A stretch of DNA of 64,000 nt, taken from the NCBI GenBank assembly GCA_945919465.1, contig CAMEJG010000005.1, forward strand, positions 16,923 to 80,922. Reading direction: 5' to 3'. Below, in pieces: positions 1 through 64,000 of the stretch. Made by a program: the position numbers and the translations under genes. Each line of letters begins with the position of its first letter. The stretch's first letter is position 1. The stretch is from an uncultured Anaeroplasma sp. (GTDB taxonomy: Bacteria; Bacillota_I; Bacilli_A; Acholeplasmatales; Anaeroplasmataceae). The notes beneath the pieces are model-generated. The model worked only from the letters and a program-made list of their open reading frames with translations. It searched no databases and had not been told where the DNA came from.

Positions 1-2
1 AT

Positions 3-3000
3 AAATCTACAAATTCATTAATAAAAGAAGCTAATTCTAATAAAAAAAGATTCCATCAAGTAGTTTTAGAAAAAGAAAAAGAAATAAAAGAATTAGAGGA
101 TTTAGAAAAAATAAATATTTCTAAATCAGAAATAGAAAAAGATCAAAGAATTAAACTTTTAAATGAAAAGCTTGAACATGATAAAAAAGAAGCAATAAAA
201 CAAATTGAAGAAAATAAGAATAGCTCTAAAGAAACAAATAAATATTTCTTAAATGATTATAGAGAAACAGAAAAAAGATTAGCATTTAAAAATCAATCCT
301 CAAAGGATTATTATAATAATTGTATAAAAAAATATAATAATAGATTAGAAAATGAACTTAAAAATATTGATAAAGCCTATTCAAGATTATATATAAATTA
401 CGATAATGATACTAAAGCATTAATAACTAAATATAATCGATTAATTGAGGATTACAATAATCAATATAAAAAGCTTCAAAAAGATAAATTAGATTATATT
501 ACAGCTTTAAACATCGAAAGTAAGGAATCAACAATCAATCTAAATAATGAAATCAGACCCTTATTTGATACAAAAAATAAAAATATTGAAGAAAGACGTG
601 CAATATATTCAAAGGAACAAAACACCTCAAATATTGAAAAAGAGAATAAAAGACATGATCTTCATAATGAATCTAATAGAATAACAAAGGAATTCATTGT
701 CAATGTAAAGGCTATAGATTCTAAAATAGAAGAATATAAAAAAGAATATGAGAATAATAGAGAAAGTAAAATAAACACTACTCTATATACAATATTAGAG
801 GATCATAAAAGACTACAATTTGAAGTATCTGAACTAATTAATCAAAATGATTCTTTAGAAACAAAAAAATTAATCACTTTAAAATATAAATTATTTTCAA
901 AAAGAAAAGAAAAGCTTGAAGCTAAGCTTGATAATGAACTAAGAATTCTAGAAGTAAGCTTTCTAAAAACATTAGAATCTGAATTTCTAGAGAAAAAAAG
1001 ATTAGAATTCGAAAAAAATACAATTATAAAAAAATTAATTGAAGAAGAAAATACATTAGTAAAGCAATATCAAGAATTTAATAATAAATATGAAGCAAAT
1101 TTAAGATATGATGAAGGAAAATATAAAATAACTTATGACATTAACTCTTCTTCTATAAAACATTCTCATAATATAGAACAAATAAAAAAGAAAAGAGAAA
1201 AAAATATTAGATTAGCTGAGTTTGATATAGAGCTTCAAAAAATTAGTTATAAAATCAAAATGACTGAGGCTAATTTAAAAATAACAAAGGAGCTTAATTC
1301 TCTTATTCATGAATACGAAGACAAGGTCTATCAAAAGAAAAAAAGCTTCAATACAGTTTTTACAATGCTTGAAATTGAGCGTCATAAAACTTTAAGTGAG
1401 TACAATGATAATTTATATAAGCTAAAGCTTAATGAAGCAAAGGAAGAATTTAGATTTAATGGAAATCTTTCTGATTTAAAAAATAAAATATTTGAAAAAG
1501 ATATCAATAATGAATTAGAAATAAATGAAAAATATGTAGATATAGAAATATTATCACATAATAATGAACATGATAAAAACAAATTAAACTCAGAAATAGT
1601 AATAATGAATACCAAAAGAAAAAACTTCAGTTATTTAGAAGAATATAAGCTATTACTTCAAAATGAACTATTTAATTTAGATTTTAAACATGTCCAAATA
1701 GAAACTACTAATTATTATTTATTTCTAAAGCTAATGTGTTCTTCTATTTTTTCAATAATAGAGATAGTAGATAAATCAATTGAAGCTAAAAAAGAAATAA
1801 TTACTGAATTAAGAAATTTCTTTATTTCCTTAGAAATTTGTATTATTGATTATGTAAAAAGCATAATGAAATGTTATAAAGATAATATAAAAGCTATTAT
1901 TGAAGATAATAGAAAAAATCTTGAGAATTTATATTTCAATCAAAAAAGAGAAAAGCTTAAATTAAAATATGATAATGATATAATTATACAAAAAAATAAT
2001 ATCATTTCTAATAAAAATAAAGCGGATCTTCTTTCCGATGATAATACAGAACATAATAAAAAGCTTTATGCACTCAAAAGTAAATACAATAAAACAAAAT
2101 CAATATTAGAAAGATGGCATATTCAAAAAGATATCAATGCTATCACAAATATAATAAATAGAAATGATAGAAAAATAAAAAACTATAAAACAAATATTCA
2201 AAAAATTCAAAAAGAAATTGAAAAAATAAAGAATAATTATTTATATGCTAAAAATAGAATTAATAAAACCATAGATAAAGAATTAAAATCATATAAAACT
2301 TTATTAGAGGATATTATAGAAATTAATTCTAATCTATTAACAAATATTAATTCAGTATTAAATGAACCTTATGATAGTACAGATTATGTTGATTATTTTT
2401 CTAATCTAGAAACTAAAATTTCTAATGTAATTAATAATTTAGATAAATCACTATCTTCAATTTACAATGTAATAAATGATTTTAAGCTTAAAAGATATTT
2501 AGAATTAGAAAAAAAGAATATTACATTAAAAAAGAATTTAAGACATAATGAGCATGCCACCTCAATTGAAATAAGAGAAAAGGAATATAACTTTGATAAA
2601 AAGTATAAAGAACTATTTAGAAATTGCAAAAATGAAATAAATAATTGCAAAAAGAACAATCTTATTTCAAAAATGAAATCTAAAGAAGAAATTCAAAATC
2701 TAAGAAATGAGCATGACAAGGCTACAAAAATATTACAACAAGAGAATAAAAATCTAGGTGCTAATTTATATTTATCATTATATGCAGTATTAGAAAATAT
2801 AAAAGCTATTGAATTAGATTATCATATGTCAATTGGAGATTGTAAGAATAAAATATATCAAAAATCATTTAAAGATGAATTAAAAGAAAAAGAAAATATT
2901 CTTACAATTAAAACAAATGATATCAAAAAACTAGAAGAAAAAAGACTTTATCTATATGAAGAGAATAAAAAGGCAGACATAAGGGGTTATATCACTCAAG

Positions 3001-3269
3001 AAACTCAAGGAATCAAACAAGAAATATTAGATTATCATAATTTAAAAGAAAAATATAAAAATCAAAATACAGAAAATTATACATCATATAAAACTAATAT
3101 TTCAGATGCTGAAATGACAATAGCCTTTAATAAGAAAAATCTTAATAAAAGCATAAAATCATTAGATAATGAGCTAAGACTATTAATAAAGGCTGAAAAT
3201 AAAAAGCATAAAATCCAATTGAAAAAAATTGATAAATCAGTTAGAAAAAAGAAATATTTTACTAGTTAA
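3..3269 (+). CDS. Giant Lys/Glu/Asn-rich coiled-coil protein, 5'-truncated by window start (at least 1088 aa visible)
   Basis: Frame of the 1260..3269 ORF stays open upstream to position 3 with no stop and no in-frame ATG; translation is continuous heptad-like K/E/L/N-rich sequence. Confidence 0.85.
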   Translation, partial: KSTNSLIKEANSNKKRFHQVVLEKEKEIKELEDLEKINISKSEIEKDQRIKLLNEKLEHDKKEAIKQIEENKNSSKETNKYFLNDYRETEKRLAFKNQSSKDYYNNCIKKYNNRLENELKNIDKAYSRLYINYDNDTKALITKYNRLIEDYNNQYKKLQKDKLDYITALNIESKESTINLNNEIRPLFDTKNKNIEERRAIYSKEQNTSNIEKENKRHDLHNESNRITKEFIVNVKAIDSKIEEYKKEYENNRESKINTTLYTILEDHKRLQFEVSELINQNDSLETKKLITLKYKLFSKRKEKLEAKLDNELRILEVSFLKTLESEFLEKKRLEFEKNTIIKKLIEEENTLVKQYQEFNNKYEANLRYDEGKYKITYDINSSSIKHSHNIEQIKKKREKNIRLAEFDIELQKISYKIKMTEANLKITKELNSLIHEYEDKVYQKKKSFNTVFTMLEIERHKTLSEYNDNLYKLKLNEAKEEFRFNGNLSDLKNKIFEKDINNELEINEKYVDIEILSHNNEHDKNKLNSEIVIMNTKRKNFSYLEEYKLLLQNELFNLDFKHVQIETTNYYLFLKLMCSSIFSIIEIVDKSIEAKKEIITELRNFFISLEICIIDYVKSIMKCYKDNIKAIIEDNRKNLENLYFNQKREKLKLKYDNDIIIQKNNIISNKNKADLLSDDNTEHNKKLYALKSKYNKTKSILERWHIQKDINAITNIINRNDRKIKNYKTNIQKIQKEIEKIKNNYLYAKNRINKTIDKELKSYKTLLEDIIEINSNLLTNINSVLNEPYDSTDYVDYFSNLETKISNVINNLDKSLSSIYNVINDFKLKRYLELEKKNITLKKNLRHNEHATSIEIREKEYNFDKKYKELFRNCKNEINNCKKNNLISKMKSKEEIQNLRNEHDKATKILQQENKNLGANLYLSLYAVLENIKAIELDYHMSIGDCKNKIYQKSFKDELKEKENILTIKTNDIKKLEEKRLYLYEENKKADIRGYITQETQGIKQEILDYHNLKEKYKNQNTENYTSYKTNISDAEMTIAFNKKNLNKSIKSLDNELRLLIKAENKKHKIQLKKIDKSVRKKKYFTS

Positions 3270-3308
3270 AATAGGTAGAACCATCTAATGGTCCTACCTA
3301 TTATTTTT
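3267..3308. terminator. Bidirectional hairpin terminator between coiled-coil gene and ftsZ
   Basis: AATAGGTAGAACCA-tctaa-TGGTcCTACCTATT followed by T-rich tract. Confidence 0.7.
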
Positions 3309-3310
3309 TA

Positions 3311-4567
3311 TTATTTTGTTTTCTTTCTTAACCAAGTTGGAAGACTTGATTCTTTTGTAGAAGAATTACTTGAAAAACTTGATTGTCTTTCCTTAAGCTT
3401 TTCTTCTTCTCTTCTTTTAGCTTCTTCTTCCTTTTGACGTCTTCTTTCTTCTTTTTTTGACATTCCAGTAGAAAATACATCATTTAGATGATTATCCTTA
3501 TCATATTCCCCATCTTCCTTATCAGGTAAATAATTCAAATTGATACTTTCCTCTGAAATATTTTTAAATATAGAATCAGCTAAATCATCAACACCATAAT
3601 TCTTAGCCTTTAATTCAAATCCAGTAGCTACAACAGTAATAACAATTTCATCACCAAGATCACTATTAATTGCAGTACCACAAATAATATTAAGATCCTT
3701 ACTACAATTATTTCTAATTTCTGCTAAGGCACTTTCATATTCCTTTAATGCCAAATTCTCTGATGCCGTAATATTTACAATCGCATCTGTAGCGCCATCA
3801 ACTGTAACCTCAAGTAATCTCGAATGAATTGCTAGTCTTGCTGCCTCAATAGCTCTATTAGGTCCCTTTGCAGAACCAATACCTAATAACGCAGTACCCT
3901 TATTTTGCATAACTGATTTAATATCAGCAAAATCTAGATTTATAGTTCCTGGAATTGTAATAATTTCTGAAACACCTTGTACAGCTTTACGTAATACAGT
4001 ATCTGCTTCTCTAAAAGCATCAAGCATTGTAGTATGACAATCAACAGTAGCCAATAATCTTTCATTTGGAACTACAATTACAGTATCCGAATACTTTCTC
4101 ATTTCTTCAAGCCCATGGAATGCATTTTGAGCACGAATTGGTCCTTCAAAAGCAAATGGCTTTGTACAAATACCGATAGTTAAGCATCCATGTTCTCTTG
4201 CGATTCTCGCAATAACAGGTGCAGCACCAGTACCAGTACCTCCACCCATACCACAGGTAATAAATACCATTTGTGCATCCTCTATCATTTCATGGATATC
4301 ATCCTCACTTTCAATTGCAGCTGCTCTACCAACCTCTGGATTAGCGCCAGCTCCCTGACCGTGAGTTTTTGTCTTACCAATTAATAATTTATTTGGCGCT
4401 TTTGAAACCTTTAAGTCTTGCGCATCAGTATTAACTGCAAAGAATTCTACTCCATGTACATCATTATCTATCATATGATCAATTGCATTTTTACCAGCAC
4501 CACCAACACCAATAACCTTTATTTTTGTCTTGGCAGCCTCTAATGTGTCTAGTTCATCAAATATCAT
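3311..4567 (-). CDS. ftsZ: Cell division protein FtsZ
   Basis: [24 protein letters not shown] tubulin signature, [11 protein letters not shown]. Confidence 0.97.
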
Positions 4568-4694
4568 TTTCCTCTACCTCTTTTTCCCAAATTACCATTG
4601 ATATACCCTTGCAATTAATTTTACCTTAAAACGCTTCCTTTTTCAACAAAATATCAAACATTTTATTAAATAAAAAATATCATAATTAATATAA

Positions 4695-5582
4695 TTAATT
4701 TATAACCTCAATCTCTCTAACTAGTGAAATCCCAAGCTCAAGTCTTGATCTTGTTTCAATTAATTCTATAAGGCTAATAATATCCTTAGCACTGGCATTT
4801 CCTATATTAATAATAAAATTAGAATGCTTTTGACTTACTGCAGCTCCCCCAATTTGAAATCCTCTAAGCCCTAAAGCATCAACTATCTTCCAGCTTGGAA
4901 TTAATGGATTATTTTTAAATACTGAACCCATACTTTTACTTTTAACAGGCTGTGATTCCATTCTTCTTTTTAACTTCAAATTTACTATATTCTTAGTGTT
5001 TTCATGTCTAATATGAAATCTAGCACTAATTATTATCCCTTTAATATATTTAAAAATACTTCTTCTATATCCAAAGGCACAATTTTTATTATTAATTCTA
5101 ATTATTTCTCCAGACGTATTAATATAATCAACTGAAATTAAAGAATCACTAATAGAGTCCTTATAGCTACCACTATTATTATAAATAGCACCACCTAATA
5201 GCCCTGGAATACCAACAAGACAAGATAAATCTCCAATCTCATTATTCATTAAATCAATAGCTAATTTATTAGATGGATAAAAAGCAGATACCTCAATAGT
5301 ATTATCATTTTCAAATTTATAATAATAATCTAAGTCTCTTAAAGAAAATACTATTCCTTTATATTCATTATCTGATGCTAAAATATTACTGCCATTACCT
5401 AAAATAATATATTCTAAATTATTATCATTAACAAATTTATAAGCCTTAATTAAGGAAGCAACACTATTTGGAATATATAAATATAAAATATCTGCTCCAA
5501 CAGAAATTGTAGTTAATTCCTTAAAACTAGATTTTTTTACTTCTCCTAAACAATTTTCATTTACAAAATCAACAAACATCAT
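4695..5582 (-). CDS. murB: UDP-N-acetylmuramate dehydrogenase MurB
   Basis: LGNGSNILASD, LVGIPGLLGGAIYNNSG, GSVFKNN, GFQIGGAAVSQKHSNFIIN motifs. Confidence 0.93.
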   Translation of the reverse strand: MMFVDFVNENCLGEVKKSSFKELTTISVGADILYLYIPNSVASLIKAYKFVNDNNLEYIILGNGSNILASDNEYKGIVFSLRDLDYYYKFENDNTIEVSAFYPSNKLAIDLMNNEIGDLSCLVGIPGLLGGAIYNNSGSYKDSISDSLISVDYINTSGEIIRINNKNCAFGYRRSIFKYIKGIIISARFHIRHENTKNIVNLKLKRRMESQPVKSKSMGSVFKNNPLIPSWKIVDALGLRGFQIGGAAVSQKHSNFIINIGNASAKDIISLIELIETRSRLELGISLVREIEVIN

Positions 5583-6513
5583 TTTTTATTATCTCCCTTA
5601 TCATGTCAATTGAATTATTAGTAATATTTCTTTGTTTATTCATAATTCTATAATAATTATTACTATCCATAATATATTTAAGCTTATCAAATAACACCCT
5701 AATATCTTCATTTTCATCAAATAATAAGCATAAACCTAAATTCTCAAAATATTTAGCATTTAGAACTTGATGATTATCCTTTGTATTTTTTGAAGGAATA
5801 GTAATAAAAGGTTTATTTATATAAATTAACTCAGAAATTGTAATAGCCCCAGCTCTAGAAATAACCACTTTAGCCTCATTCATCAAGCTATAAATATTAT
5901 TAGAATAATCTATTATATTATCAAAATATTGATAATATTCTTTATAATATTTTCCTGCAATCAATAAAACCTTATATTTATCCTTTAGCTTTAGAGCTAT
6001 TTCACATAAAGGTCTACTACCTAACGAACCACCTATAATTAATATATCATATTTAATTTTTGATATTTCATATTTGATTTTAAGAGGTACTCCACTAACA
6101 ATCATTTTATTTTTCATATTTTTTATTTCATATCCTAAAAATAATTTTTTGCAAAAAGGATAAAATATCCTATTTGTTCTACCAATAATTATATTCGGTT
6201 CAAATAAAAAAATTGGTATTTTGTGAATTAATGAAAATAATAATACTGGTAATGCTACAAAACCTCCAGTAGAAAATACAAAATCTATTTTTTTATTTAT
6301 TAATTCTTTTTTTATTTTCTTTATTCCCTTAAAAATATATATTAATTTATTACTATAATTGTCAATTCCTAAAAAATTAATTTTCTTTTCATTAGATATT
6401 CTTTCTTCTAAACTATTCTTAGTACCAATATATAAATAATCATTATCATTTTCAATCATATTAATAATAGGAATAATATGTCCTCCAGTTTTACCTCCTG
6501 TATAAATATGCAT
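5569..6513 (-). CDS. murG: Undecaprenyl-PP-MurNAc-pentapeptide GlcNAc transferase MurG (divergent)
   Basis: N-terminal TGGKTGGHIIP, VISRAGAITISELI, FITIPSKNTKDNHQVLNAKYFE; overlaps murB. Confidence 0.9.
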   Translation of the reverse strand: MHIYTGGKTGGHIIPIINMIENDNDYLYIGTKNSLEERISNEKKINFLGIDNYSNKLIYIFKGIKKIKKELINKKIDFVFSTGGFVALPVLLFSLIHKIPIFLFEPNIIIGRTNRIFYPFCKKLFLGYEIKNMKNKMIVSGVPLKIKYEISKIKYDILIIGGSLGSRPLCEIALKLKDKYKVLLIAGKYYKEYYQYFDNIIDYSNNIYSLMNEAKVVISRAGAITISELIYINKPFITIPSKNTKDNHQVLNAKYFENLGLCLLFDENEDIRVLFDKLKYIMDSNNYYRIMNKQRNITNNSIDMIREIIKNDVC

Positions 6514-6584
6514 ATAATCACCAATTAAATATATTAATACTAAATAATAAATATGAAAAGGTGAACAAATTAATGTTCACCTAA

Positions 6585-7334
6585 TTAAATATCTAGTTCT
6601 AATAGTACTGGGCAATGATCAGAACCCATTACATCAGTTAATATATCAGCATTTACTACATTTTTCATTAAACTATTTGAAATAATGAAATAATCAATTC
6701 TCCATCCAATATTTTTCATTCTAGATGAAAAACGATAGCTCCACCATGAATATTTAATCATAGTGGGATGAATAAATCTAAAAGTATCAATAAATCCTTC
6801 ATTTAATAATAAAGAAAGCTTAGTTCTTTCTTCAATTGTATATCCAGCATTTCTTTCATTAGCATATGGATTTTTTATATCAATCATCTGATGAGCTACA
6901 TTTAAATCACCACAATAAATTACAGGCTTAATTTTATCTAGTGATTTTAAATATTCCCTCATTTTATCTTCAAATTCCATTCTATAATCTAATCTTTTTA
7001 ATTCCTCTTGACTATTTGGTACATAACAAGTAACTAAAAAATATTTTTCATATTCTAAGGTGATAATTCTTCCCTCGTCATTATATTCTCCATTCATACC
7101 ATAATATACATTAATAGGCTTATGCTTTGTATATATTAGAGTACCACTATATCCCTTTTTTATAGCACTATTCATATACGAATAATATCCATTCATAGTA
7201 ATATCTAATTGTCCTTCCTGCATTTTAGTTTCTTGAATACAAAAGAAATCAGCATCTATACCATAAAAAAACTCATCAAAATTTTTTTGTTTAATTGCGC
7301 GAAGTCCATTTACATTAAAGCTAATAAATCTCAT
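6585..7334 (-). CDS. xth: Exodeoxyribonuclease III / AP endonuclease
   Basis: MRFISFNVNGLRA, QETKMQ, CGDLNVAH, GSDHCPV motifs. Confidence 0.92.
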   Translation of the reverse strand: MRFISFNVNGLRAIKQKNFDEFFYGIDADFFCIQETKMQEGQLDITMNGYYSYMNSAIKKGYSGTLIYTKHKPINVYYGMNGEYNDEGRIITLEYEKYFLVTCYVPNSQEELKRLDYRMEFEDKMREYLKSLDKIKPVIYCGDLNVAHQMIDIKNPYANERNAGYTIEERTKLSLLLNEGFIDTFRFIHPTMIKYSWWSYRFSSRMKNIGWRIDYFIISNSLMKNVVNADILTDVMGSDHCPVLLELDI

Positions 7335-7425
7335 ATATATACCTCAACTTTATAACTAATTAATGTAATTATACCATAGTTTTTATTTTAATATAGACAT
7401 TTTTAGACAAAAAAAGAAGGAATAT

Positions 7426-8820
7426 TTATTCCTCCTTATGTTCCTTTTCATATTTTTCAACCTCTTCATCAGTCGCATCTCTAATAGCTACTAATACCGA
7501 GTCAATCATTCTATTTTTAACCTTATGAATTGTAAATGATATCATTTTTTGATAATCATCATATTCATCAGTTTCTTCATTAAGCATCGCATATCTTGCT
7601 AAATATTCCATTGTAAAACCAACCTCAGGTAAACTTTCACATTTAGCAAATAACCAACCAGATAGCTTACTAGGTACATCCTCTGGTACATCACTTACAT
7701 TTAATTTTTCAAATAAATCATCAACGAAGATTTCACCATCTACAATATAGCTTCCATCATCCTGCTTAACAAATTGAATATCATTATCTCCTGGAATATC
7801 ATACTCATCATATATTTCTCCAACAAGCTCCTCTAATGCATCCTCCATAGTAACAAGACCAATAACCTCACCATATTCACCACTTACAATAGCGATATGA
7901 GTTTTAGAGGTTTGAAGATCCTCGATTAATGCATCTACCTTCATGGCAGCAGATACGAATTTAACAGGCTTTAATAGTCTTTTCCAACTCATTCTTGGAT
8001 TTTTAACATAAGCTGGAAAGAAATCTCTTTCATATAGAATACCTACAATATGATCTTTATCATTCTTATATACAGGAATTCTTGAATAAGCATTATCAAG
8101 CATAAATTCCTTAACTTCATCTAAAGTAGCTGAATAAGATAATGCTTCCATTTTTATTCTTGGAATCATTATATCCTCTACCGATCTATCATTAAGATCA
8201 AATACCTTATGAATGATTTCTGCCTCATCCTTTTCAATAGCGCCATTATCTTCCATCTCATCAATTAAAACCTCAAGCTGAGATTCATCCATTCCATTTT
8301 CAACTTCCTTATTTCTAGAAATTAGTTTTTTAATTCCCATAAATAATAAAACGAAAGGATAAAATATTAATGATAAAACATAAATAATCCAGCTAACCTT
8401 CATACATACACTTTCTGGATGAGTTTTACCTACCATTTTAGGTATAATTTCTCCAAAAATCAATAATACAATAGTAATTATCAATGTAGAAGCAAGCTCT
8501 ACAAATTCATGAAATATTACTAATTGAATAAAGAAGGTTAACGATATTGTTGATAAAGCTGTATTAACTAAATTATTGCCTATCAATAATGTAGTTAATG
8601 TCTTTTCAAAATTATCAGATAATTCTAATGCTTTTTTAGCTCCTGGTTTTCTTTTTTCCATTTCAACTGTAAGCTTAGATTTATTTACACTTGAATAAGC
8701 AGTTTCACTCATAGAGAAAAAAGCTGATAACGCTATTAAAGCTATCATAGAGATAAATAGCCATACATTGAAATTAATCGATGCGGGCTCAGTTGTTAAA
8801 ATACACGATTGTATGTCCAA
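7426..8820 (-). CDS. CNNM/CorC-type hemolysin-family membrane protein with CBS domains
   Basis: SAFFSMSETAYSSVN, tandem CBS region, C-terminal CorC-like domain. Confidence 0.88.
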   Translation of the reverse strand: MDIQSCILTTEPASINFNVWLFISMIALIALSAFFSMSETAYSSVNKSKLTVEMEKRKPGAKKALELSDNFEKTLTTLLIGNNLVNTALSTISLTFFIQLVIFHEFVELASTLIITIVLLIFGEIIPKMVGKTHPESVCMKVSWIIYVLSLIFYPFVLLFMGIKKLISRNKEVENGMDESQLEVLIDEMEDNGAIEKDEAEIIHKVFDLNDRSVEDIMIPRIKMEALSYSATLDEVKEFMLDNAYSRIPVYKNDKDHIVGILYERDFFPAYVKNPRMSWKRLLKPVKFVSAAMKVDALIEDLQTSKTHIAIVSGEYGEVIGLVTMEDALEELVGEIYDEYDIPGDNDIQFVKQDDGSYIVDGEIFVDDLFEKLNVSDVPEDVPSKLSGWLFAKCESLPEVGFTMEYLARYAMLNEETDEYDDYQKMISFTIHKVKNRMIDSVLVAIRDATDEEVEKYEKEHKEE

Positions 8821-8839
8821 TTTGCTACGCTCCTATTTT

Positions 8840-9397
8840 TTAAGCTCTACTTGAATATTTACCAGTATCAGTAGAAATAATAATTTCTTCTCCCTGATTA
8901 ATAAACATTGGCACCTTTACAAGCAGACCAGTTTCCACTATTGCATCCTTTAATGCATTTGTTTTTGTATCACCCTTTATTGCGGGTTCACATTCAGTAA
9001 CAGTAAGAGTAACCTTATCAGGTAGGATAATACCAAGTATTTCCTCACCATATCTTTCAATATTCACAATTTGGTTTTCTCTTAAGAATTTACGCTCATA
9101 TTCAACAATAGAATATGGTATTTCTATTTGTTCATAAGTTTCTGTATTCATAAATACTAAAAAATCCTGTGAATCATAAAGGTATTGCATTTCTTCCTTT
9201 TCAATATCTGCAAGTTCAACTTTCTCTGAAGAATTGAAGGTATAATCTATTACAGCACCACTTCTAATATCACGAAGCTTAGTTCTAACAAAAGCACTAC
9301 CCTTTCCAGGCTTCACATGCATAAATTCCATAATCTTATAAATCTTACCATCATAAAGAATAGTCATTCCATTTTTAAAATCATTACTAGATACCAT
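8840..9397 (-). CDS. efp: Elongation factor P
   Basis: KPGKGSAFVRTKLR motif, full-length 185 aa. Confidence 0.96.
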   Translation of the reverse strand: MVSSNDFKNGMTILYDGKIYKIMEFMHVKPGKGSAFVRTKLRDIRSGAVIDYTFNSSEKVELADIEKEEMQYLYDSQDFLVFMNTETYEQIEIPYSIVEYERKFLRENQIVNIERYGEEILGIILPDKVTLTVTECEPAIKGDTKTNALKDAIVETGLLVKVPMFINQGEEIIISTDTGKYSSRA

Positions 9398-9463
9398 ATT
9401 ACACTCCCTTTTTGTATTATGATATGATATTATACTACAACGAATTTAATTTTTCAAATTTTT

Positions 9464-9886
9464 TTATTTGTTATTTAATATATAATTTACTGCATCTAAA
9501 TAACTATCCTTTTGACGTCCCGAAAATGTTATATCACAAACATCTCTAATATAATTTATTCTTCTAAAATCCTCACGTTCATCAACATGAGATAAATGTA
9601 CCTCTACTTTTATTCCTCGAAACATTTCTAATGCATCTCTTATTGCTACACTAGTATGAGTATAAGCTGCAGGATTAATAATTATTGCATCATAATTATT
9701 AATAGCTTTTTGAATTTCAGTAACTATATCTCCCTCATAATTAGATTGATAAAAATTCAATTCTAAAGAAGAAGAATTTTCAAGCAAATAATTATTTATT
9801 TCATCAAGAGTTAAAGCTCCATAATGCTCTTTAGGTCTATAGCCTAGCATATTTAAATTGGGTCCATTTATAACTAATACCTTCAT
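9464..9886 (-). CDS. aroQ: Type II 3-dehydroquinate dehydratase
   Basis: INGPNLNMLG, INPAAYTHTSVAIRDAL, EVHLSH motifs. Confidence 0.95.
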   Translation of the reverse strand: MKVLVINGPNLNMLGYRPKEHYGALTLDEINNYLLENSSSLELNFYQSNYEGDIVTEIQKAINNYDAIIINPAAYTHTSVAIRDALEMFRGIKVEVHLSHVDEREDFRRINYIRDVCDITFSGRQKDSYLDAVNYILNNK

Positions 9887-10365
9887 TTTAGTTCCTCCAA
9901 AATTTGAGAAATTGATTCATCTAAATTAATATTTTCAATTGTAATATCTTGAAAATATTCATATAAGGCCTTTCTTTCGGCATATAATGTAGAAATTGAT
10001 TTAGTTTTAAGTAAAGGTCTAATATCCTCTGTACCATAAACTCTATTTTCCAATATTTCTACTGGCACCTTCAAATAAATACATTTACCTTTTTTCATTA
10101 TTTCTTTATGAAGCTTATTCTTTATTATTCCTCCACCTGTAGAAATAACTACATTATCTAAATTACTTAATTCCTTTAGAGTGTTAGTTTCTAACGCTCT
10201 AAAATATTCTTCTCCATAAAAATTAAATATTTCATCAATGAACATACATGCTTTTTTTTCTATATATTCATCCATATCAATAAATTGATAATTAAGTACT
10301 TGACTTAATTTTTTACCTAATTCAGATTTACCAGCACCAGGCATTCCTATCAAATAGATAATCAT
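9883..10365 (-). CDS. aroK: Shikimate kinase
   Basis: GMPGAGKSELGKKLS, DMDEYIE, STGGGI motifs. Confidence 0.93.
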   Translation of the reverse strand: MIIYLIGMPGAGKSELGKKLSQVLNYQFIDMDEYIEKKACMFIDEIFNFYGEEYFRALETNTLKELSNLDNVVISTGGGIIKNKLHKEIMKKGKCIYLKVPVEILENRVYGTEDIRPLLKTKSISTLYAERKALYEYFQDITIENINLDESISQILEELK

Positions 10366-11249
10366 TTATTATACCATTCCTTTATATCTGATAATATATT
10401 ATTAAATAAATCATTATAATTTATACTAGCATCATAGAAATTAGAATTCATTTGATTTTTAAACCAGGTTTCTTGTCTTTTAGCTAAATGTCTAGTATTT
10501 TTCTTTATTTCTTCTATTGCTGTTGTAAGAGTAATTAAATTATTAAAATAAGGAATAAATTCCTGATATCCTATTGCGTGAGGATAAATACCCTTATCAA
10601 ATAGTGATTTCACCTCATCTAATAAACCTTCATTAAGCATAATATCAACTCTTTGATTAATTCTTTCATAAAGCTTTTCTCTATCCATAGATAAATAAAC
10701 AATAAAATAATCATAAAGAGGTGTTTTTTTATTATCAAAGCTATGAATAGATTTATTAGTTTCTTCTAATACCTCTAAAGCTCTCAATACTCTTTTTCTA
10801 TTATTAGGGTGTAGCTTAGTTTTATCAATAAAAGGATCTCTTTCAAGTAATAATGAATATAATTCTAGATTAGAATAGGCTTCATATTTTTTAGAATAAT
10901 CTAAACTTCTTTTTGATGCTTCAAATTCATAGTCAAATAATACACTTTGAATATATAAGCCAGTACCTCCACAAATTAGTGAAAGATCACTACTATCAAT
11001 TATTTTTCTAGCATCAGCTTGAAAATCAGCAACACTATAGGTATCATTAGGTTCTCTAATATCAATTAAATAATGCTTTACTTCTTTTTGTTCTTCCTTT
11101 GTAGGCTTCGCACTACCTATATCTAACCCTTTATATACTGCAACACTATCACCACTAATTATTGAGGTGTTTAATGCTTTAGCTAAATCTATAGAAAGCT
11201 TAGTTTTCCCTACTGCAGTAGGACCTACAACTACTATAACCTTTTTCAT
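10362..11249 (-). CDS. miaA: tRNA dimethylallyltransferase MiaA
   Basis: GPTAVGKTKLSIDLA, SGDSVAVYKGLDIGSAKP, DIREP, GGTGLY. Confidence 0.95.
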   Translation of the reverse strand: MKKVIVVVGPTAVGKTKLSIDLAKALNTSIISGDSVAVYKGLDIGSAKPTKEEQKEVKHYLIDIREPNDTYSVADFQADARKIIDSSDLSLICGGTGLYIQSVLFDYEFEASKRSLDYSKKYEAYSNLELYSLLLERDPFIDKTKLHPNNRKRVLRALEVLEETNKSIHSFDNKKTPLYDYFIVYLSMDREKLYERINQRVDIMLNEGLLDEVKSLFDKGIYPHAIGYQEFIPYFNNLITLTTAIEEIKKNTRHLAKRQETWFKNQMNSNFYDASINYNDLFNNILSDIKEWYNK

Positions 11250-13030
11250 TTAGTTTGAATCCTTTCAAACATTTTTTCTAAATCCTTTTGTGATAACTCA
11301 ATAATAGTAGGTCTACCATGAGGACAGGTAAAAGGATTTTTACAGGTATCTAAATTTTTCATTAATGAATCTATTTCAATTCTAGATAATTGATGATTAG
11401 CCTTAATTGATGCTTTACAGCTTATTTGCTTTGCGATATTATCTCTAAAATGAATTATATCTATTTTTTTATTATTAATTAATAATGATAATATTTCATA
11501 AACTAATGAATCTACTTCATCTAGCTTAGCCCATAAAGGGATTTCTCTAATAACGTAATCATTATTACCAAGAGATTCTAATCTAAAGCCTATTTTCAAA
11601 AATTCATCAATATTAGAGTCTATATATAATGCTTCTTCCTTTGTAAAATGAATTGATATAGGAATTAATAGCTCTGTAGTAGGTTGATTAGGGTTACCTA
11701 ATAGCTCATAATATTTTTCATAATTATATCTTTCCTGAGCAGCATGCTGATCAACTAAATAAATGCTATAAATACCTTGAAATATTAAATAAGTTCCAAA
11801 AATAGTACCTACATATTCCATATGTGGAAAATGAGATTCAATTGGTTTTGGTATCTGTTCTATTTTTGTTTCAATCAATTTATTTTCCATAGAGGTTTTT
11901 ATTTTTTCATTAGTAATTACTGTTTTTTCTTCTTTATCATTAGAAATATATTCAGTAGTATTTTCATTTAAAGAATATATATTATCAAATATAGTTTGTT
12001 TTAAATAGGATTCTTTTTTATTTATTTCTCTTTCAGGAATATGAGTAGTACTCATTAAGGCTTTTATTATCTCATCCTTAAGTCTCATACATAGTTCTTC
12101 CTCATTTGAAATTTTTATTTCTGTTTTAGTAGGATGAACATTAACATCAACTAGTAATGGATCAATATCAAAATATAATATTACAATTGGATATTTTCCT
12201 ATTGGTAAATAAGTATGAAATCCATCGACTACAGCATTAGTAATATTATAATTTTTTACATATCTACCATTACAAATCATTGTAATTTCTAATTTATTAG
12301 AACGATAGATACTAGGCTTAACTAAAACTAAATGAGTTTTATAACCATCTGCAATATAACTACTTTCTATTACATTTTTAGCTGCCTCTACTCCATAAAT
12401 TTCTCCAATTAGAGTTTTATAGGAGTTAGAACCTGTAGTTTGAAATATAAGTTTATCATCATGATAAACACTAAACCTTAAGGAAGGCTTAGACATAGAA
12501 ATTCTATCAATATAAAACATAATACTTGCAAGCTCACTTTTAGCTGATTTCATGTATTTTAATCTTGCAGGAGTATTAAAAAATAGTCCTTTAACTATAA
12601 CTGAGGTACCCTTATTAGAGTGAGTAACTTCTGATTCTATTTTACTTCCAGCTTTATAAGTGCAGCTATATCCCTTAACACCATCAACACTAGAAGTAAT
12701 GGTCATAGTTGAGACACTTGCGATAGAAGCAATCGCCTCACCTCTAAAGCCTAAGGTTAATATTCTTAATAAATCATATTCATTTTTTATTTTTGAAGTA
12801 GCATGAGGAATAAATGCCATCAATACATCATCCTCATCCATTCCATCTCCATCATCAACGATATTAATATAATCTAAGCCACCATTTTTTAAATAAATAG
12901 TTATAGATTTACTATTCGCATCTATTGAGTTTTCAACTAATTCCTTAACAACACTAGAAGGACGCTCTACAACCTCTCCAGCCGCTATTAGATTAGCTAA
13001 AGAAGTACTCATTTTTTCTATCTTACCCAT
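11246..13030 (-). CDS. mutL: DNA mismatch repair protein MutL
   Basis: IAAGEVVERPSSVVKELVENSIDA, FRGEAIASIASVS, CPHGRPT. Confidence 0.96.
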   Translation of the reverse strand: MGKIEKMSTSLANLIAAGEVVERPSSVVKELVENSIDANSKSITIYLKNGGLDYINIVDDGDGMDEDDVLMAFIPHATSKIKNEYDLLRILTLGFRGEAIASIASVSTMTITSSVDGVKGYSCTYKAGSKIESEVTHSNKGTSVIVKGLFFNTPARLKYMKSAKSELASIMFYIDRISMSKPSLRFSVYHDDKLIFQTTGSNSYKTLIGEIYGVEAAKNVIESSYIADGYKTHLVLVKPSIYRSNKLEITMICNGRYVKNYNITNAVVDGFHTYLPIGKYPIVILYFDIDPLLVDVNVHPTKTEIKISNEEELCMRLKDEIIKALMSTTHIPEREINKKESYLKQTIFDNIYSLNENTTEYISNDKEEKTVITNEKIKTSMENKLIETKIEQIPKPIESHFPHMEYVGTIFGTYLIFQGIYSIYLVDQHAAQERYNYEKYYELLGNPNQPTTELLIPISIHFTKEEALYIDSNIDEFLKIGFRLESLGNNDYVIREIPLWAKLDEVDSLVYEILSLLINNKKIDIIHFRDNIAKQISCKASIKANHQLSRIEIDSLMKNLDTCKNPFTCPHGRPTIIELSQKDLEKMFERIQTK

Positions 13031-15570
13031 TATTCTAGCTCCTTTAGCTCATATAGTAGATTTAAAGCCTCTAGTGGCGACATTCTATTTATATCAACTG
13101 AATCTAATCTTTTCTTGATAAGTTCAGCCTTTGTTTCCTTTTTAACCTCTTCTTTATTATCATATTCCTCAAAATTAAATAAATCTAAAGTAATACCTCT
13201 ATCTGATTTATTATCCTCTTCTAATATTTTAAGAATTTGTTTACTTCTTTCAATTAAAGATTTAGGTAATCCTGCTAAAGAGGCAACATTAATGCCATAG
13301 CTTTTATCAGTTGCTCCATCAATAACCTTATGCAAAAATGATACTCCATTTTCAGTTTCTAATGCTTCAACATGAACATTCTTTAACCTTTTTAATTTTG
13401 ATTCTAATTGAGTTAATTCATGGTAATGAGTAGAAAATAAAGTAACACAGCCTACTCTTTCATGTAAATATTCTAAAATAGCTTGAGCTAATGCCATACC
13501 ATCAAAGGTGGCAGTACCTCTACCAATTTCATCAAATAAAACTAAACTATTTTTTGTAGCATTTGTAATAGCATAATTAGCCTCAACCATTTCAACCATA
13601 AAAGTAGATTGACCTGATACTAGATCATCTGATGCTCCAATTCTTGTAAAAATAGAATCAAAAATCATCAAATCAGCACTTTTAGCTGGAACAAAAGAAC
13701 CCATTTGTGCCATTACAATTATACAAGCAAGCATTCTCATATAAGTTGATTTACCACTCATATTAGGGCCTGTTATTAACATCATATTATATCTATTAAT
13801 AACTACATCATTAACAATATAATTACCCTTCATAAGAGTTTCTAATACTGGATGTCTTCCATCTACAATATTTACTTCTCTATTTGTATTAAAATGGGGT
13901 CTTACATAATTATTTTTCACTGCAATATCAGATAAAGAAATATAACAATCAATTATAGAAATATCATCAGCAAGCTCCTGTAATGATTCTACAAATTGTA
14001 AGGCTGCCTTACGAAGATTAATAAATATTTCATATTCAATAGATTCTATTTGTTCTTTAGCATTGATAACTAATTGTTCATATTTTTTTAAATCTTGAGA
14101 AATAAATCTTTCACTATTAGCTAAAGTTGCTCTTCTTTCATATCCAGGGTCTATTTGTGCATCTCTTAATGCCACCTTAGTTATTTCAATATAATAGCCT
14201 TGAACTCTATTATATCCTACCTTAAGATTCTTTATTCCAGTTCTTTCTCTTTCTTTAGCCTCGTAATTTAATATCCAATCCTTACCATTTTTAGAGATAT
14301 TTTTTACCTCATCGAGTTTTTCATCAAAGCCCTCTTTAATCATTCCACCCTCTTTTACTGATAAAGGAGGATTATCAACTAAAGCTCCATCTAGTAATTC
14401 ATAAAGCTCAGTATGAGGATCCATATGATTTTTTAGCTCATTAAAGCCTAATTCTTCAAGCTTTTCTATCACAAAAGGTACATTTTTTAAGGATCTTCTA
14501 AGCCATACTAAATCCTTAGCATTACAAGTCCCCTGAGAAATTCTACCAATAATACGCTCTAGATCATAAACATCCTTAAAATAGGTTTTTATTTCTTCTT
14601 TTATAATATAAGAATCATTTAATTTCTCAATGCAATCTAATCTTTCATTTATTTGATTAATATCAACTAATGGCTTATCCATCCATTTATGTAAAAGTCT
14701 TGATCCCATTGCTGTTTGACATTTATCCATTAACCATAATAAAGAACCATTCTTATTTGATAATCTTAATGTTTCAGAAAGTTCTAAATTCTTTTTTGTA
14801 AAGGCATCTAAATGAAGATAATTAGCCTTAACATAGGATTTGAATTTTTTAAAATGACTAGGCTCAAGCTTTTGAGTATCAATAAAATATTGAATTAATA
14901 TACCAACTGCACTATGATAAATAGGATCTATTTCAGATACAATATTTATTAGCTTAAGAGGGATTTCCTTTTTATCCTCATACGAAATTACAATTTGATT
15001 TTTTTGACAAAAATCCTTTAAATCCTTTATATTTAAATCTTTATTAATTACAAGTTCTTTTATATGCTGACTAATTATTTCATTAGCCATTAAATCAAAA
15101 CCCTTAAAACTAGTAACATAACCCTCGCCCGTTGTAATATCACTATAGCATAATACATATTCTCTATTGACATATATAATAGACCCAATATAATTATTTT
15201 CCTTATCAATTAATCCAGAATCAATTGTACCAGGAGTAATAACCTTAATCACTCCTCTTTTTACAATTCCCTTAGCCTCTTTAGGATCTTCAATTTGTTC
15301 TGCTATTGCGACCTTATAGCCACGTGCTACTAGCTTTTCAACATATTGATCTGCCGCATGAAATGGTACTCCACACATAGGTACTCTTTCATCAGTACCA
15401 GCATCCTTACCAGTTAAAGCTAGTTCAAGCTCCTTTGAACCTAAATATGCATCATCAAAAAACATTTCATAAAAATCACCAACACGATAAAATACTATCA
15501 TATCCTGGTAATCTTTTTTTAATTCCAAATACTGCTCCATCATAGGAGAGTATTTTACTTCCTTATCCAT
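13030..15570 (-). CDS. mutS: DNA mismatch repair protein MutS
   Basis: FYRVGDFYEMF, ITGPNMSGKSTYMR, LFDEIGRGTATFDG. Confidence 0.97.
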   Translation of the reverse strand: MDKEVKYSPMMEQYLELKKDYQDMIVFYRVGDFYEMFFDDAYLGSKELELALTGKDAGTDERVPMCGVPFHAADQYVEKLVARGYKVAIAEQIEDPKEAKGIVKRGVIKVITPGTIDSGLIDKENNYIGSIIYVNREYVLCYSDITTGEGYVTSFKGFDLMANEIISQHIKELVINKDLNIKDLKDFCQKNQIVISYEDKKEIPLKLINIVSEIDPIYHSAVGILIQYFIDTQKLEPSHFKKFKSYVKANYLHLDAFTKKNLELSETLRLSNKNGSLLWLMDKCQTAMGSRLLHKWMDKPLVDINQINERLDCIEKLNDSYIIKEEIKTYFKDVYDLERIIGRISQGTCNAKDLVWLRRSLKNVPFVIEKLEELGFNELKNHMDPHTELYELLDGALVDNPPLSVKEGGMIKEGFDEKLDEVKNISKNGKDWILNYEAKERERTGIKNLKVGYNRVQGYYIEITKVALRDAQIDPGYERRATLANSERFISQDLKKYEQLVINAKEQIESIEYEIFINLRKAALQFVESLQELADDISIIDCYISLSDIAVKNNYVRPHFNTNREVNIVDGRHPVLETLMKGNYIVNDVVINRYNMMLITGPNMSGKSTYMRMLACIIVMAQMGSFVPAKSADLMIFDSIFTRIGASDDLVSGQSTFMVEMVEANYAITNATKNSLVLFDEIGRGTATFDGMALAQAILEYLHERVGCVTLFSTHYHELTQLESKLKRLKNVHVEALETENGVSFLHKVIDGATDKSYGINVASLAGLPKSLIERSKQILKILEEDNKSDRGITLDLFNFEEYDNKEEVKKETKAELIKKRLDSVDINRMSPLEALNLLYELKELE

Positions 15571-15585
15571 ATAATACCACCACTA

Positions 15586-17238
15586 TTATTTAAAAAAATA
15601 TATCCATAAAAAGAAAACCATTATAGCTACTGCAATGCCTAAAATAATTAATAAAATAATCATTTTAGCTTTTCCTTCCTTAAGATGTAATAGCTTCTTA
15701 TCTCCAAATTGTTCATTTTTATAAACCTTATTTAAGCTTTCATCCTTTTGAAATGGATTTTCTTTTACTTCTTCTTTATCCTCTTCAAGAATCGAATTAA
15801 TTAAGGCTTCAGTTTCACTATCAACATCTTTATTCTCAGAAACAATATCTGAAGAAGAAATTTCTTCATTTTCAACCTCTATATATTCATCCTCTATAAA
15901 ATCAGAATTACTATCTAAATGAAGTTCCTCCTCAAAGGGATTATTTTCAGGATATATTATTTCCTCATTTGAAGAAATATCTTCACTTTCTTCTATAACT
16001 TCTTCTTGAGATTCTTCCATTTCTCCTTGATATTCTTCTATTTCTTCTATAACTTCTTCTTGAGGTTCTTCAATTGCTTCCTCTTCATCTATTACATCCT
16101 CTTCAATACCATTTATAGAATCAATAGTATCTTCTAAATCTTCAGAAATTGTTCCATTTTCTTCAATAGATTCTTTAGCAGACTCTAAAGAATTCATATC
16201 ATCTAATTGAGTAGTAGATTCTTCTTCATAACTTTCTAATGATTCATTATTAGATAATGAAATAGGCTCTTCTATTTCTAATTCTTCAGACTCATCATTT
16301 GAAATTTCTAATTCCTCAAAAACATTTTCATCACTATTTAAATTAATAACACTATTGTTATCATTTTCTAATTTATCAAAGGAAATACTAAATTCTATTG
16401 GATAATATGAATCTTCAGCTACTATTTTATCAACAACAGTTTTTGAAATATCACACATAGATATATAGAATAATAAATAACTAGCACGTTCCATATTACT
16501 CATGTTAACATGCATAGGTAAATTGATTCTATCACAATAGGTTTTAAGCTGCTCAAAGCTCATTCTTTGAAGCTCTAATTCTACCGCTCTTGACATTTGA
16601 CCATTAGAATTCAAATAATAATTAGCATATTCAAGGAACTGCTCATGGTCTAATTCATAAGGAATCTCAAGTCCATATTTCTCACATAAGTCATTAATAT
16701 CTTCATCTGTTGCAGATAAAGGGAAATATTTTTTTAAATCCTCAATTTCTCTACCATCAAAGCTAGTTTTAGTCTCTAATGAAGCAGCAGAAATATAATT
16801 AAAATATTTATCAAAGGATTCAATAGGTAATTTCTTAAGAGATTTTAAATAAGATATTTCACCATCTGTAATATCTAAGCTTTCAAAATTTTCAATAATA
16901 AGCTTAAATAAATAAATTCTATATTCTTCAAATTCCTCATCATTAATTCCTAATCTTTTAACCAATCTAAATAATTGCTCTTCTGTAAAAAAAGGATAAT
17001 ATTGTAATCGTTCAAATTCTTCCTTAGATAAATCATTAGAATTAAGAGTAACAATTTTTTTATTTAATAAAGCAGTTAATGCCATAACATTAACCGCTCT
17101 TGGCATTTGAATTCTTCTATTAGATAAGAAATGGAAAATTTGATCACCAGATAATATTGCAAACTTTCTAATTAATACATCTAACTTATATGATTTACCA
17201 AAAATAACCACACTATTTTTATCAAAATTTATCTTCAT
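15586..17238 (-). CDS. Hypothetical protein: N-terminal helical region, long Glu/Ser-rich linker, single C-terminal TM helix (tail-anchored-like)
   Basis: Translation; GGAGG SD upstream of ATG at 17238; C-term AKMIILLIILGIAVAIMVFFLWIYFFK. Confidence 0.75.
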   Translation of the reverse strand: MKINFDKNSVVIFGKSYKLDVLIRKFAILSGDQIFHFLSNRRIQMPRAVNVMALTALLNKKIVTLNSNDLSKEEFERLQYYPFFTEEQLFRLVKRLGINDEEFEEYRIYLFKLIIENFESLDITDGEISYLKSLKKLPIESFDKYFNYISAASLETKTSFDGREIEDLKKYFPLSATDEDINDLCEKYGLEIPYELDHEQFLEYANYYLNSNGQMSRAVELELQRMSFEQLKTYCDRINLPMHVNMSNMERASYLLFYISMCDISKTVVDKIVAEDSYYPIEFSISFDKLENDNNSVINLNSDENVFEELEISNDESEELEIEEPISLSNNESLESYEEESTTQLDDMNSLESAKESIEENGTISEDLEDTIDSINGIEEDVIDEEEAIEEPQEEVIEEIEEYQGEMEESQEEVIEESEDISSNEEIIYPENNPFEEELHLDSNSDFIEDEYIEVENEEISSSDIVSENKDVDSETEALINSILEEDKEEVKENPFQKDESLNKVYKNEQFGDKKLLHLKEGKAKMIILLIILGIAVAIMVFFLWIYFFK

Positions 17239-17370
17239 AATCAAACCTCCAAAAAAGCTTATATTATATATTATAATATAACAATCCTTCTAAAACAACA
17301 AAATAAAAATTATTTAAAAAATTAAGGCTAATAAATTAGTGTAATAAATATTAAAAATATATTTATAATA

Positions 17371-17432
17371 AAAATACCTCTTATTAATCTAGTGGAGTTG
17401 CCTAAAACCATTAAATAAATAAGAGGTATTTT
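17371..17432. terminator. 15-bp perfect stem hairpin with about 32-nt loop, T-rich downstream
   Basis: AAAATACCTCTTATT ... AATAAGAGGTATTTT inverted repeat. Confidence 0.55.
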
Positions 17433-17553
17433 ATTTTAGATTTAATTATAATAAAAATTTATATTAGCTTTGATTCTTACACTTCATATAATATTATAAA
17501 ATTATACTAAAAGATATATTTATAATTCAATTTCATTATAATTCTTAAGTTTA

Positions 17554-19338
17554 TTACTCTTGATTCTTAAACTGAAGCTCATAAAGCTTATAATAATATC
17601 CTTTATTAGATAATAGTTTTTGATGATTACCACTTTCAACTATTTCTCCATGAGATAAAACAATAATATTATCTGCATGCTGAATAGTAGATAATCGATG
17701 TGCTACTACTATCATAGTACCAATGTTTTTAATCTTTTCTAAAGATTCTTGAATCAATACTTCAGTTTCAGTATCAATATTACTAGTAGCCTCATCAAGT
17801 ATTAATATTTGTGGCTTATGTAAAACAGTTCTAGCAAATGATAATAATTGTCTTTGCCCCTGGCTGAAATTTTCTCCTCTTTCAATCACCTCTTCATCTA
17901 GACCATGTTCAAGCTTATTAATAAACCTATCAGCATTTACATAGCTAATAGCATTATTAATTTCTTCATCAGAAAATTTATCATCATGAAGAGTAATATT
18001 AGATTTAATAGTACCACTAAATAAGAAAACATCTTGAAGCATTTGTCCTATATTTCTTCTTAATGATTCAATCTTAATTTTTCTAATATCAATATCATCA
18101 ATTAAAATACTACCTGATTGAATTTCATAATTTCTAACAATAAGACCTAATATTGTCGTTTTTCCAGCTCCTGTTGCCCCAACAAAAGCAACAGTTTCAC
18201 CAGGAGATATAACAAAAGATACATCCTTTAAGATCCATTCATCCTTTTTATAGCTAAACCATACATTTCTAAATTCTATTTTACCCTTAAAAGCATCAAT
18301 ATCAATAGCATCCTCACTATCTCTTACATCTGGTTCTACATCCAAAAGATTAAATAATCTCTCAGATGCAGTAGTAGCCTTTTGAAGATTATTTAATTGA
18401 TCAGCTAAATTTTGAATAGGATTAAAGAACTTCGATAAATATAAATAGAAAGCAACTATTTCACCAGAGCTTAAGCTAATATATAATCCCATACCAAATG
18501 TTGATGCAACAGCTAAAATATATAAAAGAGTCATAAATGGTCTATAAACTCCAAATGCTATTACTACCCTATAGCCTGCTTTTCTTAATTTTTCATTTTT
18601 AAGACTAAATTCTTTCTTTTTATATTCTTCCTTATTAAATATTTGAATTATTTCCATACCAGATAAATTCTCATTTAAATAAGCATTTAAATCAGATAAA
18701 TATCTTCTTTCATCTCTAAAGGCCTTAGTTACTATTTTACTAAAAATTAATGATGATATAATTATTATTAAAACAAATCCAAGCATTATTAAAGATAATA
18801 TTGGAGAAATAAAAATCATAATAAAATATACACTAATAACAGTCAAAATATTTCTAAGCATTGTAACTAATACATTAGAGAATAAATCAGACATTGATGC
18901 AGTATAAGATGCAACTCTTGTAACTAAAGAGCCTACTGGCATTTCATCAAATTGATTCTGACTCATATTCTCAATATGAGTAAAAACCTCCATTCTAATT
19001 TGATAAATTACATCCTGTCCTGCATGTTGAAGTATTATTGATTCAAAATATAAAATAATTTGATTAACTAATCCAACAACAAAATATATAACTGATAATG
19101 ATATTATCTTATTTAAGGAATCAGATAATACTAAAGTAGTATCATTAGCTAAAATATTAACTATTCTTTCTAATATTAATGGAGCTAATACATCTAAAAA
19201 TACATTAATTAATAATAATATTAATGCTAAAATAAAACTAAGCTTTTTTGGAGCTAAATATCTTAAAATTCTTTTAATTATTACTCTAAAGGGTATTTTT
19301 TTATCTCCCTTTAGCATTAATTCTTTATTATTTTCCAT
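17554..19338 (-). CDS. ABC transporter, fused permease/ATP-binding (heterodimeric exporter subunit)
   Basis: Walker A GATGAGKTT, SQGQRQLLSFART, LILDEATSNID. Confidence 0.94.
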   Translation of the reverse strand: MENNKELMLKGDKKIPFRVIIKRILRYLAPKKLSFILALILLLINVFLDVLAPLILERIVNILANDTTLVLSDSLNKIISLSVIYFVVGLVNQIILYFESIILQHAGQDVIYQIRMEVFTHIENMSQNQFDEMPVGSLVTRVASYTASMSDLFSNVLVTMLRNILTVISVYFIMIFISPILSLIMLGFVLIIIISSLIFSKIVTKAFRDERRYLSDLNAYLNENLSGMEIIQIFNKEEYKKKEFSLKNEKLRKAGYRVVIAFGVYRPFMTLLYILAVASTFGMGLYISLSSGEIVAFYLYLSKFFNPIQNLADQLNNLQKATTASERLFNLLDVEPDVRDSEDAIDIDAFKGKIEFRNVWFSYKKDEWILKDVSFVISPGETVAFVGATGAGKTTILGLIVRNYEIQSGSILIDDIDIRKIKIESLRRNIGQMLQDVFLFSGTIKSNITLHDDKFSDEEINNAISYVNADRFINKLEHGLDEEVIERGENFSQGQRQLLSFARTVLHKPQILILDEATSNIDTETEVLIQESLEKIKNIGTMIVVAHRLSTIQHADNIIVLSHGEIVESGNHQKLLSNKGYYYKLYELQFKNQE

Positions 19339-19339
19339 T

Positions 19340-21127
19340 TTATTTACCTCCCTCTACTTCTTTTTCAAGAGTTTGTAAATAAACCATTCTTTGATATGTA
19401 GGAGAAATATTTAATAGATTCTCATGCGTATCAAATGCTTCTACTTCTCCATTATTTAAAACTAATATTCTATCTAAGCCAACTACAGTAGAAACACGCG
19501 ATGCAATGACTATTGTAGTTTTTCCTTTACGATATTTTTTTATATTTTCTAATATTTTTTCTTCTGTTTTAATATCAACAGCTGAAACTGAATCATCCAT
19601 AATCATAATAGGAGCATTTTTTATATACGCTCTAGCAATAGAGATTCTTTGTTTTTGCCCCCCAGATAGACTAACTCCTCTTTCTCCCGTAATAGTATCA
19701 TATCCATCCTTAAATTCAATAATATTATTATCTACATCAGAAAAAATAGCAGCTTCTTTAATTTTATCAAATTCAATATCCATATCACTTAAAGCAATAT
19801 TATTTCTTATTTTTTCACTAAATAAGAAATTATCCTGAGGCACATATCCAATAGATTCTCTTAACGATTTAATATCACAATCCATTAAATCAATATCGTC
19901 AATAAAAATACTATTTTTAGGAATATTATATAATCTTAATAAAGACTTAGCTAAGGTTGTTTTTCCACTACCAATTTTTCCTACAACACCAATAATTTCT
20001 CCAGACTTAATTTCTATTGAAATATTATTTAAACTTTTATAATCACAATTTGGATAATTAAAAGAGTAATTATTAAATCTAATATTACCTTTAATATTAT
20101 TTAATTTAATAGCATTTTTAGGATTCTCTATTTCTTCTATTTCATCTAAAAACTTAGAAATTCTAGAATATGAAGCTTTTGCCCTAGAGCGTCTTGATAC
20201 AATTTGTCCTAATGCCATCATTGGCCAAATCATAATATCAAAATATCCAATGAATGTTACTAAGTCTCCAGCCTTTAATTCTATTTCATGACCAAATAAA
20301 ACAACTGGTTCTCTTAATGTATAACAATATGTAAAATAACCACCTAGTCCCATTAATAAAGACATAATTATAATAATAATTAATGAAATTAATACATCAA
20401 ATATTACTGATATTCTAGCAAAATTAATATTAACATCCTTATTTTTTCTTGCGATTTTGCTAAAATGATGAATCTCACTAGTACCCTTTACAAAGGCTTT
20501 AATTACTCTAATTCCTGTAAAATTTTCTAAAGAAAAATCATATAGTTCATCAAAAGCTTCTTGTCTTTCTTTCCATTTTAATGCCATAAATTTTTCAACT
20601 AATAAACCCCAAACAACAATTAATAGCATTGGAATTAATGCAATTAAAGCTAATACCCAATCTAATAATATCATTTTAATAGCAACTAATAATGATAAAA
20701 ATACAGCATCAAATAGCATAATAAAGCCCCAACCTAGATATTCTTCTATTGTTTCTAAATCAGTAGTATATAATGCCATTATATTACCAACTTTATTTTC
20801 ATGATAGAAACGCTCTGATAATCTTAATGATTTTAAAAACATATCATTCCTTAATCCCTCTTGAGTTTTTAAAGAAGCATTAAATAATGAAAATCTCCAT
20901 AGCATTCTACCTAAAAACATTAAGAATGCTACTCCAACAACAATAAGAACATATTTAGTTATTAAATCAATATCAATATTATTACTAGATGCTAAATCAA
21001 CAACCTTACCTAAATAATTAGGAATATATAATTGAAAATAATCTACAATTACAAGTCCAATAACACCAATAATATATAATCCTAAATATTTAATATAATA
21101 TTTATTTAAATATTTACCAAACAGCAT
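19340..21127 (-). CDS. ABC transporter, fused permease/ATP-binding (heterodimeric exporter partner)
   Basis: Walker A GKIGSGKTT, SLSGGQKQRISIARAY; start placed at MLFGKYLNKYY preceded by GGGAGATGG (ORF track start 21208 is longer). Confidence 0.92.
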   Translation of the reverse strand: MLFGKYLNKYYIKYLGLYIIGVIGLVIVDYFQLYIPNYLGKVVDLASSNNIDIDLITKYVLIVVGVAFLMFLGRMLWRFSLFNASLKTQEGLRNDMFLKSLRLSERFYHENKVGNIMALYTTDLETIEEYLGWGFIMLFDAVFLSLLVAIKMILLDWVLALIALIPMLLIVVWGLLVEKFMALKWKERQEAFDELYDFSLENFTGIRVIKAFVKGTSEIHHFSKIARKNKDVNINFARISVIFDVLISLIIIIIMSLLMGLGGYFTYCYTLREPVVLFGHEIELKAGDLVTFIGYFDIMIWPMMALGQIVSRRSRAKASYSRISKFLDEIEEIENPKNAIKLNNIKGNIRFNNYSFNYPNCDYKSLNNISIEIKSGEIIGVVGKIGSGKTTLAKSLLRLYNIPKNSIFIDDIDLMDCDIKSLRESIGYVPQDNFLFSEKIRNNIALSDMDIEFDKIKEAAIFSDVDNNIIEFKDGYDTITGERGVSLSGGQKQRISIARAYIKNAPIMIMDDSVSAVDIKTEEKILENIKKYRKGKTTIVIASRVSTVVGLDRILVLNNGEVEAFDTHENLLNISPTYQRMVYLQTLEKEVEGGK

Positions 21128-21187
21128 AATTCCATCTCCCACTAAACATAAATAATTATACAATTTTATCATTAATATTACTAGAAA

Positions 21188-21212
21188 AAACAGTGGAATT
21201 TTTCCCACTGTT
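21188..21212 (-). terminator. Terminator downstream of cotE-like gene
   Basis: AACAGTGGgaaaaattCCACTGTTTTTT on minus strand. Confidence 0.75.
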
Positions 21213-21214
21213 AG

Positions 21215-21733
21215 TTATTCTTTTATAAAGTCCTCATTAACCTCTATATCTAGATCCTCAAAATCAATATCTTCAGGCTCTACTGGATGGAAAACTGTAA
21301 CCTGCATTTTGGTTTCTCCAATTATTTCAGCAAGTATTTCAAATTCTATTTCTAATTTAACTTCATCTTCTACTATTCTTGCATCTACTACCTTAGGATG
21401 TCTTAATATTTTAGCTAATACATCATCACTATTTTTTAAATAGTCATTAACTATTCTTTTAACTTTGATATTTTTCTTATATGGTATTATTTCTCTTAAT
21501 ACATCTGTTTTAGTATTTTCCATACTAGAATACCAAATATTTACTTCAAAGCTACCGTTAATATCAACTATATCATCAATTTTTGAAGCTTCAAATTCAT
21601 GATTAATTATCCAACAGCCTAATATTGAATATGGATGTACATTAGTTTTAAGGTTATGAGATATATGCATTGTCTTTTTACCTTTAGCAACAACTGCCTT
21701 AGTGACAATTTCACGTACTTCGTTCATTAACAA
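21215..21733 (-). CDS. cotE: CotE-family outer spore coat protein
   Basis: REIVTKAVVAKGKK, SILGCWIINHEFEA, VNIWYSSMENTKTDV, LAEIIGETKMQV, acidic C-terminus: matches recalled B. subtilis CotE pattern. Confidence 0.85.
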   Translation of the reverse strand: MLMNEVREIVTKAVVAKGKKTMHISHNLKTNVHPYSILGCWIINHEFEASKIDDIVDINGSFEVNIWYSSMENTKTDVLREIIPYKKNIKVKRIVNDYLKNSDDVLAKILRHPKVVDARIVEDEVKLEIEFEILAEIIGETKMQVTVFHPVEPEDIDFEDLDIEVNEDFIKE

Positions 21734-21896
21734 TACCTCCCTTTTTATTATATGAAATAAAAATATTTTTGTTTTATTTCATTTATATATTAATACAATA
21801 TAATATATGAAAAATTATTATTTTTGAGATTATTTACATTATTTATATATAAATTAATAATAAAAAGTATTATAATATCAAAAAAAGGTGATGTTA

Positions 21897-22931
21897 ATGA
21901 AAGATAAAATAGATCAAAATCCAAGACAAATAGAATTATTTGAAAAATATTATAATATTGATAAAGAAAATAAAATTATAGGTATTACTATGCATTATGA
22001 AAAAGCTAGTGATATTTTAAATATTAATTTAGGTAATCCTAATAAGCCTCTTTTTTCATTAGAAGTATTAAAGGATATCAGTAATATTATTAGCAATACT
22101 CCTTATGGATATAAAGTTGAATTATGCTTTGAAATAGCTGATTATGAATCATATTCTCCAGAAATAATAATAGAATCTTTTAATGATTCATTAGAATTGA
22201 ATCAATATTCAGCAAGAAACCATCGTCAAAGAAAAGAATTTCTTTCAGGTATTTTAATATTAATTGGCATTATTCTTTTATTAATATTAGTTTTAGGTAG
22301 AAATCTTAATTGGTTTATTAATTCTTTAAGAAACAGTATTATTGAAGAAGTATTAAATATTACTGCTTGGGTATTTGTATGGGAAGCAGTAACTCAATTA
22401 TTTCTCACTTATTCTGAACAAGGTATTTTATCAATTAGTATTAGAAAAAAAGTTGAAAGAATAAAAATGCTTAAAAAAGGAAATATAGAACCACTCGCAA
22501 TAGAAAATTCAAATGAAATTTTTAGTGAATGGGTTAATGAAGCTTTAGTGAAAAGAATTGGAAAAATATTTACACTAATATCAGGATTTTTATTTCTATT
22601 TTTATCATTTTTCACAATGTATAATTTCTTATCATTATCTTTTTCAGATACAATTAATAATGAATATTATGCTATTTTTTCAATAATAACAATTACTTCT
22701 ACTATATTATATTTACTTGCTGGAATAGGGGGCATTTTATTATATAGAGATTTAAATAAAAATATAACTAAATATATAGGTCTATATACAATATTCTTAT
22801 CTATAGGAGTATTATTAAGTTTAACTACTGCAATATTAATTCATAATGTAGAATTATTAATAATTAGTGTAGTCTCTATTATTGTTGATATAATATATGT
22901 TATAGGCTATTTAATTGATAAAAGAAAGTAA
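21897..22931 (+). CDS. Hypothetical multi-pass membrane protein
   Basis: Several hydrophobic segments; AGGTG SD before ATG 21897 (track uses GTG at 21888). Confidence 0.7.
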   Translation: MKDKIDQNPRQIELFEKYYNIDKENKIIGITMHYEKASDILNINLGNPNKPLFSLEVLKDISNIISNTPYGYKVELCFEIADYESYSPEIIIESFNDSLELNQYSARNHRQRKEFLSGILILIGIILLLILVLGRNLNWFINSLRNSIIEEVLNITAWVFVWEAVTQLFLTYSEQGILSISIRKKVERIKMLKKGNIEPLAIENSNEIFSEWVNEALVKRIGKIFTLISGFLFLFLSFFTMYNFLSLSFSDTINNEYYAIFSIITITSTILYLLAGIGGILLYRDLNKNITKYIGLYTIFLSIGVLLSLTTAILIHNVELLIISVVSIIVDIIYVIGYLIDKRK

Positions 22932-22932
22932 T

Positions 22933-22983
22933 AAAAGAGTAATCATTTTGGATTTAATGTCCAATAAGATGATTACTCTTTTA
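22933..22983. terminator. Bidirectional terminator between membrane-protein gene and CRISPR array 3' end
   Basis: AAAAGAGTAATCAT ... ATGATTACTCTTTT inverted repeat. Confidence 0.7.
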
Positions 22984-22994
22984 ATTTAACAATA

Positions 22995-25281
22995 GAATAC
23001 ATTTAAAAATATTTAACATACCTAGCAAACATTAAAGGTATAGTTAGTGCAGTACCTAAGTGTATTCTACCTATTGTATTTAACATACCTAGCAAACGGT
23101 TTATATAATAAATATGGCTTTACATCTGTATTCTACCTATTGTATTTAACATACCTAGCAAACGAGGCTGGAACTAAAGCCAAAGCTGAATATGTATTCT
23201 ACCTATTGTATTTAACATACCTAGCAAACAAAGTTTTAAAGAAGCCCTTAATTTTTTTGTATTCTACCTATTGTATTTAAAATACCTAGCAAACGATTGT
23301 GCAAGGCTCCAATTAGTTCCTACCTGTATTCTACCTATTGTATTTAACATACCTAGCAAACCCCTCCACAATGCCCTTTTATTTTAGAATAGTATTCTAC
23401 CTATTGTATTTAACATACCTAGCAAACACTTTTACTAATAATGTTCTTGATGCTACAAGGTATTCTACCTATTGTATTTAACATACCTAGCAAACTGTTT
23501 GTTTCATTAAATTTGCTCATTATATGTATTCTACCTATTGTATTTAACATACCTAGCAAACCGATAGAAAAGGAAACTTATCATTTGTAAAGTATTCTAC
23601 CTATTGTATTTAACATACCTAGCAAACTTCGTCATCCATTGCATCCACTAGGAATGATGTATTCTACCTATTGTATTTAACATACCTAGCAAACAAAAAT
23701 AAGACCATTGATTACTAATATTAGGTATTCTACCTATTGTATTTAACATACCTAGCAAACGTTGTAAATGATATTCCAAGTTTTTTTAATGGTATTCTAC
23801 CTATTGTATTTAACATACCTAGCAAACCACAGCTGCTATTAGTACATGGTACATTTCTGTATTCTACCTATTGTATTTAACATACCTAGCAAACAGATAG
23901 AGAGTGAATCTTAAGCAAGCTTTGTATTCTACCTATTGTATTTAACATACCTAGCAAACTGAAGTTATATTTGATTCTAGAAGCTATACGTATTCTACCT
24001 ATTGTATTTAACATACCTAGCAAACTCGTGAGTGGGAAAAATCAAGACTTAAAGCAGTATTCTACCTATTGTATTTAACATACCTAGCAAACATTTATGG
24101 GGAAATAGAGAAAATTTTAGATGTATTCTACCTATTGTATTTAACATACCTAGCAAACATTAAGCATGTATCTAATATATGAATTAACGGTATTCTACCT
24201 ATTGTATTTAACATACCTAGCAAACATCGCATTGAATTCATAATTACACCCCATAGTATTCTACCTATTGTATTTAACATACCTAGCAAACGCATAAGTG
24301 CTATCATTAATATCAATAATAGTATTCTACCTATTGTATTTAACATACCTAGCAAACAAAGTCTGATATATGTAAGCAACTACACCAGTATTCTACCTAT
24401 TGTATTTAACATACCTAGCAAACTCTATGTTTTGGCTTGGTCTTGCTTGTGGTGTATTCTACCTATTGTATTTAACATACCTAGCAAACTACACACATTG
24501 TAGGTGTTTCTTTCATTGAGTATTCTACCTATTGTATTTAACATACCTAGCAAACAGATAACCACCAAGTTTTTTTGTAATTTCTGTATTCTACCTATTG
24601 TATTTAACATACCTAGCAAACGCAACTAACATGTTAATTATTCTCCTTTTCGTATTCTACCTATTGTATTTAACATACCTAGCAAACGTTGCAAGTGAGA
24701 TATATTATTTATATGTAGTATTCTACCTATTGTATTTAACATACCTAGCAAACATAGTTCACGATATATTCAACTAATATTCTGTATTCTACCTATTGTA
24801 TTTAACATACCTAGCAAACATGAATGGTGCAAGTAAATTCTTTGATGTCGTATTCTACCTATTGTATTTAACATACCTAGCAAACAGGGTGGAGTTGGTT
24901 TTGACTCACATAGAGTATTCTACCTATTGTATTTAACATACCTAGCAAACGTAAATAATAGCAGCTCTTCATTTAAAGTATGTATTCTACCTATTGTATT
25001 TAACATACCTAGCAAACTAATTCACGAAGTGTTATATTCATTTTTTTGTATTCTACCTATTGTATTTAACATACCTAGCAAACAATAGCATTGTAATACA
25101 TTTCTTTGAATATGTATTCTACCTATTGTATTTAACATACCTAGCAAACATCCTTAGTTACATAATGATTAAAATCATCGTATTCTACCTATTGTATTTA
25201 ACATACCTAGCAAACCCCCTCCCGAGCATACTTGCGAGGGTATCGGTATTCTACCTATTGTATTTAACATACCTAGCAAAC
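22995..25281 (-). CRISPR. Type II-A CRISPR array: 34 recognisable 36-bp repeats plus one degenerate leader-distal repeat, 34 spacers of about 29-32 bp
   Basis: Repeat GTATTCTACCTATTGTATTTAACATACCTAGCAAAC (crRNA sense GTTTGCTAGGTATGTTAAATACAATAGGTAGAATAC) at 23062, 23128, 23194, 23259 ... 25246; degenerate copy 22995..23030. Confidence 0.99.
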
Positions 25282-25333
25282 CTCAAACCAATTTTTGAGG
25301 CCTGCTAGAACTCAATTTATATGTTAAATATAT
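25282..25333 (-). promoter_or_regulatory. CRISPR leader (very short, between csn2 stop and first repeat)
   Basis: Minus-strand leader ends ...CTCAAAAATTGGTTTGAG directly against the first repeat; similar to the recalled type II-A leader-end motif ATTTGAG. Confidence 0.75.
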
Positions 25334-25969
25334 TTATAATATACACCAATCTTCATCAAGAATCAATTCGATTTTTTCATGTGAAATGGAAGAATAACTA
25401 ATATTAACTACACTAGCATTTAATAAAATCAATTCATAATTTAACATTTCCATCTCTTTACTATTTAATAATGAAGATAATCCAAAAATGATAAATAATT
25501 TTTTTGAAAATAATTCAATATTTATTTTTAAGTATTGTAATAAATTTGTATAATAATCAGATGATATTTTATACTTTATACCTAAACTAGATAATAGTTT
25601 TGAAATATCTATTTGAGGATCGTAATCAATTTCAAAATTTGATGATAACACTAATTCTTCTGAAAGATTAAATAATAGTTCTTCTAATCTAAATAATTCT
25701 TTATTAAAACTTTCATGTAACCTTTTCTCAATTAATTTATATAAAGACTTAATAATTTTTGTATCATTAATATCAATATTTATTGGATCATATATGATAA
25801 TTGATTCTTTCATTAATTCAAATGTTTTATCATCAACACTCAATATTATTTCCGAATCAATATCCAAAGCTATTTTTCTATATATAACTGGATCTTTAAT
25901 AATAATTTGATATATTCCATTTTCAACTTCAAATGCCTTTCCAATAGAATCAATAAATAATTTTATCAT
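25334..25969 (-). CDS. csn2: Type II-A CRISPR adaptation protein Csn2
   Basis: Position after cas2 and before the array; about 211 aa; Csn2-like sequence. Confidence 0.9.
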   Translation of the reverse strand: MIKLFIDSIGKAFEVENGIYQIIIKDPVIYRKIALDIDSEIILSVDDKTFELMKESIIIYDPINIDINDTKIIKSLYKLIEKRLHESFNKELFRLEELLFNLSEELVLSSNFEIDYDPQIDISKLLSSLGIKYKISSDYYTNLLQYLKINIELFSKKLFIIFGLSSLLNSKEMEMLNYELILLNASVVNISYSSISHEKIELILDEDWCIL

Positions 25970-26286
25970 AGAATTATTAACCTTTCATCAGTTGAAATTA
26001 TATTAGAATTATCTTCACCAAGCATAATTGTCATATTATTAAATTGTTTTTCTGTAATAGGCAAAACAATAACATAGCCATTAGGAGGAAGCATTTTATT
26101 AACCTTTTCTATTGTAGAGTCAATGATTTGTTTATCTAATGCTAATTTTACATAAACAGATTCTTGAAGCATATAAAAGCCATTTTTTTTAATTTGTTTA
26201 ACAAATCTGGAAAAAAATCTTTTTTCTTCTTTCGTAACACTTGGTAAATCAAAAAACAATAATAATCTCATAAATCTATAACTCAT
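25966..26286 (-). CDS. cas2: CRISPR-associated endonuclease Cas2
   Basis: MRLLLFFDLPSVTKEEKRFFSRFVKQIKKNGFYMLQESVYVKL. Confidence 0.97.
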   Translation of the reverse strand: MSYRFMRLLLFFDLPSVTKEEKRFFSRFVKQIKKNGFYMLQESVYVKLALDKQIIDSTIEKVNKMLPPNGYVIVLPITEKQFNNMTIMLGEDNSNIISTDERLIIL

Positions 26287-27148
26287 ATTCTATAAAATGT
26301 ATCTTTCCTTTATCTCCAGATAATAAATATCCCATTAAATCTTCAACATATAATTTAATTGCATTGTCAAGAAAAATATCTTTGCCAACATATTTTACTT
26401 TTTTTGACAATAATTCTATGAATTTCAATTTGAAATTATCATCATTAATTTCATTTTTAATTATTAATGAATCTACTAATGGTCTAAGGGGCTCCATCAA
26501 ATCACAAGAAAGATTAAAAGAGTTAGATTCTCCAATATGGTGAACTCCTAATTCAGTTAAATACCCAAGTATCTTAACTTCCCTATTTACTGCAGATAAA
26601 ATAATTGAATAACCATAGTTTAAATATTTATTAATATTACATTCATCATCTCTAGAAAAATCTTTACCAAATAAAGAATTAAAATAAACCTTAGCTGCAT
26701 GACCTTCTCTATTTGTTTTATCATCCTCAATCACATTTAAAGAATAATCAACTAATAATTGATAACTATCGTATTTTTTCAAATAATTTAAATTTTTTGC
26801 TTGATTAATTATTTTCATTACTACTATTTCATTCCATAATATATTTTTAAATTCTTGTGAAATTACCATTTGGGATTTTATTTTCCTGTAAGAATAAAAA
26901 TTATTTTGATATGGTACTAATTCTCCTTCAGGGTTATGTTTATCATCAATAAAAATCACTTTTATTTTTCTTTTCATTAATTCAAACAATAAACTAGAAG
27001 TTATAGACACCTGTAATGAATCAATTACAAGTGTCTTTATCTCATCTAATAATATTAACTTCTCAGTCTCTGAATTTTTATAAACAAGATAATTTAATGA
27101 ATATTCTAGTTTACATCTGCTGCTAACCATTACTGTTCTAAATGCCAT
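26276..27148 (-). CDS. cas1: CRISPR-associated endonuclease Cas1 (type II)
   Basis: FIDDKHNPEGELVPY, REGHAAKVYFNSLFG, GVHHIGESNSFNLSCDLMEPLRPLVD. Confidence 0.98.
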   Translation of the reverse strand: MAFRTVMVSSRCKLEYSLNYLVYKNSETEKLILLDEIKTLVIDSLQVSITSSLLFELMKRKIKVIFIDDKHNPEGELVPYQNNFYSYRKIKSQMVISQEFKNILWNEIVVMKIINQAKNLNYLKKYDSYQLLVDYSLNVIEDDKTNREGHAAKVYFNSLFGKDFSRDDECNINKYLNYGYSIILSAVNREVKILGYLTELGVHHIGESNSFNLSCDLMEPLRPLVDSLIIKNEINDDNFKLKFIELLSKKVKYVGKDIFLDNAIKLYVEDLMGYLLSGDKGKIHFIEYEL

Positions 27149-30100
27149 TATTCGCTTGGAACCTCAAATAATTCTTTAGAATAATACCCAGTAATTGATT
27201 CAGAAATAAATTTCATACCGGGTTTAAGTTTCTTACTAACCGCTAGCTTTCCAGAATTAGCACTTAAGTTTACTAATTTTAAATTTGCTAATTGTCTTGT
27301 GTTAGTTTGAAGAAGTTTTAATAACTCATAACAAATAAAAATATATTCCTCGATATTTAATTCTCCATCCCATGCATCTAGCTTTTCATGCAATGATAAT
27401 ATGTTACTGTAAGAATATACCTTCTTTGCCATTTTATCAATAATTATCTTAAATAGATATTTAACTTCATCAATAGATAATTCAGTTCCATCACTTTTTT
27501 GAGTTGCAGGAGATATATATACTACATTATCCTTTGCAAGCATCAAATATCCTAAGCGCTTATTATCATAATACTTTTCCAATTTTTTTATGATAACAAT
27601 ATCTTTCTTAGAAAAATATCTATCAGAAAGATTCTTGATATTGTATGAATCATCTGTTTTACTAGCAATACAATATTTCAATTCATTTTGTCTTACAACA
27701 ATATTAGATCGTATATCATTATGAATAATCTCATAGTTTTGATATTTACTTTGTTTCATATATGAATCTATATTATTTTCATAAGCCTTTGGAATTGGTT
27801 CAAGAATGTATTCTATTTTACCTTTTGATGATATATTCTTTACTATAATATATTTTGAGAATGAATATGATGTAAATCCACCATATTGAGAAATATCTGA
27901 CCTTGGATCAGTCAACGAAACTGGGGCTGTTCCTTTACCTGCAGGATTAATAGTTACTTTTTTTAATAATTCATTAGAGCTATATGTACGAGTAGTCTCC
28001 TTGACATCATATCTTTCATATAGATTATGATTAATTAATTTAAGCATTTTATCTAATTCCCAAATTGGTTTGCCATTAATATAACGATTTTTTTCTAATA
28101 TTTTCATAGGATTCATAGTTTTATTTTCGGTCTTCATTCGATAATAATCAATATATCCATTGAAATGATTAAAGGTATAATATTTATTAACTGCTCTACC
28201 AATGACAACATTAAGATAAGCATCATGAGCATGATGGAAATTATTTGCTAATCTTGACTTTGGCCAATTAAACTTATGTCTAGCATCTGATACTATTTCT
28301 GCTTTAGAATAAATAATATTTGTTGCAGGGACATTTTTAAATAGCTTCAAAGTAGTAATTAGACCTTTTACAGCTTGATTAGTTGCTACTATTTGTCTAT
28401 TTACAAAAGATTCAAGTTCAGTAGGATTTAATTCTTTTTTAGTTAATCTAGAATATTTTTCTTTAGAAATTAAATCTTTAGAAGATAAAAATTCATAAAA
28501 TTTATATGCTTGAGGATGTAAGAAGCCTTTTAACTCAAATAGCATATCATCCTGCTTTTTATTATTGTAAGACTTTAGTACTAATACCTTATTACTCATT
28601 GAATCATCTTTTACTAAAGATTGAGGATAAATATGGTCAACATCATACATATTATTTTTTTGTAGTAAAGTACCAAAATCTATCTTTTCAAGTGAATACA
28701 TGCATCGTCCTAATTGAGTAAAATATAAATAAATCATGTCAGAACGAAGATTATTTTTATTTAACTCTAATTTTTCCTCTAATTCTTTTAAATCAACATC
28801 AAATGGTAAATTTTTGCAATTGCTATATAATTCTTTTATGCGATCATATCTTGAAGTAGATTGAACGTTCTTTTCTTTTTTATTAGTTCTTGTGCATTCA
28901 ATATAATATTTGTCAATTTTATGATTTAAAATACGTTCGACTTCTTCTATAATTTTATATGCTTGAACTAATGGCCTATGATTTATAGGAGATATGGCAA
29001 TATTTTCACTCAAAAAATCATCTAATGATAAGCCATCTACAATATATTCAGAATTATATTCATCAATAATATCTGAATATCTATAATCAGGATGAAATAA
29101 TATCTCTTGTAAATTCATATTGGTTTTTTCCATAACGTCAAGTAAGGTTCCATAAATCTCACCAGTATTAGGATTAATAATCTTCAATCCATTAATAAAT
29201 TTATAAGATAAATTTGAATAATCTTTATAATTTAAATCTTTTATTTTCTTTACAATTGCTTTATCAAGATTATAAACATTAATTAATCTTTTTTCTAATC
29301 TGTTCTTATCACTAAAAATAACAATATCTTTTATTATTTGTTCAATAGTATCCAGATTAGTTTCAACATCACCAAATAACTCTTTGAACTTAATATATGA
29401 AGACATATCACAATTAACTTCAGGTAAATCCTTAAGTTTTGTTGTAGAAATAACATTATCACCATAATTGGCCTTTAAGTATTCCAAAATATCTTTTTTT
29501 GTAGGTTTCTTCGTCTTTAAAAAAACATTATTAAATAATGACATTTTGATTTCATAACTAATTAATGCGCCATTAATATTTAATTTATTTAAATATGATA
29601 AGCAATTATATTTTGAAAATACTATAGAATTCTTTGGCAAACAATAATCAGTGCTACCTTTTAAATATGTACATTTTCTTTGCATTCTTTGGATAAATTC
29701 AATTTCTGTTTTATCTAAATCTATCATTTCCTCATAATTCCAAGGATAGATTTTTCCATCATTCTTGCGAACCATCCAAGCTTTATCGCTCTTTTCAACT
29801 GTTGTTAATGGACCAACATAATATGGAATAACGAATTTAAAAATAGATATTATTTTATCATAATTTGTAGTTTCATTATTTTCATCATTAATAAATGAAT
29901 AATATTTAGATTGTTTATCAAGTATAGTCTTAATTTCCATCAAATTCAATTGCATAGGAATAGAACCATTTTGATCAGAATTTTGTCTCAATAGAAAATC
30001 ATTATTATCTATTTTCATTTTAAAATAATTAATTTCATCTACTGCATTATTATCTTTTATACTTGAAAACAATGATAATAGATATTTATAGAAATCCTCA

Positions 30101-31254
30101 CGTTTACAATGTGAAAATCTTTTTGGATGTTTAGAAGATACACTAGTCATTCCAATATATCTAGCATAATTGCAAATATTTTCATTATGATATCTAAAGC
30201 ACTCATTATATTTTCCTGGCAAATATTCTTTTATAAAGTGTTTCAATTTTTTTAGATCTGCTTGATGTTCATCGAATTTTTTTACCATTGCATCACATAA
30301 ATAATTGCTGTCACCCAATAAATCTACTAGATAATAGTAATCTATAATCAATTTTAGTGAAGGAATAAAATCAAAAACAGTTTCAAATTCAGGAACTAAA
30401 TCCTTATTATTACTAACTAATGTTTCAATATCTTCACATTCTAGGGTAATATCACATTTATCATATTTAAAGTCTTTTACTGGAGTAAGCTTACTGAAAT
30501 TACAATTTGAGCCAACTAATAATGGTATTAAGCATTCTGAAATAAACGATTTATTTTGACTGTTAAATAAATTTTTTAATTGAATTTTTTTATTAGTTTT
30601 ACCATTTTTTGATGTCATGATTATACCAAATTCGTTTAATATATCATCGTTAAAATTTATTTGGGCAAAATAATCAGAATAATCTTCAAATTTATAAGAC
30701 ATTTCGACTAAAATATTATTTAAAATACTAAATACTTCTTTTATTTGATTTGTATTACTTTTATCAAATGAATCTCCTTTTGATAAAAAGTTACCTCGAT
30801 ATTTAATCATATTATGAAGTGCTAAATAAATAAATCTTATATCTTCCTTTTTATTAGAATATACTAAATGTTGTCTTAAATGATAAATTGTTGGGAATTC
30901 CTTAAAAAACTCTTTATCAGTATAAACATCATTGAACAAATTATATATATTGCCATGTTTTTTATGTTCTTTTTTATAAAATGAATCATCTAATCTTTCA
31001 AAAAATGTGGGATCAATATTATTAACCTCTTTTGAAAAAATATCTCTTAATAAATTTATTCTTTGTCTTCTTCTTTTAATTCTTCTTCTAGAAGACCTAT
31101 AAGCTCTTCTTTCTGATGAATCTTTTGATTCGGAAAACATTCTTACTCCCCATAAAGCATAACCATTCTTCTTCACAATTTCATTATTTTCATCAACTAC
31201 AGCCCATCCTACTGAGTCTGTACCAATGTCTAAACCTAAACTAATTTCTGACAT
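27148..31254 (-). CDS. cas9: Cas9 endonuclease (type II-A), 1368 aa
   Basis: RuvC-I GLDIGTDSVGWAVVD; Arg-rich bridge helix RRAYRSSRRRIKRRRQRINLL; HNH YDVDHIYPQSLVKDDSMSNKVLV; RuvC-III HHAHDAYLNVVIG; SD AAGGAGAA. Confidence 0.99.
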   Translation of the reverse strand: MSEISLGLDIGTDSVGWAVVDENNEIVKKNGYALWGVRMFSESKDSSERRAYRSSRRRIKRRRQRINLLRDIFSKEVNNIDPTFFERLDDSFYKKEHKKHGNIYNLFNDVYTDKEFFKEFPTIYHLRQHLVYSNKKEDIRFIYLALHNMIKYRGNFLSKGDSFDKSNTNQIKEVFSILNNILVEMSYKFEDYSDYFAQINFNDDILNEFGIIMTSKNGKTNKKIQLKNLFNSQNKSFISECLIPLLVGSNCNFSKLTPVKDFKYDKCDITLECEDIETLVSNNKDLVPEFETVFDFIPSLKLIIDYYYLVDLLGDSNYLCDAMVKKFDEHQADLKKLKHFIKEYLPGKYNECFRYHNENICNYARYIGMTSVSSKHPKRFSHCKREDFYKYLLSLFSSIKDNNAVDEINYFKMKIDNNDFLLRQNSDQNGSIPMQLNLMEIKTILDKQSKYYSFINDENNETTNYDKIISIFKFVIPYYVGPLTTVEKSDKAWMVRKNDGKIYPWNYEEMIDLDKTEIEFIQRMQRKCTYLKGSTDYCLPKNSIVFSKYNCLSYLNKLNINGALISYEIKMSLFNNVFLKTKKPTKKDILEYLKANYGDNVISTTKLKDLPEVNCDMSSYIKFKELFGDVETNLDTIEQIIKDIVIFSDKNRLEKRLINVYNLDKAIVKKIKDLNYKDYSNLSYKFINGLKIINPNTGEIYGTLLDVMEKTNMNLQEILFHPDYRYSDIIDEYNSEYIVDGLSLDDFLSENIAISPINHRPLVQAYKIIEEVERILNHKIDKYYIECTRTNKKEKNVQSTSRYDRIKELYSNCKNLPFDVDLKELEEKLELNKNNLRSDMIYLYFTQLGRCMYSLEKIDFGTLLQKNNMYDVDHIYPQSLVKDDSMSNKVLVLKSYNNKKQDDMLFELKGFLHPQAYKFYEFLSSKDLISKEKYSRLTKKELNPTELESFVNRQIVATNQAVKGLITTLKLFKNVPATNIIYSKAEIVSDARHKFNWPKSRLANNFHHAHDAYLNVVIGRAVNKYYTFNHFNGYIDYYRMKTENKTMNPMKILEKNRYINGKPIWELDKMLKLINHNLYERYDVKETTRTYSSNELLKKVTINPAGKGTAPVSLTDPRSDISQYGGFTSYSFSKYIIVKNISSKGKIEYILEPIPKAYENNIDSYMKQSKYQNYEIIHNDIRSNIVVRQNELKYCIASKTDDSYNIKNLSDRYFSKKDIVIIKKLEKYYDNKRLGYLMLAKDNVVYISPATQKSDGTELSIDEVKYLFKIIIDKMAKKVYSYSNILSLHEKLDAWDGELNIEEYIFICYELLKLLQTNTRQLANLKLVNLSANSGKLAVSKKLKPGMKFISESITGYYSKELFEVPSE

Positions 31255-31270
31255 TTTTTTATTCTCCTTA

Positions 31271-31299
31271 TTGACATTTTAATTATTTGGCGTTAAACT
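31271..31299 (+). promoter_or_regulatory. Putative sigma-A promoter of tracrRNA
   Basis: TTGACA (31271-31276), 17-nt spacer, TAAACT (31294-31299). Confidence 0.7.
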
Positions 31300-31305
31300 A
31301 TGTAT

Positions 31306-31378
31306 GTATTTAACAAACCGAGTGCAAATAAAGCATTTGCGAAAACTAGGAGTCCTGATGTAGGGACTCATTTTTTTT
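31306..31378 (+). ncRNA. tracrRNA
   Basis: Anti-repeat GTATTTAACAAACCGAGTGCAAAT complementary to crRNA repeat GTTTGCTAGGTATGTTAAATAC with 2-nt/4-nt bulge; then AATAAAGCATTTGCG nexus-like segment; terminator GAGTCC-TGATGTAG-GGACTC-A-TTTTTTTT. Confidence 0.9.
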
Positions 31379-31891
31379 GCTTTTACTTCTCCTTTTATAA
31401 TAAAGTTTTCTAACTGTAATACATTCTTCACTGACATGAAATTTTGAAATAAGAATTTCATTATCTAAATTAATATACTTAGTAGGGATAAGTAATTGTC
31501 CAGCAAACTCGTTAGCCTGCCATTCAGGGTCTTTATATGACACATCACTTATTTCATCAACAAATTCAAAATTTAATATTTTAACCTGAATATAATGAAA
31601 TAACTCATGGGCTAATGTGAAACAAGCTCTATAGATTCCAGATTCATATTCATCAATAACTGATTCCTTAATATAAATGTAATTCTCAATGGCATTATAA
31701 ATTGCAGGAGTATTATCATCGAAAATTTCATTATCATCCTCCAGAAATTGTATTGATAATAATTTATTTTCAAATAATATATCTAATACTTCTAATATAG
31801 GAAAAAATTGATCCTCGTTTATATTAAATTGTTTCCGAAAATTTGATGCAATCTCTTCAATTTCTTTTATTTTTAAAGGACTAGTTATCAT
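31346..31891 (-). CDS. ImmA/IrrE-family metallo-endopeptidase
   Basis: HExxH: FTLAHELFHYIQ; DPEWQANEFAGQLLIP. Confidence 0.9.
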   Translation of the reverse strand: MITSPLKIKEIEEIASNFRKQFNINEDQFFPILEVLDILFENKLLSIQFLEDDNEIFDDNTPAIYNAIENYIYIKESVIDEYESGIYRACFTLAHELFHYIQVKILNFEFVDEISDVSYKDPEWQANEFAGQLLIPTKYINLDNEILISKFHVSEECITVRKLYYKRRSKSKKNESLHQDS

Positions 31892-32240
31892 CTTCTAATA
31901 AAGCCTTTCTTAGTTTTTCTAAAAGTTCTTCATCAGCAGTATTTATTTTTCTAGCAAATACCAATGAAATATTTTTTTGAGCCTCATTCATTTGTTCTAA
32001 TTCTAAAGATACCCTTTTATTAGTTTCATTGATGCTATCCAATAGCACATCTTTTTCTTCATCAGATAGTAAATACAAGGATGCTATTTTATCTACATAA
32101 TCCATAGGTATTGTTTTTCTTCCCACTTCCATAGCTGATAAAAATGCAGAAGATATTCCTAATTTAGTTGCCATTTTCCTTAAAGAATCTCCCTGTTTTA
32201 AACGGATTTTTCTTATCTCTGTTCCAAATTTACTTATCAT
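31881..32240 (-). CDS. XRE-family HTH transcriptional regulator
   Basis: IRKIRLKQGDSLRKMATKLGISSAFLSAMEVGRKTIP helix-turn-helix; overlaps downstream protease gene. Confidence 0.92.
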   Translation of the reverse strand: MISKFGTEIRKIRLKQGDSLRKMATKLGISSAFLSAMEVGRKTIPMDYVDKIASLYLLSDEEKDVLLDSINETNKRVSLELEQMNEAQKNISLVFARKINTADEELLEKLRKALLEDDN

Positions 32241-32272
32241 ATTTAATTCACCTTATCCTTGCATCTATTTTA

Positions 32273-32301
32273 ATTATAAATTAATAATAACTTCGTGTCA
32301 A
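32273..32301 (-). promoter_or_regulatory. Consensus sigma-A promoter for XRE-protease (possibly reading into cas9)
   Basis: Minus strand TTGACA-17-TATAAT exactly. Confidence 0.8.
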
Positions 32302-32342
32302 CCATTTTGGTATGCATAAATAATAAAAAAACAGTATAAATA

Positions 32343-32507
32343 TTATTCAAACTTTTTAATAATTGTTTTCATATTCTCAGCTTGAGATAATAATTCCATT
32401 TTATCATCAAATTCTAATGTTTCAGCTAATTCAATTATTTGTTGTAACTCCTCTTCTAATATCATTTTTACTAAATTAGCCTCTTCTTTTGTTAAATTTA
32501 TATTCAT
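32343..32507 (-). CDS. Small hypothetical protein, 54 aa (MNINLTKEEANLVKMILEEELQQIIELAETLEFDDKMELLSQAENMKTIIKKFE)
   Basis: GGAGGTAATTGTAT-ATG strong SD; below the ORF-track cutoff; translated by hand. Confidence 0.7.
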   Translation of the reverse strand: MNINLTKEEANLVKMILEEELQQIIELAETLEFDDKMELLSQAENMKTIIKKFE

Positions 32508-32706
32508 ATACAATTACCTCCAAAGTTCATATTAATAATATATAAAAAATAAGTAAACATCTTATATTAAATTTTATCATATTATCAATTAAATTGATAT
32601 TGATATTTTAGTAAAATAATATTATTTAACATAGTAACAATATTATAATTACTACTAGCCTACTTAATTTTATAGAAAAATATTTGTTAGTATATAAAAA
32701 AAATGA

Positions 32707-32732
32707 AAATAGTGTGTTTTTCAACACACTAT
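32707..32732 (-). terminator. Terminator of Sel1-TIR-NTPase gene
   Basis: ATAGTGTGTT-gaaa-AACACACTATTTTCATTTTTT on minus strand. Confidence 0.75.
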
Positions 32733-32738
32733 CATATA

Positions 32739-35700
32739 TTATTTATTATTTAGTTTATTTTTAATAAATTCATTATAGAAGAAATGATTTCTTTTTACAG
32801 ATTTTTCAATTAGGTCTATTACCTCTTTTGATACACCATTATCTGATAAATATTTTTCTAATGTATAATTAAATGCTTCATAGGATAAATGATTCTTATT
32901 CATTTCTACTTTAGAATCTAATGAATGTATTTCTAGATCTAGTTTTAATAATAAATCAGTAGCTATAATTTTCCAAGTATCTCCATTTGAAAGATTATAA
33001 TCTATATAATCATCTAAAATATTAATATCATTATCCTTCTTTAAAGAATAACCTATTTTTGGTCTTCTACCAGATTTAATATAACTTTCGCCAAATATAT
33101 ATAACGCCACAAAATAATCTCTAAAGATATCATGAGAGATATTTTCCCCAATAATAATTGATCTTCTTCTTAGATATTTAGCTATTTCTTTTGATGCGTG
33201 TTCTATGTTATCAACACTAGCTTGAGTATCCTCCATATATTGTCTAAAAAGCTCTTCAACTGTTTCTAAGCTATTATCCACTCTACAATAAGCTAAATAG
33301 CCTAAAAGCTTTAATAAATTATTATTTGATAAATAATTAGAATAGTCAAATGTTATATTTCGATCCTCTTCTATATCCTTGACCATAATATTTACTGATT
33401 CAGTTAATATTTCAAAGGATTTATTAGGGACATTATTAGAAACTAAATATATAAATATTAGATTTGATATTAATAAAGGATTTTTCTTTATATCATCTTC
33501 TATTAATTCTAAACTATTACTAAATGATTCCCATGTTACCTTATCCAATATATTGTTAGATTCTTTCTGTAAATATTTTTTAGATAATGAATTAAATAGC
33601 TTATGAATATCCTCTTTATTTAATCCCTTTAATTCTAATGCTTTTATACTTTGATGTAGATATTCAGTCAATAAGTTTGAATCAGCAGCATTTCTAGATG
33701 AAAATATATAATGAATATTAGGATATCCATCTTTAAAATATCCTAGCTTTTCTAATAATATTTTTTTCTTTTCTTCATTTATTTCATCTAAAGCATCAAT
33801 TAATATGTATACTTCAGTAGAAGGACTAAATATTCCTTCAAAACCACTAGATGTAATTCTTTCACCTTCTGTTTTTGCAAAATGAAGATTAAAGGCTTTT
33901 TCTCTTAATATATCAACAAATAATTTTTCCGAATCAATTACATCATCAATGTCCTTTGTAGGCAAGAAAAATAAATATCTATTATCAATGAATTCTTTCC
34001 TTAATAGATTTTTTAAATATAGTGATTTGCCACTTCCACCTTCTCCATAAATTAGTACAGGATTAGTTTCATTAAAAACATTTCCATTATATTTATTGTT
34101 ATCTTCATAAAGTGGTCTATTAATATAACCATTTTCAAAATCTAAAGTGGCTGCAATAATACCAGATTTAGAATCCATTTTATTGACACGATTTTGTAGT
34201 GCTGAAGAAAAATATTTATATTTATTAATTAGTTTTTCTTTATATTCATATTTAAGTGATACGTCAATAGCGTTTCTTACAAACTTAATTAATAAATCAA
34301 CATCAATATTACCATTAATAGCAAATCCAGAACACAAATTGTTCATTTTCTTAAATGGATTTGATTCATCTAATATATTTAAGAACTTTTCAGAATTATT
34401 TAAATAAACTGGCCTTATGCATTTTTGTAGTTTTTCATTATTAGCAGTTTTTTCAAAAATTATCTCTATTTCTTTTTTTACCCATTCACTTTTAATTGAA
34501 TTTTCTGATACTAAAATAATATATGACTTTGATGATAAAATGGCATTTTTAACACATTCCTCAATATCTCCTAATCCAGATCCATCAGATTCCCATACAG
34601 TACAATAGCCTTTTTCTTCCAAAATATTACAGATTTCATCTTTTATCTTTTTATCATTATGATTCCAAGAAATAAATACATCTTTTTTTTCAGAGATATG
34701 AAGAGTTTCTTTTTGTTTTTCTTTTTCAATTTGCTTTTTTAGTCTTTCATAAGATTCTTTAGCCTCTTCACAACCTAATGCTGTAGCTAATTCATACCAA
34801 TTCAATGCTTCCTCTAAATCTTTTTCTACACCATCACCATTTTCATAGCAAGTAGCTAAAGTATACTGAGCCATTAAATTAAGCCTGGAAGCGGATTCAC
34901 TATAATAATCAACTGCCTGTTTTTTATCAGTATCTACTCCTTCTCCCCTATAGTAGCAGTTTCCTAGCATATATAAAGCATAAGAATTTTTATATTTTGC
35001 AGCCTTTTTATACCACGAGAGAGACCTTTCTAAATTTTTTTCTACACCTTTACCAAAATAATAATAATCTCCTAAATAACAACAAGCCTCTGGATAACCT
35101 TTTTCAGCAGCCTTTTTATACCAAGATAATGCTTCTTTTAAATTTTTTTCTACACCTTTACCATATTCATAGCAGAGACCAAAATTGCATTGTGCTTCAA
35201 AATCCCCTTGCTCGGCAGCCTTTTTATACCAAAAGAATGCTTTCTCTAAATTCTTTTTTACACCTTTTCCATATTCATAAAAATTTCCTAAAGTTTTTTG
35301 GGATTCCAAATGTCCCTGTTCTGCGGCTTTTTTATACCAATAGAATGCTTGTTCCAAATCTCCTATTTTGTTTTTTTCATAACAATTATTCTTAATGATA
35401 ACTACCCGATCAACTTCGAAGCCATTTTCTTGTTCATCACTCAATAATTGTTTTTTTAAATCATCTTCAAAAATATCATCCATATAACAATTTGAATAAT
35501 ATTCACCTAAGTTGAATTGGGCAGTTGCATTATCTTGGTCAGCTGATTTTTTATACCAATAGATTGCTTGTTCTAAATCTTTGGTTACACCTTCCCCATG
35601 TTCATAACAATAGCCTAAATTATTTTGAGCAGTTGCATTACCTTGGTCAGCTGATTTTTTATACCAAAAAATTGCTTGAGCTATATTGGCATTTATGTCG

Positions 35701-36302
35701 TCTGTATTATTTTGCAATACATCAAAATCACTTTGATCCTTTTCATTTTTTAGTTTTTCATTAAATAATTGTTTTTCTAATTCTAATATATCCTGATAAC
35801 AATTATAATAATATGCGCCCAAATTTAATTGGGCTTTTGCATTACCTTGGTCAGCTGATTTTTTATACCAATGGATTGCTTGTTCTAAATCTTTGGTTAC
35901 ACCTTCCCCATGTTCATAACAATAGCCTAAATTATTTTGAGCAGTTGCATTACCTTGGTCAGCTGATTTTTTATACCAATGGATTGCTTGTTCTAAATCC
36001 TTGGTTGCACCTTTACCATATTGATAACAATAGCCCAAATTGAATTGAGCTTTTGCATTATTTTTCTCAGATGCCTTTTTATAAAGAGAAACTGCTTGTT
36101 TTAAATCTAGAATAGCACCCTTCCCATAAAAATAACAAGAACCTAATATCAATAAATAATCACCTGTATTATCATAATTTATATTTTCATTTAAATGTTT
36201 TACTAATTCATCATATTTAGAAGAATCTTCAAAATCAACCTTTGACATTCCATATTCTATAGCATCTTCAATAAATTCTTCAATAGTTCTACAAATAATC
36301 AT
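32739..36302 (-). CDS. Sel1-repeat / TIR domain / NACHT-like (STAND) NTPase fusion protein, 1187 aa
   Basis: About 10 or more Sel1 repeats (ALSWYKKAAEKGYPEACCYLGDYYYFGKGVEKN); TIR-like KKDVFISWNHNDKKIKDEICNILEEKGYCTVWESDGSGLG; Walker A VLIYGEGGSGKSLYLKNLL; Walker B VYILIDALDEINEE. Confidence 0.92.
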   Translation of the reverse strand: MIICRTIEEFIEDAIEYGMSKVDFEDSSKYDELVKHLNENINYDNTGDYLLILGSCYFYGKGAILDLKQAVSLYKKASEKNNAKAQFNLGYCYQYGKGATKDLEQAIHWYKKSADQGNATAQNNLGYCYEHGEGVTKDLEQAIHWYKKSADQGNAKAQLNLGAYYYNCYQDILELEKQLFNEKLKNEKDQSDFDVLQNNTDDINANIAQAIFWYKKSADQGNATAQNNLGYCYEHGEGVTKDLEQAIYWYKKSADQDNATAQFNLGEYYSNCYMDDIFEDDLKKQLLSDEQENGFEVDRVVIIKNNCYEKNKIGDLEQAFYWYKKAAEQGHLESQKTLGNFYEYGKGVKKNLEKAFFWYKKAAEQGDFEAQCNFGLCYEYGKGVEKNLKEALSWYKKAAEKGYPEACCYLGDYYYFGKGVEKNLERSLSWYKKAAKYKNSYALYMLGNCYYRGEGVDTDKKQAVDYYSESASRLNLMAQYTLATCYENGDGVEKDLEEALNWYELATALGCEEAKESYERLKKQIEKEKQKETLHISEKKDVFISWNHNDKKIKDEICNILEEKGYCTVWESDGSGLGDIEECVKNAILSSKSYIILVSENSIKSEWVKKEIEIIFEKTANNEKLQKCIRPVYLNNSEKFLNILDESNPFKKMNNLCSGFAINGNIDVDLLIKFVRNAIDVSLKYEYKEKLINKYKYFSSALQNRVNKMDSKSGIIAATLDFENGYINRPLYEDNNKYNGNVFNETNPVLIYGEGGSGKSLYLKNLLRKEFIDNRYLFFLPTKDIDDVIDSEKLFVDILREKAFNLHFAKTEGERITSSGFEGIFSPSTEVYILIDALDEINEEKKKILLEKLGYFKDGYPNIHYIFSSRNAADSNLLTEYLHQSIKALELKGLNKEDIHKLFNSLSKKYLQKESNNILDKVTWESFSNSLELIEDDIKKNPLLISNLIFIYLVSNNVPNKSFEILTESVNIMVKDIEEDRNITFDYSNYLSNNNLLKLLGYLAYCRVDNSLETVEELFRQYMEDTQASVDNIEHASKEIAKYLRRRSIIIGENISHDIFRDYFVALYIFGESYIKSGRRPKIGYSLKKDNDINILDDYIDYNLSNGDTWKIIATDLLLKLDLEIHSLDSKVEMNKNHLSYEAFNYTLEKYLSDNGVSKEVIDLIEKSVKRNHFFYNEFIKNKLNNK
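35525..35979. repeat. Long near-identical direct repeats inside the Sel1 region (143-bp copies at 35525-35667 and 35837-35979, 312 bp apart)
   Basis: Hand alignment shows 2 mismatches over 143 bp. Confidence 0.85.
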
Positions 36303-36661
36303 TTATAACCTCACAATAATATATATTTTGTTAAATTTTATCATATTATGTTTATAATGCATATATATTTATATACAAATTTATTAATAGGCACTTTCAA
36401 TTCTCTAAAACAATTAAACAGGTTTCATGTTTTTATGATATGCCTAGCGATATTTGATAGAATGATTAGCTTACGATAAGGAGATATGTTTCCTAGAAAC
36501 AATTAAATAAAATCAATATTTGCATGTTTTGGGTTAAAAAATAGATTGTTTCACCAAGTCATTATCTATTTACTAACACGAGGTTTGAGCCATTCATCTA
36601 GTCATTTTTAACCATATACTAATACATCCCTAGTTCTAAAAGCCTATTTTTAGGTAAAAAT

Positions 36662-36705
36662 AAAAAGCAGCTTCAAAACCGAAAATTCAGTCATAAAGCC
36701 ACTTT
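36662..36705 (-). terminator. Compound hairpin terminator downstream of rlmD-like gene
   Basis: Minus strand GTGGCTT-TATG-ACTGAA-TT-TTCGGT-TTTG-AAGCTGC-TTTTTATTTTT. Confidence 0.65.
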
Positions 36706-36713
36706 TTCACTTT

Positions 36714-38057
36714 TTATCTATCCTTCTTACGTTCTAGTAAACAAACTACTTCCACATGCAAAGTAGAACCAAATAGATTTACTGGTGTAGCCTCAATAAG
36801 TTCATAACCATTTTTCATTAATATCTCTACATCTCTTGCTAGAGTTGCAACATTACAAGAAACATAAACAATATTAGGAATTTCCATATTAATAACTGTT
36901 TTTAAGAATTCTATATCACAGCCCTTACGAGGTGGATCAAATACAATAACATCTACTTTTTCATTTAATGAAATCTTTTTTATTTCTTCTTCACATTTAC
37001 CACATATAAAGCTACAATTATCAATTTCATTTAATAATTTATTTTTATTGGCATTTTCTATTGCTTCCTTTACAATTTCTATACCATAAACATATTTGGC
37101 ATTTTTAGCTAAATTAAGTGTAATACTGCCTATTCCACAATAGGCATCTATTACATTCATTTTTTTATTGATATTTGCCATTCTTAATACTTCTTTATAT
37201 AATGCTTCACATTGATCATGATTAACCTGTAAAAATGATTGAGGTGATACCATAAATTTCAATCCTAAAATATCCTCAGTAATTTGAGGAATACCATATA
37301 ATAGCTTATAGGTATTAGATAATACTACATTTGTTTTTTCAGGATTAATATTTAAATATATCGATTTAATTTCTTTGAATTCAGATATTAAATAATCTAT
37401 AAGCTTAGAAAAATCATAATCCTTTGTTGTTACTAAAACAACCATATATTCATTTAATGCAGTATGACGAACCATTACCTCCTTAAATAAACCTTTATGT
37501 TCTTTTTCATTATAAATAGAAATATGAAAGATATTTAAATATCTATTAATAAAATTAATTATTTTATTACTTAAATCATCTGATATTAAACAATTATCCA
37601 TAGGAATAATATCATGAGAATTCTTTTGATAAAAGCCCCAAATTCTTTCATCATCTTCATTTATTCCAAATGGTACCATTACCTTATTTCTATATCCTAA
37701 TATTTTAGGATTAGAAATTATATTATTTATTTTACAATTAGGAAATTTTCTAAATGATAATTTTAATTTATTCTCTTTTATTAAGCATTCTGTTTCATAA
37801 TCAACATGCATCAAATCACAACCACCGCATAATCCATAATAAGGACATACTGGTTTAATTCTATGTGAGGATTCTTTTAATACCTTTATACATTCAGAAA
37901 AAGCATATTTTTTATGAACATTTGTAATTTTAATAATAACTTCCTCATCAACTAATGAGTTTTTTACAAAAACAACTAAATCACTAATATGACATACTCC
38001 ATATCCATTAACATCATATGATTCAATTATTACCTTATATGTTTCTCCTTCATGCAT
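36714..38057 (-). CDS. rlmD: 23S rRNA (uracil) methyltransferase, RlmD/RumA family
   Basis: TRAM-like N-term, CPYYGLCGGCDLMHVDY, DAYCGIGSITL, FDPPRKGCD, YVSCNVATLARD. Confidence 0.93.
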   Translation of the reverse strand: MHEGETYKVIIESYDVNGYGVCHISDLVVFVKNSLVDEEVIIKITNVHKKYAFSECIKVLKESSHRIKPVCPYYGLCGGCDLMHVDYETECLIKENKLKLSFRKFPNCKINNIISNPKILGYRNKVMVPFGINEDDERIWGFYQKNSHDIIPMDNCLISDDLSNKIINFINRYLNIFHISIYNEKEHKGLFKEVMVRHTALNEYMVVLVTTKDYDFSKLIDYLISEFKEIKSIYLNINPEKTNVVLSNTYKLLYGIPQITEDILGLKFMVSPQSFLQVNHDQCEALYKEVLRMANINKKMNVIDAYCGIGSITLNLAKNAKYVYGIEIVKEAIENANKNKLLNEIDNCSFICGKCEEEIKKISLNEKVDVIVFDPPRKGCDIEFLKTVINMEIPNIVYVSCNVATLARDVEILMKNGYELIEATPVNLFGSTLHVEVVCLLERKKDR

Positions 38058-38069
38058 AAATAATACCTC

Positions 38070-39266
38070 CTATTTGTATTTTTTAGCTAGTCCACCTTTT
38101 GAGGTTTCACGATATTCATAATTTAAATCTCTACCTGTATCAAGCATTGTTTCAACTACTAAATCAAAACTGATTTTAGAATCAGCATTATTTAAATATC
38201 CTGAAAGCTTTGCTGCATCAAGAGCTCTTAATGCTGCAACAGCATTTCTTTCAATACAAGGAATTTGAACATACCCCTCAATTGGATCACAGGTTAATCC
38301 TAAATGATGCTCTAAAGCAATTTCTGCTGCTGATGATATTCTTTCAAAGGAAGCACCCTCAAGCTGACATAAATAAGCTGCAGCCATACTACAGGCAGTA
38401 CCAACTTCTGCTTGACAGCCTGCTTCAGCTCCTGAAATTGATCCATTCTTTTTCACAAGATTTCCAATTAATCCTGCTACCTTTAAAGCATCAATAATTT
38501 CTTTATGAGTATATTTATTTAAATCAACTGAATATTTAACTATTGCAGGTAAAACTCCTGCAGCTCCACAAGTTGGTGCTGTTACAATTAAACCACCTGA
38601 TGCATTTTCTTCACTTACTGCATAAGCATAAGAAATTATATTTCTTCTTAGCTTTTCTGAATTATCATTATCAATTTCTGGCTGATTATATAAATAATTA
38701 GCTTTTCTTTTTACCATTAGTCTTCCTGGAAGTATTCCAGGAGTATTTAATCCCCTTTCTATTGATTCCATCATAACATTATAGATTTGTTCCATATAGT
38801 TATTAAAGTCTTCATTTTCAATTGAATCAACATAAGAAGGAATATTAATATTATTTTTCTTACAATAGCTTGAAATATCACTAAATTTATTTAATTGATA
38901 TATTTCATCTTTGATTCTTTCAACATCACCTTCGATTTTAATAGCTCCACCACCAATAGAATAAACTCTCATTTCTGCGATTTTCTCATGATTTTTATAG
39001 CCAATAAAATCTAATGTATTAGGATGAGGTACATCCTTTATAGGATCCATTATTATTTGACATCTAGTAGGTAAAATAGTTCTTTCAATAATATAATCTG
39101 TTAAATGTCCCTTACCTGTTAAAGCAAGTGAACCATATAAATAAACCTCAATAAAATCACAATCAGGATTTCTTCTTAAAAATTCTAATGCTGCCTCCTT
39201 AGGCCCCATTGTATGAGAAGATGAAGGACCATTTCCTATTTTAAATAATTCTCTTAATGAATACAT
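38070..39266 (-). CDS. L-serine dehydratase, single-chain (fused alpha/beta)
   Basis: [65 protein letters not shown]. Confidence 0.94.
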
Positions 39267-39267
39267 A

Positions 39268-41229
39268 TTATTTCTCCTTCTTTAATTCAATAATGGCATC
39301 TCTTATTTGAGCTGCCGCCTCAAAATTAAGCTCCTTAGCATAGCTTCTCATTTCTTCTTCTAATGCTAAAATTGTTAATTCTCTTTCTTCTTTAGTCATA
39401 TTCTTATGATAAGTCTTACTTGTATTACTAATTTCTTCAACTCTTTTCATAGAAACAGTCTTTGGAATTTCTTTAATAATAGTTTTAGGTATAATATTAT
39501 GCTCATCATTATATTTCATTTGAATCTCACGACGACGTAGAGTTTCATCCATTGCAGTTTGCATTGACTCACTAATAGTGTCTGCATACAAAATAACTTT
39601 ACCCTCACTATTTCTTGCCGCTCTACCAATAGTTTGAATTAAGCTTCTAGTAGAACGAAGAAATCCCTGCTTATCAGCATCTAAAATACAAACTAGTGAA
39701 ACCTCAGGTAAATCTAAGCCCTCACGTAATAAATTGATACCAACTAATACATCATATTTACCTAATCTTAAATCTCTTAAAATCTCTAAACGAGCTAAGG
39801 CCTTAATTTCAGAATGTAAATAAGCAACCTTCAATCCTAGCTTCTTTAAATATGCAGTTAAATCCTCACTCATTTTAATAGTAAGTGTAGTAACTAATAC
39901 TCTTTGATTCTTTTTGCTTCTTTCAACTATTTCAGCATAAATATCATCAACCTGACCTTCACTTGGTCTAACCTCAACAATAGGGTCTAATAATCCAGTA
40001 GGTCTAATAATTTGTTCAACAATAGGTAAAGTATTTTCATAATCACCTGGGGTTGCAGAAACAAATAATGCTTTATTTATTTTATTATCAAATTCATCAT
40101 ATTTTAAAGGTCTATTATCTAATGCAGATGGTAATCTAAATCCATAATTAACTAAATTAAGCTTCCTTGCTCTATCTCCATTATACATACCTCTAACCTG
40201 AGGTAGGGTAACATGAGATTCATCAACAATAAGTAAATAATCATCAGGAAAGAAATCTATTAGTGTCGCAGGAGTTTCTCCTTCACCTCTTAATGATAAA
40301 TGCCTTGAATAATTTTCAACTCCACTACAAAATCCAGTTTGTTCAAGCATTTCGATATCATATTTTGTTCTTTGTTCAATTCTTTCTGCTTCTAGTGGAT
40401 GACCTTCATTAGTAAATTTATTTATAGTTTCTTCTAATTCTTCTTTAATTCTTCTTATAGCTTCATTAAGCTTTTCTTTATTAGTAACAAAATGAGTTGC
40501 TGCAAAAATATTTGCAAATTCAACTGAAGCGAAAGTTTGACCTGTTGTAATATCAAAGGTTTTAATTTGTTCTATTTCATCATCAAAAAATTCTATTTTA
40601 TATCCCTTCGCATGTTCTGATGGGGGAATTATTTCTAATATATCTCCTCTATATCTAAAGCTTCCTCTTTTAAAATCAATATCATTTCTTTCAAATTGCA
40701 TCTCAACTAATTTCTGATATAGTTTCTTTCTATTATAAGTTTCCCCTACTCTTAAGCAAAGCATAGATTCCTTATAATCAATAGGATCTCCAATACCATA
40801 AATACAAGAAACAGAGGCTACAACTATAGTATCATTATAATCCATTAATGCTGCAGTAGCTGCATGTCTCATTTCATCAATTTCTTCATTAATTTGAGCA
40901 TCCTTCTCAATATAAGTATCACTCGAAACCACATAAGCCTCAGGCTGATAATAATCATAATAAGAAATAAAATATTCAACATGATTATTAGGAAATAATT
41001 CCTTCATTTCATTATATAGCTGTCCAGCTAAAGTCTTATTATGAGCTAGTATTAAAGTAGGTCTTTGAAGTCTTTCAATAATATTAGCCATAGTAAAAGT
41101 TTTACCTGTACCAGTCGCACCTAAAAGAGTTTGTCTTTTTATACCAGATTTAAAATTATTAACAATATCATCAATAGCCTTAGGTTGATCTCCTGTTGGC
41201 TTATATTTTGAATTAATTTTAAATTCCAT
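39268..41229 (-). CDS. uvrB: Excinuclease ABC subunit UvrB
   Basis: [54 protein letters not shown]; start at [19 protein letters not shown] with GGAG SD. Confidence 0.97.
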
Positions 41230-41250
41230 AATGCTCCTTTCCAATTTAAA

Positions 41251-41276
41251 AGGCCTTAGAAAACTAAAGCCTAATT
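41251..41276 (-). terminator. Terminator of Na/Pi cotransporter gene
   Basis: AGGCTTTAGttttCTAAGGCCTTTT on minus strand. Confidence 0.55.
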
Positions 41277-41279
41277 AAA

Positions 41280-43031
41280 TTAATGATTAAATTCATCATA
41301 TTTACAATATTCTTCTGTCATAATACCATCAAGAATATTCTTTAAATGGTCACCCATTCTTTCAATATTAGATAAAATCTCAACATAATGTTCAGCATTA
41401 ATAACTGTACAATTTCCAGTATTAACACGATGTACATGTCTTTCATGGAAGCATTCTTCCATTCTATCTATTTCATCTTCATATTTAACAGCTAATGTAG
41501 CTTTTTCACTATCCCACTCAAGTAATGATTCTAAAGTATTATTAACCATATTTGTTAATACTGAATAGATTTGAGATAAATCCTGAGCACCATCATCAGA
41601 TAAATGCATATTCTTATCATATCTTTCACTAAAGAATTCTATAATATTTGTGCAATGATCTCCAACACGTTCTAAATCCTTAATTAAATCAAGATATTTA
41701 GATAATAATGTAGAGGTTTTTTGATCCAAATCAGTAATAGTAAGTTTAATTAAATAATCATGAATTCTCTTATCAAGACAATTAACAGTCTTTTCTATTT
41801 CTAAGCCCTTTGAAGGTAAATCATCAATCTGCTCAAAACTATATTTTTCAACAATTTCAACATATTCTTTTACACATTCAGCCATATAATTAATAGCCTT
41901 TTTAGCAAATGATAATGCTAAAACTGAAGATTTATTAATTAATGAGTAATCTAATAGCTCATCAACAATCTTTTCTCTTTCATCCTGATGATCACGAATG
42001 ATAAAGTTAGTAAGACTAACCATATATTTAACAAAGAAGAATAATACAAATGTTGTAACAACATTAAAGATAATATGAGCCACAGCTAAAGTCATTTCCT
42101 TATTAGCTCCATTAAACCAAGCTCCATCTATCCAATCCATCAATAATACAAATGGTCCTCTGCCACTTACTCCTGCAATAGTTAAAATAAAGAATAATAA
42201 AGATCCGAGCACATTAAATAAAGAATGGACAAATGCAGTTCTCTTTGCCTCAGTACCACCACCAAATGAAGCAATTAATGCTGTTACTGTAGTACCAATA
42301 TTACAACCTAATAAAATAGGAAGAGCTCCTGCCATTGTAATACTTCCAGCACCTAATAGAGTTTGAAGAATTAGAATTGTTGCCGCACTAGATTGAACAA
42401 GAGCCGTAATCAATGTACCTAATAACAATCCAAATATAGGCCAATTTTCAAGCCATGAGAATAACATTCTAACTGGTTCTTCATATTCTGATAATATTTC
42501 CTTTAAAGGATTACCCATAAACCATAATCCTAAGAATAATAATCCAAAGCCTAAAAGCATACTTCCAGTTTGTTTAACCTTAACCTTCTTAAAAAAGAAA
42601 ATCATTAAAGCCCCAATACCAACAAACCATAAAGCAAAAATTTCAATTTTCAATGACATCATAAATGGAGTTATAGTAGTACCTATATTCGCTCCCATAA
42701 TAATACCAACAGCCTGAGGGAATGATAATAATCCCGCTCTAACTAAGCTTACTGTTAGGGCTGTAGTACCTGATGATGATTGTAATAATACAGTTACTAT
42801 TGCTCCAATAAAAATACCCTTAATTGGAGTATTTGTAGATTTTTCAATAAATGTTTTTAAGCGGTCTCCTGCAATAGCCTTTAATGAATCACCTGTTAGC
42901 TCAATTCCATATAAGAATAAGCCTAAACCACCAATAATCATCATTATAAAGGCAAACCATGCAACCACACTACCATCAAATGAAAACGACGGCATTGAAT
43001 CAGAATAATCTGAAAATATATTCAAAAACAT
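41280..43031 (-). CDS. Na/Pi cotransporter (NptA family) with C-terminal PhoU-like domain
   Basis: LLQSSSGTTALTV, ALVQSSAATI repeats, PhoU-like ERVGDHCTNI; start at MFLNIFSDY with GGGAGGA SD (track start 43088). Confidence 0.92.
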   Translation of the reverse strand: MFLNIFSDYSDSMPSFSFDGSVVAWFAFIMMIIGGLGLFLYGIELTGDSLKAIAGDRLKTFIEKSTNTPIKGIFIGAIVTVLLQSSSGTTALTVSLVRAGLLSFPQAVGIIMGANIGTTITPFMMSLKIEIFALWFVGIGALMIFFFKKVKVKQTGSMLLGFGLLFLGLWFMGNPLKEILSEYEEPVRMLFSWLENWPIFGLLLGTLITALVQSSAATILILQTLLGAGSITMAGALPILLGCNIGTTVTALIASFGGGTEAKRTAFVHSLFNVLGSLLFFILTIAGVSGRGPFVLLMDWIDGAWFNGANKEMTLAVAHIIFNVVTTFVLFFFVKYMVSLTNFIIRDHQDEREKIVDELLDYSLINKSSVLALSFAKKAINYMAECVKEYVEIVEKYSFEQIDDLPSKGLEIEKTVNCLDKRIHDYLIKLTITDLDQKTSTLLSKYLDLIKDLERVGDHCTNIIEFFSERYDKNMHLSDDGAQDLSQIYSVLTNMVNNTLESLLEWDSEKATLAVKYEDEIDRMEECFHERHVHRVNTGNCTVINAEHYVEILSNIERMGDHLKNILDGIMTEEYCKYDEFNH

Positions 43032-43120
43032 AAAATATATCCTCCCGTTTACCTCTATTTTATAATGAATGCAACCATTATTCAACAAAATAATAACGTT
43101 TTTAGAAAAAAAAGAGACCT

Positions 43121-43699
43121 TTAAATACCTAAAGCTCTCTTCGCTAAAGAATCTGCCATATCATTATAATGATCATTAGTATGACTTTTAACCTTATGAA
43201 AGGTTATTTTTATCTTATTTCTTACCTTATCAGCAAATTCTACATATTTAATTGCAATTCCACTATTGGCCTTCCATTCATGCATAAACCACTTTTCAAT
43301 ACCTATATAATCATAAAAAATATCAAGGCTCTTAAATCCTCTATTTATAGCATACTGAATAATAAAGCCTGCTCCTTTAATTTCTCCTGAAACATTTCTA
43401 GAATTTGAATATTCATCAGCCTCATATTTTTTATTAAAAGTATATTCCTTTCCATCAACTAATAAAACACAACCAAAAGAATATTCACCATTTATATCAT
43501 TATAAGAACCATCAATATAAGCTACAGGACCATTTATTTCATTTTTAATTACTTCACCACTAATAAATGCCTCTGCTTCTTCTAAGCTATTAAAGGATTT
43601 ATATTTTGGTTTAATACATTCCTTTATTTTAATTTGAGCCTCATCCCAGCTATCAACAATAAATGAAGCATTTTCACCCTTAATCGCATAAAACTTCAT
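43121..43699 (-). CDS. rnhA: Ribonuclease H1 with viroplasmin/HBD N-terminal domain
   Basis: MKFYAIKGENASFIVDSWDEAQ, AYIDGSYND, FHKVKSHTNDHYNDMADSLAKRAL. Confidence 0.9.
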   Translation of the reverse strand: MKFYAIKGENASFIVDSWDEAQIKIKECIKPKYKSFNSLEEAEAFISGEVIKNEINGPVAYIDGSYNDINGEYSFGCVLLVDGKEYTFNKKYEADEYSNSRNVSGEIKGAGFIIQYAINRGFKSLDIFYDYIGIEKWFMHEWKANSGIAIKYVEFADKVRNKIKITFHKVKSHTNDHYNDMADSLAKRALGI

Positions 43700-43742
43700 A
43701 CTATCACCGAAATAATAGTATCACATTTTCTTAATTAATTCA

Positions 43743-44120
43743 CTATATTTCTTTAATAGGAGCATTATTTTTAAATAACTCTATCATTTTTTTACATGCA
43801 TCAGGCATCTTACATAAAATAGAATCAACTAAATTATTATCTGAATTAAAGGCTAATAAAGATACTTCACTGTTATTGATTACTAAAAAACCTACTGGAT
43901 TTATACTAACTCCGCCACTAGTACCACCACCAAATAATGGTTCATCTTTATTAGTATCCTTAATATCAGCACCACCACTAACAAAACCAAGCTTTAAGCT
44001 TGAAATAGGTAAAATAACACAATTATTATATTCTAATGGTGTTCCAATAATAGTATTAGCCTCAATCATTTTCTGCAATGATTCTAAGGATATTTCTAAT
44101 AAATCATTAATAGGATGCAT
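43743..44120 (-). CDS. ytfJ: GerW/YtfJ-family sporulation protein
   Basis: MIEANTIIGTPLEYNNCVILPISSLKLGFVSGGAD...FGGGTSGGVSINPVGFLVI. Confidence 0.9.
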   Translation of the reverse strand: MHPINDLLEISLESLQKMIEANTIIGTPLEYNNCVILPISSLKLGFVSGGADIKDTNKDEPLFGGGTSGGVSINPVGFLVINNSEVSLLAFNSDNNLVDSILCKMPDACKKMIELFKNNAPIKEI

Positions 44121-44124
44121 AACA

Positions 44125-44601
44125 TCACCTCATAAATATCGTAATAATAAAGGCCCATATTATTTGAAATATACTAGTATGAGCCTTTAGATAATAATCA
44201 ATCCCCTTATAGCGTGATTCTTCTAGCCTAATAATAGAGCTTCTAAAACCTCTAGCACGGCAGTTTAATATACTATATAAATAATTGGCCACAATAATAA
44301 ATAATCCATCAGCAATTCCATATAATTCCTGATTTTTAGTACATTTTGCGACATAGAAGACATCAACCACACTATAAGAGATAGCATTTTTGATGAATAA
44401 ATTATTTTTATGCCATTTATTCCTTATTTTATTAATTTTTTTACTCTCATATTTTATGAATCGTTGGTGGGGGATTAAGATGTCATGATTGAAAAGAGTA
44501 AAATATATTTTTATTGTATCATTTCTACTTAGGATATGAATACCTATTGGTAAAGAACTAATAACAATAACACTAAATAAAATAAGGATGGCAATAATCA
44601 T
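44125..44601 (-). CDS. DUF2953/YtfI-like membrane protein
   Basis: Adjacent to ytfJ as recalled for B. subtilis ytfI-ytfJ; N- and C-terminal hydrophobic segments. Confidence 0.6.
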   Translation of the reverse strand: MIIAILILFSVIVISSLPIGIHILSRNDTIKIYFTLFNHDILIPHQRFIKYESKKINKIRNKWHKNNLFIKNAISYSVVDVFYVAKCTKNQELYGIADGLFIIVANYLYSILNCRARGFRSSIIRLEESRYKGIDYYLKAHTSIFQIIWAFIITIFMR

Positions 44602-44632
44602 TAATCATTCACCATCCTTATTATTATCTATT

Positions 44633-45319
44633 CTATTCTAAATTATTCAAAATTTGTAAACAAATTTTAGAGCTTCTATTTGCCATATCTTCCTCAAATT
44701 TCAAATAATCATCAATTTGATTTTCATCTCCAATAATATCAGAAATATATCTTAATACTACAAATTCAACTCCAGCCTTAACACATACTTGAGCAATACT
44801 AGCTCCTTCCATCTCGCAAAGGCTTCCCTCTTCTACCCCTATTTTTTCAAGCTGATGACATGATGACACAAACTGATCACCAGAATAAATTGTGCCCTCT
44901 TTATAATTAATTCCTAATTTATTTAAAGCCTTTTTTACTAATAAAATACTCTCAAGACTAGATGCATAATACTTAGGACATCCTGGTACCTGTCCATAGC
45001 TATAACCAAAAATAGTAGTATCAAAATCATGATAGCATAACCTAGTACCAATAATAACATCACGTGTCTTTAGTGGCTTCATTCCTCCTGCTATTCCAGT
45101 ATTAATAATAAAATTACATTCGTATTCATTAATTAATAATGTAGCACACATTGCTGAATTAACCTTACCAACTCCAGATAATGCTAATACAACCTCACAT
45201 TCCCCAATCATACCAGGATAAAAGCTAATTCCAAGCTTAATTTCCTCTTCTCCATCTAATAAAGCATCCCTTAATATATCAAGCTCTGGCTCCATTGCTG
45301 CAATAATACCAATTCTCAT
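44633..45319 (-). CDS. mtnN: 5'-methylthioadenosine/S-adenosylhomocysteine nucleosidase
   Basis: MRIGIIAAMEPELDIL, NTGIAGGMK, SGDQFVSS, EMEGASIAQVC; start moved to MRIG. Confidence 0.95.
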   Translation of the reverse strand: MRIGIIAAMEPELDILRDALLDGEEEIKLGISFYPGMIGECEVVLALSGVGKVNSAMCATLLINEYECNFIINTGIAGGMKPLKTRDVIIGTRLCYHDFDTTIFGYSYGQVPGCPKYYASSLESILLVKKALNKLGINYKEGTIYSGDQFVSSCHQLEKIGVEEGSLCEMEGASIAQVCVKAGVEFVVLRYISDIIGDENQIDDYLKFEEDMANRSSKICLQILNNLE

Positions 45320-45320
45320 A

Positions 45321-46052
45321 TTATACCCTCTTTCCAATTTCAACTTTAATTCTGCCACTTTTAGTTTCATTTCCAATATTATTTATAATAAAATGTCCCT
45401 TATGTCTAATACTTAATTCATCATTTAATGCTACACTATGACTAGTGTTATATATTATTTCATGATTTACCATCACAAGACCTAGAGTAATCATTTCATT
45501 AGCTTCCTTTCTAGATACACCTGTAGCTTGTGCTACAACCGCATCTAGTCTTAATGATGCTAAAAAACATAATCTATATTCATAATTAATTTCATGAATA
45601 ATAGGATAATCTATTCTTTCAAGCTTAATAGGAGTATTTCCTACATAATTATATTCTTCAAGAATAAAACTAGAAATTTCTTCTGTACAGGCAAAATAAC
45701 AATCCTTATCTATTAATACTATATCTCCAATACATTCTCTTTTAATGCCTAATCCCATTAAAGATCCTAAAATATCCCTATGGGAAATACTATAATATTT
45801 TTTATTATAAATAATATTATATACTACTATTTTAAAATCAACATTAGTCTTAAAGGGAGTAATTAAATATCTTTTTCTTTCAGCATTAATAATTCCTCCA
45901 TCATTTAATACATAAATATTAAATGCTTTTGCTTCCTTTAATAAAATATCACTTTCTCTATCGCTTAAAAAAGGGAATAATATTACCTTATTTTCTTGGG
46001 CTCTTAATAATGCTGAATGGATTCTCTTTTTAAATTGTTCTAAATCGTCCAT
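45321..46052 (-). CDS. YlmH-family S4-domain RNA-binding protein
   Basis: FLSDRESDILLKEAKAF, S4 domain RLDAVVAQATGVSRKEANEMI; start at MDDLEQFKK. Confidence 0.88.
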   Translation of the reverse strand: MDDLEQFKKRIHSALLRAQENKVILFPFLSDRESDILLKEAKAFNIYVLNDGGIINAERKRYLITPFKTNVDFKIVVYNIIYNKKYYSISHRDILGSLMGLGIKRECIGDIVLIDKDCYFACTEEISSFILEEYNYVGNTPIKLERIDYPIIHEINYEYRLCFLASLRLDAVVAQATGVSRKEANEMITLGLVMVNHEIIYNTSHSVALNDELSIRHKGHFIINNIGNETKSGRIKVEIGKRV

Positions 46053-46678
46053 AAAATTCTTCCTAATCTTATATGAGTAGCTCCACATTCAATTGCTTCT
46101 TTATAATCATCACTCATTCCCATTGATAAATAGGGGATTTTTATATTAAAATCTTCTTCTATCTCAGTTTTTAATTTAGATAAGCTACTAAATTGATGAA
46201 TTAAGGATTTTTTAGAAGAATCCTTAATAGCCATCATCATTAATCCAACAATATTTATATTTCTATATTTTAATACCTGTTCAATAAAACTATATAAATA
46301 TTCAAGCTTAATTCCATTTTTATTTTCTTCTTCATTAATAGAAACCTCAATAAAACAATCTAGAGGTTTATTTCTAAGCTTATCAATAATTCCTGCAAGT
46401 TCTAAAGAATCTAAGGAATGTAGGCATTCAATTTCATTGACAATTAAATGAGCTTTATTTCTTTGAAGATGTCCAATAAAATGCCAAGAAATATTTAAAT
46501 CCTTTAATAGAGATTTATGCTCTAAAAAAGTATCCACTCTATTCTCACCAAAATTATTTATTCCTACATTATATAAATCTCTCATCTCTAATGGAGTAAC
46601 ATATTTTGTTGCCGCAACAATCTTAACATTATTTGGAATTGTTGAAATAAAATCATTTATATCTTCTCTAAGCTTCAT
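46040..46678 (-). CDS. YggS/PLPBP-family pyridoxal-phosphate homeostasis protein
   Basis: VAATKYV, FGENRV, WHFIGHLQRNKAHLI, LSMGMSDDYKEAIECGATHIRLG. Confidence 0.94.
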   Translation of the reverse strand: MKLREDINDFISTIPNNVKIVAATKYVTPLEMRDLYNVGINNFGENRVDTFLEHKSLLKDLNISWHFIGHLQRNKAHLIVNEIECLHSLDSLELAGIIDKLRNKPLDCFIEVSINEEENKNGIKLEYLYSFIEQVLKYRNINIVGLMMMAIKDSSKKSLIHQFSSLSKLKTEIEEDFNIKIPYLSMGMSDDYKEAIECGATHIRLGRILWTI

Positions 46679-46746
46679 AATATACCTCAATAATTTATAA
46701 TACACAAATATTATACAATTAATAATGGGTAAATAAAAGAAAAAAA

Positions 46747-46778
46747 GTAAAGAACAGCTAGGGAAGGCTGTTCTTTAC
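46747..46778 (-). terminator. Strong terminator downstream of response regulator
   Basis: GTAAAGAACAGC-cttcccta-GCTGTTCTTTAC-TTTTTTTCTTTT on minus strand. Confidence 0.8.
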
Positions 46779-46931
46779 AAATTGGGAGAGTTATAGTTTG
46801 CTTATGAAAAAAGTAATCTATCATTATTAGGGAGATTTTGATAGATAGCGTCTTTTATAAGACACTTATAGTATAACCATAAAATCTCGGAAAAATACTA
46901 AATTTTTTTGGGAAATTATGTGAAATGATAA

Positions 46932-47291
46932 TTATTTTAATAGTTCTTTTATTTTATTTAATAAAATATCTACCTTTATAGGCTTATAAACACAATCATT
47001 CATTCCACTTTCAAATATCATTTGTCTATCTGCTAGGGATGAATTTGCTGTAAATGCTAAAATGGGAGTAATTTTATCAATCTTTCTTATTGTTTTTGCA
47101 ACATCATAGCCACTTAATCCCGGCATCAAAATATCTAATAATACAAGATTAATATTATCTTCATTATTATATTTGTTAATAGCCTCATATCCATCCTTGG
47201 CTTCTACTACTAAATAGCCATTTTCTTCTAAAATACTACTAGAAATTTCAAGATTCATCTCATTGTCATCAACAACTAATATTTTCTTCAT
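46932..47291 (-). CDS. Single-domain response regulator (REC only)
   Basis: ILVVDDNEMN, LLDILMPGLSGYD, AFTANS, KPIKVDILL. Confidence 0.93.
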   Translation of the reverse strand: MKKILVVDDNEMNLEISSSILEENGYLVVEAKDGYEAINKYNNEDNINLVLLDILMPGLSGYDVAKTIRKIDKITPILAFTANSSLADRQMIFESGMNDCVYKPIKVDILLNKIKELLK

Positions 47292-47361
47292 GATTCCACC
47301 TCATTCGAACTCATTATACAGCATATTTTTTTAAATAATGTCGAATGCTGTAGATATCAAA

Positions 47362-48840
47362 TTAAGTTTCGATTAATTTCATCACCTTTGAAACACATCT
47401 TGCAGTATCAGAAGAAACCATACCATTTTCTCCAAATTCTTTTTTAGCACATTCTCCTGCTAAACCATTAATAAATGCACCTAAAGAAACTATATCTACT
47501 ATATCAGACTTCAAATAGCCCAATAAACCAGTAAGGATTCCAATTAATACATCCCCCGAACCTGCAGTTGCCATACCAGGAGTACCACTATTTACAAAAT
47601 AAGTTTTATTTTTATCTGTAATTATTGTTGTAGGTCCTTTAAGTAATAATGTTACATTATATTTTTTAGTAAAATTTCTACATGCATTAACTGGATTATT
47701 AAGTATTTCATCAATTTCCAAACCAGTAATTCTAGAAAATTCCTTTAAATGCGGTGTTAAAATAATATTACTTTTAGAATTATTTAATATATTTAAATTC
47801 ATTTTTGATAATATTGTTAATGCATCGGCATCAATAATTAAATTACCTTCAAAATTTAATATTAAATATTCTAATATCAACTCTATTTCTTTATCAAGAG
47901 ATATTCCGACTCCAATTGATAAACAATTAAGTCTATTAATAGCTTTTTTTAGCTCTATTTCATCAAAAATAAAGTTATTTCCATTTGATTTTAGGGGATA
48001 AATAGTTGCCTCTAATACATAGGGATATAATTTATCACTAATTATATCTGGTACTATTATCCTAGATACTCCGCATCCAGCATATAAAGAATTTTGTGCT
48101 AATGAGGCTAATTTTATAGCTCCAGGATACAATCTAGACCCACCCATAATGCCTACATAGCCATAATCTCCTTTATTAGAGAAATTCTTTCTTCTTTCTA
48201 TTAATGCTTTTGCATTATCAATGTTAAATAACTCAACATCATATAAATAACTATATCCTAAATCCTTATTAATTAATTTATCTATATAATCCTTAGCATT
48301 ATTAAGAAAATGACCATATTTATAATAACCTAATGAAATTGTTAAATTAGATTTTATTGCATTTTTAGCTAAACCATTTAAGGCATTAAGACCTGAATTA
48401 ATATCAATAGAAATAACATATTTATTACTATTATTAATAATGTTAATTATATTACTTATTTTATCATTTAATTCACCCTTAAATCCAATTCCATATATCG
48501 CATCAATAATAATATCATAATTATTAATATTATCTAAATTAGAAACTATTTTTACACCTTTAGAAATAGCTAAATCATAATAATATTTTCCATCAATTGT
48601 AAAATCATCTTCACATAAAAATAATGAAGGAATTATTCCATTATCAATTAGTATTGTAGCTAAGGCATAGCCATCACTAGCATTATTTCCTTTTCCAGTA
48701 ATAATTAGAATATTACCAAAATAATTATATGATTCATAAATAGCCAATGCTGCTTTATAAATTAGCTCCTTGTTAGTTGTTTTAGTATCCTCTAAATATT
48801 TATTTTCTAATAATCTAATTTCTTTTGGAGATAAAATCAT
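47362..48840 (-). CDS. nnr: Bifunctional NAD(P)H-hydrate repair enzyme (epimerase/dehydratase)
   Basis: GKGNNASDGYALA, GDYGYVGIMGGSRLYPGA, GTPGMATAGSGDVLIGILTG; start 48840 with GGAGG SD. Confidence 0.93.
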   Translation of the reverse strand: MILSPKEIRLLENKYLEDTKTTNKELIYKAALAIYESYNYFGNILIITGKGNNASDGYALATILIDNGIIPSLFLCEDDFTIDGKYYYDLAISKGVKIVSNLDNINNYDIIIDAIYGIGFKGELNDKISNIINIINNSNKYVISIDINSGLNALNGLAKNAIKSNLTISLGYYKYGHFLNNAKDYIDKLINKDLGYSYLYDVELFNIDNAKALIERRKNFSNKGDYGYVGIMGGSRLYPGAIKLASLAQNSLYAGCGVSRIIVPDIISDKLYPYVLEATIYPLKSNGNNFIFDEIELKKAINRLNCLSIGVGISLDKEIELILEYLILNFEGNLIIDADALTILSKMNLNILNNSKSNIILTPHLKEFSRITGLEIDEILNNPVNACRNFTKKYNVTLLLKGPTTIITDKNKTYFVNSGTPGMATAGSGDVLIGILTGLLGYLKSDIVDIVSLGAFINGLAGECAKKEFGENGMVSSDTARCVSKVMKLIET

Positions 48841-48862
48841 TTTAAGCCTCCTATATAAAAAG

Positions 48863-48882
48863 GATTGTAAAAACAATCCCTA
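48863..48882 (-). terminator. Terminator of tyrS
   Basis: GGATTGTttttACAATCCTTTTTATAT on minus strand. Confidence 0.7.
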
Positions 48883-48887
48883 TAATT

Positions 48888-50108
48888 TTAATATTTAATT
48901 AAAGCGTATAGCTTCTTTCCACGACGTAATACAATAAATTTTCCTTCAATAGCTAAATCCTTAGATAATTGATATTGTTCATCAGTAATTTTATCACCAT
49001 TAACTAATACAGCACCATTACGAATGAATTCTCTTGCTTCTCTTTTGCTTGAGGCAAGATGGCTTGAGATTAAGGCATCAACTAAGCTACCCTCATATGA
49101 TTCAATTGAAGGTAATTCATTAAATCCTTGAGCTATTTCATCTGCAGTAAGACTTTTTATATTACCACTGAATAAAGCTTCACTAATTTTTATAGCCTCA
49201 TCATATGCTTCTTTACCATGAATAAATGTAATAACTTCACGAGCTAAAGCCTTATGAGCTTCTCTTAAATGAGGAGCTTCATTGTTTTTTCTTTCTAATT
49301 CTTCAATTTCTTCTTTAGAAAGGAAAGTTAAAAATTTAAGATAATCAATTACTTTAGAATCTTCTGAATTAATAAAGAATTGATACATTTCATAAGCAGA
49401 TGTTTTATTAATATCTAACCAAATAGCTTTTCCATTAGTCTTACCAAATTTAGAACCATCACTCTTAGTTAATAATGGCATAGTAAATGAATAAGCTTCT
49501 TTTCCTTCTTTTTTTCTAATTAATTCAATACCTGCAGTAATATTTCCCCATTGGTCTTGACCTGCAACCTGAAGAGTAACATTTTTATGTTTATTTAAAT
49601 ACCAGAAATCTAATGCCTGCATAATCATATATGAAAATTCAGTATAAGTGATACCAGCATCTAATCTTCTAGCTATAATATCCTTATTAAGCATATAATT
49701 AATATTGAAATATTTACCAAAATCCCTTAAATAATCAATAAAATTAATATCCTTATACCAATCATAATTATTAACTACCTCACAACCAAATAGCTTAGTT
49801 ATTTGAGTTTTTAAACAATTATAATTATGCTCTACCTCTTGATATGTAATCATAGGACGTTCACTATCTGGCTTAGGATCACCAATTAATCCTGTACCTC
49901 CACCGATTAAAATAATTGGATTATGGCCACTATCCTTTAATCTTTTACAAATTAAAAAGCTTGAAAAATGACCAATATGTAAACTATCTCCTGTAGGGTC
50001 AGTACCAATATAAAAGGTCATTCCTCCATTATTTAGTTTTTCTCTTAATGAAGGATCAGATACATCCTTAATTAATCCTCTCCATTCTAATTCTTCATAA
50101 ATACCCAT
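48888..50108 (-). CDS. tyrS: Tyrosyl-tRNA synthetase
   Basis: YIGTDPTGDSLHIGH, KFGKTNGKAIWL, C-terminal S4 domain. Confidence 0.97.
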   Translation of the reverse strand: MGIYEELEWRGLIKDVSDPSLREKLNNGGMTFYIGTDPTGDSLHIGHFSSFLICKRLKDSGHNPIILIGGGTGLIGDPKPDSERPMITYQEVEHNYNCLKTQITKLFGCEVVNNYDWYKDINFIDYLRDFGKYFNINYMLNKDIIARRLDAGITYTEFSYMIMQALDFWYLNKHKNVTLQVAGQDQWGNITAGIELIRKKEGKEAYSFTMPLLTKSDGSKFGKTNGKAIWLDINKTSAYEMYQFFINSEDSKVIDYLKFLTFLSKEEIEELERKNNEAPHLREAHKALAREVITFIHGKEAYDEAIKISEALFSGNIKSLTADEIAQGFNELPSIESYEGSLVDALISSHLASSKREAREFIRNGAVLVNGDKITDEQYQLSKDLAIEGKFIVLRRGKKLYALIKY

Positions 50109-50141
50109 AAATAATTCCTCCTATAAATTAAAAAATAAAAA

Positions 50142-50318
50142 TCCTTAGCAAAAGCTAAGGACGATTAAAAACCGCGGTACCACCTTAATTTCATACTACG
50201 AGTATGACACTTATTAATTATGCTTTCAAAGGCTGTAATTCAAAAATACCATTATATCTATTCTCACCACCATAGACTCTCTTATATTAATTAGTATTTT
50301 CTACTAAATCCTCTTCAT
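50142..50318 (-). promoter_or_regulatory. T-box leader of tyrS
   Basis: T-box AAGGTGGTACCGCGG (50172-50186) and terminator TCCTTAGC-tttt-GCTAAGGA-TTTTTATTTTTT; candidate Tyr specifier TAC in gaatTACagcc. Confidence 0.92.
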
Positions 50319-50322
50319 CAAG

Positions 50323-51315
50323 CTATTTAGATTCTCTTTTAACAATTCGATATGGTAATACTACTCTTGCTTCACTTACCTCTTCATTTTTCATATACTT
50401 AGTAAGAAGACGCATTGAAACAGCACCTATATCATACACCGGAGTGTCAACACATGTCAAGGTTGGACGTGATAAAATTGCATATTTTGTATTTTGTAAG
50501 CCCACTACCGCAACATCCTCTGGCACTCTAAGACCATTCTTTATTGCCATATTGATAAAGCTTACTGCGATACTATCACGTACTGCAATAACACCATCAA
50601 CCTTCTTAGTTTTCAAGAATTCCTCAAAATGTAATGAATTAATTTGTACATCACCGCTTGTGCGGAATACCATTGGCTCTAATCCGGCTTCCTCCATAGC
50701 TCTTGTATATCCAATAAGCTTATGGTTATTAACTGAATATCTACGAACAGTAGAAACTAAATATACATTTTTTCTACCCTCACTAATAAATTCCTTAGTG
50801 ATTTCATAGGTTGCCTTTTCATAATCAATATTTACAGATGGAATATTTGTTCCATCATAAAAAACATTACATAAAACAACAGGGATTTGAGCATCCTGAA
50901 TTTGACCAATAACCAAATCCATATCATCATGTACAAGCTCGTCATTTAAAAATAAAATTCCATCAACCTGTTCTGCAATAATTACACGCATAGATTCGCG
51001 GATATCATCATTTTCACCAATAGTAAAAATCTTAACTGCATAATCATATTTTTTTGCGATATCTACAATACCAGTAAGCAGTTGTGAGGTTGAAGCACGA
51101 GAAATATCGGCCATAATAATACCAATAGTAGTAGTTTTTCTACTAGCAAGTCCTCTAGCTATGGCATTTGGTCTATATCCCAATTCTTTAATAACCTTAA
51201 GAACTCTATCTCTAGTTTCAGCATTAACCTTCTCAGGATTATTCATTACACGACTGACAGTAGCTAAAGAGACTCCTGCCTTACCTGCAACATCATAAAT
51301 TGTTGTATTTGCCAT
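50323..51315 (-). CDS. ccpA: LacI/GalR-family regulator, CcpA-like
   Basis: MANTTIYDVAGKAGVSLATVSRVMN, VNAETRDRVLKVIKELGYRPNAIARGLAS. Confidence 0.85.
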   Translation of the reverse strand: MANTTIYDVAGKAGVSLATVSRVMNNPEKVNAETRDRVLKVIKELGYRPNAIARGLASRKTTTIGIIMADISRASTSQLLTGIVDIAKKYDYAVKIFTIGENDDIRESMRVIIAEQVDGILFLNDELVHDDMDLVIGQIQDAQIPVVLCNVFYDGTNIPSVNIDYEKATYEITKEFISEGRKNVYLVSTVRRYSVNNHKLIGYTRAMEEAGLEPMVFRTSGDVQINSLHFEEFLKTKKVDGVIAVRDSIAVSFINMAIKNGLRVPEDVAVVGLQNTKYAILSRPTLTCVDTPVYDIGAVSMRLLTKYMKNEEVSEARVVLPYRIVKRESK

Positions 51316-51387
51316 TTATAATTCACCTCGCGATATATAATGATTATAGCATAGCATAAAAATCTTTTCAATAATTTTACATAAAAA

Positions 51388-51403
51388 AATGAAAACGATT
51401 TTA
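51388..51403. promoter_or_regulatory. cre-like operator upstream of ccpA-like gene
   Basis: ATGAAAACGATTTTA resembles cre consensus with about 2 mismatches. Confidence 0.4.
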
Positions 51404-51444
51404 TAGACAAATAATTACATTATTCTCTTAAAAAACAAATATAA

Positions 51445-52683
51445 TTAGAAAATATTATCATTAAATAGTTTTAAATATAAATTATAAATACTACCTGCGC
51501 CTACAAATAATATAACATCATATTCATTTATTATTGATTTAATATCATTAAAATTTATATAAGGATAATTAAGACTACTTTTTATAAATTCATCAAGTTT
51601 AATATTTTTATTCTCTCTAGCACTTGTAAATACAGGTAATAAATAGCACTTATCAAATAAAGCCAAGGTATTATTAAAATCATTTAAAAAGGTAATTGTT
51701 CTTGTATAAGTATGAGGTTCGAAGATGATACAATTTTTTTTATTAGGATACCTATTAATAATAGTTTCATGTAAAAAACTGATTTCAGTTGGATGATGAG
51801 CATAATCTGCAATTATTGTTTTATTATGATAATTTCTTTCTTCAAATCTTCTTTTTGGCATTTGAAACCTTTTAATCTTATGAATAAGCCTCAATATATC
51901 TATATCTAATTCCTTCATTACTGCATAACAGGCTGCTAAATCGTATGCATAATGAATTCCATATAACGGAAATTTAATTGCGTGGTGATTTATTATTGTT
52001 GTACCCTTATAATATGTAAAAACAACATCATTATTATCATTTATTCCAAAAAATATAATGTTATTTTTAGATAATTTTTGACAATATCTATCATCACCAT
52101 TTGCAATAACTAGCTTTGATTTATAGGCAAGCTTATTAAAGGCGTTAAAATACTCTTCCTTGTTATTAAAATAATCAGAATGATCATAATCAATATTTAG
52201 AATAACTAATATATCAGGATTATAGTTTAGAAAGCTTTCCATATATTCACAAGCCTCCATTACAAATATTTTACCTTTTCCACCACCACTTCCATCTCCT
52301 ATTAAATATTTAGAATCAATTACACTTGAAATTAATTTAGTAGTAAGAGTTTTACCATGGCTACCACTAACACAAATCCAAAAGGAATCTTTAAAATGTT
52401 TTTTTAAAAAATTGGGATAATAATCGTAATTATAACCCATTTTTAAAATATAATTAGTTATTTTATGATTTCTATAAGCATTACCAATTATATAAAAATA
52501 TGAAGGTTTGAGTTTCATATTATAAAAGTTATCTATGTTTATATTTAAGCCCTTTTCAGTAAAAAAATGCTCCTTTGAATCTACTCCCTTTACTATATGT
52601 CCCTCACTAATTAATAGTTTTGCAAGAGCACTCATTCCACTACCCTTAATTCCAATTAAATAATATATCAAAAATATCACCAT
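51445..52683 (-). CDS. murC: UDP-N-acetylmuramate-L-alanine ligase MurC (divergent, short)
   Basis: LIGIKGSGMSALAKLL, VSGSHGKTLTTKLIS, DYAHHPTEI, EPHTYTRT. Confidence 0.88.
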   Translation of the reverse strand: MVIFLIYYLIGIKGSGMSALAKLLISEGHIVKGVDSKEHFFTEKGLNINIDNFYNMKLKPSYFYIIGNAYRNHKITNYILKMGYNYDYYPNFLKKHFKDSFWICVSGSHGKTLTTKLISSVIDSKYLIGDGSGGGKGKIFVMEACEYMESFLNYNPDILVILNIDYDHSDYFNNKEEYFNAFNKLAYKSKLVIANGDDRYCQKLSKNNIIFFGINDNNDVVFTYYKGTTIINHHAIKFPLYGIHYAYDLAACYAVMKELDIDILRLIHKIKRFQMPKRRFEERNYHNKTIIADYAHHPTEISFLHETIINRYPNKKNCIIFEPHTYTRTITFLNDFNNTLALFDKCYLLPVFTSARENKNIKLDEFIKSSLNYPYINFNDIKSIINEYDVILFVGAGSIYNLYLKLFNDNIF

Positions 52684-52732
52684 ATAATTATATGCTTATA
52701 ATTTAATTTATATATATTAATTATAGCCAAAA

Positions 52733-52762
52733 AAAATCTCTTGAGTCAAAACCCAAGAGATT
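52733..52762 (-). terminator. Terminator of tpiA
   Basis: AAATCTCTTGGGttttgaCTCAAGAGATTTTTTTT on minus strand. Confidence 0.75.
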
Positions 52763-52775
52763 TATATTTATTTAT

Positions 52776-53522
52776 TTATTTTGCACAAGCATTACAAAGC
52801 TCAACAAAGCTATCAGCCTTTAATGAAGCACCACCAACTAGTCCTCCATCAATATTAGGCATTGACATAAGCTCATTTACATTCTTTGTATTAACAGAAC
52901 CACCATATAATATTCTAATATTATTTGAAATAGCCTCACCATACATATCCTTTAATACTGAACGAATATAAGAACATGCATCCTCAGCCATTTCTGATGT
53001 AGCACTCTTTCCTGTACCAATTGCCCATACTGGTTCATATGCAACAATTACATTTTCAGGATTAGAGATTTTAACTCCATCAAAGCCCTTTGTTATTTGT
53101 TCTTTTAATACAGCATTTGTAGAACCAGCTTCTCTTTCTTCTAACACCTCACCAACACATACGATTGGCTTCAAATCAAATTCTAATGCTTTTTTAATTT
53201 TAGCATTTACTGATTCATTAGTTTCGTTGTAATAGGCTCTTCTTTCACTATGACCTAAAATAACATATTCTACTTCAGTATCACGTAGCATAACAGGTGA
53301 AATTTCACCAGTATAAGCACCACTATCATTTTGGTTCATATTTTGAGCTCCAATTTGTAAAGTAGTTCTTCTTTTTACTAAATCACGAAGAATAATAGCA
53401 GGAGCGCAAACAACACAATCAACAGAATCAGGTAGCTTTCCTTCAACAGCTAGAATAAATGAAATAGCTTCATCTCTAGTCTTATTCATCTTCCAGTTAC
53501 CTGCAAGCATTGGTTTTCTCAT
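52776..53522 (-). CDS. tpiA: Triosephosphate isomerase
   Basis: AGNWKMNKT, ILGHSERR, VAYEPVWAIGTG, YGGSVN; start at MRKPMLAGN. Confidence 0.97.
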   Translation of the reverse strand: MRKPMLAGNWKMNKTRDEAISFILAVEGKLPDSVDCVVCAPAIILRDLVKRRTTLQIGAQNMNQNDSGAYTGEISPVMLRDTEVEYVILGHSERRAYYNETNESVNAKIKKALEFDLKPIVCVGEVLEEREAGSTNAVLKEQITKGFDGVKISNPENVIVAYEPVWAIGTGKSATSEMAEDACSYIRSVLKDMYGEAISNNIRILYGGSVNTKNVNELMSMPNIDGGLVGGASLKADSFVELCNACAK

Positions 53523-53543
53523 CTTTAAATCCTCTTTCAATTA

Positions 53544-53792
53544 TTATTTTTCAAGAATAGTTGCGATATCATTTATAGCAGCTTCAGCTTGATCACCACT
53601 TGCTTCAATTATTACATTCTCACCACAAGGGATTGCTAAAGACATTAAACCTAAAATTGATTTAACATCAATAGTCTTATTTTTATAATGTAAATTAATA
53701 TCAACAGAATATTGAGATGCAGCTTGAACTATCTTTGCAGCTAATGCTGCATGTAATCCAACTGTACTTTTTACAACAATTTGCTTTTGCAT
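53544..53792 (-). CDS. HPr-family phosphocarrier-like protein with atypical active-site loop
   Basis: STVGLHAALAAKIVQAAS (usual GLHARPA), DVKSILGLMSL regulatory serine retained. Confidence 0.88.
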   Translation of the reverse strand: MQKQIVVKSTVGLHAALAAKIVQAASQYSVDINLHYKNKTIDVKSILGLMSLAIPCGENVIIEASGDQAEAAINDIATILEK

Positions 53793-53849
53793 TTTAAATC
53801 TCTCCTTTATAATGAATAGCTTTAACTACTAAATAGAACTATTCTTATT

Positions 53850-55064
53850 TTACTTTTCGTCTACGCAAGCAATACCAGGTAAAGTTTTTCCTTCAAGATA
53901 TTCTAATGAAGCTCCACCACCAGTAGAAATGTGGCTAACTTTAGAAGCATATCCTAATTGCTCTGCAGCAGCAGCACTATCACCACCACCGATAATAGTT
54001 GCAGCACCCTCAGTAGTTAATTTAGCTAATAATTCACATACACCAACTGTACCAGCGGCATAATTCTTCATTTCGAATACACCCATAGGTCCATTCCATA
54101 CAACTGTCTTAGCACCAGCTAATTCACTAGCGAATAATTCTAATGTCTTAGGACCAATATCAAGACCCATATCATCTTGATCGAATGCATCAACACTCTT
54201 AGCAGTACCTAAAGTATCTTCAAATGCCTTATTTACAACAGCATCAACTGGTAATACAATCTTACCATTAGCCTTAGCTAATAAATCCTTAGCTAAATCT
54301 AATTTATCCTCTTCACAGCGTGAAGCACCAATATTCTTACCTAAAGCCTTTAAGAATGTGAACATCATAGCTCCACCAACTAAAATCTTATCAGCCTTTT
54401 CAATTAATGCCTCAATAACACCGATTTTATCAGAAACCTTAGAACCACCTAAAATAGCAACATATGGTCTCTTTGGTTCATCAACAGCACCACCAATGAA
54501 CTTAATTTCCTTTTCTAATAAGAAACCAGCAGCAGTCTCACTAACGTTTGCTGCAATACCTACATTTGAAGCTGCAGCACGGTGAGCTGTACCAAATGCA
54601 TCATTAACAAATACATCACCTAAAGAGGCCCAATATTTACCTAATTCAGCATCATTCTTAGATTCTCTTTTTACTTCCTTATTTAAGGCAACATCAAAGT
54701 CTTCATTTCTTGTGTTAGCAAACATAAGGATTTCGCCTTCACCAAGATTTTTAGCTGCTTCTTCTAATTCAGCACCTCTTGTAGCATTGACAAACTTTAC
54801 AGGCTTCTTGATTAATTCCTCTAAACGCTTAGCAACAGGAGTAATATCATTCTTTGTGATATCAGCTGCTTCCTTAACACGTCCTAAATGAGAAAATACA
54901 ATTGCCTTTCCACCATGATTGATTACATACTCGATTGTAGGTAAAGCTGCACGAATACGAGTGTCATCTGTAATCACACCATTCTTCATAGGAACGTTAA
55001 AATCAACACGGATTAAAACCTTCTTACCTGAAACATTTAAATCTGAAACAATTTTCTTAGCCAT
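53850..55064 (-). CDS. pgk: Phosphoglycerate kinase
   Basis: [44 protein letters not shown]. Confidence 0.97.
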
Positions 55065-55202
55065 AATATTATATTAACCTCCATTAAAATAGCTATCTTT
55101 TTATTCAAAAATATTATATCACAAATTTAAAACGATATACAATGTTTTTGCTTTGCAAGTGTTTTCCTAATTCAATTTTTTTATATTTTTACTAAAAATA
55201 TA

Positions 55203-56276
55203 CTATTTTGAATATCTTTCTCTTTTTCTTTCATTAAAATATGCATAATTTGAATAATGCTTATATAATAAATTCTTAGCAATATCTCCTTTTAAACTAT
55301 AACTAATTTCTAAATATTTTATTCTAGCATATAAATCATTTCTATCAAGTAAATTAAGTCTAGAACAATTATATAAATAAAGACCAGCTTCCTTTTTATA
55401 TTTCAAAGATAAATAATTATATAAGATTTTAATTCTCATATTATTAGTATTATCATCTAAATAAGCTAAGGCTTTATTATTCTTATAATAAAATATTAGT
55501 ATGTTAATATATTCATTAAACATACTAGATTCTTTATTAATTCCCTTTTTAATTTTCTTGAGTAATTCTTTTTCACTAGAGTATTTTAGTATTTCTAATA
55601 CATTTAAATAAACTTTAAAGCCTATAGAATAATATAAGTCATAATATCTCTTAGGTATATTGCTGATAGGTCTTCCATGAATTCTAACATATTCTAAAAA
55701 TAACTCTGTTTTTGGAAAACAAAGCTCATAAAAAATATCATTAGCTGTAGAATATATTGAAATATAATCAACACCATTATGAACATATTTAAAAATATAT
55801 ATTTCTTCATATACTTTTTTCTCATCAAGTCTTAAAAAATCCTTAATTGGCTCTATATCTAATTTATTATCTTTATTCTTATTCTTTTTTATCAATTCAT
55901 ATGCATTCTCATAGGCTTTATCATTAATAGCCCTAATAAATAGTTTTTTATCTTCTAAATAAGAATTTTTATTATATTCTTCAATTTCATCATCAATCAT
56001 TTCAAGCTTTAATTCCTTAGTTATCTTATTTAATATAGAAAGAGGACTAGACATTACTAAGGAAACATCAACACTGCCATTAATTGTCTCATTATTTGAA
56101 GAATAAAAATATCTTAAATTTTGAATAGCTCCATCAAAAAAATTATATAAATAATAGTTTTTTTCTATTAAAAGCTTGCTATCATCTATTTTTATATATT
56201 CACTACTATTAATTAATTTTAAAAATAAGCTTCTTGCCTCATTTAAGGATTTATTATGTATTATTCTATATTTCAT
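55203..56276 (-). CDS. Hypothetical protein, 357 aa
   Basis: Open frame divergent from 56414 gene; no family recognised. Confidence 0.6.
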   Translation of the reverse strand: MKYRIIHNKSLNEARSLFLKLINSSEYIKIDDSKLLIEKNYYLYNFFDGAIQNLRYFYSSNNETINGSVDVSLVMSSPLSILNKITKELKLEMIDDEIEEYNKNSYLEDKKLFIRAINDKAYENAYELIKKNKNKDNKLDIEPIKDFLRLDEKKVYEEIYIFKYVHNGVDYISIYSTANDIFYELCFPKTELFLEYVRIHGRPISNIPKRYYDLYYSIGFKVYLNVLEILKYSSEKELLKKIKKGINKESSMFNEYINILIFYYKNNKALAYLDDNTNNMRIKILYNYLSLKYKKEAGLYLYNCSRLNLLDRNDLYARIKYLEISYSLKGDIAKNLLYKHYSNYAYFNERKRERYSK

Positions 56277-56413
56277 AAAAACCTCACCTATATAAAACTA
56301 TGACAAAATAAACTAAATTAGAAGAAAAGAATATTTTATATCCTTCAAATATAGATTTTTTTTAACATTTTTTATACAATAATAAATAACTAGTATCAAT
56401 TTGAGGTGAATTT

Positions 56414-58423
56414 ATGCAAACAATACTTAATATTTTTTTAGGTTCTTCTATTGTCGAATTAAAAAAAGAAAGAGAAGCTATTAAAAGTATGATCACAGAT
56501 ATTAATAGTAAGCTTAGAAAAAAGAATATTTTGATATATTTATATGCTTGTGAACAAAAAGATTTAATATACAAAGGTTATAGATCTCAAGATGAATTAA
56601 ATGATGATGTTAGAAAAAGTGATTATTCAATTTTTATTATAGGTAAATCATTAGGAGAAAAAACAAAAGAGGAATTTAATATTGCGCTAGATGGATTCAA
56701 TAAAAACAATAAACCTCAAATAATGGTAATGTTTAAAAAGATTCCAGAATATGAAAAAGATCATAGTGTAATATATTTCCAAAAAGAATTAGCTGAAAAA
56801 TATGAATACTATTATGAGCAATATGAAACTGAGTCTGATGCTGCTGCAATAGTTGCCTCATTAATTAATTCTATTAGTGGTGAGCTTTTAGTATCTCAAA
56901 GTGACGGTGTTTATATAGATGGAGAAAAGCTTTATGATTATGATAGGGAAATAAACAATAATAAACAAGTAAATGAAATTAAAACAAAAATAAATACTCT
57001 TGAAAATAAAATAAAGCTTGATAATACTAATGAAGAATTAAAAATAGAATTATCAAATTATCAGAAGAAGCTTTTCTTTTTAACTAATTCAATTAATAAT
57101 ATCTTATTATCATTAGCTGATTCCGTTGGATTTGGAGTTACTAATGAATATAAAAAGGCAGTTGATTTTATAAAAGGTGGCGATACAATTCTTGCAAAAT
57201 CAACATTAGAATATAATTCTATTTTAAGACATAAAGAATATATAGACAATATATTAGAATTAAGAAAAACCTTAATTAATTCTGTTAATGCCTTAATAAA
57301 AGAAAATAATCTATTAATTAAGCTAAAAGCTTTAGAAAGAATAGATGATTTAGAAATAAGAAAGCTATATGAAGAAAACATTGCATTAGAGAACTATGCC
57401 GGAATTGAACCTATAAGTGAATATAATTATGGAGATTATTTATTTGGTGTTACAGATTATTATAAAGCATTCAATCATATTTATTCTTATTTTTCATATT
57501 TATATTATGCGAAAGGTCAAAATAATCAAAAGCTATATGAAATGGCTAAAACTATATTAAGATTAGGTACTATTTATTCTCATATTTTTCAATTTAATGA
57601 TGCGAAATATTGTTATTCTACCTCTGTAAAAATACATGAAGAGCTTGCAAAAGAAAATGCTAAGCTTTATATCTTACAAAGAGCTGATTCCTATAATAAG
57701 CTAGGTAATGTTTGTGATGATCTTAAGGATTATAATTTAGGAGAATTTTATCATAATAAGGCTATTGAGTTATATAAAGAATCATATGATGATTATAAAG
57801 AGTGTAAATATGAATTAGGCTATAGCTATAATAAACAAGGTAATATTTTTAGACATAAAGCCTTAGAAGAAAAAAATAATAATTTATTTGATGAAGCAAA
57901 TAAGGATTTTGAAAAAGCATTATATTATTATAATTTAAATAAAAGCTTTACATTAGAAAATCTAATGGATAGTAGAAAGAAAAAAGAGACCTTAGGAATT
58001 AATGAAAAATCCATTGGTCTAACTTATCATTCTATGGGAGATTATAATGAAGCAATAAAGCATTTTAATAATTCATTAGAATATTTTGAAGAAAGTGTAT
58101 CTAAAAAAGTATTATATGTATGCTTCCAATATGCAAAAGTTTTATATCATAAATCTATGTCACTGTATTTATCATCCCCTGAAGATATAGATATAAAAGA
58201 TGATATTAGAGACTATTTGTGTGATGGTCAAAAATATTTATTAGAGTTATACGAAAAGAAGATAAATTTAAGAGAAGTATTATTTGAATTATCAAGAAAT
58301 TATTCTTTATTATATTCAATAAGAAAAAATAATAAATATATTGAGATTAAAGAAAAATATGATAATGAGCTTAAAGAGCTTAGTTCAAATAAATTATTCT
58401 CTATTTCTACAAGATTATATTAA
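56414..58423 (+). CDS. TIR-like/DUF4062-like N-terminal domain + C-terminal TPR repeats, 669 aa
   Basis: NIFLGSSIVELKKEREAI...KSDYSIFIIGKSLGEKTKEEFNIALDGFNKNNKPQIMVMFKK; TPR-like DSYNKLGNVCDDLKDYNLGEFYHNKAIELYKES. Confidence 0.8.
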   Translation: MQTILNIFLGSSIVELKKEREAIKSMITDINSKLRKKNILIYLYACEQKDLIYKGYRSQDELNDDVRKSDYSIFIIGKSLGEKTKEEFNIALDGFNKNNKPQIMVMFKKIPEYEKDHSVIYFQKELAEKYEYYYEQYETESDAAAIVASLINSISGELLVSQSDGVYIDGEKLYDYDREINNNKQVNEIKTKINTLENKIKLDNTNEELKIELSNYQKKLFFLTNSINNILLSLADSVGFGVTNEYKKAVDFIKGGDTILAKSTLEYNSILRHKEYIDNILELRKTLINSVNALIKENNLLIKLKALERIDDLEIRKLYEENIALENYAGIEPISEYNYGDYLFGVTDYYKAFNHIYSYFSYLYYAKGQNNQKLYEMAKTILRLGTIYSHIFQFNDAKYCYSTSVKIHEELAKENAKLYILQRADSYNKLGNVCDDLKDYNLGEFYHNKAIELYKESYDDYKECKYELGYSYNKQGNIFRHKALEEKNNNLFDEANKDFEKALYYYNLNKSFTLENLMDSRKKKETLGINEKSIGLTYHSMGDYNEAIKHFNNSLEYFEESVSKKVLYVCFQYAKVLYHKSMSLYLSSPEDIDIKDDIRDYLCDGQKYLLELYEKKINLREVLFELSRNYSLLYSIRKNNKYIEIKEKYDNELKELSSNKLFSISTRLY

Positions 58424-58431
58424 TTAGAAAA

Positions 58432-58456
58432 AAGTTCTCATTTGAGAACTTTTATT
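58432..58456. terminator. Bidirectional terminator
   Basis: AAAAGTTCTCAttTGAGAACTTTTATTTT. Confidence 0.75.
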
Positions 58457-60359
58457 TTGAATCAATATATTTAATATTAATTACAAATACAAGCATTGAT
58501 GCCATTTCTAAAAGTATAGCTACCCATATATTTATAATTCCAAATAAAGATAATAATATTATTGCAATTCTAAGTATCATATCAGATATAAAATCAAAAT
58601 ATATAACATTTAAGGTTCTTTTAGATATTTCCACTGCCTTTTGTAGTTGATTTAGATCATTACCTAATACAAAAACATAAGGTAATGAATATAATTCATC
58701 ATCCATACTTCCAGCCTCGAGTATAATACCTAAATCTGCTTCTTTAAATAGTTCTAGCTCATCATGCTTAGAGCCTATATAGCAAACTACATCATTTTTA
58801 TCTTTATTATTCTTATACTCATTTACTATTCTTTTTTTATCTTGAGATAATAATTGACATTTATAGTCATCTAGCATCAATCTATCAGCCAAGCTAGAAG
58901 ATACTGCCTCATTATCCCTTGTAAGCATAATTATTTTAGCTCCACTAGTAGATAAATAAGATAATAGCGAAGAAGCTTCAGGTCTTACTTCATCAGATAT
59001 TACTATAGTACCTAAAAATTTTTTATTAAATGCTAAATATAAAATAGTACCTATTGAATCATTTTTTAAATATTTAATATCATGTTCAAGCATTAATCTT
59101 TCATTGCCACATATAATAATATTCTTATTCTTTTTAGCAACAATACCTAATTCATTTTCAGTAATTATTTGATATCCCTTATCATAATTTGCTTTATATG
59201 CTCCTCTTAATGCCTCAGAAATTGGTTTAGTCGAATTATAATGAGCCTCACAAGCATAACGTAAAATAATATTTCTACTTTTTTGAGGAAATACATTAGC
59301 TACTGAAAAATGACCATTAGTTAATGTGCCTGTTTTATCAAAAATAAAGGTTTTAACCTTAGACAATTTTTCTAAATAATTAGCATTTTTTATTAACACA
59401 TGATTTAATGAAGCATTTGTAAGTCCATATGAGAATGCTAAAATAACAGAATTAAATAATTGATAAGTACTTGAAATAACTAAAATATTAATACTTCTTA
59501 ATATCCACCCCATATGATTTCCATCAAACATTGGAGGAATAAAAGCTATAAGTACTGAAAATATCAGCATAATGGGAGAATAAAATTTATCAAGTTTTTT
59601 AATTAATCTTTCTATTATTGATAATGATTTAGATTCATTATCAGTAAAATTAACTATTTTATAAACCTTTGAATCAAAATATTTTTCTTTTACTTTAATT
59701 TCAATTGTTTCTTCTTCATTATAAGCACCACTACAAACAAAATCACCTGAGGCTAATGCTGTTTTTTTATCAATACCTAATACTGGCATATAATTGATAG
59801 TAGTTTTTCCTTTTACAATTATACCATCAACTGGAATAACAGTTTCAGGATTAATAACTATTACATCATTCACTCTAATTGATTCAATTGTTTGAGTTTC
59901 ATAGTTATTTCTAGTTTTCTTTAAGACAATTTCTTCTTTTATTCTTGAAAAATCATTATATAAATTACGATATCTATCAGCAAAAACAGACTCTAGTATT
60001 ATAACAAATTGATAAAGTATCATATATAGTACAGGGGTTGCAATATATCTTACTGTTTCATTAATTGTACTATAAAAAATACCAGTAATAAATATTGAAA
60101 TAGAAGCTATAATAACTAATATTTTTTCATCAAAGAATTGTTTATTCTTTAGAGCAAGATATGCTTTATAATAAACATCATATCCAGCATAAACATAAAT
60201 AGATAAGTATATTATTAAAGGTATTATCCATAATATCTTTTTATTTGGTATAAAATCTACATTTAAAGCATTAAGAATTAAGGATGATAAATATACTAAT
60301 AAAAAAATTACAGTAGAAATAATTATTCTTTTTAATTTTTCCTTTTGTTTCTTTTTCAT
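58452..60359 (-). CDS. P1B-like P-type ATPase with degenerate catalytic/transport motifs
   Basis: IFDKTGTLTNGHFSV retained; CPC position reads SSTYQL; TGES position reads LGID; GDGIND position reads GSKHDE. Confidence 0.85.
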   Translation of the reverse strand: MKKKQKEKLKRIIISTVIFLLVYLSSLILNALNVDFIPNKKILWIIPLIIYLSIYVYAGYDVYYKAYLALKNKQFFDEKILVIIASISIFITGIFYSTINETVRYIATPVLYMILYQFVIILESVFADRYRNLYNDFSRIKEEIVLKKTRNNYETQTIESIRVNDVIVINPETVIPVDGIIVKGKTTINYMPVLGIDKKTALASGDFVCSGAYNEEETIEIKVKEKYFDSKVYKIVNFTDNESKSLSIIERLIKKLDKFYSPIMLIFSVLIAFIPPMFDGNHMGWILRSINILVISSTYQLFNSVILAFSYGLTNASLNHVLIKNANYLEKLSKVKTFIFDKTGTLTNGHFSVANVFPQKSRNIILRYACEAHYNSTKPISEALRGAYKANYDKGYQIITENELGIVAKKNKNIIICGNERLMLEHDIKYLKNDSIGTILYLAFNKKFLGTIVISDEVRPEASSLLSYLSTSGAKIIMLTRDNEAVSSSLADRLMLDDYKCQLLSQDKKRIVNEYKNNKDKNDVVCYIGSKHDELELFKEADLGIILEAGSMDDELYSLPYVFVLGNDLNQLQKAVEISKRTLNVIYFDFISDMILRIAIILLSLFGIINIWVAILLEMASMLVFVINIKYIDSK

Positions 60360-60571
60360 CCGACAATATCAAAATCAGGTTCAATTTTTTTAGCTGTAGT
60401 TATAGCCTTTTTATAAATAGCCTCATATTCAGAATCACTTGCATCTAAAATCATCTTTTGAGTAATAAAATTAACCTGAACTGAATTTACTCCTTCAATT
60501 TTCTTTATTGCAGCCTCAATTTTTTGAGCACAAACAGCACAATCAACCTCAATTTTATAAATTTTTTTCAT
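60356..60571 (-). CDS. HMA-domain heavy-metal-binding protein
   Basis: KIEVDCAVCAQKIEAAIKKIEGVNSVQVNFITQKM. Confidence 0.93.
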   Translation of the reverse strand: MKKIYKIEVDCAVCAQKIEAAIKKIEGVNSVQVNFITQKMILDASDSEYEAIYKKAITTAKKIEPDFDIVG

Positions 60572-60581
60572 AAGTTCCCTC

Positions 60582-60899
60582 CTACTTATCCTCTAATACA
60601 TGTGCTAAGGCACATTCAAACAATGTAGAAACATGATCATCATCTAATGAATAAATCATTTCCTTTCCATCCCTTTTGCATTTAACAAGCTTTGCCTGTT
60701 TTAAGGTTCTTAATTGGTGTGACACTGCATATTTTGTCATATTTACTGCATTTGAAATATCGCTAACGCAGAAATCACCCTTTTCTAAAACAAAAAGAAT
60801 TCTTGTTCTAGTAGGATCACCTAAAACCTTAAAAAGCTCTGATAAATCACCAATGACCTCTTCATTAGGTATACTTTCTTTTACTTCTTTTATTTCCAT
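60582..60899 (-). CDS. ArsR/SmtB-family metal-responsive regulator (CadC/CzrA-like)
   Basis: LFKVLGDPTRTRILFVLEKGDFCVSDIS, AVSHQLRTL, C-terminal DDDHVSTLFECALAHVLED metal-site-like helix. Confidence 0.94.
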   Translation of the reverse strand: MEIKEVKESIPNEEVIGDLSELFKVLGDPTRTRILFVLEKGDFCVSDISNAVNMTKYAVSHQLRTLKQAKLVKCKRDGKEMIYSLDDDHVSTLFECALAHVLEDK

Positions 60900-60918
60900 A
60901 ACATCACCTTTATTTCAG

Positions 60919-60948
60919 TATATCACAGTTGAATAATTTGTCAACTGT
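60919..60948 (-). promoter_or_regulatory. ArsR promoter with overlapping inverted-repeat operator
   Basis: Minus strand TTGACA-16-TATACT; ACAGTTGA (60925-60932) / TCAACTGT (60941-60948) inverted repeat covers -35 and spacer. Confidence 0.7.
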
Positions 60949-63882
60949 TTAATTGTAATTAACTAATTGAAGATTAGAAATAATAAATGAAGTAATTCCT
61001 TTAACATTATCCTTTTTAAGATTTCCAGTAGCTATGTAAATATTATTATCATTAATTTCAAAATTAAATGTAGTTAAGGTTTTAGGAAAAATAACAAATT
61101 CTAACTCATTTGCTTCATCCTCTAATTGTCCAACTAGCATTAATTCTTTCTTTTTTGTTGTAATCTTTTTTATCTTTACAAAATGAATTAAAATATTGGC
61201 TACCATTTCATACCTTAAACATTTTATAGGAACGATACTATTATTCTTCTTAATTGAATCCATATTTCTAAACATATTATATTCAAGATTAAAACCTAAA
61301 TATTTCTTTTCCATTTCTCTTAAATACGATAGTTCATATTCAGTTTTATTTACAATTGGATTATCAATAAATTTAAGAAATAAATCATCCTCTTTAGTAG
61401 ATGCTTCAATCATACTCTTTTTAGTATCCTTAAAGATATCAAGAGCGCCAGAAAATATTAATGCAGTAATCACATTGCTACCAATATTACTATTTCTATT
61501 CTTAAAATCAGAATAGCTTTTATATAAGCCATTATTATTTCTTTCTAAAACTATAGAAAGAGTAACGGCCTCTCCAATAGAAAAAATAGCATTTAAAGGT
61601 ATAAATAAGCCAACTTTTGTTGATACAAATTTATTAGTAGAAACATTAATATTTGGTTTATTTATTACTAAACCTCTATTTTTAGCATATCTAAAATATT
61701 GAAGCATTGTATCTTGATTACTAATAACATTATTTAAAATATTAGACATAAATATAGGAAAATAATTAACTTTTAAATATGCCATTTGGTAACATAATAA
61801 TGCATAAGCTACTGAATGTGATCTATTAAAACCATAATTTGCAAATTTATATATCAATTGATATATTTCAGTTGCAGTTTCTCTTTCATAACCCTTATTA
61901 ACGGAACGATTAATAAAATCTGATGCCATTTCATGAAGCTTAGTAGAATCCTTTTTAGATACAGCGCGTCTTAAAATATCAGCCTCACCTAATGAATATC
62001 CACTAAATACTTGAGCTATTCTCATAATTTGTTCTTGATATACAATTATTCCGTATGTGCTTTTTAATATTGGCTCTAAATCTGGATGTATATATTCAAT
62101 TTTTTCTCCATGCTTACGTCTAATAAATTCATCAATATTATCCATAGGTCCTGGCCTATATAATGCTAAAACTGCTACTAAATCCTCAAAACAGGTGGGT
62201 TTAAGCTTAACTAATACATTTCTGATACCCTGTGATTCTAATTGAAATATTCCTAATGTATCTCCCTTTTGAAGCATTTTAAATACATTAGAATCGTTTA
62301 ACGGAATATTTCTTAAATCATTCATTGAAAAATTAATATCTTGCATCATATTAGAAATCATAGTTAAATTTCTAATACCTAAAAAATCCATTTTTAAAAG
62401 ACCAATTTTTTCTAAATCAGAAGCTTCAAGCTGAGATTGATACAAATCATTAATTCCTTCTTGTAATGGAATAACCTCATCTAAAGGCTTTGAAGATAAA
62501 ATAATACCTGCAGCATGAGTAGAAATATGTTTAGGTAACCCTTCTATTCCTCTTGCAATATATAGAAAATGATACATTTCTGTACCCTCATATTCCTTTA
62601 ATAGCTCATCATAGCCTCTTTCTAAGACCATATCAATTATTTTTTCAATTCTACTAACCTCAATCTTACATACCCTAGCTAATTCTCTTACAGAGCTTTT
62701 AATTTGAAAAGTACCAAATGCTGAAATATTGCATACATGATCCTTCCCATATAGTTCCTCAACATGCTTAATTACTCTATCTCTATCAACATCGGGAAAA
62801 TCAGTATCAATATCTGGCATTGAAATACGTTCAGGATTTAAAAATCTTTCGAACAATAAATCATATTCTATAGGATTAACCTCTGTTATACCAAGACAAT
62901 ATGCCACTAAGCTTCCTGCAGCACTACCTCTACCTGGGCCAACTAAAATTCCATTATTTTTAGAATATTTAATAAAATCCCATACAATTAAAAAATAATC
63001 ATCATAGCCCATTTTATGTATAACTGAAAGTTCATAATTTAATCTATTAATATACAAATGATTATTAAAGCCTCTTTTTTCTAATCCTTTAAAGCACAAT
63101 GCTTCTAAATATTTAAAAGAGGAAATACCTTTATTATTAGGAAATTTAGGGAGTTCTATTTTTTCTTTAAATAAATCTAAATTAATACTATTAATGAATG
63201 TATCAATTCTTTCATCTACTAATGGATTAGAATCAAAACTATAATCATCAAATTCACCAACAGTAAATTCTTTATTTCCAATTCTAGCCAATGCTTCACA
63301 AATACAAGCATCCTTATTAGAAGGATAAATACATTTATGAATAGGTAATGTTTTTATATTACGCTCCATTACATATTTTTCTATCCTTGTATTAATATCG
63401 ATTTTATCTAGCTTATTAGTATATGAAATACCCATATACCAATCGTTATTAAATTGACTTAGCTTTTCGTCTAATAGCTTATATTCTCTTTTATAAAACA
63501 ATCTTTCTAAATAAGAATCATTAAATACATAAATATAATAAATATTTTTATAATTAATAATATCATTAAGGTCATTAATTCCTATAGTATTTACTAATGT
63601 AGTTATTTTGAGTAATTCCTTATATCCTAAATTATTTTTAGCATATAATAATACTTTTGATTCATAAGAATCATCCTCTATAAAGGTGTATTCTAAGCCT
63701 ATAACAGGCTTAATATTATTTGCTATACATTTAGTATAAAACTTATAATTTCCATATAAATTACTATCTGTAATCGTTAAAAAATCAAATGAAGCGGCCT
63801 TAGCCATACTAATATAATCATCTAGTCGATTACAACTTGATAGCATATTGTATTCAGTTTGACCATAGATAAACCCCTTCAT
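60949..63882 (-). CDS. dnaE: DNA polymerase III alpha subunit, DnaE type
   Basis: PHP-like N-term, LVGPGRGSAAGSLVAYCLGI, PDIDTDFPDVDRD, RPGPMDNIDEFIRRKHG. Confidence 0.95.
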   Translation of the reverse strand: MKGFIYGQTEYNMLSSCNRLDDYISMAKAASFDFLTITDSNLYGNYKFYTKCIANNIKPVIGLEYTFIEDDSYESKVLLYAKNNLGYKELLKITTLVNTIGINDLNDIINYKNIYYIYVFNDSYLERLFYKREYKLLDEKLSQFNNDWYMGISYTNKLDKIDINTRIEKYVMERNIKTLPIHKCIYPSNKDACICEALARIGNKEFTVGEFDDYSFDSNPLVDERIDTFINSINLDLFKEKIELPKFPNNKGISSFKYLEALCFKGLEKRGFNNHLYINRLNYELSVIHKMGYDDYFLIVWDFIKYSKNNGILVGPGRGSAAGSLVAYCLGITEVNPIEYDLLFERFLNPERISMPDIDTDFPDVDRDRVIKHVEELYGKDHVCNISAFGTFQIKSSVRELARVCKIEVSRIEKIIDMVLERGYDELLKEYEGTEMYHFLYIARGIEGLPKHISTHAAGIILSSKPLDEVIPLQEGINDLYQSQLEASDLEKIGLLKMDFLGIRNLTMISNMMQDINFSMNDLRNIPLNDSNVFKMLQKGDTLGIFQLESQGIRNVLVKLKPTCFEDLVAVLALYRPGPMDNIDEFIRRKHGEKIEYIHPDLEPILKSTYGIIVYQEQIMRIAQVFSGYSLGEADILRRAVSKKDSTKLHEMASDFINRSVNKGYERETATEIYQLIYKFANYGFNRSHSVAYALLCYQMAYLKVNYFPIFMSNILNNVISNQDTMLQYFRYAKNRGLVINKPNINVSTNKFVSTKVGLFIPLNAIFSIGEAVTLSIVLERNNNGLYKSYSDFKNRNSNIGSNVITALIFSGALDIFKDTKKSMIEASTKEDDLFLKFIDNPIVNKTEYELSYLREMEKKYLGFNLEYNMFRNMDSIKKNNSIVPIKCLRYEMVANILIHFVKIKKITTKKKELMLVGQLEDEANELEFVIFPKTLTTFNFEINDNNIYIATGNLKKDNVKGITSFIISNLQLVNYN

Positions 63883-63954
63883 AAGTAGCCTCCTAAAATA
63901 GTATTTTTATTTTACCATAAAACAAGATAAATTTAAATAATAGAAGAGAACAAA

Positions 63955-64000
63955 AGTGAAAAATAAATTTTTCACCTTTAAGGCCATTCGGCCTTTTTTT
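63955..64000 (+). terminator. Two adjacent hairpins, second a canonical plus-strand terminator
   Basis: GTGAAAAAtaaaTTTTTCAC then AAGGCC-ATTC-GGCCTT-TTTTTT. Confidence 0.6.

Follow-up and report, generated by a model that had tools for sequence, protein, structure and literature searches.

Bacterial NACHT (bNACHT) proteins have been described as running from an N-terminal effector through the NACHT NTPase to a C-terminal sensor (PMC12169576, PMC10907252), and TIR domains have been noted in the literature as the N-terminal effector of NACHT-type proteins. In Avs proteins, a STAND NTPase carries an effector at its N-terminus and a TPR-type sensor at its C-terminus. Plant TIR-NLRs such as RPP1 and RUN1 place a TIR before an NB-ARC-type STAND NTPase and carry an LRR sensor at the C-terminus, and SARM1 and TIR-1 have a helical-repeat solenoid N-terminal of the TIR, with ARM and SAM domains. 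One report describes Sel1 repeats fused to an NB protein in a green alga (PMC7145615). In the accessible portions of the literature on Sel1, TIR and NACHT we found no description of the order Sel1-TIR-NACHT, which agrees with the proposal in an earlier sequence-only reading of this DNA that the architecture may be undescribed; an earlier listing is conceivable.

Here we analyze a protein of this order encoded in the window, a 64,000-nucleotide stretch of a contig from an uncultured Anaeroplasma sp. Like bNACHT and other bacterial NLR-related STAND proteins, it is a single-gene receptor with NACHT Walker A and Walker B motifs and a winged-helix His, and its core is predicted to fold like NLRP3 and matches EfAvs5 and Avs4, but its repeats come first, the TIR lies inside the chain, and beyond the NACHT there is no more than a short tail. 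The order effector-NACHT-C-terminal sensor is absent from all six members of its family, in which Sel1 is N-terminal (degenerate in one of them), and the C-terminal TPR-type sensor of Avs is likewise absent; we regard the protein as built on the bNACHT module without being a canonical member. It shares with plant TIR-NLRs a TIR followed by a STAND NTPase, but the NTPase is a NACHT, there is no C-terminal LRR, and a solenoid precedes the TIR. With SARM1 and TIR-1 it shares that N-terminal solenoid and a WVxKE motif; however, those proteins lack a NACHT, and Pfam finds neither ARM nor SAM domains here, so that the likeness is one of arrangement only. Its TIR is related in sequence to ThsB of Thoeris (PADLOC 1.2e-6), but it is fused to Sel1 and NACHT, and no ThsA partner adjoins it among the neighbors scanned (HTH, peptidase M78, Cas9, Cas1, Csn2, RNA methyltransferase and serine dehydratase).

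Domain organization and predicted structure

The gene is an open reading frame with an ATG at its start and no internal stops (Table 1), and its product consists of an N-terminal cap, 11 Sel1 repeats, a TIR and a C-terminal NACHT module. The reading frame and the Pfam assignments confirmed the order proposed by the sequence-only reading, with a Sel1/TPR-like N-terminus, a central TIR and a C-terminal NACHT; the matches to all three domains exceeded the gathering cut-off (TIR_2 at aa 542–636, 4.7e-13; others in Table 1), and both Walker motifs lie as that reading had stated (G753–S760 and I833–E840). A motif scan located further NACHT-module motifs, the sensor SSR (868–870) and NPL (941–943), and the protein has the Walker A, Walker B, sensor Arg and winged-helix His of a bNACHT module. 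No repeats follow the NACHT, either by Pfam or in the core model.

Table 1. Positions in the window of the Sel1-TIR-NACHT gene, its parts and the adjacent gene pair.
Feature	Position	Strand	Basis
Sel1-TIR-NACHT protein, 1187 aa	32739..36302	-	ORF and Pfam
N-terminal cap, aa 1-45	36168..36302	-	aligns with homologs (weakly for L022) and with the stand-alone Sel1 protein that this genome encodes
Sel1 solenoid, aa 46-536, 11 repeats and two insertions; presumed sensor	34695..36167	-	PF08238 2.3e-103, repeat count, model
Duplicated solenoid block, 35478-35686 vs 35790-35998, 91% identical DNA	35478..35998	-	sequence comparison
TIR domain, about aa 541-660	34323..34682	-	Pfam TIR_2; PDB profile matches Cat1, AbTir, TIR-1
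E611 codon, candidate catalytic Glu (SEWVKKE)	34470..34472	-	invariant column; alignment with TIR-1 and Cat1
NACHT NTPase, aa 748-905	33588..34061	-	Pfam NACHT 8.3e-7; fold match to NLRP3 NACHT
Walker A GEGGSGKS, aa 753-760	34023..34046	-	motif scan
Walker B ILIDALDE, aa 833-840	33783..33806	-	motif scan
H1057, NLR-type winged-helix motif SHDIFRDYF	33132..33134	-	motif scan
Short C-terminal helical tail, aa 1070-1187, without repeat sensor	32742..33095	-	no Pfam match; low model confidence
HTH gene	31881-32240		weak capH match (PADLOC)
M78 (ImmA/IrrE-type) peptidase gene	31346-31891		weak capP match (PADLOC)

No whole-length model for the protein was found among Pfam, PADLOC and NCBIfam. For the TIR, PADLOC returned only partial matches (candidate system PDC-S66, SAVED-TIR and ThsB), and its one match in the NACHT was weak; none was to Avs. 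The sole NCBIfam match, to the antiphage NACHT protein EruA (aa 830–981, 1e-4), was weak as well.

An AlphaFold2 model of the TIR-NACHT core (8 sequences, mean pLDDT 74, pTM 0.67) had RPP1 as its best PDB match (6e-9) and also matched NLRP3, NLRP9, NLRC4, EfAvs5 and Avs4, and superposition on the NLRP3 NACHT crystal structure 7alv gave a target-normalized TM of 0.58, suggesting that the core folds like the plant TIR-NLR RPP1 and human NLRP3. This resemblance emerged from fold comparison only; when the PDB was searched with a sequence profile of the NACHT part, no NLR was among the matches. With a pTM of 0.39 (6 sequences), the full-length model was too weak to place the Sel1 rod on the core, and its solenoid was itself confident, with pLDDT mostly 80–90 outside the insertions; the structures that it matched were mostly Sel1 proteins, with RPP1 and SARM1 lower and with full-length SARM1 and TIR-1 included. 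Profile assignment and structure prediction, two of the checks suggested by the sequence-only reading, assigned Sel1, TIR and NACHT individually and gave an NLR-like core.

The TIR domain

A profile built from eight aligned TIRs of the protein and its relatives matched Cat1, AbTir and TIR-1 in the PDB. E611 is invariant in the eight TIRs, occupying one of only six invariant columns, and this column aligns with the Glu of SDWCWDE in Cat1 and of EDWVHKE in TIR-1, which we take to be the catalytic residues, as established for the TIR family. Of two candidate regions named beforehand for the catalytic Glu, WVKKEIEIIFE is thus the correct one and IEECVKNAIL is not. The domain has the TIR fold, its Glu occupies the catalytic position on the helix that follows the SxW motif, and the alignments suggest that it is likely to be an active NADase.

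TIR domains were also seen in a different fusion in several families of the class, in proteins of 435–446 aa that join a TIR to a SAM methyltransferase. Three have both domains by Pfam (L098, L099, L101), and three others (L100, L102, L104) likely belong to the same set, judging by length alone.

Distribution and relationships of the family

The Sel1-TIR-NACHT order occurs in six proteins from four gut or rumen genomes of Bacilli, comprising the window protein and five further full-length members. Three are paralogs in a single MAG (L018, L019, L020); the others are L021, from a rumen Acholeplasmatales, with degenerate Sel1 repeats that score below the cut-off, and L022, from an Erysipelotrichaceae RUG MAG whose name points to a rumen origin. 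Since the order recurs in five further proteins, neither a chance fusion nor a misassembly can explain it, and recurrence in four genomes rules out an assembly artifact. Sel1-TIR-NACHT is a real, conserved, rearranged NLR-like family. The C-terminal tail is short in all six members, H1057 is kept in five and missing from L022, and the number of Pfam Sel1 stretches varies from 6 to 11 across the clear cases.

Matches are sparse. They were found in 6 of 101 related genomes and at 8 of 161 in the search of the order, and presence is patchy even within the genus (3 of 28 genomes). Searches of the class and phylum gave no further full-length relative outside the family, TIR-only matches aside. NACHT itself is a rarity there, present in 4 of the 296 genomes of the class, three of them represented by L108, L110 and L111. 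No relatives were found in plasmid and phage collections; IMG/VR contributed one distant NACHT only.

Three proteins have the same TIR-NACHT core without the Sel1 end. One, L025, belongs to the same class, is homologous over the core and shares the catalytic-position Glu, and it ends in a C-terminal LRR; L023 and L024 carry another long C-terminal part. Another protein of the class, L111, has a TIR-like N-terminus and a NACHT followed by TPR-like helices (by eye, in a partial frame). Unlike the window protein, L025 and L111 thus have the canonical order, with C-terminal repeats and no Sel1. Two other partial frames (L108, L110) show, by eye, a P-loop near the N-terminal end of the available stretch. 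In a tree of the core, unrooted and with long branches, the Sel1 forms are set apart by a branch with support of 89/87, recovered in 92% of bootstrap trees, which is compatible with a single origin of the Sel1-first form. Directly upstream of the TIR-NACHT-LRR gene of L025 lies a 359-aa ORF (1017–2096) that looks TIR-like by eye and has no Pfam match; the two genes perhaps constitute a two-TIR system.

Mosaic paralogs

Identity between L018 and L019 is 80% for the NACHT and again for the C-terminal tail, and it falls through 57% for the TIR and 47% for Sel1 to 33% for the N-cap. Between L018 and L020 it is highest for the N-cap, at 62%, followed by Sel1 at 57% and the NACHT at 45%. Informative sites in the N half group L018 with L020 (75 vs 42), and those in the C half group it with L019 (197 vs 18 for L020), a switch of partner between the halves (75:42 vs 18:197) with a Fisher p of 5e-27. 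Because rate differences alone do not readily reverse a nearest neighbor, the simplest reading of these alignments is exchange among the three paralogs, whose Sel1 and NACHT ends differ in their nearest relatives. Repeat arrays recombine easily, and part of the signal may reflect repeat homogenization, but the non-repeat N-cap alone shows it too (20 vs 6 for L018 with L020). Such a mosaic is as expected of a recognition module swapped on a constant motor.

The window gene has a duplication of its own inside the solenoid, of a 209-nt stretch (Table 1). The same genome encodes a stand-alone Sel1 protein of 526 aa (L106, 10144–11724), whose N-cap is alignable with that of the window protein (29% identity over 508 aa) and which is a possible source of the Sel1 module.

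Genomic context

The receptor gene sits directly 3' of an rlmD-like gene. Comparison with 13 sister-species regions around the rlmD-like ortholog (L084–L096) revealed a largely conserved flank on the uvrB-rlmD side and a variable one opposite. There, sister species carry BrxC and BrxP of BREX with a Schlafen-type helicase (L084), a Gabija-like, GajB-like UvrD helicase with an FRG protein (L085), AbiU/AIPR with Schlafen and Fic (L088), HipA with an HTH (L087), RhuM/Fic (L095) or an HNH protein (L089); other genes occupy the position in L086, and some of the contigs compared end there. A variable site that holds BREX and other defense genes in sister species is a defense hotspot of the genus, with contents that differ by species (window 21888–38057). 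The defense-island setting proposed from the sequence is thus supported at the window site; it does not hold at the sites of the homologs. L021 lies between tsaD-like and glnS-like genes (named by eye), and L018, L020 and L022 have genes of surface or lipoprotein type nearby (by eye except where a domain was assigned), so an argument for defense from the homologs' own neighbors, which are housekeeping or surface-lipoprotein genes throughout L018–L022, failed.

An adjoining CRISPR locus had also been noted, and it proved to be a complete set (22995–31254), in which Pfam identifies Cas9, Cas1 and Csn2 and which also includes an ORF of cas2 size and 33 exact 36-nt repeats in an array; the presence of Csn2 types it as II-A. 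No Cas9 of this type was found in other genomes among the 28 of the genus. The XRE/protease pair beside the receptor had been taken as part of its setting. No HTH/ImmA pair was seen in the ORF listings around L018–L022, and we therefore treat the pair as a separate unit and reject it as a co-regulator; it does not travel with the defense gene as in CapH/CapP-regulated operons. A 54-aa minus-strand ORF (MNINLTKEEANLVKMIL..., 32343–32507) lies between the receptor and HTH genes. Elsewhere in the window, two 669-aa plus-strand ORFs (1260–3269 and 56414–58423) are not a duplicate pair, as they are 36% identical without gaps.

Discussion

The suggestion that this is an NLR-like protein in an unusual order is upheld by its domains, recurrence in four genomes, NLR fold match, canonical cousins and mosaic paralogs. 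We consider it somewhat probable that the protein is a stand-alone, cytosolic, single-gene abortive-infection receptor, a phage-defense NADase ordered sensor-effector-motor. The invariant E611, the variable number of Sel1 repeats, the defense hotspot at this site and the patchy presence in the genus speak for this reading, and the settings of the homologs outside defense islands speak against it. The phage trigger, the Sel1 sensor, oligomerization, the loss of NAD+ and cell death are steps that we infer. The N-terminal Sel1 solenoid would recognize a sign of infection, or a host protein that infection has perturbed, and would keep the TIR silent until then. On recognition, the C-terminal NACHT would exchange nucleotide and the receptor assemble into a ring or filament, gathering the TIR domains so that their Glu611 sites could cleave NAD+, and the infected cell would stop growing or die.

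A solenoid placed before a TIR is also found in SARM1 and TIR-1, and homologs of the window protein often lie outside defense islands. These observations would suit a SARM1-like protein in which the solenoid is an autoinhibitory gauge of metabolites or stress for the TIR, the NACHT is an oligomer scaffold, and the trigger is metabolic stress rather than phage. We regard this as unlikely, since the family as a whole has kept its NTPase motifs, the core is NLR-like, and the mosaic exchange of the Sel1 end suggests a changing specificity. It is very unlikely that the TIR is instead a non-enzymatic, homotypic signaling domain that recruits another effector. The divergence of the TIR sequences would allow this, but the catalytic-position Glu is among the few columns that do not vary, and no conserved partner gene surrounds the homologs.

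The protein might also be a bNACHT of canonical type that senses through its short C-terminal tail, with the Sel1 repeats added as an N-terminal platform, for example for localization. In favor of this, the C-terminal tail is no more than short in some bNACHT clades, such as clade 14 with SNaCT (PMC12169576). In L018 and L019, however, tail and motor are equally conserved, at 80%, and so evolve together while Sel1 differs (47%), and the cousin with the same core carries a large LRR at its C-terminus; we judge the tail after the winged helix the less likely location of the sensor, and this account as a whole improbable. Even with the receptor reading that we prefer, the Sel1 repeats might serve autoinhibition or scaffolding rather than sensing.

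A family ordered sensor-effector-motor, in which the N-terminal Sel1 solenoid is a recognition module that paralogs of a single genome swap among themselves on an unchanging NACHT motor, is a reading that we hold more tentatively, at slightly less than an even chance. Exchange of a front module is known to diversify receptors in eukaryotic NLR families, and the mosaic paralogs suggest that one bacterium may diversify its receptors in the same manner. In characterized NLR-like STAND proteins the sensor follows the motor, whereas in the Sel1-TIR-NACHT family the repeats stand in front. Together with the canonical-order cousins from the same bacterial family that share its core, this repeats-first family forms a natural pair for studying how ligand recognition is coupled to the NTPase switch.
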